Positions 1 to 38,034 of a DNA stretch of 38,034 bases are shown here, piece after piece. The translations under genes and the position numbers were made by a program. The notes under the pieces were generated by a model, which was not told where the DNA came from, searched no databases, and saw nothing but the letters and a program-made list of their open reading frames with translations. Positions within the stretch are counted from its first letter, which is position 1. Each line of letters begins with the position of its first letter. The DNA comes from a virus, in the IMG/VR virus record IMGVR_UViG_3300030329_004812, positions 1 through 38,034 of that record, one strand, 5' to 3'.

Positions 1-624
1 GACTCGTTTAAAGAGATGCAGTTTATCAATAAGCCGGTATTTGATTTTTATGTAAATGCGTGTGTCAATAATGGCTTTATGGTTTCTCATAAAAACCCTT
101 CCATCATATGTGCGGATTTGGGCTCGCCGGCGATGAAGCCCCATTTAAAGAAGCACGGCATCGAAGAAACATATCGTATTTTTACTGACAAGTATAAACA
201 AACACATTCAATTGATATTGACGAAATTAAAAGAATGCTGTTTACTGGTTTTAATGATTTTGTAAATATAAGATCATTCGAAAGAGAAAGAAACTATTGC
301 GAAAGATCCAATAAGATGTTATCTAGAATAAAGACAAGAAATACTATTAATATTGATACATTTAATAATATTATTAATAATAAATATTTAATTAATTATT
401 ATATTAATATAAGAAATATAGAAGAAAACAAGGTCTTCGCAATCACAGACTTAAAACGAATACAGCGACAAGCAATATTTTTTGAGAAAAAGTTTGACAT
501 CAACAAAGCAATCAGTTATATTAATGAACAATTCAGATCCACATTTAAATCGAAAGTTGGCGGAATCAACTGGCTTACGAAGTGGATTAGCGACAGAGAG
601 AAGCACCGACGTTTGGAGGGTTGA
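1..624 (+). CDS. Unknown phage protein, 5' end outside the window
   Basis: The frame is open from base 1 and the first Met is at 16, so the gene probably starts upstream of the window. About 207 residues are visible and no family is recognised. Near the visible start is a hydrophobic/aromatic stretch (FDFYVNACVNNGFMV) followed by ADLGSPAM. The middle (about residues 100-140) is very rich in Asn, Ile and Tyr because the DNA at 342-420 is almost pure A/T. The C-terminus is basic (KHRRLEG). The stop overlaps the start of the polymerase gene (TGATG), so the two are probably translationally coupled. A promoter for the polymerase lies inside this gene at 494-522. Confidence 0.7.
   Translation, partial: DSFKEMQFINKPVFDFYVNACVNNGFMVSHKNPSIICADLGSPAMKPHLKKHGIEETYRIFTDKYKQTHSIDIDEIKRMLFTGFNDFVNIRSFERERNYCERSNKMLSRIKTRNTINIDTFNNIINNKYLINYYINIRNIEENKVFAITDLKRIQRQAIFFEKKFDINKAISYINEQFRSTFKSKVGGINWLTKWISDREKHRRLEG
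494..522 (+). promoter_or_regulatory. Sigma-70 type promoter inside the first gene, upstream of polA
   Basis: TTGACA at 494-499 and TATATT at 517-522 are separated by exactly 17 nt. The same pair with 16-17 nt spacing recurs at several gene-block starts in this window. Transcription would begin near 529, giving a leader of about 95 nt before polA. Confidence 0.65.
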
Positions 625-1814
625 TGTTATTTCAAGTTTTAGACAGCAAGCAAGAATGTTTTGGAGTGTACAGTAATGGAAAATTCACATATGATAGAAT
701 ACCTGATAACGTCAGCGGAACCTGGCAATGGGATCAGCGGCTTGGTCATCGCAATATTCGTTATGCTAGCATTTATTCTTGTGGTAAATCCCTTTCTGAA
801 GCGGCTCCAGAAAATCTCAGATCAAGACTCGAAAATAGAGAAAGCAAAATCAGAGCATTCATCAACTCCGCAGTAAATGCCAAAATAAAGCTTAGCGATC
901 TTTGTATGTTCGAGATCGTTCCAGAGCAACACCTTAAACATTTCTGCGAAGTTAAAAATGAAATATGTGATTGGATCTTTGAGAACAACGAAAGACCTCA
1001 AAATCACGGTTTTATGGTTGAGCTTCATGAGATGGCTTATGATATCGCCCAGAACCCCGTATTAATCGATCAAAATGCCCTGTTAAAGTCATCTAGAACT
1101 GATTTGAAGGCAAGGGCACTGCTTAACAACCTAAAGGGCAAAAACAAGCCAATTTGCTACGATGTGTGGGGTTCTGTGACAGGCCGCCTGACAACCAAGC
1201 AGGGCTCATTTCCAATTATGAATCTTAAAAAAGAGATTGCCAACTGTGTAATACCGAAGAACGACATTTTTGTTCAGTTTGATCTTAACGGTGCCGAGAT
1301 ACGCACCTTCATTTCACTATCTACTGGTACCCACCCCCCTGTGGACATACACGAATGGAATATGGAGAATGTGCTGACAAACATTACAGAACGAAAGAAA
1401 GCCAAGACCAAGTTTCTGGCTTGGTTTTACAATCCCAATTCCAACGCGATACAATCAGAGCATTACGACAGAAAGCTGTTATTAAATAAATATTATAATA
1501 ATAATGTAGTGTCCACACCATTTGGAAGAAGCATCCAATCTGATGATTTTCATGCTTTAAACTACCTATTACAAAGTTCGTCTTCTGATAATTGTATGTC
1601 TCAATGTATTAAAATAAACAAATTTTTAAAAGGAAATAAGTCTTTTGTTCATTCTGTTGTTCATGATTCATTAACAATTGATCTTTCATTTGAAGACAGA
1701 GGCATTTTACCGCAAATCCAAGAGATATTTGAGGACACTCCCCTCGGCTGGTTTCGCTCATCTGTCCATGCCGGGCACAATTTAAGAGATTTAAAGGAGG
1801 TATCATGGTCCTAA
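624..1814 (+). CDS. polA: Family A DNA polymerase, polymerase domain only
   Basis: This is a template-directed DNA polymerase of the Pol I family, 396 residues from the ATG at 624. GGAGGG at 615-620 supports that start over the TTG at 621. Visible core: the TGRL segment near residue 187, motif A with the metal-binding Asp (FDLNGAEIR, about 220), a fingers helix (ERKKAKTKFLAWFY, about 256-269) keeping the Arg, Lys and Tyr of motif B, and motif C HDS (about 347-349) in place of the usual HDE. The position equivalent to E. coli Phe762 reads Leu. There is no room for a 3'-5' exonuclease domain, and the 5'-3' exonuclease is a separate gene at 5056. The enzyme is much smaller than Klenow (about 600 residues). 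Family assignment is firm; its role beside the DnaE at 16137 is open. Confidence 0.92.
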   Translation: MLFQVLDSKQECFGVYSNGKFTYDRIPDNVSGTWQWDQRLGHRNIRYASIYSCGKSLSEAAPENLRSRLENRESKIRAFINSAVNAKIKLSDLCMFEIVPEQHLKHFCEVKNEICDWIFENNERPQNHGFMVELHEMAYDIAQNPVLIDQNALLKSSRTDLKARALLNNLKGKNKPICYDVWGSVTGRLTTKQGSFPIMNLKKEIANCVIPKNDIFVQFDLNGAEIRTFISLSTGTHPPVDIHEWNMENVLTNITERKKAKTKFLAWFYNPNSNAIQSEHYDRKLLLNKYYNNNVVSTPFGRSIQSDDFHALNYLLQSSSSDNCMSQCIKINKFLKGNKSFVHSVVHDSLTIDLSFEDRGILPQIQEIFEDTPLGWFRSSVHAGHNLRDLKEVSWS

Positions 1815-2611
1815 TATCAATAGGGAGTGCCGGCTTGGCGGTTGCTAAGGCCTTTACGAGCACCAAAATGATAATTCCGATTGTACAAGAGTCCTTCCCG
1901 AAACATTGCGAAAGCCCGGAAGACTTTGAGAAGCATTGGTGTGATACAAAACTCCAAATTTCATTTGATGAAGAGGAGTGCTGGGTGATTCTTTGCGGTG
2001 CCTCCCGAGTTGCTGGCTGTACGCTAAGAGCATTGGAGACCATTAAGCATAAGAAAATAAATATCATATATATTTGCCCTGACACTTCGCTGCTAGCCCC
2101 CGTACAAGCCAAGTCGCACAAGGTTGTATTCAATATACTACAGGAATACACAAGATCAGGGCTTTTAAATAGAATGTATTTGTTTTCAAATGTAGAAATA
2201 CTCAAAATTATAGGCGCCCAGTCAATAACACAGATGTATACTGCTATTAATAATCAAATAGTAAACTCACTTGAGACAATTTGGTATTTCCAATCACAAT
2301 CTCCAGTGCTTGGGCAGATACACAAGCCAAAGGACATTTCTCGTATTTGTACAGTTTCTATAGGCGATTTCAAAAAAAATGAAGAAAAATCGCTGTTTTT
2401 ACTTGACAACTGTACTGAAACATGGTATATTTATAGTATCAACAAGACACAACTGAAGAGCAATAAAGATTTGCTAAATCTTATCAAGAGTAGGGTCTTT
2501 GCTGAAGATAATCAAACAATCGCATCCTTCGCAATCTACCCTTCCGCGCATAAGCAATCATTTTTTTATTCTCTCAAACTTACTCACTACATACAAACTT
2601 TGGAGGTTTAA
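1805..2611 (+). CDS. Divergent tubulin/FtsZ-like protein
   Basis: This 268-residue protein overlaps polA by 10 nt and has a GGAGG site at 1796-1800. It has the order of elements of the FtsZ/tubulin GTPase fold. There is an N-terminal strand-glycine turn (ISIGSAGLAVAKAF). A strand and turn CGASRVAGC stands where FtsZ has GGTGTG. A helix-rich middle is followed by YLFSNVEIL and the long helix ITQMYTAINNQIVNSL, like the FtsZ PND.LL and core-helix segments. The signature GTP-binding loop is degenerate, so nucleotide binding may be altered or lost. It sits between PolA and the DNA-binding protein, which suggests a replication or DNA-positioning role, but that is inference. The fold call rests on reading by eye. 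Confidence 0.55.
   Translation: MVLISIGSAGLAVAKAFTSTKMIIPIVQESFPKHCESPEDFEKHWCDTKLQISFDEEECWVILCGASRVAGCTLRALETIKHKKINIIYICPDTSLLAPVQAKSHKVVFNILQEYTRSGLLNRMYLFSNVEILKIIGAQSITQMYTAINNQIVNSLETIWYFQSQSPVLGQIHKPKDISRICTVSIGDFKKNEEKSLFLLDNCTETWYIYSINKTQLKSNKDLLNLIKSRVFAEDNQTIASFAIYPSAHKQSFFYSLKLTHYIQTLEV
2403..2431 (+). promoter_or_regulatory. Sigma-70 type promoter inside the tubulin-like gene
   Basis: TTGACA at 2403-2408 and TATATT at 2426-2431 have a 17-nt spacer. It would transcribe the small gene at 2613 and possibly the ssb and recombinase genes beyond. Confidence 0.6.
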
Positions 2612-2612
2612 T

Positions 2613-2870
2613 ATGAGTACATTCACGCAATACACCGGAACATTTGTTAAACGAGACGGAACCCGTCGAACGATGAATTTTGTTAAAGTTAGCGATCTTC
2701 CGAGCACGATGACGGAGGGTAAATCAACTACCAACCGCTATACTAACAGTAATGGTGAAATTGAAGTTGTATATGATACGGATAATAATGGATTCCGTAC
2801 GTTTAATCATGGAACGGTCGTAGGAACGGTAACGACAAAATCTGTCAATCTTTCATTTGACAACAGCTAA
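2613..2870 (+). CDS. Small SH3-like phage protein, function unknown
   Basis: This 85-residue protein starts at the ATG at 2613 after GGAGG at 2602-2606. The sequence alternates short beta-like stretches with turns (GTFVKRDGTRRTMNFVKVSD, then a Ser/Thr/Asn-rich loop, then VVGTVT). The opening FVKRDGTRRTMNF resembles small phage proteins of the DUF2693/SH3-barrel type, but I recognise this only loosely. It follows the tubulin-like gene by one base and has its own promoter at 2403. Its last codons contain the -35 box of the ssb promoter. Confidence 0.75.
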   Translation: MSTFTQYTGTFVKRDGTRRTMNFVKVSDLPSTMTEGKSTTNRYTNSNGEIEVVYDTDNNGFRTFNHGTVVGTVTTKSVNLSFDNS

Positions 2871-2885
2871 CCAATAGGTTATATT
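2857..2885 (+). promoter_or_regulatory. Sigma-70 type promoter of the ssb gene
   Basis: TTGACA at 2857-2862 lies in the last codons of the previous gene, and TATATT at 2880-2885 follows after 17 nt. The predicted start, near 2892, is at the foot of the GC-rich hairpin at 2893-2913. Confidence 0.65.
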
Positions 2886-2892
2886 ATTGCGG

Positions 2893-2913
2893 CGAGGGGC
2901 GAAAAGCCCCTCG
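2893..2913 (+). promoter_or_regulatory. 5'-end hairpin in the ssb leader
   Basis: CGAGGGGC (2893-2900) pairs with GCCCCTCG (2906-2913) around a GAAAA loop, an 8-bp GC-rich stem. No U-run follows, so it is a poor intrinsic terminator. Because the promoter just upstream would start transcription at about 2892, the hairpin would cap the ssb mRNA. It may stabilise the message or act in autoregulation. Confidence 0.55.
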
Positions 2914-2963
2914 ACCTTAGTCTTTATAGACAAAAAACTTAACTAACAAAAGGAAAAAACATT

Positions 2964-3728
2964 ATGGCTCTTAATATCGAAGCAATGCGAGCAAAGCTCG
3001 AAGCGTCACGAAATGGTGGCAAAAAACAAGATAACACTAAATGGCGACCTGAACAGGGCGACCAAACTATTCGAATCCTTCCTACAAATGATGGAGACCC
3101 TTTCAAGGAGTTTCACTTTCATTACAACGTAGGCAAGAACCCTGGTATTCTTTGCCCAAAACGAAATCATGGCGAAGACTGCCCCATTTGCGATTTTGCG
3201 TCTAAACTTTGGCGCGAAGGTGTTGAAAGAAATGACGACACAGCGAAACGAGAAGCAAAGAAACTCTTTGCTCGAAAACGCTACTTCTCTCCGATTATTG
3301 TTCGAGGAGAGGAAAGCAAAGGTGTAAGAGTATGGTCTTATGGGAAAATGGCTTATGAGACACTATTATCTTACGTCTTAGATCCTGACTATGGAGACAT
3401 TACTCATGCTGAGACAGGCACTGATATTGTCCTCAACTATTCCATTCCTGGAACACCAGGATCATTTCCCAAGACTTCACTGAAGCCTCGTCGAAGACCC
3501 TCTGTCTTGTGTGATGAAGATGTGGCTGATTGTGATGAACTATTGAACTCTGTACCTGAGATCGAGACTCTCTTCCAGCGGCAAACTACCTCCGAAGTAC
3601 AAGCTCTGCTGGATGATTACTTGTCCTCCGATACTAACACTGAGTCTCTCTCCAGCGAGACGGAGCAATATAATAGGCAGAAATCAGTAGATGACGCACT
3701 AAAATCATTTATGAATAAGGAGGTGTGA
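2964..3728 (+). CDS. T4 gp32-like single-stranded DNA-binding protein
   Basis: This 254-residue protein coats single-stranded DNA in replication and recombination. The OB-type core carries a zinc-binding pattern, H53-x10-C64-x8-C73-x2-C76, with CPICDF at its end. The spacing resembles the His-Cys3 site of T4 gp32. A basic N-terminal arm (KLEASRNGGKKQDNTKWRP) fits the gp32 cooperativity segment. The C-terminus is Ser/Glu/Asp-rich and ends DDALKSFMNKEV, like the acidic protein-contact tail of gp32. The AAGGA site precedes the ATG at 2964. It has its own promoter (2857) and leader hairpin and is followed by the recombinase, its usual partner. Confidence 0.85.
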   Translation: MALNIEAMRAKLEASRNGGKKQDNTKWRPEQGDQTIRILPTNDGDPFKEFHFHYNVGKNPGILCPKRNHGEDCPICDFASKLWREGVERNDDTAKREAKKLFARKRYFSPIIVRGEESKGVRVWSYGKMAYETLLSYVLDPDYGDITHAETGTDIVLNYSIPGTPGSFPKTSLKPRRRPSVLCDEDVADCDELLNSVPEIETLFQRQTTSEVQALLDDYLSSDTNTESLSSETEQYNRQKSVDDALKSFMNKEV

Positions 3729-3783
3729 TAACCCCAATTCAAATAATTGGTGAAGTCGAGTATTCTGCCCCGATACTATAAAT

Positions 3784-3797
3784 AAAGGGGCCCCTTT
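3784..3797. repeat. Perfect 14-bp palindrome between ssb and recombinase genes
   Basis: AAAGGGGCCCCTTT is exactly self-complementary with no spacer. It lies in the 135-nt gap between the two genes, where no other gene is seen. It could be a protein-binding site or a weak terminator; the stem would need GGCC as its loop. Confidence 0.4.
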
Positions 3798-3863
3798 TAT
3801 ACACTGTAGGTGTACCGCAGGGAGGCATGGGTTTACAGATGTCTCAATTTTATTGGAGATTAG

Positions 3864-4952
3864 ATGGGAAAGGTGATTAAAATGAGTGAACACACAGGTA
3901 AGATTAACGTTGGTGACCTCGCCAAGAAGATAAATAAAAAGCTTGGAATTCAAGTTGCTCACGATTTAAACGAATCCAACCCGGTTTCCGTTAAAGACTG
4001 GATTCCAACTGGCTCTCGATGGCTTGATTGTTCAATTAAACCCGGAGAATATGCTGGAATCCCTGTCGGTAAAATCACAGAGCTTGCTGGCCTATCAGGT
4101 GCAGGTAAATCATTTATGGCTGCACAGATAGCAGGAAACGCACAAAAGAAAGGAATGTTTGTTGTTTATTTTGATGCAGAGTCGGCAATTGATGAGGACT
4201 TTCTTATTAAAGCTGGCTGTACTAAAGACCAATTACTTTATCAACAAGCAGTTTCAGTGGAAAAGGTGCTGGAAACTATGGAATATGTAATGAATGAGTA
4301 CAGCGGAGCAAGGGTCTTATTTATATGGGATTCGATAGCAGCTACTCCTTCGGAAAAAGACCTTGAGGGCGATTTCAATCCTCAATCCTCAATGGCAGTT
4401 AAGCCAAGAATTTTTTCGAAAGCATTTCCCAAACTTACGATTCCTCTTGCGAATACTGAATCAACCCTTCTGTTAATCAACCAACTCAAGACAAATATCT
4501 CTTCTCGTCCAGCAGAGATGCTTGTGGAGCCTTATATAGCTCCCGGAGGAAAGGCTATTGAGTATTTTTCTTCGTTGCGCATATGGCTAACGAAACGTAA
4601 GGCGAAAGCATCCTTTGCTCTTGATGAGGATGGCATAAGAGTTGGGTCTCATGTCAAGGCATTCATAAAGAAGTCCAGAATGGGTTCAGAAGGTAGGATA
4701 TGCGAATTTAAGATAATGTGGGGTGGAAACAATGTTAGGATACAGGACGAGGAATCATGGCTAGAGGTTCTTAAAGCCGCAAAACACCCCAATTTTACGC
4801 TCTCAGGGGCGTGGTATACAATGATAGGTAAAGACGGAAAAAGTCGAAAATTTCAGGCAAAACAATGGCTTAAAAAGCTAGAAGAAAAGAGTTTTAGGGA
4901 GACTGTTATTTCACTGATGGATGAAACCTTAATAGAGAAATATAAGTCGTAA
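3864..4952 (+). CDS. recA: RecA/UvsX-type recombinase
   Basis: This 362-residue ATP-dependent strand-exchange protein has a Walker A motif GLSGAGKS at residues 76-83, a Walker B-like strand RVLFIWDS near 150, and the inner DNA-binding region around QSSMAVKPR and LLLINQLKTN. The C-terminal GAWYTM...QAKQWL segment resembles UvsX-type proteins more than bacterial RecA. The start at 3864 has GGAG at 3855-3858; an internal Met at 3882 is a weaker alternative. It follows the ssb gene and ends just before a strong terminator. It probably acts with the ssb protein, helicase and polymerase in recombination-dependent replication and repair. Confidence 0.88.
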   Translation: MGKVIKMSEHTGKINVGDLAKKINKKLGIQVAHDLNESNPVSVKDWIPTGSRWLDCSIKPGEYAGIPVGKITELAGLSGAGKSFMAAQIAGNAQKKGMFVVYFDAESAIDEDFLIKAGCTKDQLLYQQAVSVEKVLETMEYVMNEYSGARVLFIWDSIAATPSEKDLEGDFNPQSSMAVKPRIFSKAFPKLTIPLANTESTLLLINQLKTNISSRPAEMLVEPYIAPGGKAIEYFSSLRIWLTKRKAKASFALDEDGIRVGSHVKAFIKKSRMGSEGRICEFKIMWGGNNVRIQDEESWLEVLKAAKHPNFTLSGAWYTMIGKDGKSRKFQAKQWLKKLEEKSFRETVISLMDETLIEKYKS

Positions 4953-4977
4953 TTTGTGTGTTATATCCTTGTTTTGG

Positions 4978-5004
4978 CCCCCGGTTGAAAAACCGGGGGT
5001 TTTT
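4978..5004 (+). terminator. Rho-independent terminator after the recombinase
   Basis: CCCCCGGTT (4978-4986) pairs with AACCGGGGG (4991-4999) around GAAA and is followed by TTTTTATTT. It closes the ssb-recombinase unit, and the next promoter starts three bases later. Confidence 0.9.
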
Positions 5005-5006
5005 AT

Positions 5007-5035
5007 TTGACAATGCCAAACTAATGAGTTATATT
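5007..5035 (+). promoter_or_regulatory. Sigma-70 type promoter of the exonuclease-helicase unit
   Basis: TTGACA at 5007-5012 and TATATT at 5030-5035 have 17 nt between them. It lies directly after the terminator. Transcription would start near 5042, just ahead of the CGGAGG ribosome site. Confidence 0.75.
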
Positions 5036-5055
5036 AAGTAAACATCGGAGGAATT

Positions 5056-6033
5056 ATGAGAATAGAGGTTAAAAGATCTGATTCTAAGCGAGTTTTGATC
5101 ATTGACGCATTGAATATGTTTTTGAGAAGTTATACAATTATCCCGAGCATGAACCCAAAGGGATTGCCAAACGGGGGCACCATTGGCTTTCTGAAATCAT
5201 TACAAAAGCTTTGCCGGGATTTCCGCCCCAATGAGATTGTTATTTGTTGGGATGGCCACGGCGGCTCCGAAAAACGTAGACAGATCAACAAGGAATATAA
5301 ACAAGGCAGAAGGCCTGTGCGTTTCAATCGCCGCATGATTGAATTACCAGAGAACGAAGTTAAAAAGAATCGAGCAGACCAGCAAATTCGTTTACATGAG
5401 TATCTGAATGAAATGCCGGTGGTTCAGCTTATGCTCGATTACATTGAGGCTGATGATGTTATAGCATACGTTAATTCCATGAAGAGGTATAAAGGTTGGG
5501 ATAAGATTATTGTATCTTCTGATAAGGATTTCTATCAGTTGTGCGCCAATGACGAAACCATGATATGGAGACCGATACAGAAAGAATTAATCAATAGGGC
5601 AATTCTCGTTAATAAATTTGGTGTACATCCTTCTAATTTTGCGCTGGTTCGAGCAATCGAGGGAGACAGTTCAGACAACCTCAAAGGTGTTCCAAGAGTT
5701 GGCATGAAGACGATGGTGAAGTATTTTCCATTTTTGGAAAATGAAAAGAAGTTGTCTTGTGATGATATACTGACACACTGTAGCATGGAAAAGTCAAAGA
5801 AAGCGGTTCATAATAAATTACTTGAGCACAAAGAGTTGCTCAAGACCAATTATAAGATTATGCAATTGTACGATCCAAATATTTCTTATCAAGGAAGGGA
5901 GGAGATTCGATTCAAAGTTAACAATCATAACCCATTGTTAAATAAAATGAATGTAGCTAAAATGCTTATAGAGGACGGACAGGGGTCTCTTAACTTGTCG
6001 GATTTGTGGGCTGCTTTTAAGAGAGTTGTGTAG
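5056..6033 (+). CDS. 5'-3' exonuclease (FEN / Pol I N-domain type)
   Basis: This 325-residue structure-specific nuclease removes RNA primers and 5' flaps and supplies the activity missing from the short PolA. Family motifs are in order: VLIIDALNMFLRS near the start (first metal Asp), EIVICWDGHGGSEKRR (about 56-75), a central EADDVIAYV, SSDKDFYQLC, and the helix-hairpin-helix region EGDSSDNLKGVPRVGMKT. All expected acidic clusters are present. The ATG at 5056 follows GGAGG closely. It is transcribed from its own promoter and is followed 25 nt later by the helicase. Confidence 0.9.
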   Translation: MRIEVKRSDSKRVLIIDALNMFLRSYTIIPSMNPKGLPNGGTIGFLKSLQKLCRDFRPNEIVICWDGHGGSEKRRQINKEYKQGRRPVRFNRRMIELPENEVKKNRADQQIRLHEYLNEMPVVQLMLDYIEADDVIAYVNSMKRYKGWDKIIVSSDKDFYQLCANDETMIWRPIQKELINRAILVNKFGVHPSNFALVRAIEGDSSDNLKGVPRVGMKTMVKYFPFLENEKKLSCDDILTHCSMEKSKKAVHNKLLEHKELLKTNYKIMQLYDPNISYQGREEIRFKVNNHNPLLNKMNVAKMLIEDGQGSLNLSDLWAAFKRVV

Positions 6034-6058
6034 TAGTTATTAACATTCGGAGGACAGG

Positions 6059-7417
6059 ATGGAATTAAGACAAGAAACATTTCAAAAGTTTGGGAAAAAC
6101 TTTCAAGAAAACCTTTGCCACTTGATGCTACAGGATCGCGTGTTCTGTGATCAAATATCTGAGGTTCTTGATGTTGAATTTCTTCAGTATGAACACTTGC
6201 GCGTGTTTACCAATATGTTGCTGGAATACCGGTCAAAATACAGGCAGCACCCAAGTTATGAGATAATGGCCACGAACATCACATCTGGCCTGGCTTCCTA
6301 CACAGAGGGGCTTCAAAAGCAGATACGGCAGTTTTACGCTAAAGTTATTAACAATCACGAGATTGATGGATCTGACTTTATTAAGGAGCATGCTATCGAT
6401 TTTTGTCGTAAGCAGGTTCTCAAGAAAGCCATGCTACAATCAGTTAAGTTGTTGAAATCCTCTTCATTTGAAGAAATTCAAAGGGTTATCGAGGATGCAA
6501 TGAAGCTTGGTACAAATGTTGATTTTGGCCATGACTACCATATGGATATTGACGATCGATTTAGAATCAAATCCAGAGACCCAATCACCACCGGGTGGCA
6601 AAGGATTGACGAAATATGTCAAGGCGGACTTGGCAAGTCTGAACTTGGTGTAGCTATAGCTCCGACCGGAGCAGGCAAGTCTATGCTCATGGTTCACCTT
6701 GGAGCCGCAGCTTTAAAAGAAGGCAAAACTGTTATTTATTATACTTTAGAATTGGCAGACACGGTAGTAGGCCAGCGATTTGATTCTTGTATAACCGGCA
6801 TTAAACTTAATGATTTGTTGAGAAACAAATTTAATATTGTTGAGAAGGTTAAAGACATAAAGGGGCATCTAATTATAAAAGAATATCCGACGAAGTCAGC
6901 TAGTACTCAAACAATTACAAGTCATATTGAGCGCCTTAAAAAGCGCGGAATCAAACCAGATATGATTATAGTGGATTACGCTGACTTGCTCCGGCCAATT
7001 AAGAGCTATGGAGAAAAAAGACACGATTTGGAGAGTATATATGAAGAGCTTAGGTCAATTGCGCAGTCAAATGGATGCCCAGTCTGGACATGCTCCCAAA
7101 CTAATCGTGGCGGCTTAAATGCTGAAGTTATTACAATGGAATCAATATCGGAAGCCTTTAACAAGTGTTTTGTGGCAGATTTCATATTTTCACTGTCCAG
7201 AACAGCCCAAGACAAGCAGGCCAACACAGGGCGATTTTTTATTGCCAAAAACAGAAACGGACCTGATGGGTTGGTGTTCCCGATTTTTATGGATACTTCA
7301 AATGTTTCTATTAAAGCACTGGAGCGCAATGAGGATGCTGAAGCTTCACCGCAACAGTCGTCAAAAGATAATTTAAGTTATTTAAGAAATAAATATGCCG
7401 AAGTTAGAGGGAAATAG
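6059..7417 (+). CDS. dnaB: DnaB-type replicative helicase
   Basis: This 452-residue hexameric helicase would unwind DNA ahead of the phage polymerase. After a helical N-terminal region (1-165) comes the RecA-like core. It has TGWQRIDEICQGGLGKSE, Walker A APTGAGKS (201-208), the catalytic-Glu strand YYTLELA (about 228-234), Walker B DMIIVDYADLL (301-311) and the sensor segment TCSQTNRGG (about 344-352). No primase domain is fused and none is seen elsewhere in the window. GGAGG precedes the ATG at 6059. Length and motif order fit gp41/DnaB helicases. Confidence 0.9.
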   Translation: MELRQETFQKFGKNFQENLCHLMLQDRVFCDQISEVLDVEFLQYEHLRVFTNMLLEYRSKYRQHPSYEIMATNITSGLASYTEGLQKQIRQFYAKVINNHEIDGSDFIKEHAIDFCRKQVLKKAMLQSVKLLKSSSFEEIQRVIEDAMKLGTNVDFGHDYHMDIDDRFRIKSRDPITTGWQRIDEICQGGLGKSELGVAIAPTGAGKSMLMVHLGAAALKEGKTVIYYTLELADTVVGQRFDSCITGIKLNDLLRNKFNIVEKVKDIKGHLIIKEYPTKSASTQTITSHIERLKKRGIKPDMIIVDYADLLRPIKSYGEKRHDLESIYEELRSIAQSNGCPVWTCSQTNRGGLNAEVITMESISEAFNKCFVADFIFSLSRTAQDKQANTGRFFIAKNRNGPDGLVFPIFMDTSNVSIKALERNEDAEASPQQSSKDNLSYLRNKYAEVRGK

Positions 7418-7427
7418 GAGATGATAT

Positions 7428-9287
7428 ATGAACACAGCAAATAAAATTTTATCAGATATAACAGTACACATGAAGTATGCTAGGTTTTTACCAGACAAGA
7501 ATCGTAGAGAGACTTGGGAAGAATTAGTCACTCGCAATAAGCAGATGCATTTGAAGAAGTTTCCGAATTTAGCATTTGAAATTGAAGAGGCATACAAATT
7601 TGTATATGACAAGAAGATATTGCCATCTATGAGGTCCATGCAGTTTGCTGGAAAACCAATCGAAATTAGCCCCAATCGTATCTTCAATTGCGCGTATTGC
7701 CCAATTGATGATTACCGTGTATTTGGTGAAATCATGTTTTTGCTGTTGGGCGGAACAGGAGTCGGATTCTCAGTACAGCGCCATCATGTTGAAAAGCTGC
7801 CTTCCATTCTTAAGCCAAACAGGAGACGCACAAGGAGATTCTTGATAGGGGATTCTATTGAGGGATGGTCAGATGCTGTTACCGCATTGATTAAATCATA
7901 TTTTAAAGGCACATCTTCTTTAAGATTTGATTACTCAGATATTCGAGCCAAAGGCGAGAGACTAGTTACAAGTGGGGGTAAAGCCCCCGGCCCTCAACCC
8001 TTAAAGGAATGTTTGGTCAAAGTTGAAGGTATACTTGATGAAAAAGAGAACGGAGAAAGGCTCACTTCTATTGAGGTTCATGACATCGTCTGTCATGTCG
8101 CAGATGCTGTTCTGGCTGGCGGTATTCGCCGTGCTGCTCTCATTTCTCTTTTTAGTATTGATGACGAGGATATGCTTGCTGCTAAATCGGGCAACTGGTG
8201 GGAGATTAACCCCCAACGTGGTAGGGCTAATAATTCTGCTGTCATTATGCGCCACCGCATTGACAAGCAGCGGTTTATGAATATTTGGGAACGAATTAAG
8301 GCCTCTGGCTGCGGAGAACCAGGGATATATCTAACAAATGATAAGGAGTATGGCTGTAATCCTTGTTGCGAAATAGCATTGCGCCCTTATCAATTCTGTA
8401 ACCTAACTGAGGTTAATGTTAACGACGTTAATAGCCAAGAGGAGTATGAAGAAAGAGTCAGAGCCGCTTCCCTCATAGGAACACTACAGGCATCTTATAC
8501 TGATTTCCATTACCTAAGGCCAGTGTGGCAGAGAAACACAGAAAAGGATTATTTAATTGGGGTCTCAATGACAGGGATAGCGTCCGGAAACATTTTCGGC
8601 TTAAATATTAAGAGTGCGTCAAAAGCAGTTGTTGAGGAGAACGCAAGGATTGCTAAGATTATAGGAATCAAGCCGGCCGCTCGATGCACAACAACGAAAC
8701 CTGCCGGCACAACCTCATTGGTTCTTGGCACATCTAGCGGAATCCATGCGTGGCACTCAGATTTTTACATTAGAAGGTTGAGAGTCGGAAAAAACGAGGC
8801 AATTTATAATTATTTGAGCACCAAACACCCAGAGCTTGTTGAGGATGAGTATTTCCGGCCTCACGATACAGCAGTTATATCTGTTCCTCAGAAAGCTCCA
8901 GATACGGCCATTACAAGGTCAGAGACAGCTTTAAATCTTTTAGAGAGAGTGAAAGAGGTTCACATAAATTGGGTAAAACCTGGCCACCGTAGCGGCCAAA
9001 ACACCAATAACGTATCAGCCACAATAACAGTTAAGGATCATGAGTGGGAGGAGGTTGGCGAATGGATGTGGGCTAACCGAAGACATTATAACGGACTTTC
9101 CATATTGCCGCATGACGGCGGTACTTATCGACAAGCACCCTTTCAAGAATTTACTGAGCAGGAGTACGAGGAGATGCTAAAACATCTCATTGATATTGAT
9201 TTGACGCAAGTTTTTGAAATTGAGGACGAAACTGATCTCACGGGCGAAGTTGCTTGTGCAGGCGGCGCATGCGAATTAACATTTTAA
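7428..9287 (+). CDS. nrdJ: Class II (adenosylcobalamin-dependent) ribonucleotide reductase
   Basis: This 619-residue enzyme reduces ribonucleotides to deoxyribonucleotides, probably at the triphosphate level as in Lactobacillus leichmannii RTPR. Matches to that enzyme: FNC88 for the first active-site Cys; N311-P-C313-C-E315 for the radical site, with C324 eleven residues later as in RTPR; and a C-terminal reductant pair C610-AGGA-C615. The second Cys right after the radical Cys (NPCCEI, usually NPCGEI) is unusual. It needs vitamin B12 from the host or environment. The ATG at 7428 has AGGAG at 7416-7420. It heads a nucleotide-metabolism stretch that includes thyX. Confidence 0.92.
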   Translation: MNTANKILSDITVHMKYARFLPDKNRRETWEELVTRNKQMHLKKFPNLAFEIEEAYKFVYDKKILPSMRSMQFAGKPIEISPNRIFNCAYCPIDDYRVFGEIMFLLLGGTGVGFSVQRHHVEKLPSILKPNRRRTRRFLIGDSIEGWSDAVTALIKSYFKGTSSLRFDYSDIRAKGERLVTSGGKAPGPQPLKECLVKVEGILDEKENGERLTSIEVHDIVCHVADAVLAGGIRRAALISLFSIDDEDMLAAKSGNWWEINPQRGRANNSAVIMRHRIDKQRFMNIWERIKASGCGEPGIYLTNDKEYGCNPCCEIALRPYQFCNLTEVNVNDVNSQEEYEERVRAASLIGTLQASYTDFHYLRPVWQRNTEKDYLIGVSMTGIASGNIFGLNIKSASKAVVEENARIAKIIGIKPAARCTTTKPAGTTSLVLGTSSGIHAWHSDFYIRRLRVGKNEAIYNYLSTKHPELVEDEYFRPHDTAVISVPQKAPDTAITRSETALNLLERVKEVHINWVKPGHRSGQNTNNVSATITVKDHEWEEVGEWMWANRRHYNGLSILPHDGGTYRQAPFQEFTEQEYEEMLKHLIDIDLTQVFEIEDETDLTGEVACAGGACELTF

Positions 9288-9302
9288 TTTTGGAGGCAAC
9301 AA

Positions 9303-9905
9303 ATGAAAACAATTATTAATAGATCTAACCTCTTGAAAGAGTCGGAGTTGAGGTACCGACCGGTAATTATACGAGTTAATGAATTCACAGAGAAATCCGC
9401 GAAAGATTTTTCTCAAAATATGACTTTAGCACATAACACAGGACAACCAGTTATCCCTATTATTATCGATTCATATGGAGGTCAAGTGTATTCTTTGATG
9501 CATATGATTGCTGCCATAGAAAGCTCGTCTATTCCGGTTATGACAATTGCTCAAGGTAAAGCAATGTCTTGTGGTGCGGTGCTGTTATCTTTCGGAGCAG
9601 CAGGGATGAGGTATGCCGCACCAACAGCCACAATTATGATTCATGATGTTGCTTCCGGCGCCATGGGAAAGGTTGAAGACCTCAAATCGAAAACCAAAGA
9701 GGCCAGCAGACTAAATAAACAAATCTTTTCCATGATGGATAGAAACTGCGGAAAGCCTGACGGCTTCTTTTTAGGAAAACTACAGGAGAAAAGCAGGGCA
9801 GATTGGTACCTAACAGGCAAGAAGGCGAAAAAGCATGGTCTTGTTAATCATTTGCGCATCCCAACAATGAAAGTTGATATTGACGTTTCGATATCAATTA
9901 AATAG
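9303..9905 (+). CDS. clpP: ClpP-family serine protease, complete triad
   Basis: This 200-residue protein has the ClpP/crotonase fold. The nucleophile is Ser89 in GKAMSCGAVLL, the base is His114 in IMIHD, and the acid is Asp167 in RADWYLTGKKAKKHGLVN, in the place of E. coli Asp171. The oxyanion region IDSYGGQVYSL is present. No Clp ATPase is seen in the window, so it would need a host unfoldase or act alone, for example in capsid maturation. A second ClpP (23422) has Asn in place of the Asp, so the two may form mixed rings. GGAGG precedes the ATG. Confidence 0.85.
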   Translation: MKTIINRSNLLKESELRYRPVIIRVNEFTEKSAKDFSQNMTLAHNTGQPVIPIIIDSYGGQVYSLMHMIAAIESSSIPVMTIAQGKAMSCGAVLLSFGAAGMRYAAPTATIMIHDVASGAMGKVEDLKSKTKEASRLNKQIFSMMDRNCGKPDGFFLGKLQEKSRADWYLTGKKAKKHGLVNHLRIPTMKVDIDVSISIK

Positions 9906-9908
9906 TGC

Positions 9909-9937
9909 TTGACAATAGCACATTTGTATGTTATAAT
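9909..9937 (+). promoter_or_regulatory. Perfect-consensus sigma-70 promoter of groES
   Basis: TTGACA (9909-9914), a 17-nt spacer and TATAAT (9932-9937) match the consensus at every position. Transcription would start near 9944, so the leader would hold little more than the GGAGG at 9945-9949 before the ATG at 9955. Confidence 0.85.
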
Positions 9938-9954
9938 ATATACTGGAGGTTTAT

Positions 9955-10263
9955 ATGAATTTTACACCATTTAATCGTTATGTTTTAGTTGACCCGATAG
10001 AGGATGAGGAGGACGAGCAACAAAATGTAGCTATTGTTTTGCCCGAGAATTATAAAAAGCCACTGTCACCCTATTTGGCATGCAGGGTGGTGGGTGTTTC
10101 TGAAGATTGTAAGCTGAATTTTTCTATTAAAGAGGGGGATTGTATTGTTATTGAGAGAAGAATGCTTTGCTCCATAGATATAACTGAAAAACCAGTCTAT
10201 TTAGTATTAGAAAATTATGTTTATGGGAGAATAACAGATGAAAATAACACCGAAGTTACTTAA
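9955..10263 (+). CDS. groES: GroES-like co-chaperonin
   Basis: This 102-residue lid protein would cap the GroEL folding chamber. It opens NFTPFNRYVLVDPIEDEE as in GroES. The following mobile-loop region holds an AIVLP segment, matching the IVL tripeptide that contacts GroEL. Then come the barrel strands (ACRVVGVS, IKEGDCIVIER) and a C-terminal YLVLENYVYGRI. Length is close to E. coli GroES (97) and T4 gp31 (111). The phage also encodes a GroEL at 26733, some 16 kb away. It has its own consensus promoter, and the next gene starts 26 nt before its stop. Confidence 0.85.
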   Translation: MNFTPFNRYVLVDPIEDEEDEQQNVAIVLPENYKKPLSPYLACRVVGVSEDCKLNFSIKEGDCIVIERRMLCSIDITEKPVYLVLENYVYGRITDENNTEVT

Positions 10264-11074
10264 AGAAATGATAAGAGAGGTTGCTGAAGAGAACAAGGAA
10301 ACCTCTTATCTGCTTGCGAAGCCATCGTTTGAACACAGCCTCGCCCAGGATTTGATGGAATTCAAGCCACCAGAAAGCACAATGAAACATAAAAGGGTTG
10401 CCACCTTAGACATCATGAGTAAGGCCCTTTTCAATACTGTTATGGCATCGACTGTGTTTGATGGTGCGCTGAACGAGGAAGCCAATGATTTACAATATTT
10501 GGTTCACACTCCCGATTCTCCATCTACTGAAGTGGTTCAGGAATTTGCGGAATCATTATATTCTGGCAAGAGAAGTGGGTTTCTGACCTATTATAAGCCC
10601 GACCAATTACAAAAGATGAAGCTCTATCTTATTAAGGGTCATAACGCTGGATTTGCCATTAAAGATGGCAATGATATTGTAGCGGTTCACAACAATACTG
10701 GTGGCGCCTTGAGAGGTTTGAGTGCCAAATTTATGAAGGATGCCAAGAGGGCCGGTGGAACCAAACTGGATCATTTTGATGGATTTCTGTCAGGAAATTA
10801 TAGAAAGTATGGCTTTAGCAGTGTTTATGATATTTGGGATTGGAATGGAAAGTTTAGGTCTGATATGTGGGATTACTCTGGTGTGGATATTTTTAACGAA
10901 AAGACATCAGTTTATGCTGAGGCCCTCCAGCCTTACAAAGATGACGTACAAAAATTACCAGTGTTGCCCGAGGAGCACAAACTTGAATCTGGATATGGGA
11001 AGACGTTTGAGCCAATGCAAAAATACTATTCGTATAGAATGGGAATGCCAGATGTTATTTTTAGAAAATTATAA
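10238..11074 (+). CDS. Unknown phage protein with amphipathic N-terminal helix
   Basis: This 278-residue protein has no recognised family. It opens MKITPKLLKEMIREVAEE, an amphipathic helix like those at the ends of the protein at 24934. The middle has a strand-turn pattern LYLIKGHNAGFAIKDGNDIV followed by VHNNTGGALRGLSAKFM and a Trp/Tyr/Asp-rich part (YDIWDWNGKFRSDMWDY). The central piece is vaguely reminiscent of acetyltransferase-like folds, but I do not claim it. It overlaps groES by 26 nt, so the two are co-expressed. Confidence 0.8.
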   Translation: MKITPKLLKEMIREVAEENKETSYLLAKPSFEHSLAQDLMEFKPPESTMKHKRVATLDIMSKALFNTVMASTVFDGALNEEANDLQYLVHTPDSPSTEVVQEFAESLYSGKRSGFLTYYKPDQLQKMKLYLIKGHNAGFAIKDGNDIVAVHNNTGGALRGLSAKFMKDAKRAGGTKLDHFDGFLSGNYRKYGFSSVYDIWDWNGKFRSDMWDYSGVDIFNEKTSVYAEALQPYKDDVQKLPVLPEEHKLESGYGKTFEPMQKYYSYRMGMPDVIFRKL

Positions 11075-11092
11075 AGCTTGTGGGAGAGCGGT

Positions 11093-11821
11093 GTGAGCAG
11101 CTATGAAAAGACTATTACTTTATACGATGATAGCATTGGTTCGGTATCTTACGTTAATCATATGGGCGACGACATTACCGTTGTTAACAGTGCAAGGGTC
11201 AGCTTTGGTGTTCAAAAGTCTAGTTTGGATGGGCGCGACAAACGACTTATTAATTACCTTATCAAGCATAAGCATACCTCTACATTGGAACATAATCTTG
11301 TTACCTTTAAGTTTGTCGTGCCTTTGTTTGTTCGTTCTCAGCACCATCGCCATAGAACATGGTCCTACAATGAGATATCTCGAAGATATACCGACAAGGA
11401 TTTACAATTTTATGAGCCGAAGCGATTCAGGACCCAACACGAATCCAATCGACAAGCCTCCAATGAAGATGAATTAATTGATCCTTCATACGGCACCGCA
11501 CATGATACAATTGTTCCAACTAAATCGAAAACAGCCTCTCAGGTTGTAGCAGAACACCATCAAGCAAGTTTGAGACTTTTTGATACTTTGATATCAAAGG
11601 GTGTTTGTCGAGAGCAAGCAAGAGGTGTCTTACCACAAAATCTTTACACTGAATATTATGGAACGGTAAACCTTAATAACCTTCTTAAATTTATCAGCCT
11701 TCGCACCCATGAGGGCGCACAGTGGGAAATACAACAAGCAGCAAAGGCATGCCTGGAGATCGCGACAGATCTATGGCCAGTGACCGTTAATTCGTACAGG
11801 AAACTGCGAGGTGAAATATAA
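11093..11821 (+). CDS. thyX: Flavin-dependent thymidylate synthase ThyX
   Basis: This 242-residue enzyme makes dTMP from dUMP with FAD, NADPH and methylene-tetrahydrofolate. The signature RHR-x7-S is RHRTWSYNEIS at about residues 86-95, followed by RRY. A GTG at 11093 with GGGAG six bases upstream is the best start; the frame is open slightly further up to a TTG at 11078. The C-terminal LLKFISLRTHEGAQWEIQ segment also fits ThyX. It works with the RNR (7428) and dUTPase (21336) to supply DNA precursors. It overlaps the next small gene by 11 nt. Confidence 0.93.
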   Translation: MSSYEKTITLYDDSIGSVSYVNHMGDDITVVNSARVSFGVQKSSLDGRDKRLINYLIKHKHTSTLEHNLVTFKFVVPLFVRSQHHRHRTWSYNEISRRYTDKDLQFYEPKRFRTQHESNRQASNEDELIDPSYGTAHDTIVPTKSKTASQVVAEHHQASLRLFDTLISKGVCREQARGVLPQNLYTEYYGTVNLNNLLKFISLRTHEGAQWEIQQAAKACLEIATDLWPVTVNSYRKLRGEI

Positions 11822-12101
11822 ATTCAAGGTTGGTGACCTTGTAGAGCTTAGTGACTTTGGTAAAACCTTAGCAGGAGATTGGGAAATAAAGTATGGAATT
11901 GTAGTCAAGGGCCCATACAGCATGGGCCTTCCTGGTGGTGGCATGCCAGAGGGCTTTTACATGGCTTACGATGTAATGATAGGCGATGAACTATTTAAAA
12001 GGATACCAAGCCAGTTTATTTTAAGAATGGATAGAGATGAAGATGGAAACAAACAAGTGGAAAAGGTGGCTGTTACCAATGCCCCCAAAGATGAAGCATA
12101 A
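11811..12101 (+). CDS. GDLV-family SH3-like small protein
   Basis: This 96-residue protein starts at GTG 11811, overlapping thyX. It opens MKYKFKVGDLVELSDFG, then KYGIVVKG and later YDVMIGDELFKRIPSQFI. It belongs to the family multiplied at the right end of the window: an N-terminal GDLV strand, a G-I/V-V strand, and a final strand with a hydrophobic-polar pattern. The fold is probably a single SH3/KOW-like barrel (inference). Here the copy is longer, with an acidic, lysine-containing tail. Confidence 0.8.
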   Translation: MKYKFKVGDLVELSDFGKTLAGDWEIKYGIVVKGPYSMGLPGGGMPEGFYMAYDVMIGDELFKRIPSQFILRMDRDEDGNKQVEKVAVTNAPKDEA

Positions 12102-12110
12102 GAGGTCTAA

Positions 12111-12953
12111 ATGATAACAGAGTATCATTTTGATAAACTTAATGTTGGTGGGTCATTGGAATGTTTGCTTCACTCTTTTATAAATGACGAGCAAGTATTG
12201 CTAATTAATCCCCTGTACCCATTTCAATTAGAGACAATGGGGTATGTTGACAATTTGAAATTTATTGGATATGAGAGCACAAGGGATATTTATAAATCAG
12301 AAGTGTGGGATCGCCTCTCTTTTCTTCTTTCCATGTCTGGCCAGGTTGTGTTTCCGAATATCGTGAAGACGTACAGGGAAGATGTTAGAAGGTTTATACT
12401 GGTCACTGAATTTAATAAGCGCATCATAATAACTTGTGATGAGTTATGTCGGTTTGAAGAGATGGATGATAGGTGCTATAGTGTATATGATTGGTTTAAT
12501 GTCAGATCAGGCAATAACCACCAGTATGATATCTTGAAGGACAACCGAAATGATTTTGTACACACACTTCACTTCTACAGGGCTAATCGAATCGGTAGCA
12601 ATGGTGCGATGAAAGACGTATGTGCAGCATCTCGCTTGGACAAGGAGCACCTATCTGATGCCAATCACACCGAGGGCATTGCGCATTTAAAAACCCTGAA
12701 GATGATGGCCAAAGCCGGGATCAGGGGTCAGAGCAACGGCTATTCAAAAATAGGAACCCAGCTTCATTATGCTCTCAAGATCGAGCACACACATCGCGAG
12801 GTTGTAGAGGACTATACACCACACAGGACGTTAGATGAGATATTACAAGATAGAAGAAAGGAAGGCAAGGCATGGAATCTAGCGAAAAGGCTTTTTCGTC
12901 ACAAGCAAATTTCCATCTTGCAGGGATCATTCCGGTTGCCGGCCAACCTTTAG
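12111..12953 (+). CDS. Unknown protein with possible Rossmann-like N-terminus
   Basis: This is a 280-residue protein. The N-terminus FDKLNVGGSLECLLHSF followed by VLLINPLYP has the strand-glycine-helix-strand pattern of a dinucleotide-binding fold, but the usual GxGxxG is reduced to GGSLEC, so binding is uncertain. The C-terminal third holds a helical basic part (LKTLKMMAKAGIRGQSNGY, then HREVVEDYTPHRTLDEILQ). Its last 82 nt overlap the nucleotidyltransferase-like gene in another frame, and the pair may form a functional unit. Confidence 0.8.
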   Translation: MITEYHFDKLNVGGSLECLLHSFINDEQVLLINPLYPFQLETMGYVDNLKFIGYESTRDIYKSEVWDRLSFLLSMSGQVVFPNIVKTYREDVRRFILVTEFNKRIIITCDELCRFEEMDDRCYSVYDWFNVRSGNNHQYDILKDNRNDFVHTLHFYRANRIGSNGAMKDVCAASRLDKEHLSDANHTEGIAHLKTLKMMAKAGIRGQSNGYSKIGTQLHYALKIEHTHREVVEDYTPHRTLDEILQDRRKEGKAWNLAKRLFRHKQISILQGSFRLPANL

Positions 12954-13783
12954 AATATGAAATGCCATATCCTGATTGCTTATTGCCCGTAGCACCAGAT
13001 TACACGATGATCGAGGCTGCGGTCATTGAAGCCGCATTTGCTGGTTGTGACACGATTTGGATTATTTGTAATGATGATTTGGCCCCGGTTGTGAGACACA
13101 GGGTTGGCGATTATATACAAGACCCGATTCATTTTTATAATAAGTTTGAAGTGTTTCCCAATGATAGGAGAAAGCGTATACCAATATACTGGGTTCCTGT
13201 TCACGCAAAAGATCGCCACAAGAGAGATTGTTTGTCTTGGTCTATCTTGACTGGGGCCATTTCCTGTTTAAAGATTTCGACCAAGCTATCCAAGTGGCTT
13301 ATTCCTGATAAATATTATGTATCTTTTCCTTACGGCATAATGGACCCAAGGAATCTCCAGAAGGTAAGAAGAAAGATCCGTAATAAGAAAAACTTTTATA
13401 TTGTTTCTAATGGGAAAACCGTTCAGGACAATCTTTATTCAAGCTTTACATTTGGAAAAGAAGAGTTTATTATTTATCGTCGCAATGTCAGAAAGGGAAC
13501 TGGTAAATACACAAGCGAAGTGAAAGACGAACGAGGCCTCCCAAGAAGCAAACTCCCTATTGAGGAGAGATGGTCAGCCAGATTTTTTGAACCTAAGGAC
13601 GTTTTTGTTGGTGTGGATATAGACCAGGGCTATCAACATGAGGTCGATCAGTTTTATAATTTGAATAATTGGGATGCGTACAGAGAGTATATGATGTCCG
13701 ATTTATCAAGAGATACGCAGAGACCAACAAAAGAATTGTTTGCGTATCGAGAATTTAATCGTATTGCTCAAGACCGAGACTAA
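12872..13783 (+). CDS. Nucleotidyltransferase-like protein (sugar-nucleotide type), degenerate
   Basis: This is a 303-residue protein. Its N-terminus LAGIIPVAGQPLEYEMPYPD then CLLPVAP, IEAAVIEAAFAGCDTIWII resembles sugar-phosphate nucleotidyltransferases (GlmU/RmlA type). In those, a G-x-G-T-R loop and a PKPLLPV lysine bind the nucleotide. Here the loop is altered and the Lys is missing, so the catalytic chemistry may be lost or changed. Starting at a later Met would remove this region, so the ATG at 12872 and the 82-nt overlap with the preceding gene are probably real. A purine-rich ribosome site lies inside the upstream gene. Confidence 0.7.
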   Translation: MESSEKAFSSQANFHLAGIIPVAGQPLEYEMPYPDCLLPVAPDYTMIEAAVIEAAFAGCDTIWIICNDDLAPVVRHRVGDYIQDPIHFYNKFEVFPNDRRKRIPIYWVPVHAKDRHKRDCLSWSILTGAISCLKISTKLSKWLIPDKYYVSFPYGIMDPRNLQKVRRKIRNKKNFYIVSNGKTVQDNLYSSFTFGKEEFIIYRRNVRKGTGKYTSEVKDERGLPRSKLPIEERWSARFFEPKDVFVGVDIDQGYQHEVDQFYNLNNWDAYREYMMSDLSRDTQRPTKELFAYREFNRIAQDRD

Positions 13784-13790
13784 TTAAGTC

Positions 13791-14429
13791 ATGTCCTTAA
13801 TGGAAAAAAGATATAGAAAACTTGTCAAAGAATTAATCTTTGTCTATACAGAGCTTGAATATGTTAATGAAGCACTCAGGAATGCTCATTCTGATTTCGA
13901 AGCAAAATATCAAAAATACTGTGTTGACAACAATGTTCCTCTTGCCGAGTTGAACAAGAAGCACAAAAAGCGTATAGAAGATGTTATACCTCACCCTAAA
14001 AAACAAGAAGTTGATGAAGAGGGTATTGTTAAAATAGAGGCCCAACAGAAGCTTCCACGAAAGATACAAAAAGTCTTTACCAAGATGTACAGGATGATAA
14101 CATCAAAGATACACCCAGATAAATTTGCTAATCGCGAAAAGACTCCGGAAATCAAAGAGAAGATTAGTATGTTTAAAAGATCGACAGAGTCATATAACTC
14201 ACGGAATTGGGGCAAATTCCTTGATATTTGCGAAAGGCTTGATATAATGCCAACCAGATATGATTCAATCAATTCAACTATAATGGAAGAGATATCTGAT
14301 ATCAATAAAGAGATCGTGAATAAAAAAAGAGCGTTTAGCTGGAGGCTCTACGAGTGTGAAGAAGACAAGGGCTGCGAAGATAGGATACTTAAGGATTTTT
14401 TATTTCAATTATTTAGATATAGAGTTTAG
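13791..14429 (+). CDS. J-domain (DnaJ-like) protein
   Basis: This is a 212-residue protein. A lysine-rich, helical N-terminal half is followed by a J-domain-like segment, KVFTKMYRMITSKIHPDKFA, with the diagnostic HPDK at about 108-111. A short helix SMFKRSTESYNSRNWGKFLDI follows, as in phage J-proteins. It would stimulate the host Hsp70 (DnaK). The J-domain is near the middle rather than at the N-terminus, and no Gly/Phe or zinc region follows. The ribosome site is weak and starts at 13791 and 13800 are both possible. With GroEL, GroES and the ClpPs it forms a large proteostasis set. Confidence 0.72.
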   Translation: MSLMEKRYRKLVKELIFVYTELEYVNEALRNAHSDFEAKYQKYCVDNNVPLAELNKKHKKRIEDVIPHPKKQEVDEEGIVKIEAQQKLPRKIQKVFTKMYRMITSKIHPDKFANREKTPEIKEKISMFKRSTESYNSRNWGKFLDICERLDIMPTRYDSINSTIMEEISDINKEIVNKKRAFSWRLYECEEDKGCEDRILKDFLFQLFRYRV

Positions 14430-14437
14430 GAGTTAGC

Positions 14438-15415
14438 ATGCATTTCGATCCAAATAAAACATTATACAACAAAATAAAGCAAAATGGCGGCTTTTGTAAT
14501 GCTCATTGCCATTTAGACAGAGCATACACGGTGACACCGGAAAATATGAAGAGCGTGGTCTACAGCCACCTTCATGAGAAATGGACCTATATTGACAAAT
14601 ACAAAAAGAGAGCAACGGAAAACCAATATTACAATAACATAAGCAAGGCCCTTGTCGAGCAGATAGCCATGGGAACCACATCTTGTTTGTCATTTATAGA
14701 TGTTGACAGCGTTGTTGGGTACAAGGCCCTTAGGGCCGCTCAACGAGCAAAAAAGGATTTCCAAAATCATATCAATTTTAAAGTGGCTAGCCAAACACTG
14801 AAGGGTATTCTCAGCCGAAGACCAAAGCTTATGTTACTAGAGGCACTAGATCAAAATCTCATAGATATTATCGGCTCTCTCCCTGGGGCTGACAAGGGAA
14901 TGGAAGCAGAGCACATGGAGTATATATTATTTCTGGCGAATGTATACAGCAAAAGGGTCCATGTTCACGTTGATCAACTTAACACGGCGGCTGAAAAGGA
15001 GACGGAGTTGCTGGCTAGAAAGACAATGGATGCTGGCATGGAGGGGAAAGTCACTGCTGTACATTCTATAAGTTTAGCATGCCATCCCAAGTGGTACCGA
15101 GAGGATGTTTACAAAATGTGCAAGGACGCAGGACTTTCTTTTATAGCATGCCCAACAGCCTGGATCGATGCCAGGAGGACTGAGGAGTTGGCCCCCACAC
15201 ACAACGCTGTCACTCCTGTCGATGAATTGATAGAGCGTGATTTGTTGGTTGCTATCGGCTCAGACAACATTCACGATGTCTACAAGCCATTTTCAACAGG
15301 CGATATGAAAACAGAAATCAAGTTTTTACTTGAATCGCTGCACATTTATGATATCGATACCCTAGTTAATATATCAACCAAAAATGGTTTAGAGGTTATG
15401 GGAATGCTCGATTGA
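14438..15415 (+). CDS. Metal-dependent amidohydrolase, cytosine-deaminase family
   Basis: This 325-residue TIM-barrel hydrolase carries the amidohydrolase metal ligands in order: HCH (His23, His25), HVDQ (His177), AVHS (His209) and GSDNIHD (Asp276). The layout matches cytosine deaminase and its relatives (ring deamination or amide hydrolysis). Cytosine deaminase has HxxE with a proton-shuttling Glu after the third His, whereas this has HVDQ, so the substrate may differ. Such enzymes are rare on phages; a base-salvage or base-modification role is inference. GGAG precedes the ATG and it is part of the accessory run 12111-15415. Confidence 0.8.
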   Translation: MHFDPNKTLYNKIKQNGGFCNAHCHLDRAYTVTPENMKSVVYSHLHEKWTYIDKYKKRATENQYYNNISKALVEQIAMGTTSCLSFIDVDSVVGYKALRAAQRAKKDFQNHINFKVASQTLKGILSRRPKLMLLEALDQNLIDIIGSLPGADKGMEAEHMEYILFLANVYSKRVHVHVDQLNTAAEKETELLARKTMDAGMEGKVTAVHSISLACHPKWYREDVYKMCKDAGLSFIACPTAWIDARRTEELAPTHNAVTPVDELIERDLLVAIGSDNIHDVYKPFSTGDMKTEIKFLLESLHIYDIDTLVNISTKNGLEVMGMLD

Positions 15416-15416
15416 G

Positions 15417-15713
15417 ATGTCGGATGAAAGAAAATTTAAAGTAGGAGATTTGGTTACAATAAAAGGATTCTACTTTATAGTGGGATATAGTAGTATAGCC
15501 GATGGAGAACCAGGTGTTATTTCTGAGGTGCTGCGTCATGATCCAACGCAAAATAAATTTGTTAATTTATTTTTTGATTATGCTGTTTTAGTTGGTGATG
15601 ATGAGTTTTTTGTGTTTGAGGAGGAGGTAACAGCTTTTGACCCTGAGTTTAATCCTTGTGATAGTTGTTATTGCGACCCTTGTGATTGTGATTGGGGCTG
15701 CTGTGAGCCTTAA
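15417..15713 (+). CDS. GDLV-family small protein with Cys-rich tail
   Basis: This 98-residue protein starts one base after the previous stop. It opens MSDERKFKVGDLVTIKG, with GVISEVL and a hydrophobic strand, and so belongs to the GDLV family. The last 20 residues (CDSCYCDPCDCDWGCC and flanks) contain eight cysteines in pairs and could bind a metal. The DNA there is a TGTGAT-type near-repeat, and the next gene overlaps the last 11 nt. Confidence 0.75.
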   Translation: MSDERKFKVGDLVTIKGFYFIVGYSSIADGEPGVISEVLRHDPTQNKFVNLFFDYAVLVGDDEFFVFEEEVTAFDPEFNPCDSCYCDPCDCDWGCCEP

Positions 15714-15891
15714 AGGTAAAAGTTTGGTTTTTGTTGTCAATTGTGGGCCAATTCCAAAAGGTTCTGTGGCTCTGTGTATAGAAGATTGCAATTTGAAAGG
15801 CATAATTAGGTTGTGGTTACGCAACACTATTTACGGGGTTAATGAATTTGTCCTATCAAGAGAGCACATCAGCAAGCTTAAGGAGGTTTGA
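15703..15891 (+). CDS. Small SH3-like phage protein
   Basis: The best start is the GTG at 15703 with GGGG six bases upstream; the frame is open farther up but only as a hydrophobic antiframe of the previous gene's Cys-rich tail. The 62-residue product has strands KSLVFVVNC, GSVALCIED, GIIRLWLRN and a final EHISKLKEV. It looks like another one-barrel member without the GDLV opening. It is followed by an overlapping gene. Confidence 0.55.
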   Translation: MSLKGKSLVFVVNCGPIPKGSVALCIEDCNLKGIIRLWLRNTIYGVNEFVLSREHISKLKEV

Positions 15892-16081
15892 GCCCGGCGA
15901 TCTTGTACAGTACGTTACAAACTCAGACGTTTATCAGGGCGCCTGGATATCAGTTGGGTCTTACGGGATTGTTTTGAAAGTTACAACTGAATCGAGGCCA
16001 TTTGATACAGCCAAGGTATATTGGATTGATGACGATTCCACCAGGACAATTAGTTGCACATATTTGAAAAGAATTGCTTGA
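15842..16081 (+). CDS. GDLV-family small protein
   Basis: This 79-residue protein has PGDLVQYVT at 18-26, then SYGIVLKVTT and TAKVYWIDDD, the GDLV-GIV-VxW pattern of the family. The start ATG at 15842 lies inside the preceding gene; no better start is in frame. The end of this gene holds the -35 box of the dnaE promoter. Confidence 0.7.
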   Translation: MNLSYQESTSASLRRFEPGDLVQYVTNSDVYQGAWISVGSYGIVLKVTTESRPFDTAKVYWIDDDSTRTISCTYLKRIA

Positions 16082-16106
16082 CAAATGTCTTGGGACTTGT
16101 TATTAA
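16078..16106 (+). promoter_or_regulatory. Sigma-70 type promoter of dnaE
   Basis: TTGACA at 16078-16083 and TATTAA at 16101-16106 are 17 nt apart. Transcription would start near 16113, ahead of CGGAGG at 16125. Confidence 0.65.
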
Positions 16107-16136
16107 TATATTGTTGAATTTACATCGGAGGTAAAT

Positions 16137-19100
16137 ATGAACGACATTAAATTTGTTGGGCTTCATGCTCATTGCGGAGTTGGTTCCCCGTTCGACGGTT
16201 TCGGCTTTCCGGCCGATCACATGAATTATGCTCACAAGAATGGCTGTGAGGCTTTGGCCCTCACCGACCACGGAAACATGAATGGTTTGAGCTATCAGGT
16301 TCTACATGCCAAAAAGATGAACAAAGAAGGCAGAGATTTCAAGCCCATTTTCGGTGTTGAAGCTTATTTTATTCCTGATGTTATTGAGTGGCGCAAGACT
16401 TACGAAGAACACAAGGCAGATAAGAAGAAAGCTCGCGCCCTGTCGAAGGAGCAGTCGGGAACGACAATCGAAGACGAGGGCGCGTCAAAGAGCAAGGGGC
16501 GCTCAGAGATTAATCGCTCTCGTCATATTGTCATCCTCGCCATGAACCAGGAAGGCCTTAATAACATTTTTAAGATGGTTTCAGAATCATACACCGGAGA
16601 CTATTTCTATCGTAAACCAAGGATTGATTATGCATTACTTAACAAATATTCTAGCGGCATTATTTGCCTTTCCGCTTGTCTTGGCGGTATATATGCTGGT
16701 TGCTATTGGGCCCATCGCGAAGAAGGTGAAGAAGCTGTGCTTAAAGCTATGCGAGACACCACCGAAAGAATGGTTTCAACCCTTGGAGACAGATGGTACG
16801 GCGAATTACAATGGAATAACGTACCAGAACAACACGAACTCAACAATTACGTTATCCAAATGCACAAAGAATTCGGAATCCCCTTAGTTTCAACAGCGGA
16901 TTCACACTATCCGAGCCCAGAAGCTTGGAATGACAGAGAATTATATAAGCGCCTTGGTTGGCTTGGCCGAGGTACACCTGAATGGCTTGACATGAATTTG
17001 CCCACATCTGTTCAGGAAGTTGGCTATGAGTTATATCCCAAGAACGGGAATCAGATGTGGGAATCTTATAAGAAATATTCTAAAGAATGTGGAGTTGAAT
17101 ATGACGATAAACTTGTGCTTGAATCTATCGAGCGTACTCATCAAGTTGCTTTTGACCGTATTGAGGGATTTTATCCTGATGACACCGTTCGTTTACCTGA
17201 CTTTGTGGTTCCTGCTGGATATACTGCCGACGATTATTTAAAGCGTGTATCGTCCGAAGGGTTGTTTGGTATTCTTAAGAACACAAACAGAATCAATCAG
17301 GCCAAGAAGTATGAACAAAGACTCAACTCTGAGTTGGAAGTGATCGCGAATCGTGGCTTTTCAAAGTACTTTCTAACAATGAAAGCAATTGTGGATAAAA
17401 CAAATGAAATACAAATCTCAGGGCCCGGTCGCGGATCTGCTGCTGGCTCTCTTGTTGCTTATGCTTTGGGTATTACTCAAGTGGACCCTATTTCTTATGA
17501 CCTTCTCTTTTCGAGGTTTCTTCGTTCAGATGCTAAAGACTATCCCGATATTGATTATGATGTATCCGAGCCCATGCTTTTGAAAGAAAAGCTTATTGAG
17601 GATTGGGGCAATAATGTGGTGGTGCCGATTTCTAACTTCAGCACATTGCAGTTGAAGTCGTTAATCAAAGACATCAGTAAGTTTTATGATGTTCCTTTTG
17701 TGGAAGCAAACGCAGTGACAAATAAAATGCTGTTTGAGGCAACACCGTTGGCCAAAGCCAAGCATGGAATAAAAGCAGGGGTGTACAATCCGACGTTCGA
17801 TGAAGTGATTCAATACAGCGAGTCGCTCCAAAAATTTTTTTCCAAATACCCCAAGATTAAAGATCATGTTATGGGATTAGTAGGACAAGTAAGGCAGGTC
17901 TCTCGTCATGCTGGCGGTGTTGTAGTCGGGGAAGACCTGGATAAATACATGCCGTTAATCGCATCCAAGGGTGTCCGGCAAACTCCGTGGTCCGAAGGGC
18001 AGAATGTCCGACATCTAGAGCCCATGGGTTTCATTAAGTTTGATTTGCTTGGGCTCTCAACTCTTCGAATGGTCGAGGACTGTATCCGGCAGATCCTTCA
18101 GCGCCACTATAACGTCGCTGACCCCTCATTCGCACAAATAAAGGACTACTACGATACCCACCTACACCCGGATGTACTAGACCTAGGAGACCAAAATGTC
18201 TATGAAAACATATTTCACAAAGGAAAATGGGTTGGAATCTTCCAGTTCGCGGAGCAGGGAGCGCAAAGATTTGCGCAAAATGCGAAACCAAGATCAATTA
18301 TCGACCTATCTGCTATTACTAGCATATACCGTCCTGGTCCTTTATCGGCTGGTGTTGATAAGTCATATGTAAGCGCCAAAGAGAACCCTGGCTCCGTAAA
18401 ATACCTCAACAAAGTGGTCAAATCGGTGACCCAAGAAACACACGGCTTCTTAATCTTTCAAGAGCAAATTGCCATGCTTGCCCATAAATTGGGCAAAAAC
18501 CTATCTCTTGATGAAGGAAACTTGCTTCGCAAAGTACTTACTAAGAAGGGTACTGGCAAAGGACATGAAGTCAAAGAACGAATCTACAGCAAATTCATCG
18601 AAGGATGTCTCGATAAACGCATATCGAGAAAGCAAGCAGACGCTCTTTGGACAACTTTTGAATACTTTTCTGGCTATGGGTTTAACAAGTCTCATGCTGT
18701 TAGTTATAGTATCATTTCTTACCAGTGTGCTTGGCTTTGTAATTATTACACTGCGGAGTGGACTGCTGCCTTTTTAGAGCGTGAACCAGAGTCACGGAAA
18801 GAGAAAGCCATTAACCTCGCAAAACAGCACGGATTTACAATAAAGCACATTGACCTTAATACTTCCGGCAGACGTTGGGAGATCCTTGATAAAAACACCC
18901 TTGTCGCTCCCTTAACAACCATCAAGGGCCTGGGCGAGAAAGCAATTGAGCAGATTCTAAATAACAGGCCCTTTCGGACTGTTGAAGAGTTCTTGTTTAA
19001 CGAAAACATTGTTTATTCCAAGCTCAACAAGAAAGCCCTTGACGTGCTGTGTAGGGCCGGAGCACTCACGGATATCATCGATGACCGATTCACAGGAGAC

Positions 19101-19571
19101 AAGCACTTCTGGTCGGCAGTGTGCGTAGATCGCCCAAGAAAGCCCAAAAACCTTCTTGAAAACATTGAAGCATATCATCCCGAAGGCTCCTTCACAGAAG
19201 AGGAAAAAATCACCTTTTTGAGCGATTTAACGGGTATTTTCCCTATGTCCAAGGTCATTACTCCCGATGTTCAGTCGAGGATTGACCATTGGGTCGCTCC
19301 ACCGATATCAGAATATGATCATGATCTTGGATATGCGTGGTGCATTCCTCGCTCGGTGACGCTCAAGAAGTCTAAAAACGGGCGCAACTTCTATGTTGTT
19401 GAGGTAATTGACTCTAACTCAGTTGTTACCAAGGTCAGGTGTTGGTCGATTAATCCAGAAAAAGACAAGTTACATATCAACAGGCCATACATGGTAAAGC
19501 CGAGACACAGTCAAGATTGGGGCTTCAGCACATACGGCATGCTCAACAATTCATGGTTTTTATTGGGATAA
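16137..19571 (+). CDS. dnaE: DNA polymerase III alpha subunit (DnaE type)
   Basis: This is a 1144-residue family C replicative polymerase. The N-terminal PHP domain begins with LHAHCGVGSPFDGF (metal-type His10, His12) and TDHGNMNG. The palm contains GPGRGSAAGSL and PDIDYD with catalytic Asp471 and Asp473, and FDLLGL with the third acid at Asp636. The C-terminus has an OB-like region (SVTLKKSKNGRNFYVVEV). Length fits bacterial DnaE (about 1160). It has its own promoter and a GGAGG site. Neither a beta clamp nor a proofreading epsilon is seen in the window, so it may use the host's. Finding a DnaE beside a PolA is unusual. Confidence 0.95.
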   Translation: MNDIKFVGLHAHCGVGSPFDGFGFPADHMNYAHKNGCEALALTDHGNMNGLSYQVLHAKKMNKEGRDFKPIFGVEAYFIPDVIEWRKTYEEHKADKKKARALSKEQSGTTIEDEGASKSKGRSEINRSRHIVILAMNQEGLNNIFKMVSESYTGDYFYRKPRIDYALLNKYSSGIICLSACLGGIYAGCYWAHREEGEEAVLKAMRDTTERMVSTLGDRWYGELQWNNVPEQHELNNYVIQMHKEFGIPLVSTADSHYPSPEAWNDRELYKRLGWLGRGTPEWLDMNLPTSVQEVGYELYPKNGNQMWESYKKYSKECGVEYDDKLVLESIERTHQVAFDRIEGFYPDDTVRLPDFVVPAGYTADDYLKRVSSEGLFGILKNTNRINQAKKYEQRLNSELEVIANRGFSKYFLTMKAIVDKTNEIQISGPGRGSAAGSLVAYALGITQVDPISYDLLFSRFLRSDAKDYPDIDYDVSEPMLLKEKLIEDWGNNVVVPISNFSTLQLKSLIKDISKFYDVPFVEANAVTNKMLFEATPLAKAKHGIKAGVYNPTFDEVIQYSESLQKFFSKYPKIKDHVMGLVGQVRQVSRHAGGVVVGEDLDKYMPLIASKGVRQTPWSEGQNVRHLEPMGFIKFDLLGLSTLRMVEDCIRQILQRHYNVADPSFAQIKDYYDTHLHPDVLDLGDQNVYENIFHKGKWVGIFQFAEQGAQRFAQNAKPRSIIDLSAITSIYRPGPLSAGVDKSYVSAKENPGSVKYLNKVVKSVTQETHGFLIFQEQIAMLAHKLGKNLSLDEGNLLRKVLTKKGTGKGHEVKERIYSKFIEGCLDKRISRKQADALWTTFEYFSGYGFNKSHAVSYSIISYQCAWLCNYYTAEWTAAFLEREPESRKEKAINLAKQHGFTIKHIDLNTSGRRWEILDKNTLVAPLTTIKGLGEKAIEQILNNRPFRTVEEFLFNENIVYSKLNKKALDVLCRAGALTDIIDDRFTGDKHFWSAVCVDRPRKPKNLLENIEAYHPEGSFTEEEKITFLSDLTGIFPMSKVITPDVQSRIDHWVAPPISEYDHDLGYAWCIPRSVTLKKSKNGRNFYVVEVIDSNSVVTKVRCWSINPEKDKLHINRPYMVKPRHSQDWGFSTYGMLNNSWFLLG

Positions 19572-19575
19572 ATTC

Positions 19576-19603
19576 TTGACAAAAATTTAAAATGTGTTAC
19601 ATT
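19576..19603 (+). promoter_or_regulatory. Sigma-70 type promoter of the nuclease-methylase unit
   Basis: TTGACA at 19576-19581 and TACATT at 19598-19603 have 16 nt between them. It lies just after the dnaE stop and the start site would fall near 19610. Confidence 0.55.
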
Positions 19604-19630
19604 TATAATACCTAAAACATTGGAGGGGCT

Positions 19631-20251
19631 ATGAAGAAAGAAATAAATAAGAAACTTTTTAAAGAATTTATGTATCATATGGATAAATGTTATGAATTAG
19701 AGGGGATTTTGAATCTGGGGAGTTTGATGCATAATTATGGCTGGAGAGAGCATCATACTGCTCAAGAATCACGCACTCTTTTTGAAGGTTTGCATCGATG
19801 TCCAGGTCTTCACGGCATAGACGCAGAATCCAAAGAATGTAGTAATGTTGAAATGAAATCTTGTAAATCTAAAATACTGAAAAGTGGTAAGATATCTTCC
19901 TCAGCGAAATTTGAATGGGATAAACAGAATGACAAAGAAAGGAGAGAGAACACATTAAAATCCAATGGTTTTGTTTTCTCATTGTATGAAAAAGCTAAAC
20001 TTCTAATACAGATTATCATCAAAGATAAAAAAGGCACCCAGCAAATGAAAGAAATTCTTATTAAAAAGCAAAAAGAATTTTTAAAAATGGTAGAAGATTG
20101 TAAAAAAACCAACAAAAGAATCCCAAGAGATTCCATTTGCGTTTCATTGCATGACCTCATTGAAGTTGAAACCGCTGTCATCTTAAAGGACAATTCTACA
20201 CATCCAATAGAAGATTGGAAAGAGTTTTTCTCAGATGGGAGTAGACGATGA
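19631..20251 (+). CDS. Candidate PD-(D/E)xK nuclease paired with the methyltransferase
   Basis: This is a 206-residue protein. It has GLHGID (Asp64), then VEMK (Glu74-x-Lys76), the order of a PD-(D/E)xK nuclease core. A basic, Ser-rich segment KSGKISSSAKFEWDKQN and a strand NGFVFSLYE follow. The layout is like type II restriction endonucleases, and the next gene, overlapping in an ATGA, is a DNA adenine methyltransferase. A role as a phage restriction-type nuclease that spares methylated phage DNA is inference; the function could also be unrelated. GGAGGGG precedes the ATG. Confidence 0.55.
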   Translation: MKKEINKKLFKEFMYHMDKCYELEGILNLGSLMHNYGWREHHTAQESRTLFEGLHRCPGLHGIDAESKECSNVEMKSCKSKILKSGKISSSAKFEWDKQNDKERRENTLKSNGFVFSLYEKAKLLIQIIIKDKKGTQQMKEILIKKQKEFLKMVEDCKKTNKRIPRDSICVSLHDLIEVETAVILKDNSTHPIEDWKEFFSDGSRR

Positions 20252-21294
20252 ATATTACAACTGTTCCCTATAAGGGATCGAAGCGCAAATTACTAAACGA
20301 CATTCTTGCAATAACAATGCAAGTAGAGTGTGAAACTTTTTTTGATGGCTTCTGCGGAACAGGCATTGTGTCTGCATACATGAGGTCAAAAGGCTATAAA
20401 GTCACTGCCAATGATAAGATGCCATCGTGCAGTTTGTTTGCAAGGGTTTTCGTCCGTGGGTTTGATAAGGCCGAGGTTGAGCGCGAGATCGAGCATATTA
20501 ATAACATTGCCCCTAAGCGTGGCTGGCTGTCTAATAACTATTCTGGCTCAAAGGCGCGAGTAATAAAGGGCACTGGTGGCAAAGTAGAAAAAAGGCCCCT
20601 GGGTTTTACATTATCTAATGCCATGAAAATAGATGCCAGCAGAGATTATGCTGAAGCAATAGAGGATGACAGAACCAGAGATGCTGTGATATTTTCTATT
20701 ATTCTCGCTTCGAATAAGGTATTCAATAACCACGCAGATCAAAAATCATGTTTAAAAGCATGGATAACAGCAAGTCAAAAGGATATAGTCTTTGAGTGTC
20801 CGACTCTTATAGAAGGAAAAGAAGGAAAGGCAATGACAGGAGATATCAGCGCAGTAACAGATCTTAAGTACGATGTTGTTTACCTGGACCCTCCTTATAC
20901 TCATGGTGTTTTGTATGATGCATGCTACCACTTGAACGATAGCATATGTTTATGGGATAAGCCATCGCTTAACCACGACTATGCTATTCCAAGACCAGAG
21001 AGGGCAGTGTATAGAAAGTCGAAAAACTCTAATAAACCGGGAAAGTTTTATTCACAAAAGACAGCAGAACAAGAGTTTGAAGATTTAATAAGGATGTTCA
21101 AATGCAAGAGGTTAATTCTATCATACAGCGACGCTCCTAGAAATGTTTTATCATATGAGCAGCTTTACAACGTATGCAGCAAGTTTGGAAAACTTACAGT
21201 CCTTGATAAGAATCATAAGATATGCACACAGTTTAAATCACAAAAGAAAGCTTCAGAACAGTTAACTGAATTCTTTTTCATAATTGACTTTTAA
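20248..21294 (+). CDS. dam: D12-class (Dam-like) adenine-N6 DNA methyltransferase
   Basis: This 348-residue SAM-dependent enzyme has motif X YKGSKRKL (8-15), motif I DGFCGTG (33-39) and motif IV DPPY (214-217). The DPPY form with this order is the D12 class, which methylates adenine at N6. It overlaps the candidate nuclease by four bases, so it is likely to be co-translated. It probably protects phage DNA from host or own cutting. Confidence 0.88.
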   Translation: MNITTVPYKGSKRKLLNDILAITMQVECETFFDGFCGTGIVSAYMRSKGYKVTANDKMPSCSLFARVFVRGFDKAEVEREIEHINNIAPKRGWLSNNYSGSKARVIKGTGGKVEKRPLGFTLSNAMKIDASRDYAEAIEDDRTRDAVIFSIILASNKVFNNHADQKSCLKAWITASQKDIVFECPTLIEGKEGKAMTGDISAVTDLKYDVVYLDPPYTHGVLYDACYHLNDSICLWDKPSLNHDYAIPRPERAVYRKSKNSNKPGKFYSQKTAEQEFEDLIRMFKCKRLILSYSDAPRNVLSYEQLYNVCSKFGKLTVLDKNHKICTQFKSQKKASEQLTEFFFIIDF

Positions 21295-21335
21295 TTTCCG
21301 GAGGGAACATAAACATATAAAGGAGGATAACCAAC

Positions 21336-21758
21336 ATGATAGTGAAGATAAAAAAACTACATCCCGATGCTGTGGTTCCCACTTACGCAAAAGTGGGAGA
21401 TGCTGCTGTTGATTTGGTAGCGGTAGATAAACACATTGATAAACATCACAACGTTGTCTTTGATACGGGTTTGGCATTTGAGATACCTTATGGTTTCGTA
21501 GGTCTGCTTTTTCCAAGAAGCTCTGTATCGAAGACAAATTTGTCGCTTGCAAATTCAGTTGGAGTAATTGATAGCGGTTATAGGGGCCCAGTGATGCTCA
21601 AGTACAGAAGGCAGGGAACCACGAATTGTAAATGGGATATTGGAGACAGAGTTGGGCAGTTAATGATAATTCCTTATCCTGAAGTAGAGTTTATAGAAAC
21701 TGACAAACTATCTATTACAGACAGGGGCTCGGGTGGCTTTGGGAGTACAGGGCAATGA
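21336..21758 (+). CDS. dut: Trimeric dUTP diphosphatase
   Basis: This 140-residue enzyme hydrolyses dUTP to dUMP, feeding ThyX and keeping uracil out of DNA. All five dUTPase motifs are seen: DAAVDL, PRSS, GVIDSGYRGP, GDRVGQLMI and RGSGGFGSTG. AAGGAGG precedes the ATG. A second GGAGGG farther upstream (about 21300) has no clear gene after it. It overlaps the next gene in ATGA. Confidence 0.95.
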   Translation: MIVKIKKLHPDAVVPTYAKVGDAAVDLVAVDKHIDKHHNVVFDTGLAFEIPYGFVGLLFPRSSVSKTNLSLANSVGVIDSGYRGPVMLKYRRQGTTNCKWDIGDRVGQLMIIPYPEVEFIETDKLSITDRGSGGFGSTGQ

Positions 21759-22048
21759 ATAGAAAGCAACGCAGAGCAAGAAATCGTATCAAAAAAAAGA
21801 TAGGCAAAAAAGCCACAAAGCTCGAATCAAAATTAGGGCTGTTTGAGTTGCTTCCAAAGGATTGTGTCATATGTCATGAACCTTTTGATAAAACCAGTAG
21901 GGAAATGGTGTCAACATGGAAAGTGGTTGTTAGAGAGGAAGAGAAAAAAGTAAGAGTTTATTGCCCTGGTTGCTGGAAAAAGGCAACAGATTTATTAGAA
22001 GAGATTGGAAATAGAGATAATGAAGCAAAAACCGAAGGAGAAGACTAA
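21755..22048 (+). CDS. Small basic zinc-ribbon-like protein
   Basis: This is a 97-residue protein. The N-terminus is very basic (NRKQRRARNRIKKKIGKKAT). Two CxxC pairs (CVIC, then CPGC about 45 residues later) form a Cys4 zinc-ribbon pattern. The acidic tail (GNRDNEAKTEGED) overlaps the next gene. A nucleic-acid or transcription role is plausible but not shown. Confidence 0.75.
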   Translation: MNRKQRRARNRIKKKIGKKATKLESKLGLFELLPKDCVICHEPFDKTSREMVSTWKVVVREEEKKVRVYCPGCWKKATDLLEEIGNRDNEAKTEGED

Positions 22049-22352
22049 AAGATTAGTCTTTGACGACACAGACACGAGGCATGTCCAATTGAAGATTAGA
22101 CTTGATTTTGACGGCCTGACACAAGCAGAGTTTTTTCGGTCTTTTATAACTGGCTATTTGGAGAAGAATGAGTTTATAATGGGATTCATTAACTCTTACA
22201 AGCAGCAAAAAAGAATACAGAGCAAAAGAAACATGAGTATAATGAAAAAGGATTATGAAACTGCCCAGCACATGCTATCTCAATTCGGCTTTAGGGAGGA
22301 AGAGATAGAGGATATTTTTGATGTTATAGCAAAAGAACATCCAGATTTATAA
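22020..22352 (+). CDS. Possible ribbon-helix-helix protein
   Basis: This 110-residue protein starts at ATG 22020. The N-terminal VQLKIRLDFDGLTQAEFFRSFITGYLEKNE has a strand then two helices, as in Arc/MetJ repressors. The rest is helical and charged. It overlaps the previous gene by 29 nt. The ribosome site is weak and a TTG 15 nt upstream is an alternative. A DNA-binding regulator is the best guess. Confidence 0.6.
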   Translation: MKQKPKEKTKRLVFDDTDTRHVQLKIRLDFDGLTQAEFFRSFITGYLEKNEFIMGFINSYKQQKRIQSKRNMSIMKKDYETAQHMLSQFGFREEEIEDIFDVIAKEHPDL

Positions 22353-22416
22353 TTTTTAGTATTTTATTATTTAGCGACCTATTTACTACTGAAAAACTTT
22401 TTAAGGAGATTTATAA

Positions 22417-22971
22417 ATGGCTAAGAAAAAACTTTTGAACGAAGCGCAGGTTCGTCGCTTTATGGGGCTTGCTGGAATGCAAGCTGATTTGGTATCCAAC
22501 GCTGTTAATGAGATGTACTCATATAACGAAGAAGAGATGCCCGATGAAGAAGAAGAGGCCATGCTTGATGACGAAGAGCCTGCTGGCATGGAAATGGGTG
22601 AGCCCGTAGAAGAGCCCGAAATGGAAATGGAGCCCGAAGAAGCCCCAGCAGCGAGCGCTGAAATCGAAGTTTCCCAAGAAGAAGCCGACCAAGTAAAGGC
22701 TGAATTGGAAAAAGCACTTCAATTCGTTAGCAAAATCGCCGATGGAGCAACAGAAGAAGAGCCAGAGGGCGAACCAGAAATGGACATGGATGCTGAAGAG
22801 CCCGTCCTCGAAGAAGAAACCATCGAAGAGGATAACGCTCTTGCCGAAGTTGAAGTTGAGTTGACTGAAGACGAGCTTGTTCAGGAAGTTGCTCGCCGAG
22901 TTGCTAAAAGAATTCTCAAGGCCAAGAAAGCGAAAGCGCAACTTGAAGAGGCACTTGGTACGAAAGAGTAG
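22417..22971 (+). CDS. Very acidic protein, prohead-core/scaffold-like
   Basis: This is a 184-residue protein. A short helical N-terminus (LLNEAQVRRFMGLAGMQADL) is followed by a long Glu/Asp/Pro/Met-rich low-complexity region (about 38-130), then a Lys-rich helix ending KKAKAQLEEALGTKE. The composition resembles phage prohead-core or scaffold proteins; no domain is seen. AAGGAG precedes the ATG. It is followed by a rho-independent terminator. Confidence 0.75.
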   Translation: MAKKKLLNEAQVRRFMGLAGMQADLVSNAVNEMYSYNEEEMPDEEEEAMLDDEEPAGMEMGEPVEEPEMEMEPEEAPAASAEIEVSQEEADQVKAELEKALQFVSKIADGATEEEPEGEPEMDMDAEEPVLEEETIEEDNALAEVEVELTEDELVQEVARRVAKRILKAKKAKAQLEEALGTKE

Positions 22972-22998
22972 AAAAATTTATAACTATGTTATATATTG

Positions 22999-23030
22999 AG
23001 GACGGGCGCAGAACTCCGTCCTTTTTTTTT
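22999..23030 (+). terminator. Rho-independent terminator after the acidic protein
   Basis: GGACGG (23000-23005) pairs with CCGTCC (23016-23021), flanked by an extra A-T pair, and is followed by nine Ts. The next ribosome site begins right after the T-run. Confidence 0.85.
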
Positions 23031-23039
23031 GGAGGGAAA

Positions 23040-23438
23040 ATGGAATTAACATATAATACGTTTGTCGCATTTTGTTGTGGTTTTGCTTTCGCTTATTTGT
23101 GGTTTCGTCTTGTGTCATTGGGCCAGACCATTATAATGGTCAAGACAACAATCAATGATTGTTTGCTGATTATGGCAAAGAATATACAAACTGCGTATGA
23201 ATCAAACGAATTAAAGTACCACGCAATGGAAATAGCTAACAAAGATAGCAAGTACATAGAGTTTCAAAAAAAAGTTGACAACAGCCAGTTACTGTCATTA
23301 CAAAATACAATAATTCGTAATTTTATTAATTCGATACCAACAAGGTATAGCCGCCTTGTTAAGTTTAGTGACTGGAAAACGGCAATGAGCCATTTAGATG
23401 ATACAATTGGGGGGTCGAAAGATGATAAAAATCACTGA
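23040..23438 (+). CDS. Small membrane-anchored protein
   Basis: This 132-residue protein has an N-terminal membrane segment (TFVAFCCGFAFAYLWFRLVS) followed by a helical, coiled-coil-like, soluble part. GGAGGG precedes the ATG at 23040. It sits between the acidic protein and the endolysin region; a role in lysis or in the envelope is possible but unproven. The second clpP starts inside its end. Confidence 0.75.
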   Translation: MELTYNTFVAFCCGFAFAYLWFRLVSLGQTIIMVKTTINDCLLIMAKNIQTAYESNELKYHAMEIANKDSKYIEFQKKVDNSQLLSLQNTIIRNFINSIPTRYSRLVKFSDWKTAMSHLDDTIGGSKDDKNH

Positions 23439-24027
23439 TAAAATTAATGAACAACAGCAATCTGAAGAGCATGAAGATATACCTTTACCAATGTCTCCAA
23501 AGGAAATTAGAACAATAGCCATGTTCGGGGATGTCGATGAGGAAAAGGCTGGTGACATGTGTATGGGCCTCCTGATGCTCACGGACTTTAGCGAAAAAGA
23601 CCCTCCGTATGATCCGATTACTTTTTATCTTTCAACTTATGGCGGCTCTGCGGATGAAATGTTTTCCATTTATGACATGATGTCCGTGGTTAAAACTAAA
23701 TGCGAAATTCATACAATAGGGCTTGGTAAGGTTATGTCAGCAGGAACCCTTCTGTTGGCAGCAGGAACGAAAGGCCAGCGTAAAATTGGTCGACACTGTA
23801 GAGTTATGATACACGCTGTCGCTGCCGGTTCTGCTGGTGAATTGCATGATATTGAGAACGAAATTAAATCCATAAAGCACATTCAGGAACTATATATTAG
23901 TGCCTTATCAAAAGAGACATGCATGACCAAGCGAACAATCCAAAAACTTCTTGACCGCAAGGTTAATGTTTACCTCACAGCCGAAGAGGCTGTTGAGTAC
24001 GGTATCGCTGACATAATTATTAATTGA
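23422..24027 (+). CDS. clpP: ClpP-family protein with Asp-to-Asn triad change
   Basis: This 201-residue protein has the ClpP fold. Ser106 lies in GKVMSAGTLLLAAG, His131 in MIHA, and the LLDRKVNVYLTAEEAVEYG segment places Asn182 where E. coli ClpP has Asp171. The start is the ATG at 23422 with GGGGGG upstream; the frame is open a little farther. It overlaps the previous gene by 17 nt. The first ClpP (9303) has a full triad, so this one may be a partner subunit with reduced activity, as with Asn-carrying ClpP1 of Listeria. Confidence 0.82.
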   Translation: MIKITDKINEQQQSEEHEDIPLPMSPKEIRTIAMFGDVDEEKAGDMCMGLLMLTDFSEKDPPYDPITFYLSTYGGSADEMFSIYDMMSVVKTKCEIHTIGLGKVMSAGTLLLAAGTKGQRKIGRHCRVMIHAVAAGSAGELHDIENEIKSIKHIQELYISALSKETCMTKRTIQKLLDRKVNVYLTAEEAVEYGIADIIIN

Positions 24028-24038
24028 GGAAAATAGTC

Positions 24039-24947
24039 ATGATTGACAAAATATTTTACAATGAAGCCTCAGCAGTAAAGCTTGGCTGGGGCCCTGAGTG
24101 GTTCGGGGCTTATGATTTTGATGAAAACCTGCTCAAAAAGATTAGAGCCTTTCAGAGAGAGCACCATCTCACAGCCGATGGGCTGTGTGGGCCCATGACA
24201 TACCGCCGGATAAGAACCGTCCGTGAGGCTCTGCTTGAGACATTTGAGCAGACACAGGTGAGAGAAGGCAGCGCAAATCACATCATCTACAACAATCAAT
24301 ATTTTCCAATCGATTGGCATAAAGTTGTTTTGCCATTTAATGCCAATGGCTTAAAAATTACCAAGGGCTACAAGAAGATGACCAAGCAGCGAAAGCCAAA
24401 GATGTTCGTTTCCCATTGGGATGTGTGCCTTAACTCAAAGTCCTGTTTCAACGTTCTTTCTCGCAGAGGTCTTAGCGTCCACTTCGCCATCGACAACGAT
24501 GGAACCATATATCAATTTCTCGATATGAACCATGTGGCATATCATGCTGGTGGCAAACACAACGCGACCACAGTCGGGGTTGAGATAAGTAACGCATTTT
24601 ACCCCAAGTACAATGCCTGGTACAAAAAGCATGGCTTTCCCCAACGAGCCATAATAAAAGGTCAAAAGATTCATGGCAAATCAATGAAGCCGTTTTTAGC
24701 CTTCTACCCTGCCCAGGTGGCTGCGCTTAAAGCGCTCATGAAGGCTGTTCATGGGGCAATGCCATGGATTCCTTTGGATTGCCCTGTCGATAGTAATGGT
24801 GAGACAAGTTATGCTCTTGACCCTGCTGCGTCTAAGAACAGATACAATGGATTTGTCTCGCATTATCATCTTACAAAGCGGAAAATCGACTGTGCTGGTC
24901 TTGACCTGAAAACACTTTTAGAGGAAATTAAGAATGAAACTGAATAG
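24039..24947 (+). CDS. Endolysin: peptidoglycan-binding domain plus N-acetylmuramoyl-L-alanine amidase
   Basis: This 302-residue enzyme would cut the amide bond between muramic acid and the peptide stem to lyse the cell. The N-terminal ~60 residues (AVKLGW, then KIRAFQREHHLTADGLCGP) form a PG_binding_1 domain. The amidase_2 domain has SHWD (His126), YHAGG, GVEISN and a late HYHLTKRKIDCAGLD (His275, Cys285), consistent with the zinc site. GAGGA eight bases before the ATG at 24039 fixes the start. It directly follows the second clpP. Confidence 0.88.
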   Translation: MIDKIFYNEASAVKLGWGPEWFGAYDFDENLLKKIRAFQREHHLTADGLCGPMTYRRIRTVREALLETFEQTQVREGSANHIIYNNQYFPIDWHKVVLPFNANGLKITKGYKKMTKQRKPKMFVSHWDVCLNSKSCFNVLSRRGLSVHFAIDNDGTIYQFLDMNHVAYHAGGKHNATTVGVEISNAFYPKYNAWYKKHGFPQRAIIKGQKIHGKSMKPFLAFYPAQVAALKALMKAVHGAMPWIPLDCPVDSNGETSYALDPAASKNRYNGFVSHYHLTKRKIDCAGLDLKTLLEEIKNETE

Positions 24948-26379
24948 CGAGCTACTTGATAAGCTCATCACCGAGCAAATTAATTTAAGCGAAGACAATT
25001 ATAATTTGGGCGACCTATTTTTGTCGCCCCAAAATACACCGAAAGGCAAAGTAACCAACACAGCGGCCTTCGACACCTTGAGTAAACTTAAAGAGCCGAA
25101 AACTAAGTTGACTGATGAGGACTTTGATTTCCTTATGGACTTGTTAGACACGGACCCTGCTAAGGTTGATACAAATATTGAAAGTAAGCTTATAGCAGTT
25201 AGAAAAGCAGCCAAGAACCTAAATTTGAGACAAAGAGCAAACGATGTTTTACAAAAACTGTACGGCATGATAGGCAAGACAGCTTTGGATCAACAAAGTG
25301 TGACCCAGCCACAGATTCAGACAGCCCAAGCAGCACAGGGAGTTTTCAATCCAGAGGTTGACAACATTCTCAGAACCTTCTTTAGTGGGCAGGAGAGTAT
25401 GCTGGAGAGGATTAGGAAGATCAGTGAGATTTCTAGAAAATACTATGATGCTTCTATCGGAGAGGCCCCAAGGGTAGACAACGCGAACAAAAGAGAGATG
25501 CTGACCGAGATTATGCTCTTGGATTACTTAGCTGAAGTGGTAAAGTCTTTTGACTCTGGAGCAGGCGGCTATGTGTTCGAGTATTTTTTAGCTTTATTGG
25601 GCGGTGGAAAAGTAACTGGGAAGGATTCTGGCCCCGGCCAAGGAATGGGAGCGGTGGATTTCACCACATCCACTGGTGAGCAAGGAAGCTCTAAATATTA
25701 TCGAAACAAATCTAACCTAACACAAGCCTCAGGGGGTTTTGAGATCGGTGTGCCGGTTACATATATTATTGCTTTAAAGAAGCAAGCTGTCAGTCAAATT
25801 AAGAAAACATCTGCCGGGGCATCAGACCCAGCTAAGATAATGGCTCTTGATATATATCACATTAAGATATTGAGAAAAAGCGAAACAGAGTTTAGAATAT
25901 ATGCTCTTAACAAAGACGGATCAGCATCCCAAAGAGCCATTCTAAAGCAAAATGTCAAAAAAGATTCCAAAGGTAATCTTTCTGCTCTGGACCTAACAGT
26001 CGCAACTAACAACAAGAGCTTTCTGGATACAATTTATGTTGCCTCTGTTCGTACAAAGACTTTCAAAGATATGATTTTCAGTGCTGTTTCTCAGAGCAAT
26101 CAAGAAGTGATATCCTTTTTGGAGAACTACGTCTCCTCATTGAGAACAGCAGAGCAAAGCTGTAAAAAATACGCTACACCAAAAGGCACAATTAAGGATG
26201 GCCAAACCGCATTTGATGCTTTATTCGCCGCTGATGAGTATCTAGAGCATATTGTTCTGGCACTGGACCCCAACAAAGTCATACAGGGAAGCCCCCAAGG
26301 CCAACCAATAAAAGAAAATAATGAAAAAATTACGCACGATTTACTTGACAAAATGGTCCAAGAGGTTATATTAGAGTAA
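24934..26379 (+). CDS. Large unknown protein, possible nuclease-like centre
   Basis: This is a 481-residue protein. It opens MKLNSELLDKLITEQINLSE and closes ITHDLLDKMVQEVILE, two similar amphipathic helices at opposite ends. A Gln/Ala-rich linker (about 105-135) separates an N-terminal helical part from the rest. The centre has YVFEYFLALLGGGKVTG, GAVDF and SSKYY, a spacing that resembles the Glu, Asp and x-Lys of restriction-type folds, but this is tentative. It starts inside the end of the endolysin gene. The promoter of the groEL unit lies in its 3' end. Confidence 0.75.
   Translation: MKLNSELLDKLITEQINLSEDNYNLGDLFLSPQNTPKGKVTNTAAFDTLSKLKEPKTKLTDEDFDFLMDLLDTDPAKVDTNIESKLIAVRKAAKNLNLRQRANDVLQKLYGMIGKTALDQQSVTQPQIQTAQAAQGVFNPEVDNILRTFFSGQESMLERIRKISEISRKYYDASIGEAPRVDNANKREMLTEIMLLDYLAEVVKSFDSGAGGYVFEYFLALLGGGKVTGKDSGPGQGMGAVDFTTSTGEQGSSKYYRNKSNLTQASGGFEIGVPVTYIIALKKQAVSQIKKTSAGASDPAKIMALDIYHIKILRKSETEFRIYALNKDGSASQRAILKQNVKKDSKGNLSALDLTVATNNKSFLDTIYVASVRTKTFKDMIFSAVSQSNQEVISFLENYVSSLRTAEQSCKKYATPKGTIKDGQTAFDALFAADEYLEHIVLALDPNKVIQGSPQGQPIKENNEKITHDLLDKMVQEVILE
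26345..26372 (+). promoter_or_regulatory. Sigma-70 type promoter of the groEL unit
   Basis: TTGACA at 26345-26350 and TATATT at 26367-26372 are 16 nt apart, inside the 3' end of the gene at 24934. Transcription would start near 26379, only about 9 nt before the first small gene of the unit. Confidence 0.6.
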
Positions 26380-26387
26380 GTAACTTT

Positions 26388-26546
26388 ATGAATAGCTCAC
26401 AGGAACAATGGTTGGTGATTAATAATACAATTAAGAAGCTTAAGCATCTTAGCCACTGGCTAACATCCGTTGACCCAGAGAAGAAGCATGTTACTAAAGC
26501 AATAAAAGAGCTTGAACAAGCAAAACGGTTATTGGAGGAAAAATGA
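26388..26546 (+). CDS. Small helical protein upstream of groEL
   Basis: This 52-residue protein begins MNSSQEQWLVINNTIKKLKH and ends KELEQAKRLLEEK, a helical, coiled-coil-like sequence. It has no clear ribosome site and would sit almost at the 5' end of the transcript from 26345. Its stop overlaps the next start (ATGA). No function is recognised. Confidence 0.5.
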   Translation: MNSSQEQWLVINNTIKKLKHLSHWLTSVDPEKKHVTKAIKELEQAKRLLEEK

Positions 26547-26740
26547 CCAAAGATGAAGCACCAAAGCATAACCCACAACGTAGAGTGTGGCAGGATGCAG
26601 GTATCTTTAACACATATGCCGAGGCTAAGGCCAAAAGCGATTCACTTGGAAGCGAAAGCAAGATTCGCAGATGCGGTTCGGAAGGGCTAAAATTCAAAGT
26701 GAAAATAGTTAAGAAATATTTGGAGGCAGAGAATGACTAA
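26543..26740 (+). CDS. Small unknown protein before groEL
   Basis: This 65-residue basic protein includes NPQRRVWQDAGIFNTYAEA and KVKIVKKYLEAEND. GGAGG precedes it and it overlaps groEL by 8 nt, so the two are co-translated. The sequence recalls short phage proteins that pack a beta strand and a helix (AGIFNTYAEAKAKSD); no family is named. Confidence 0.7.
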   Translation: MTKDEAPKHNPQRRVWQDAGIFNTYAEAKAKSDSLGSESKIRRCGSEGLKFKVKIVKKYLEAEND

Positions 26741-28298
26741 GCATTATAGTAACGGGCAAGAGCTTAATTCAAAAATCTTGTCTGGGATTAATAAGTTAAC
26801 TGACAATGTAGCTACTACCCTGGGCCCGAAGGGGCGCAACGTAATATTGTTTCACAAGGATCAGGGCATCCCGGTTATCACAAAAGATGGAGTAACTGTC
26901 GCTAAGTTTGTTGACTTTGAAGACCCCATCGAAAATGTGGGAGCGCAAATAGTAAAACAAGCAGCAGAACAATCAGCGTCAAAAGCTGGTGATGGAACCA
27001 CTACTGCCACAGTGCTGACCAGAGCACTCCTACAGAGAGCGCAGAAGTATTTAACTGCTGGTGTTTCTCCGATTGAAATTAAACGCGGTATGGATAAGGC
27101 TGTGGATCTTATTGTTGACCGCTTGAAAAGCAGTGCTACCCCAATCCGATCACAAGAAGACATCCAGCACATCGCCACGATTTCAGCTAATAACGACCAC
27201 GCAATCGGAACACTAATTGCGACAGCAGTTGATTCCGCTGGTAAAGACGGATCAGTTCTTGTGGAAGAGGCCAACTCAATTAATACATCCCTTGATATGA
27301 TCGAGGGTTTTAGGTTCGATTCCGGATATACGTCTTCAACATTTATCAATAATGAGAGGTCCGGAGCTATTGAGTACAACAACCCCCTTATTCTAATCAC
27401 GGATGAGAAAATTGAAACCATTGAGCAAATCTTGCCTACTCTTGAAATTGCTTCAAGAGATAACAGCCCTCTTTTAATTGTAGCTGAAATGGAAGGCCAA
27501 GCTCTTGCCGCTGTGATAGCAAATGCTGTGAGAGGTACGATGAAAGTGGCAGCGGTTAAGCCGCCGAGATATGGAGAAGAGCGGAGAAACATACTTAAAG
27601 ATTTAGCTCTTTCCGTGGGAGCCACATTCATCACCAGAGAGAACGGTGTACCATTAAAGAAAGTAGGTCTTACAAACTTTGGCAATTGTAAATCCATTTC
27701 AGTCAACAAACAATGGACAACTATAGTTGGAGGCAAGGGCAATGAAGAACAGGTCGACGCTCAGATTGAGGCACTTAAAACAGAAATCAGACACACAGAT
27801 GATCTTAAAGCTTGCGAACGAATCCAAGATAGGATTACTCGTCTTGCTTCTGGTGTTGCTGTTATCAGAGTGGGTGCTGCCACTGAAGTAGAAATGATTG
27901 AAAAGAAGCATCGCATTGATGACGCTTTGGAGGCTGTAAGGTCTGCGCAAGAAGAAGGCATCGTCGCAGGTGGTGGGGTTGCCCTCATAAGGGCTTCGCA
28001 AGATTTGCTGGTGGCAACAGACTCAGAGGAGCAATCAATTGGTGCGAAAATCGTTCTTGAGGCTGTGGAAGAGCCATTGCGACAAATGGCCATAAATGCC
28101 GATAAATCGCCTGATCTTATTGTGGATAGGGTAAGACGCGCCGGAATGGAAAAAGGCTATAATTTCATGTCTAACGACGTTGTAAACATGCTTGAGGAGG
28201 GAATTGTAGACCCTGTTAAAGTAACTCGTTGCGCATTACAAAATGCTGTATCCGTGGCTTCGACTCTCATAACCACAAGTCATGCCATTGTTTCTTAG
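26733..28298 (+). CDS. groEL: GroEL-type chaperonin (Cpn60)
   Basis: This 521-residue protein would form the barrel that folds substrate proteins with ATP. It has TLGPKGRNV (30-37), the GDGTTTATV motif with Asp87 in the same position as E. coli, and EEGIVAGGGVALI near the C-terminal equatorial domain. It is shorter than E. coli GroEL (548) because it lacks the Gly-Gly-Met tail; it ends TSHAIVS. GGAGG precedes the ATG. With the phage GroES at 9955 it makes a complete chaperonin pair, but the two are in different transcription units. Confidence 0.95.
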   Translation: MTKHYSNGQELNSKILSGINKLTDNVATTLGPKGRNVILFHKDQGIPVITKDGVTVAKFVDFEDPIENVGAQIVKQAAEQSASKAGDGTTTATVLTRALLQRAQKYLTAGVSPIEIKRGMDKAVDLIVDRLKSSATPIRSQEDIQHIATISANNDHAIGTLIATAVDSAGKDGSVLVEEANSINTSLDMIEGFRFDSGYTSSTFINNERSGAIEYNNPLILITDEKIETIEQILPTLEIASRDNSPLLIVAEMEGQALAAVIANAVRGTMKVAAVKPPRYGEERRNILKDLALSVGATFITRENGVPLKKVGLTNFGNCKSISVNKQWTTIVGGKGNEEQVDAQIEALKTEIRHTDDLKACERIQDRITRLASGVAVIRVGAATEVEMIEKKHRIDDALEAVRSAQEEGIVAGGGVALIRASQDLLVATDSEEQSIGAKIVLEAVEEPLRQMAINADKSPDLIVDRVRRAGMEKGYNFMSNDVVNMLEEGIVDPVKVTRCALQNAVSVASTLITTSHAIVS

Positions 28299-28327
28299 AG
28301 ATACTACTTATTGCGGAGGCATACAAT

Positions 28328-28594
28328 ATGACTGATGATCAAGTAACACAAATAACAACTGGCATTCTTGAGATCAAAAACGATATAGAGAGAATAGCAG
28401 AGAAGCAAGATGAGATGGTCAGAGACATGAGAGACGTTAAGACCGCAATTTATAATCCAGATTCTGGTCTGTATGCCAGACTGAGGGCTCTTGAGCAATG
28501 GAAAGAGACTCAATCAAAGATTCAATGGGGTGTTATTATGGCTGTAGTTGGCTTGGTCACCACAACGATATACAAAATGATAATTAATTCTTAA
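28328..28594 (+). CDS. Coiled-coil protein with C-terminal membrane segment (XhlA/holin-like)
   Basis: This 88-residue protein has a coiled-coil N-terminus (ILEIKNDIERIAEKQDEMV), then YNPDSGLYARLRALEQWKET and a C-terminal membrane segment IQWGVIMAVVGLVTTTIYK. This layout is like XhlA/hemolysin-type lysis accessory proteins. GGAGG precedes the ATG at 28328. It may act with the endolysin; that is inference. Confidence 0.65.
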   Translation: MTDDQVTQITTGILEIKNDIERIAEKQDEMVRDMRDVKTAIYNPDSGLYARLRALEQWKETQSKIQWGVIMAVVGLVTTTIYKMIINS

Positions 28595-28607
28595 ATTAGG
28601 AGGCATT

Positions 28608-28958
28608 ATGAAAGTAAGAATTAGCCAAGCAGTAGACTTGGCAGAGGTTCCTGACAAACTATCGGATATTATTTATGATGTTAAGGAAGATTATGATAGC
28701 ATACAAGCAAGAATACAGGATTGTATTGCTGCTTGCTCGATGACATCGTCTTCATCAACTAAATATAGGCTTTTAGCAGAAAGCATCCTTGAAATGAGGT
28801 CAGACTTGTCTCAATTGGATACAACTCTTTCTGATTTGATTTCGATCATAGAGGGTTATATTGGGATTATAGAGAGGGGCAATACACCTGCTGGTTCCCC
28901 AATGCCCCCGGCCCCCGAGCCTGAGACACAGGAAACAAAAGATGCTAACCAAGGGTGA
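28608..28958 (+). CDS. Unknown helical protein with Pro-rich tail
   Basis: This 116-residue protein is helical (DKLSDIIYDVKEDYDSIQ, then EMRSDLSQLDTTLSDLISII) and ends in a Pro/Glu-rich tail (SPMPPAPEPETQETKD). GGAGG precedes the ATG. It overlaps the next gene by 17 nt. No family is recognised. Confidence 0.75.
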   Translation: MKVRISQAVDLAEVPDKLSDIIYDVKEDYDSIQARIQDCIAACSMTSSSSTKYRLLAESILEMRSDLSQLDTTLSDLISIIEGYIGIIERGNTPAGSPMPPAPEPETQETKDANQG

Positions 28959-29166
28959 TTTGGTCAAGGTGAAGCAAGATTCGTTCTTATATCCAGTAAG
29001 TATGGAGCCTTGGCTGGTTTCAAGACTAAAATATCCAAAGTATGGTGTTGTGGTTAAGAAGCTTGAATATGACCAAACAGAAGTGTTCGTTGAGAACCAG
29101 AGGTGGGTTGTGAACGACAAATGTTTACAATTAGTGGGAGAGGAAAATGTTCATAAAGTTAAATAG
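28942..29166 (+). CDS. GDLV-family small protein
   Basis: This 74-residue protein has TKGDLVKVKQ, then KYGVVVKKLEY, TEVFVENQRWVV and CLQLVG. This is the family pattern with KGDLV directly after the first residues. It overlaps the genes on both sides. Confidence 0.75.
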   Translation: MLTKGDLVKVKQDSFLYPVSMEPWLVSRLKYPKYGVVVKKLEYDQTEVFVENQRWVVNDKCLQLVGEENVHKVK

Positions 29167-29428
29167 AATCCGCAACTCTGAAGCTGGTTGGTATTTGTCC
29201 GAAATTAGGCTGAATGTTTCTCATATTCTTTTTATTTCGGAAGATACTGAAATTGCTCGTATGCTCAAGGAGGGCAAGATAGATATTGGCTTGTCCAAGT
29301 CTCATAGATTTTCCAAAATTAAACTATCTACAAACAACACAGGGTATGATGTAATCACAGTTGTGGGTGCTCCCGAGCTAATAGAGGGCAAAATATACAC
29401 TGGTTCAAAACAACTACTCAGGGGGTGA
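29147..29428 (+). CDS. Small beta-rich phage protein, function unknown
   Basis: This 93-residue protein includes FIKLNRIRN, LNVSHILFIS and IGLSKSHRFSKIKLST, then DVITVVGAPELIEG. The pattern of alternating strands resembles small phage proteins, without a named family. GGAG and AGGAAA precede the ATG at 29147, which lies inside the end of the previous gene. Confidence 0.7.
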   Translation: MFIKLNRIRNSEAGWYLSEIRLNVSHILFISEDTEIARMLKEGKIDIGLSKSHRFSKIKLSTNNTGYDVITVVGAPELIEGKIYTGSKQLLRG

Positions 29429-29429
29429 T

Positions 29430-29678
29430 ATGAAAGAGTATTTTCAAATATATGCTTGGACGGAATGTCCTTATTGCGTTAAGGCAAGGGAGTTGCTTAT
29501 TAAGAATAATAAGCAATTTATGTTTTGCTGTATCGACGAGTCTGAGGAATTGCTGCAACACATTAAAGAGAAGTACAACTGGCTAACTGTGCCTCTGATA
29601 GTCAAAAAGAGACTTGATGGGGTGGAGGAGTTTATTGGTGGACACTCTGATCTCGTACAATATTTTAAGACATCATAG
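29430..29678 (+). CDS. Glutaredoxin
   Basis: This 82-residue thiol oxidoreductase opens YFQIYAWTECPYC with the active site Cys13-Pro-Tyr-Cys16. TVPLIVKKR and GGHSDLVQYF match the cis-Pro region and the glutathione-binding end of the fold. It would keep disulfides reduced, for example those of the RNR (7428), although it is far from that gene. It has a GGGGG site and starts right after the previous stop. Confidence 0.92.
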   Translation: MKEYFQIYAWTECPYCVKARELLIKNNKQFMFCCIDESEELLQHIKEKYNWLTVPLIVKKRLDGVEEFIGGHSDLVQYFKTS

Positions 29679-29684
29679 TAATAA

Positions 29685-29721
29685 AGCACTCTCGCCGCAT
29701 AGTTATTATAGAGAGGGTGCT
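29685..29721 (+). promoter_or_regulatory. Hairpin that could hide the ribosome site of the protease gene
   Basis: AGCACTCTC (29685-29693) can pair with GAGA (29711-29714) and GTGCT (29717-29721), bulging the GG at 29715-29716. The 3' arm is the GAGAGGG ribosome site for the ATG at 29726. The pairing is imperfect and the loop is 17 nt. Confidence 0.4.
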
Positions 29722-29725
29722 GCTT

Positions 29726-30418
29726 ATGTTGTTGTTTTTGATGTCTTGTTTGTTGTCGATGGATGTATCTAATGAGGCAGCATCGGTTTCCATTGAAAAC
29801 ACTGGCTTGCCTTCGTGTGGGCAAAAGTTAAATGTCGGCATGAGCAGTTCAGTCCAGATTGGCTTCTCTGTTAAAGACCAGGGGTCTGGATGGGGTTCTG
29901 GTAATTATATGAAGCTTGGGAAGTACAGGTTTATAATAACTGCTGCGCATGTCGTAAGTGAGGGAGAGATATTCATTATGAATGGAGATACAGTGGTGCC
30001 ATTGAAAATTGTATATAATAACCCCGAGAGAGACATTGCCATAGTGGTTCCGCTTGGCGACGTTCCTGCCACGGCAAAACATCTTAAGATTAATAAATCA
30101 CCGGACCTGGAGGGTACTCCGACTAACTACACGGGGTACCCTTCGGACATGGGCAAGTCAGTGTATTCCGGCATGGTGTCCAAAAGCTCTGAAAAGGCAG
30201 CGTTAATTCAATCGTTTGCCCTTCCAGGCTCTTCAGGCTCAGTAGTTTTTGACAACAAAGGTCGAGCAATCGGAATAGTTTCAGCAGTTAAGTTGCTACA
30301 GAACCCTTTTTCTCCTTACCCAGAGTTAGTTGAGACTGTTGTGTATGTTGAGAGGTTTACTTTTATTAATAAAAGATTCTTGAAAGAGGTGTTTGTGAGT
30401 GCAGCCACCGGAGAGTAA
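29726..30418 (+). CDS. Exported trypsin-like serine protease
   Basis: This 230-residue protein has a hydrophobic N-terminus LLFLMSCLLS (signal peptide, possible lipid-attached Cys8). The trypsin/HtrA-type triad is His75 in TAAHVV, Asp103 in RDIAIV and Ser170 in PGSSGSVVF. There is no PDZ domain. GAGAGGG supports the ATG at 29726; a GTG at 29717 is possible. Phage-encoded exported proteases are unusual; it could act in the periplasm or cell envelope. The next gene starts inside its end. Confidence 0.8.
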   Translation: MLLFLMSCLLSMDVSNEAASVSIENTGLPSCGQKLNVGMSSSVQIGFSVKDQGSGWGSGNYMKLGKYRFIITAAHVVSEGEIFIMNGDTVVPLKIVYNNPERDIAIVVPLGDVPATAKHLKINKSPDLEGTPTNYTGYPSDMGKSVYSGMVSKSSEKAALIQSFALPGSSGSVVFDNKGRAIGIVSAVKLLQNPFSPYPELVETVVYVERFTFINKRFLKEVFVSAATGE

Positions 30419-30632
30419 ACCCAAATACTGTGTCGGCACACTAATACAGGACATGGGCAAGGTAGGAGTCATCAGTAAAGTAATCCAATCTGGTGCTTTG
30501 AAAACTGAAGTGGCAGCAATTAAATGGAGATTAAATTATGAGATTAGTTACATAGACGGAGACATACAGGTGATGGGCGAAAAAACATTTATTAGATTGG
30601 TGGAAGCCAAAGTAATTAAAATATTATCCTGA
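30399..30632 (+). CDS. SH3-like small protein of the GDLV type
   Basis: This 77-residue protein starts at GTG 30399 with GAGG nine bases upstream. CVGTLIQDMGKVGVISKV and IKWRL are the GDLV-GVI-VxW pattern in a diverged form. It overlaps the protease gene by 20 nt. Confidence 0.6.
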   Translation: MQPPESKPKYCVGTLIQDMGKVGVISKVIQSGALKTEVAAIKWRLNYEISYIDGDIQVMGEKTFIRLVEAKVIKILS

Positions 30633-30663
30633 TACTCTCCTTACCCCCCAGGTGGATGATGCG

Positions 30664-30885
30664 ATGAAGAACAATAGTTATAAACCGATGAATAAAAATA
30701 TATACATAAAAGGCGATTTAGTGTTGGTTGATGATGACAAGAGCTTTAGAGAAGTGGTAGTTATTTTATCTTGTAACGTGCCGGGCCATGATGCTCCTCA
30801 CGAGTTTTATGAAGTTTTTTCTATTAAAGAGGGCTCCGTATACATCGTGCCTCGTAGCCTCATAAAAAGTAGGGTGGTGATGTGA
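30664..30885 (+). CDS. GDLV-family small protein
   Basis: The ATG at 30664 fits AGGTGG at 30650-30655; a GTG at 30652 is also possible. The 73-residue product has IKGDLVLVDDD, REVVVILS and FYEVFSI, ending VPRSLIKSRVVM. It belongs to the GDLV family. Confidence 0.65.
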   Translation: MKNNSYKPMNKNIYIKGDLVLVDDDKSFREVVVILSCNVPGHDAPHEFYEVFSIKEGSVYIVPRSLIKSRVVM

Positions 30886-30913
30886 CAAATCGTTTTCTAC
30901 CCCGGAGACTCAA

Positions 30914-31087
30914 ATGAGGGAGTTTAAGATTGGTGATTTGGTTCAGCACATTAAAGACAAGAGGTTAGCTATCGTCCTTTCGGACACAAGGCCCCTCCAT
31001 GGGGCATATGTCTGTTCTGTCGTATGGTCTGATTCATACACACACAACTTAATGGATACTCGTCTTTTGGTGAGGATCGGTGCCTGA
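30914..31087 (+). CDS. GDLV-family small protein
   Basis: This 57-residue protein opens MREFKIGDLVQHIKDK, with LAIVLSD and CSVVWSDS, and closes TRLLVRIGA. The pattern of GDLV, IVL and VVW is clear. CGGAG precedes the ATG at 30914. It overlaps the next gene by 8 nt. Confidence 0.7.
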   Translation: MREFKIGDLVQHIKDKRLAIVLSDTRPLHGAYVCSVVWSDSYTHNLMDTRLLVRIGA

Positions 31088-31343
31088 ATTTGGCAGAATA
31101 CATCTTCATAAATCTTTTAGCTCTAAACAGGAGGAGTACGATTGGTGGGCTGGTCGGCTCGTTAGGGTTAGATCATCAATCGGCAATATGTTCATAAAAT
31201 CGCCACCTGTTAACGAAATAGGAATTGTAACAGAAATATACAAAACAAGTATGGGCGATTATATAAAGATTTATTTTCCATCGTTGGAGCAAATAAGCTG
31301 GATGATGGTTGGGGATGTTTTTACCATGGAGGACAAAAAATGA
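31080..31343 (+). CDS. SH3-like small protein of the GDLV type
   Basis: This 87-residue protein starts at GTG 31080. GRLVRVRSS, EIGIVTEIY and IKIYFPS show the diverged family pattern. It ends MEDKK at the first regulatory cassette; the palindrome overlaps its stop. Confidence 0.65.
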   Translation: MPEFGRIHLHKSFSSKQEEYDWWAGRLVRVRSSIGNMFIKSPPVNEIGIVTEIYKTSMGDYIKIYFPSLEQISWMMVGDVFTMEDKK

Positions 31344-31391
31344 CCTACCCATCTACTACCTACTATGGTATATTAATTCTATAATCAGGAG
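31331..31391 (+). promoter_or_regulatory. Regulatory cassette 1
   Basis: GGACA-N5-TGACC (31331-31345), CTACC box, TATATT (31369-31374) exactly 23 nt after the palindrome, and a CAGGAG site. The first half-site is inside the upstream gene and its stop codon is TGA of TGACC. Confidence 0.7.
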
Positions 31392-31396
31392 ACACA

Positions 31397-31528
31397 ATGA
31401 AAGCAAATACGGTTGTAATTATTTTAGTGGCGATGTTAGTTATCGCCCTTGACCCGCAGTGGGCTTTTCTAATTAGCTGTTTGCTGTTGATGGTTTTACT
31501 TTTATCTATTGGAGGTGATGATGGGTAG
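31397..31528 (+). CDS. Small hydrophobic membrane protein
   Basis: This 43-residue protein (MKANTVVIILVAMLVIALD, then WAFLISCLLLMVLLLS) would have two membrane spans with a short loop. It starts right after cassette 1 with CAGGAG upstream and overlaps the next gene. Confidence 0.6.
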   Translation: MKANTVVIILVAMLVIALDPQWAFLISCLLLMVLLLSIGGDDG

Positions 31529-31814
31529 TTTATTCTTTTCAGGCGAGAAGGTTCCCAAAGAGCAGGCAGTTGCTGCCTTGATGGAAGATATGCCTGACTA
31601 CACGGATGATAAGTTTTATGTTAGGTTCGAGAGTGATGATACGAGCACGCATCTAACAGCAATAATTGAAAGTGTATATAACGCAACAACAGAAGATTTT
31701 AAACTCAAGAGGCCGTTGCCTCCTAAATATATGGGCTGGAGATTGATAATCAAATCGGTTCCACCAGGCTACATTGAACATATCATATTCGCGAAGGAGA
31801 CTGATAATGATTAA
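31521..31814 (+). CDS. Unknown small phage protein
   Basis: The ATG at 31521 lies five bases after GGAGG. The 97-residue product has MGSLFFSGEKVPKEQAVAAL, KFYVRFESDD and WRLIIKSVPPG, an alternating strand pattern. No family is recognised. Confidence 0.7.
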   Translation: MGSLFFSGEKVPKEQAVAALMEDMPDYTDDKFYVRFESDDTSTHLTAIIESVYNATTEDFKLKRPLPPKYMGWRLIIKSVPPGYIEHIIFAKETDND

Positions 31815-32004
31815 GCCATTTAAGATAACAAGAAAACATTTAAATAAATATGAAGAGCTTTCAACGTACGATTTGGGCATGTATGCTATTCAAGTTAGGG
31901 TAGAGCAGCCTCTGTTGGTTTACGAAACGCTACAAATAGCTAAAAAAGCGTATAAATATTTTGAAAAGATGATAGAAACCGGACAAAAAAAGACCTACCG
32001 ATAA
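31807..32004 (+). CDS. Unknown small phage protein
   Basis: This 65-residue basic protein opens MIKPFKITRKHLNKYEE and has YAIQVRVEQPLLVYETL then a C-terminal helix. AGGAG lies at 31796-31800. Its last codons run into cassette 2. Confidence 0.7.
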   Translation: MIKPFKITRKHLNKYEELSTYDLGMYAIQVRVEQPLLVYETLQIAKKAYKYFEKMIETGQKKTYR

Positions 32005-32042
32005 ACAAATCAAAGTGATATATTTTTATCACAACCAGGAGG
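31981..32042 (+). promoter_or_regulatory. Regulatory cassette 2 (diverged)
   Basis: GGACA-N5-AGACC (31981-31995), CTACC, then TATATT (32019-32024) 23 nt downstream and a CAGGAGG site. The palindrome and box are diverged compared with the other copies, but the spacing is the same. Confidence 0.6.
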
Positions 32043-32047
32043 AAACA

Positions 32048-32293
32048 ATGAATGAGCAACTTGAAGCTATCAGAGAAGCAGTATATTTTATTCAGGATAA
32101 TTGGATTGGTGAGACTGGCGCTTGGAGAGGCGAAGCATCCGAGTTTGTTGGTGCGATAGTCCAGGACGAAATCACGAGAAAGGATGTTAGACACCTCATA
32201 GAGGCCATCAATGAAGGCGAGCCGATAGAATTAGATGGTTTGGGCGGATCTGTCATCGATGGAAGACTCACAGACGTGTGGGTCACAAAATGA
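32048..32293 (+). CDS. Unknown small phage protein
   Basis: This 81-residue protein starts at ATG 32048 after AGGAGG. It is helical and acidic (EQLEAIREAVYFIQDNW, KDVRHLIEAINEGEPI) and has a C-terminal strand. The stop overlaps the start of the zinc-knuckle gene in ATGA. Confidence 0.7.
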   Translation: MNEQLEAIREAVYFIQDNWIGETGAWRGEASEFVGAIVQDEITRKDVRHLIEAINEGEPIELDGLGGSVIDGRLTDVWVTK

Positions 32294-33078
32294 GAGGGAT
32301 AGAGTGGAAGGGCACCGTCAGGTGTAGTTTTTGTGGAGACTATAATCACAATATAACTACCTGCAAGAGGGTGAACGAGACATATGAAACAACTGCTGGT
32401 CTGGAGTTTGAAGATTTTAACCGTGATCAGCAAGTGGCATTTCGCGAAACAATGAAAAGAATCCAAAGGAGCGAAAAAAGAAAAGCAGCTTCAGGGAGAA
32501 AAAAACGCAAGTCAAAATGCTCTTTTTGTAGAAAGCCTGGGCACCGTCGCCCCACATGCCCATCGCATGCCACCTTCAGGGAAAAGGTTTATAATGCTAA
32601 TGCGCTTTGGAGACAAAGGTTTGCTGATGTTGTAAACATAGCTGGTGTTGGTGTCGGGGCACTTGTACAGATACCAGCCAGGGCAGTCCATTGGTCTTAC
32701 CATCCCACTGAGAGTATAACCTGTTTAGTCTCGTCATATTCGCTTGAAAGTTTAAATGTTTTTGCTTCTTGGCCACACGTTAATGAATATATAACAACTG
32801 CCAAGCTCAATCTAATCGATATCGAGAACAACAACGATATCGGGTGGACCTTCTCTCGTGTAAAGGAGGTGGTCAACAGCGATTTGGTACTTAATCGCTG
32901 GCATAGGGAGTTTATTAATGTTATAGCCCCAGTTTCATGGAAGCCCCCGGATGGATGGGTTGAGCAAGAGAATGCTGAGCAAATAGAATGGTTACTTAAA
33001 AAAATCTCAACAAAAGACTTTAGTTTTTCTAAGGTCAATTCTTTCATCAATAGTTGGATTGGTAGAGGTGAACAATGA
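32290..33078 (+). CDS. Double zinc-knuckle protein (first copy)
   Basis: This 262-residue protein has two retroviral-type CCHC zinc knuckles: C12-x2-C15-x4-H20-x4-C25 and C77-x2-C80-x4-H85-x4-C90. A Lys/Arg-rich linker (RSEKRKAASGRKKRKSK) lies between them. The following part has GALVQIPARAVHW and ITCLVSSYSLESLNVFA, resembling the GDLV barrel type. A Trp-rich helical C-terminus follows. It probably binds RNA or single-stranded DNA. The protein at 35140 has the same layout; both lie in the cassette region. The ribosome site is weak, so coupling with the previous gene is likely. Confidence 0.8.
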   Translation: MRGIEWKGTVRCSFCGDYNHNITTCKRVNETYETTAGLEFEDFNRDQQVAFRETMKRIQRSEKRKAASGRKKRKSKCSFCRKPGHRRPTCPSHATFREKVYNANALWRQRFADVVNIAGVGVGALVQIPARAVHWSYHPTESITCLVSSYSLESLNVFASWPHVNEYITTAKLNLIDIENNNDIGWTFSRVKEVVNSDLVLNRWHREFINVIAPVSWKPPDGWVEQENAEQIEWLLKKISTKDFSFSKVNSFINSWIGRGEQ

Positions 33079-33221
33079 GTAGATTTGTTAGAAATGCTGT
33101 AAGGAGATCGAGGGCGAACAGCGAATATTTTTGGTCCGTTCACGATCCAGAGGAAAAGCCCGATAAAAAAAAGAAAAAGAAAAAAAAGAAGAAGAAGAAA
33201 TCTAAAAAAGCCAAAAAATGA
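33075..33221 (+). CDS. Small protein with poly-lysine tail
   Basis: This 48-residue protein has an N-terminal basic piece (MSRFVRNAVRRSRANSEYFW), a short acidic hinge and a tail of twelve consecutive Lys followed by SKKAKK. It is likely to bind nucleic acid. It overlaps the previous gene in ATGA and ends at cassette 3. Confidence 0.65.
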   Translation: MSRFVRNAVRRSRANSEYFWSVHDPEEKPDKKKKKKKKKKKKSKKAKK

Positions 33222-33270
33222 CCTACCCATTTGCCTCTGACCATACTATATTACTATCATAACCAAGGAG
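33211..33270 (+). promoter_or_regulatory. Regulatory cassette 3
   Basis: The TGACC half-site (33219-33223) and CTACCCA box are followed by TATATT (33247-33252) after exactly 23 nt. The left half-site has decayed to CCAAA. A CATAACCAAGGAG leader ends the cassette and the next ATG is at 33277. Confidence 0.65.
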
Positions 33271-33276
33271 AACACA

Positions 33277-33435
33277 ATGGAAGTAGGCGATTTAGTAAAG
33301 CGTAAAGACAAGAGGCACAATAAAGCTGGTCTTCTTTGGAGGATCGGTAGCCCCAACCCAATCGCAAGAATCCTATGGGATGATGGCTCTGCTGGTGCGA
33401 TGCACATAAAATACTTGGAGGTAATATGCAAGTAG
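33277..33435 (+). CDS. GDLV-family small protein, array gene A1
   Basis: This 52-residue protein (MEVGDLVKRKDKRH; then GLLWRIGSPNPIARILWDDG; ending LEVICK) is the near-paralogue of the gene at 36817, sharing the PNPIARILW block. It has the AAGGAG of cassette 3 and shares 10 nt with the next gene. Confidence 0.75.
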   Translation: MEVGDLVKRKDKRHNKAGLLWRIGSPNPIARILWDDGSAGAMHIKYLEVICK

Positions 33436-33587
33436 GTGATTTGATTTATAGCAACCATGATGATGAGTATGCCATCTATTTGGGAGGCTATGGCTACGAT
33501 GGTTGGATTACTATACTACAAGATGATGGTTCAACATGCCAAGTGCAGAAACAATGGTGGGAGGTAGTCAATGAAAAACGGACATAA
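33426..33587 (+). CDS. GDLV-family small protein, array gene A2
   Basis: This 53-residue protein (MQVGDLIYSNHDDEYAIYLG; then WITILQDDG; ending WEVVNEKRT) starts within the EVICK end of A1. The stop TAA is inside the palindrome of cassette 4. Confidence 0.72.
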   Translation: MQVGDLIYSNHDDEYAIYLGGYGYDGWITILQDDGSTCQVQKQWWEVVNEKRT

Positions 33588-33641
33588 ATTGTCCTACCCA
33601 TATACCCCTGAGCATGATACATTACTATCACAACCAAGGAG
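33580..33641 (+). promoter_or_regulatory. Regulatory cassette 4
   Basis: Perfect GGACA-TAAAT-TGTCC (33580-33594), CTACCCA, then TACATT (33618-33623) after 23 nt, and AAGGAG (33636-33641). The upstream stop TAA is inside the palindrome spacer. Confidence 0.75.
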
Positions 33642-33647
33642 AACAGC

Positions 33648-34361
33648 ATGAAAAAATACACATCAATACAAATAGCAAAAGCTATTATACGAGCAGACAA
33701 GATGGGTGCTGAAAGAGGCGCAGGGATCATGGCCGACATGAAGACGCAGCTTGACAAGCGAGGAGACTTATCAGATCGCCAGTGGGAATATTTGGGCAGC
33801 TTGATAACAGAACATAGCCAAGAGGCTCTTGACGAGTATAACGAATATGCTAAACGCTTCGCGACAGACCAAGAGTATAGGGAAAGAGTGAAAGTAATAG
33901 CCAATTACTACATAGGTGCTGGGCAGTACTACACTAAAACAGCGGTACAGGCCCTGATAGCTTTGAAACACCATGGAGAGGATGGATGTGCCCTACCACA
34001 GTATAGCTCCTTAAGAAGGATGCTCTACAACAAATATGCTGATAAGGTTTGGGATAGCTATACCAACTCCCCCATATACTCAGCAGGCGATTTGGTCCAA
34101 ATAAGATCCGCAGGTGTTAGTCGGATATGGTCACAGCGTAAATACACCCAAGAGAAGATGGCCGGGATTGAAAATCTTAGTAGTCATGCTTGCCTTATCA
34201 TTAAAGTGGACGCTTTGCCCATTTCTGTTGCCATCCAATATAAACCAAAGCGAGGGGGCGCGAGGGTCTATTCTGTCATGCCAGTGGGAAGTACGTTAAT
34301 TTATCACATTCTGGAGTGCGATTTGAAGAAAAATCGTATGCCGAAAACTAAACGGAGGTAG
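33648..34361 (+). CDS. Larger array protein with C-terminal GDLV barrel
   Basis: This is a 237-residue protein. The N-terminal half is helical (YTSIQIAKAIIRADKMGAER; RQWEYLGSLITEHSQEALDE). From about residue 145, SAGDLVQIRSAG begins a GDLV-type barrel with CLIIKVDALP and VAIQYKPK. The tail is basic (KKNRMPKTKRR). It has the ribosome site of cassette 4 and is followed two bases later by another gene. Its unusual size suggests a fusion of the small barrel to a new domain. Confidence 0.7.
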   Translation: MKKYTSIQIAKAIIRADKMGAERGAGIMADMKTQLDKRGDLSDRQWEYLGSLITEHSQEALDEYNEYAKRFATDQEYRERVKVIANYYIGAGQYYTKTAVQALIALKHHGEDGCALPQYSSLRRMLYNKYADKVWDSYTNSPIYSAGDLVQIRSAGVSRIWSQRKYTQEKMAGIENLSSHACLIIKVDALPISVAIQYKPKRGGARVYSVMPVGSTLIYHILECDLKKNRMPKTKRR

Positions 34362-34363
34362 CA

Positions 34364-34627
34364 ATGAACATTATATCAAAAGAAAACATCGAGTTTACAA
34401 CCCCCTGTTATGACGGTGAGGGCATGATAAGAAGAGCCCTGATCCATCATGAGGGGGAGTTCTATGTGGTGTCGGAAAACACAGTTATGAGGGAAACTTT
34501 GGTGTTTTCGTCAAGCCCAACGGGCCAAATAGAGGACTGGGCAGAAGTTGGCGGCCGCAAGGGTGTAGTTCTCGAAGAAGTTTTAGATAACTTTCAACAA
34601 TTCTTGTACACAGAACGGTATTTTTAA
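34364..34627 (+). CDS. Unknown small phage protein in the array
   Basis: This 87-residue protein (NIISKENIEFTTPCYDGEGM; FYVVSENTVM; VLDNFQQFLYTERYF) does not show the GDLV opening and may be an unrelated insertion into the array. AACGGAGG precedes the ATG. It ends 5 nt before the palindrome of cassette 5. Confidence 0.65.
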   Translation: MNIISKENIEFTTPCYDGEGMIRRALIHHEGEFYVVSENTVMRETLVFSSSPTGQIEDWAEVGGRKGVVLEEVLDNFQQFLYTERYF

Positions 34628-34631
34628 ATCT

Positions 34632-34692
34632 GGACATAAATTGTCCTACCCAGATTTTACCCAGCATGGTATACTGCTTATATCGAAAGGAG
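34632..34692 (+). promoter_or_regulatory. Regulatory cassette 5
   Basis: Perfect GGACA-TAAAT-TGTCC (34632-34646), CTACCCA, then TATACT (34670-34675) after 23 nt, ending AAGGAG. Here the palindrome lies just after, not over, the upstream stop. Confidence 0.75.
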
Positions 34693-34698
34693 AGCATA

Positions 34699-34875
34699 AT
34701 GAAAATAGGTGATTTGATACGAGACAAGCGATGGCCGGAAGATAGTTACGGTGTTATAATTTCTATCGGTGACAGGAGAGCGCGAAATCCCTACTTGGTT
34801 TGGTGTTGCGGCAACGGTCGTTTTGAAGAGTTTTCTAAGGACTACATTGAAGGAGAATGCGAGGTGGTACAATGA
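34699..34875 (+). CDS. GDLV-family small protein, array gene A3
   Basis: This 58-residue protein has MKIGDLIRDKRW, YGVIISIGD, PYLVWCCGNG and a final ECEVVQ. It follows cassette 5 and overlaps the next start by four bases. Confidence 0.75.
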   Translation: MKIGDLIRDKRWPEDSYGVIISIGDRRARNPYLVWCCGNGRFEEFSKDYIEGECEVVQ

Positions 34876-35084
34876 AAGTTGGAGACTTAGTAAAATTATC
34901 AGCTTATGGCAAGGCAAGGAGCCACAATTCAGATTGCTTTGGGGGATGGGGGTTCGTAACAGAGGTTGTTAATTGTTATTCCCAATATCCTATCACAGCA
35001 CATTGGTACAAGCTTAATGGCACTGAGATATCTGTGAGGTTTCACCGAAGAGAATTGAAAAGATTTAAGTCGGACAAAAAATGA
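34872..35084 (+). CDS. GDLV-family small protein, array gene A4
   Basis: This 70-residue protein has MKVGDLVKLSAYGKARSHN, WGFVTEVVN and ITAHWYKLNG. It ends KRFKSDKK in cassette 6, whose TGACC overlaps the stop codon. Confidence 0.78.
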   Translation: MKVGDLVKLSAYGKARSHNSDCFGGWGFVTEVVNCYSQYPITAHWYKLNGTEISVRFHRRELKRFKSDKK

Positions 35085-35133
35085 CCTACCTATCTACCCC
35101 TGACTGTGCTATACTACTATCATAACCAAGGAG
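35072..35133 (+). promoter_or_regulatory. Regulatory cassette 6
   Basis: GGACA-AAAAA-TGACC (35072-35086), then CTACC, TATACT (35110-35115) after exactly 23 nt, and CATAACCAAGGAG. The stop of the upstream gene is TGA of TGACC. Confidence 0.72.
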
Positions 35134-35139
35134 AACAAC

Positions 35140-36009
35140 ATGAAAATCTTTGAAAACAAAGACAGCCCTATCTATAGAAACAAGAATGCTTGTGGATATT
35201 GCCGACGTATAGGGCACAATAGAGCTAATTGCCCTCATGCTCCAGAGGACTGGCTCCGCTTTTCCACTTACCAAATACCAATGAATACCACCGGTACTCA
35301 GTGTGCTTGGTATAAGCAACCGAGGTATTGGGGTACTTGGTATGAAGAATGCAAAAAGACCGTAATACTTCAGCAGCGAAACGCTTCCAAGGCCAAGGCT
35401 AAAAGAACAACAGCCCGAAACTGTGGCTTTTGTGGCGGCGCAGGACATACCCGTCGAAACTGTTCAGAGATGAAGAAGTTTGTAGCACAATGCTACAAAG
35501 CAAACGAAAACTGGCGACGAGCAGCGTATGAAATCCTTGTCCAAGAGCATGGTATTGATATAGGCGCAGCAGTAGAGGTCCAGGAAGACGGCAGCTATTG
35601 GAATGAGAAGTCGTCAACCCATGTTGGACTTATCACTTCGATCAACTGGGATAGTTTAAATGTTATGACCGCTTTTCAGGGTTGTTATGATTGGGGCGAA
35701 AAATACGGTCAGAAGGTTGCCGTTGGTGTGATGGTGGATGGCACGGACACCAAACTATCGCTAAAACACATGTGTGAGGGCGCATCTCTTCGAGCGATAA
35801 TCAGTCCACGAAACTCTTATCCAAGGCATTCTTCTCATTGGGATACAAAGCTAATCAAAGTTATCGGCAGGTCAGAGCGTCCATTGAAAGAAGAGTGGAC
35901 CACATCCTATAAGGAAGCCTTTGATTATCTTTGTAAGAAAACCAACTTACAACAGCTTAAAGAGCGTGGTGTATACAATCACATACAGAATTGGGCAAAT
36001 AGGACATAA
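35140..36009 (+). CDS. Double zinc-knuckle protein (second copy)
   Basis: This 289-residue protein has CCHC knuckles C18-x2-C21-x4-H26-x4-C31 and C95-x2-C98-x4-H103-x4-C108, with an Arg/Lys-rich region (RNASKAKAKRTTARN) between them. Next comes a barrel-like part (IGAAVEVQED; HVGLITSINWDSLNVMT) comparable to the IGAA/GALV region of the first copy at 32290. Both copies have a central barrel region and a Trp-containing C-terminus. It is under cassette 6. A role in binding RNA or single-stranded DNA is likely. Its stop lies within cassette 7. Confidence 0.82.
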   Translation: MKIFENKDSPIYRNKNACGYCRRIGHNRANCPHAPEDWLRFSTYQIPMNTTGTQCAWYKQPRYWGTWYEECKKTVILQQRNASKAKAKRTTARNCGFCGGAGHTRRNCSEMKKFVAQCYKANENWRRAAYEILVQEHGIDIGAAVEVQEDGSYWNEKSSTHVGLITSINWDSLNVMTAFQGCYDWGEKYGQKVAVGVMVDGTDTKLSLKHMCEGASLRAIISPRNSYPRHSSHWDTKLIKVIGRSERPLKEEWTTSYKEAFDYLCKKTNLQQLKERGVYNHIQNWANRT

Positions 36010-36063
36010 TCTGTCCTACCCATCTACCCCTGAGCATACTATATTACTATCACAACCAAGGAG
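36002..36063 (+). promoter_or_regulatory. Regulatory cassette 7
   Basis: Perfect GGACA-TAATC-TGTCC (36002-36016), CTACCCA, TATATT (36040-36045) after 23 nt, and ACAACCAAGGAG. The upstream stop TAA is in the palindrome spacer. Confidence 0.78.
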
Positions 36064-36069
36064 AATACA

Positions 36070-36246
36070 ATGAAAATCGGTGATTTAGTAAAGTGCTTCC
36101 ATTCTGGGAAGGTAGGCATAATAACAAGGCGAGCCGAAACGAACAGAGACAACCTTCATTGGACACCTGAGCAATTCTGGGTAGAGTGGCTTGGGTCACA
36201 TCCAACGTGGACACTCCCAGCTTATTTGGAGGCAGCATGCAAGTAG
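36070..36246 (+). CDS. GDLV-family small protein, array gene A5
   Basis: This 58-residue protein has MKIGDLVKCFHSGKVGIITR, FWVEWLGS and a final LEAACK. It uses the cassette 7 ribosome site and shares 10 nt with the next start (GGCAGCATGCAAGTAG). Confidence 0.72.
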   Translation: MKIGDLVKCFHSGKVGIITRRAETNRDNLHWTPEQFWVEWLGSHPTWTLPAYLEAACK

Positions 36247-36461
36247 GTGATTTAGTAAAAGAAATCGGTCTGTGGACCTCTCACAATCCCTGGATGACTG
36301 GTACTAATTTGGATGATTCGAGAGGCATAATTGGAATAATAATTGAAATTGATGCTAATTGGCCAGGGCATTTTCTCATCCAATGGTTTACCGCTTCTGC
36401 CCTTGTCCACAGAGTCTGGATGCCGGAATCAAGATTGGAGGTGATCAATGAAAGTAGGTGA
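36237..36461 (+). CDS. GDLV-family small protein, array gene A6
   Basis: This 74-residue protein has MQVGDLVKEIGLWTSHNPWM, GIIGIIIEIDAN and FLIQWFTA, ending RLEVINESR. The HNPWMT block is shared with the gene at 37765, showing recent relatedness. Confidence 0.78.
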   Translation: MQVGDLVKEIGLWTSHNPWMTGTNLDDSRGIIGIIIEIDANWPGHFLIQWFTASALVHRVWMPESRLEVINESR

Positions 36462-36594
36462 TTTAGTTTATGTGCCTTACTTTAAGGAGTGTGGAATAAT
36501 AGTAGGGTATGCGCTTGGCACATGGCGCATTATCTATACTTCTGGATATCACAGTGAAGAGCATGAAGAAGATTTGGAGGTAGTATGCAAGTAG
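36448..36594 (+). CDS. GDLV-family small protein, array gene A7
   Basis: This 48-residue protein (MKVGDLVYVPYFKECGIIVG, then GTWRIIYTSG, ending LEVVCK) starts in the end of A6 and overlaps the next gene by the shared junction. Confidence 0.7.
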   Translation: MKVGDLVYVPYFKECGIIVGYALGTWRIIYTSGYHSEEHEEDLEVVCK

Positions 36595-36758
36595 GTGATT
36601 TAGTAACTCACGAACCAACACAAGCAGTGGGTATAATCGTAGAAGTTAGTAGAACCAGTGTTTGTGTAGTTTGGAACTACGATCCGCTTCACAAAGATGA
36701 GGGTGAAGAAGAGTGGATAAGCAAGTTTTTCATCAAAAACTTAAAAACGGACAAATAA
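36585..36758 (+). CDS. GDLV-family small protein, array gene A8
   Basis: This 57-residue protein has MQVGDLVTHEPTQAVGIIVE, SVCVVWNY and a final WISKFFIKNLKTDK. Its stop TAA lies in the palindrome spacer of cassette 8. Confidence 0.7.
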   Translation: MQVGDLVTHEPTQAVGIIVEVSRTSVCVVWNYDPLHKDEGEEEWISKFFIKNLKTDK

Positions 36759-36810
36759 TGTCCTACCCACCTACCTCTGGCTGTGCTATATTACTATCAT
36801 AACCAAGGAG
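36749..36810 (+). promoter_or_regulatory. Regulatory cassette 8
   Basis: Perfect GGACA-AATAA-TGTCC (36749-36763), CTACCCA, TATATT (36787-36792) after 23 nt, CATAACCAAGGAG. Confidence 0.78.
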
Positions 36811-36816
36811 AATACA

Positions 36817-36996
36817 ATGAAAATCGGTGATTTAGTAAGGCTCAAGCCCTATGATAACGGCTACGGAAACTTTTACCATTCTAAGGTTGGTGTTCTTTGG
36901 GCCATTAGCGGACCAAATCCAATAGCAAGAATCCTTTGGTCTGACGGCAAACGTGGATTTATCCACATAAAGTTTTTGGAGGTAGTATGCAAGTAG
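36817..36996 (+). CDS. GDLV-family small protein, array gene A9
   Basis: This 59-residue protein has MKIGDLVRLKPYDNGYGNFY, VGVLWAISGPNPIARILWSD and a final FLEVVCK. It is the closest relative of A1 at 33277. Confidence 0.72.
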   Translation: MKIGDLVRLKPYDNGYGNFYHSKVGVLWAISGPNPIARILWSDGKRGFIHIKFLEVVCK

Positions 36997-37166
36997 GAGA
37001 TTTGGTAAAGGTTAGAGGGATAAATCTTGAGCGAATTGGAATTGTAATCAAGGTTCCGCCTTATCATGACTTCTGGGGCAACACTGTTGTTGTAGAGTGG
37101 CTTGAAGGCTTTAGAGAAGAGTTGGAACGAGATCAAGTGGAGGCAATATGCAGCAATTTAAAGTAG
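36987..37166 (+). CDS. GDLV-family small protein, array gene A10
   Basis: This 59-residue protein has MQVGDLVKVRGINLERIGIV, TVVVEWLEGF and a final EAICSNLK. It starts inside the end of A9 and its end overlaps the next gene. Confidence 0.7.
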   Translation: MQVGDLVKVRGINLERIGIVIKVPPYHDFWGNTVVVEWLEGFREELERDQVEAICSNLK

Positions 37167-37348
37167 GCGACCTGGTTGGTATCGGTTGGGATGGAAGGCT
37201 AAAACGCAAATGGCCAGCTATCGTTGTGAGGGTTATAGAGCATACTTTCGGGGGCTACATGTATGTCATAAGAACCCTCGATGAGGAAGCTCACGAAAGA
37301 TGGTGTGATGGCTCACACATCATTCATTGGAAAACGGACAAAAAATGA
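37148..37348 (+). CDS. GDLV-family small protein, array gene A11
   Basis: This 66-residue protein has MQQFKVGDLVGIGWDG, WPAIVVRVIEH and MYVIRTLD, ending HWKTDKK. The stop is part of cassette 9. Confidence 0.75.
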   Translation: MQQFKVGDLVGIGWDGRLKRKWPAIVVRVIEHTFGGYMYVIRTLDEEAHERWCDGSHIIHWKTDKK

Positions 37349-37397
37349 CCTACCCACCTAAACCAGAACAGGATACATTACTAACATAACCAAGGAG
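37336..37397 (+). promoter_or_regulatory. Regulatory cassette 9
   Basis: GGACA-AAAAA-TGACC (37336-37350), CTACCCA, TACATT (37374-37379) after exactly 23 nt, CATAACCAAGGAG. The upstream stop is the TGA of TGACC. Confidence 0.72.
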
Positions 37398-37403
37398 AAA
37401 GCA

Positions 37404-37580
37404 ATGAAAGTAGGCGACTTAGTAAGACTGAAAGGCGACCCCCAGCGGACTCTGGGTTTAGTAACCGAGACAGCACCCGACTGCCTCACAAAGAGGGCCA
37501 TATACTTTGTTAGCTGGTTATGCGATCTCTGTGATGATATGTGGGTAGAAGCTTGGGATTTGGAGGTAGTATGCAAGTAG
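37404..37580 (+). CDS. GDLV-family small protein, array gene A12
   Basis: This 58-residue protein has MKVGDLVRLKGDPQRTLGLV, AIYFVSWLCDLCD and a final WDLEVVCK. It shares the junction motif with the next gene. Confidence 0.72.
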   Translation: MKVGDLVRLKGDPQRTLGLVTETAPDCLTKRAIYFVSWLCDLCDDMWVEAWDLEVVCK

Positions 37581-37774
37581 GAGACTTATGCAGAGTAATA
37601 AAAAAGGGAACCCATGTTCACTGTCAATACGGGGAATATGTTATCTTATTAGAGCCGTTAAACCCAGTGAACAAACCTCTTCCTGAGAAGGTTCTTTATT
37701 GGAGAGCGTATAATATTAAAGCAGACAGGTGGCATGATTACTTTACAAGTGATTTGGAGGTAGTATGCAAATAG
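37571..37774 (+). CDS. GDLV-family small protein, array gene A13
   Basis: This 67-residue protein has MQVGDLCRVIKKGTHVHC, EYVILLEPL and VLYWRAYN, ending DLEVVCK. Cys replaces the usual Val after GDL. Confidence 0.75.
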   Translation: MQVGDLCRVIKKGTHVHCQYGEYVILLEPLNPVNKPLPEKVLYWRAYNIKADRWHDYFTSDLEVVCK

Positions 37775-37965
37775 GCGATTTGGTAAAGGTTGTAAATGAA
37801 TGGTCAGGCCACAATCCGTGGATGACATTTCGCAACGAGCCAGAGGTCTTTGGCTTGATAACCTATCTTGACAATTCTTTCGCAGGTGTTTTGGTATGCA
37901 CTGTTCTGCTTTTTAGTGGAGAAGAGGCTGTCGTTTCAGCAAGCAGATGCGAGGTGATATCATGA
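37765..37965 (+). CDS. GDLV-family small protein, array gene A14
   Basis: This 66-residue protein has MQIGDLVKVVNEWSGHNPWM, FGLITYLDNSF and VCTVLLFSG, ending RCEVIS. It is related to A6 by the HNPWMT block. Confidence 0.75.
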   Translation: MQIGDLVKVVNEWSGHNPWMTFRNEPEVFGLITYLDNSFAGVLVCTVLLFSGEEAVVSASRCEVIS

Positions 37966-38034
37966 AAGTAGGCGATTTGGTAAGGTCAAAAATGAATAAT
38001 GGGATTCTTGGCATCATTAAGGAAGCCTATGACT
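37962..38034 (+). CDS. GDLV-family small protein, cut by the window end
   Basis: Only the start is visible: MKVGDLVRSKMNNGILGIIK. GAGG precedes the ATG, which overlaps the stop of the previous gene. The array evidently continues. Confidence 0.65.
   Translation, partial: MKVGDLVRSKMNNGILGIIKEAYD

What the first reader, a model, noticed from the sequence alone, without database searches (positions are those of the whole stretch)
33277..38034. Open-ended array of tiny GDLV-type genes
At least fourteen genes here, and some eight more scattered from 11.8 to 31.3 kb, share an opening GDL(V/I/C), a G-I/V-V strand, a V-x-W-like strand and often an EVV end. Paralogous pairs share blocks (PNPIARILW in 33277 and 36817; HNPWM in 36237 and 37765). 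Such expansion of a single small SH3/KOW-like barrel in one phage suggests a diversifying host-interaction or anti-defence repertoire. The function is unknown.
Basis: partly seen in the sequence, partly recalled or inferred. Interest (0 to 1): 0.85.

Follow-up and report, generated by a model that had tools for sequence, protein, structure and literature searches.

The report
Shuffled phage array of SH3-barrel genes
A group of uncultured phages carries, at one fixed place in the genome, 17 to 28 tiny genes for the same small barrel-shaped protein with very variable surfaces; phages gain and lose these genes whole, with breakpoints inside a short DNA link that joins each gene to the next, which looks like an exchangeable toolkit for dealing with the host.

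Summary
The window has 15 GDLV genes at 33277-38034 (the last cut by the contig end) and 6-8 scattered relatives. A profile trained on other phages recovers all 15. AlphaFold2 gives a confident five-strand SH3-like barrel (pLDDT 88; nearest folds Tudor and Spt5/NusG KOW). The array sits at one fixed place in related uncultured phages (119 of 142 MoxR loci have 5 or more copies); copy number varies 17-28. In near-identical phage pairs, one to three genes are present or absent with breakpoints inside this ~20-nt connector (12 of 14 indels; null about 1). Single genes are up to 94% identical in DNA between phages whose MoxR is only 58-71% identical. In sister phages the units carry sigma70 promoters. 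Core residues are fixed and loops near-random; dN/dS is 0.2-0.3, so diversity comes from turnover, not strong point-wise positive selection. No known functional family matches. An early host-interaction or counter-defence repertoire is the best reading but untested.

The parts
33277..33435 (+). GDLV gene, 52 aa, first of a promoter-led unit; paralogue of 36817 (54%)
   Evidence: 10-nt overlap with next
33426..33587 (+). GDLV gene, 53 aa
33648..34361 (+). 237-aa protein conserved in the array (61% in G001), no Pfam match
34364..34627 (+). 87-aa protein, 53% in G001, not GDLV
34699..34875 (+). GDLV gene, 58 aa; 4-nt overlap with next
34872..35084 (+). GDLV gene, 70 aa; ortholog in G001 54%
35140..36009 (+). 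tandem CCHC zinc-knuckle protein with a beta domain at residues 129-247 that weakly resembles an SH3-like fold
36070..36246 (+). GDLV gene, 58 aa; 10-nt overlap with next
36237..36461 (+). GDLV gene, 74 aa, HNPWM type; 14-nt overlap with next; G001 ortholog 50%
36448..36594 (+). GDLV gene, 48 aa; 10-nt overlap with next
36585..36758 (+). GDLV gene, 57 aa; G001 ortholog 82%
36817..36996 (+). GDLV gene, 59 aa; the member whose structure was predicted
36987..37166 (+). GDLV gene, 59 aa; best relative is in the more distant phage G004 (63%)
37148..37348 (+). GDLV gene, 66 aa; G001 ortholog 45%
37404..37580 (+). GDLV gene, 58 aa; 10-nt overlap with next
37571..37774 (+). GDLC-type gene, 67 aa; 10-nt overlap with next
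37765..37965 (+). GDLV gene, 66 aa, HNPWM type; 4-nt overlap with next
37962..38034 (+). GDLV gene cut by the contig end; 92% over 24 aa to G004
32290..33078 (+). second tandem CCHC zinc-knuckle protein
28942..29166 (+). scattered GDLV relative
   Evidence: E 1.3e-3
30688..30885 (+). marginal scattered GDLV relative
   Evidence: E 0.028
30914..31087 (+). scattered GDLV relative
   Evidence: E 3e-7
31080..31343 (+). scattered GDLV relative (87-aa ORF)
   Evidence: E 4e-6
11811..12101 (+). scattered GDLV relative, 96 aa
   Evidence: E 1.7e-4
15417..15713 (+). scattered GDLV relative, acidic, Cys-rich tail
   Evidence: E 5e-5
15842..16081 (+). scattered GDLV relative
   Evidence: E 2e-7
31331..31397 (+). 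intergenic element copy 1 (GGACA..TGTCC-type dyad, -10-like TATAnT, SD)
31981..32047 (+). intergenic element copy 2
33209..33276 (+). intergenic element copy 3
33580..33647 (+). intergenic element copy 4
34632..34698 (+). intergenic element copy 5
35072..35139 (+). intergenic element copy 6
36002..36069 (+). intergenic element copy 7
36749..36816 (+). intergenic element copy 8
37336..37403 (+). intergenic element copy 9
36975..37013 (+). example of the connector (SD + start + GDLV codons), reference copy of the repeat family D4
   Evidence: family D4

Best explanation
The region is a host-interaction repertoire of one-domain binders that is shuffled gene by gene. Each gene makes a free-standing SH3-like barrel with a fixed core and near-random loops and exposed faces. 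The genes form short operons of coupled genes with their own promoters (host sigma70 type in sister phages, so probably early). Within a unit, the last codons of one gene carry the Shine-Dalgarno and start of the next; this ~20-nt connector recurs at most junctions. Recombination between connectors, probably homology-dependent and possibly helped by the phage's own RecA-like protein, adds, removes or exchanges whole genes without breaking the operon. The repertoire differs between close relatives and draws on a pool shared by distant phages. Each protein most likely binds a host factor, either to block a defence or to redirect host machinery. Shown: family, fold of one member (predicted), fixed location, connectors, connector-bounded gene indels, exchange between lineages, purifying selection, promoters in sister phages. 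Inferred: the recombination pathway, early timing in this phage, protein binding, and the counter-defence or takeover role.
For: Family and controls. Fold. Fixed core and near-random loops. Fixed place between GroEL/trypsin and MoxR/VWA, 17-28 copies; 119 of 142 MoxR loci with 5 or more members, 1860 + strand against 6 - strand hits. Connector: overlaps of 14, 10 or 4 nt make up 819 of 936 overlapping neighbours in 127 records, with synonymous codon identity far above background in the start codons. Breakpoints: 12 of 14 clean gene-sized indels begin 3-22 nt after a GDLV start, 10 match at both ends, against a null mean of 0.8 and a maximum of 5 in 2000; indels of 1, 2 and 3 genes. Exchange: single genes up to 94% DNA identical while MoxR is 58-71% identical; inserted genes resemble genes of other phages, rarely of the same genome. 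Mosaic: synonymous divergence 0.06 beside 0.57; halves of a gene correlate (rho 0.59, n=65), halves across a junction do not (rho 0.08, n=15). Promoters: 111 of 290 gaps before units have a sigma70 match of 10/12 or better against 6.2 expected and 11 of 1204 internal controls. Selection: dN/dS 0.19-0.32. Parallels: early counter-defence genes of SIRV2 share one conserved promoter (PMC11065993); SPO1 has a 26-gene host-takeover cluster (PMC6873191).
Against: No binding partner, host or phenotype is known. No counter-defence family matches. dN/dS is well below 1 and turnover is only moderately above that of other small genes nearby. Connector conservation is partly forced by overlapping reading frames and translation initiation, so the connector's role in recombination could be a by-product of selection for intact junctions. 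This window's own promoter-like element lacks a consensus -35 (0 of 6). The structure was predicted for one member only.
Confidence: 0.55

Rival explanations
1. The barrels are nucleic-acid or ribosome/RNA-polymerase binding regulators (KOW/NusG/ribosomal-protein-like) that tune phage or host transcription and translation; their number reflects many targets of one kind of process.
For: Nearest folds include Spt5/NusG and eS4 KOW domains; sub-threshold sequence matches to Spt5, NusG and uL24; well-covered arrays hold a tandem zinc-knuckle protein whose C-terminal part weakly resembles an SH3-like/chromo fold.
Against: Net charge averages -0.5 with SD 4.5, unlike basic DNA or RNA binders; no conserved surface patch, only core and turn residues are fixed; Tudor folds fit equally well.
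Confidence: 0.2
2. The array is a largely neutral or selfish by-product: short one-domain genes with a self-compatible start/SD junction duplicate and recombine easily, with little function.
For: Turnover close to that of other small genes; connectors would make expansion easy.
Against: dN/dS 0.19-0.32; units have promoters and SDs; maintained at one place across a large clade; recent within-genome duplicates are rare.
Confidence: 0.1
3. The proteins act against competing phages or mobile elements (superinfection exclusion or inter-phage conflict) rather than against host defences.
For: Gene-by-gene exchange between phages fits conflicts among phages as well as with hosts.
Against: No direct evidence either way; nothing in the sequences points to it.
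Confidence: 0.1

Closest known systems
SIRV2 early counter-defence genes of archaeal viruses (PMC11065993)
   Same: many small early genes, each behind one conserved promoter element; uncharacterised paralogues of known inhibitors; content varies between relatives
   Different: different viruses and folds; no start-codon connector between coupled genes is described; function there is tested for some members, here for none
SPO1 host-takeover module (PMC6873191)
   Same: compact cluster of 26 genes for host shut-off
   Different: SPO1 genes are not described there as one paralogous domain family or as a shuffled array
Poxvirus recombination-driven gene copy-number change, K3L arrays (PMC6115191)
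   Same: copy-number change by recombination at a locus that faces host defence
   Different: there copies of one gene are amplified and homogenised; here different genes are swapped and recent duplicates are rare
Bacillus phage G expansion of about 35 zinc-ribbon copies (PMC7824862)
   Same: lineage-specific expansion of one small domain in a large phage
   Different: another fold; no array connector or exchange is described there
KOW, Tudor, MIB_HERC2, DUF4314, DUF1918, YccV/HspQ (SH3-like barrel families)
   Same: fold and weak sequence resemblance
   Different: best E values about 1e-3 in 1-3 of 85 members; no convincing membership
Integron gene cassettes (own knowledge)
   Same: works like: exchangeable genes between short conserved links in an array
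   Different: no integrase or attC-type site was looked for or seen; the link is itself coding and carries SD and start codon

Membership tests
SH3-like small beta barrel | five short strands with a 3-10 turn before the last strand | tested here: met
   (pLDDT 88.4; E6-9, 24-31, 36-41, 46-50, turn 51-53, E54-58); Z 8.4 to Tudor and to Spt5, rmsd 1.8 and 1.5; predicted for one member only
KOW domain (PF00467) | curated profile score | tested here: inconclusive
   3 of 85 members at E up to 0.5, best 1.3e-3; cut-off not shown to be reached; sub-threshold Spt5/NusG
DUF4314 (PF14192) | curated profile score | tested here: inconclusive
   2 of 85, best 1.8e-3; a BFVD structural neighbour bears this name
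Known defence-related families | match to a PADLOC model | tested here: not met
   4 single weak matches, best E 0.008; the library lists mainly defence proteins, so counter-defence families are hardly covered
Early host-takeover or counter-defence repertoire (functional class) | early-type promoters before the units | tested here: inconclusive
   met in sister phages (111/290 against 6.2 expected); this window has no consensus sigma70 promoter (0/6) but its own repeated element; timing itself not measured
Early host-takeover or counter-defence repertoire (functional class) | inhibits a host process or defence | not testable with these tools
   needs expression assays
Gene accordion / copy-number array | copy number differs between close relatives through recombination | tested here: met
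Gene accordion / copy-number array | copies are near-identical duplicates | tested here: not met
   recent intragenomic duplicates are rare; inserted genes match other phages
Integron | integrase and attC sites | not tested
   no search was made; only 'works like' is claimed

The most novel reading that the evidence does not exclude
A phage gene-exchange system without a dedicated recombinase: a coding connector (Shine-Dalgarno, start codon and first codons of a constant barrel) serves at once as translational coupler and as homology site, so that a clade-wide pool of single-domain binders is dealt out anew to each phage, giving a combinatorial repertoire against host defences.
Probability: 0.4. 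Interest if true: 0.88.

Novelty: new variant of a known kind. Interest (0 to 1): 0.74.

Why it matters
Most small early phage genes are orphans without a handle. Here more than a thousand belong to one family, lie at one place, and are bounded by a recognisable connector, so they can be extracted from metagenomes and screened systematically. If they are counter-defence or takeover proteins, this would be a large natural library of binders built on one scaffold, and a clear case of how phages exchange single genes without breaking operons.

Tried and rejected
(1) Filing under KOW, Tudor, DUF4314, DUF1918 or HspQ: fold shared, sequence support too weak. (2) Basic chromatin-like barrels (Sso7d type): charge near zero with wide spread. 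(3) Pervasive positive selection: not seen. (4) Local tandem duplication as main source: recent duplicates rare. (5) Exact search for the window's leader in viral contigs: none, so the element is lineage-specific in sequence. (6) Cultured relatives: no hit for the zinc-knuckle protein or two array proteins among 50,697 phage records, and no GDLV match in four cultured phages with related helicases (Microcystis phage Mel-JY01, Flavobacterium phage immuto, Synechococcus phage Syn19, Lysinibacillus phage LysYB1). (7) Rfam: nothing at 26-38 kb. (8) Host: MAG contigs with a MoxR relative are labelled WOR-3, Deltaproteobacteria, Flavobacteriales and Desulfobacteraceae; only the Deltaproteobacteria and Flavobacteriales contigs carry GDLV genes, and they are short contigs that may be binned phage DNA, so the host is unresolved. 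(9) Generic sigma70 scan of the window: no excess over shuffles. (10) Literature searches found no description of such an array; the library holds open-licence papers only. (11) Foldseek gave no PDB or BFVD match below E 0.001 for this 59-residue model.
Full report
What is there. The window (an IMG/VR virus record of 38,034 bases) ends in an array of 15 short + strand ORFs from 33277 to the contig end, 14 complete and one cut, all opening with a GDL(V/I/C) motif. Interspersed are two tandem-CCHC proteins (32290 just before, 35140 within) and two further proteins (33648, 34364). The array lies downstream of GroEL, a trypsin-like protease and a series of small genes.

Is it a family? I built a profile from array genes of relatives and iterated it: 377 ORFs in 19 records pass E 0.01 against 1 in reversed-protein and minus-strand controls. 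A profile trained without this window and its closest relative recovers all 15 array genes (E 3e-14 to 2e-5) and six scattered ones, with two marginal. With the GDL motif masked, eight array members still score below 0.01, so the relation is not just the motif.

Fold. AlphaFold2 on 36817 with 84 relatives gives pLDDT 88.4 and five strands in SH3-like order. The best structural neighbours are Tudor (Z 8.4, rmsd 1.8 over 52 residues) and Spt5 KOW (Z 8.4, rmsd 1.5 over 53), then eS4, R67 DHFR and NdhS-like barrels, all within about one Z unit, so they name the fold and not a function. Residues G4 D5 L6 V7, I24 G25 I26 I27, V39, W41, G44 and L54 E55 V56 are conserved, while the first loop (about 6-25 residues), other loops and alternate strand positions have entropies of about 3.4-4.0 bits.

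Anatomy of the junctions. Neighbouring genes overlap by set lengths. In the window the ten junctions are six of 10 nt, two of 4, one of 14 and one of 19. Over 127 records, 14, 10 and 4 nt account for 819 of 936 overlaps. In each class the upstream codons for 'LEV(V/I)' supply GAGGT as Shine-Dalgarno, and the residues after it (CK, NESR, A) are largely the next gene's ATG-AAA/CAA-GTA-GGT read in another frame (sequence). Codon choice in the connector is conserved far above the rest of the same genes (14-nt class: 0.75 against 0.27 for the valine before GDL; 0.41 against 0.18 for the leucine), slightly more within than between genomes, where background codons show no such difference. Part of this is forced by the double coding.

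Promoters. In this window nine ~68-bp elements separate the units: GGACAAAAAATGACCTACCC, a -10-like TATAnT and AACCAAGGAGAA before the start. In sister phages the gaps before GDLV units hold good sigma70 promoters: 111 of 290, against 6.2 in shuffles and 11 of 1204 internal starts. This suggests transcription by host polymerase, hence early expression; timing was not measured, and this window's own element lacks a consensus -35.

Distribution. Loci found through a neighbouring MoxR gene show 5 or more GDLV genes in 119 of 142 cases, 1860 on the + strand and 6 on the other (some loci repeat the same contig). Between the GroEL anchor and MoxR/VWA, seven covered spans hold 17, 19, 21, 23, 24, 26 and 28 copies. 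Searches of cultured phages found none.

How it changes. Against the closest relative G001, flanks are syntenic (DnaE 88%, GroEL 84%), yet only about five of 15 array genes have a clear ortholog, in altered order, and two have their best relative in a more distant phage. In near-identical pairs (for example L166/L167, 97% identical around) whole genes are present or absent. Of 14 clean indels, 12 begin just after a GDLV start and 10 match at both ends; shifted nulls average 0.8 and never exceed 5 in 2000. Sizes fit one, two and three genes; in the 12 connector cases 4-36 bases are shared at the break. Inserted genes match other phages (up to 90%) and seldom the same genome. Single genes reach 93-94% DNA identity between phages whose MoxR proteins are 68-71% identical. 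Synonymous divergence jumps between neighbours (0.06 beside 0.57), correlates between halves of a gene but not across a junction, although the latter rests on 15 cases. The pairs come from different metagenomes and the genes involved are not near-identical repeats, so collapsed assembly is an unlikely cause.

Selection. dN/dS is 0.19-0.32 in GDLV genes, 0.12-0.17 in other small genes and 0.09-0.15 in larger ones. The proteins are maintained. Diversity stems from an old, large pool plus turnover, not from a visible burst of amino-acid change within orthologs. Turnover is only moderately above that of other small genes in the region, a real limit on the claim of a special diversifying locus.

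Mechanism proposed. Homology-dependent recombination between connectors exchanges whole genes and leaves both reading frames, the SD and the coupling intact. A RecA-like gene (3864-4952, named from its sequence) is in the window, but no pathway was tested; random recombination followed by selection for intact junctions would leave the same trace. The protein role (binding different host factors, blocking defences or redirecting host machinery) is inferred from promoter-led operons, a shared scaffold with variable surfaces, patchy distribution and lateral exchange. [quoted passage not shown]

Zinc-knuckle companion. Most records with a well-covered array hold at least one tandem CCHC protein. 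The model of 35140 (pLDDT 80) has five strands at residues 144-243 whose best neighbours are chromo/Tudor-type and ribosomal barrels at Z about 5, too weak to claim homology.

Verdict. The exchangeable array with coding connectors is well supported; the counter-defence role is the leading but unproven reading.

Noticed in passing
window 31331-37403 (nine copies): Repeated ~68-bp intergenic element with a 5-bp GGACA/TGTCC dyad, an invariant CCTACC block near where a -35 would be, and TATAnT; it differs from the TTGACA promoters of sister phages, which may point to a phage activator or another sigma factor.
   Followed up: partly
window 32290-33078 and 35140-36009: Two tandem CCHC zinc-knuckle proteins of a phage family with invariant Cys/His; no Pfam family above cut-off and no match to 35140 in the phage collection.
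   Followed up: partly
window 9303-9905 and 23398-24027: Two ClpP-like proteases in one phage, plus a phage GroEL at 26733-28298 and a trypsin-like protease at 29726-30418.
   Followed up: no
window 33075-33221: 48-aa protein with a C-terminal run of lysines (KKKKKKKKKKKKSKKAKK).
   Followed up: no
window 14438-15415: Amidohydrolase-family gene (PF07969 above cut-off) among replication genes.
   Followed up: no
L180 (contig IMGVR_UViG_2684622992_000003): 36 GDLV ORFs in 14 kb with consensus sigma70 promoters; the contig name has another form than the metagenome records, so its source could reveal a host.
   Followed up: no
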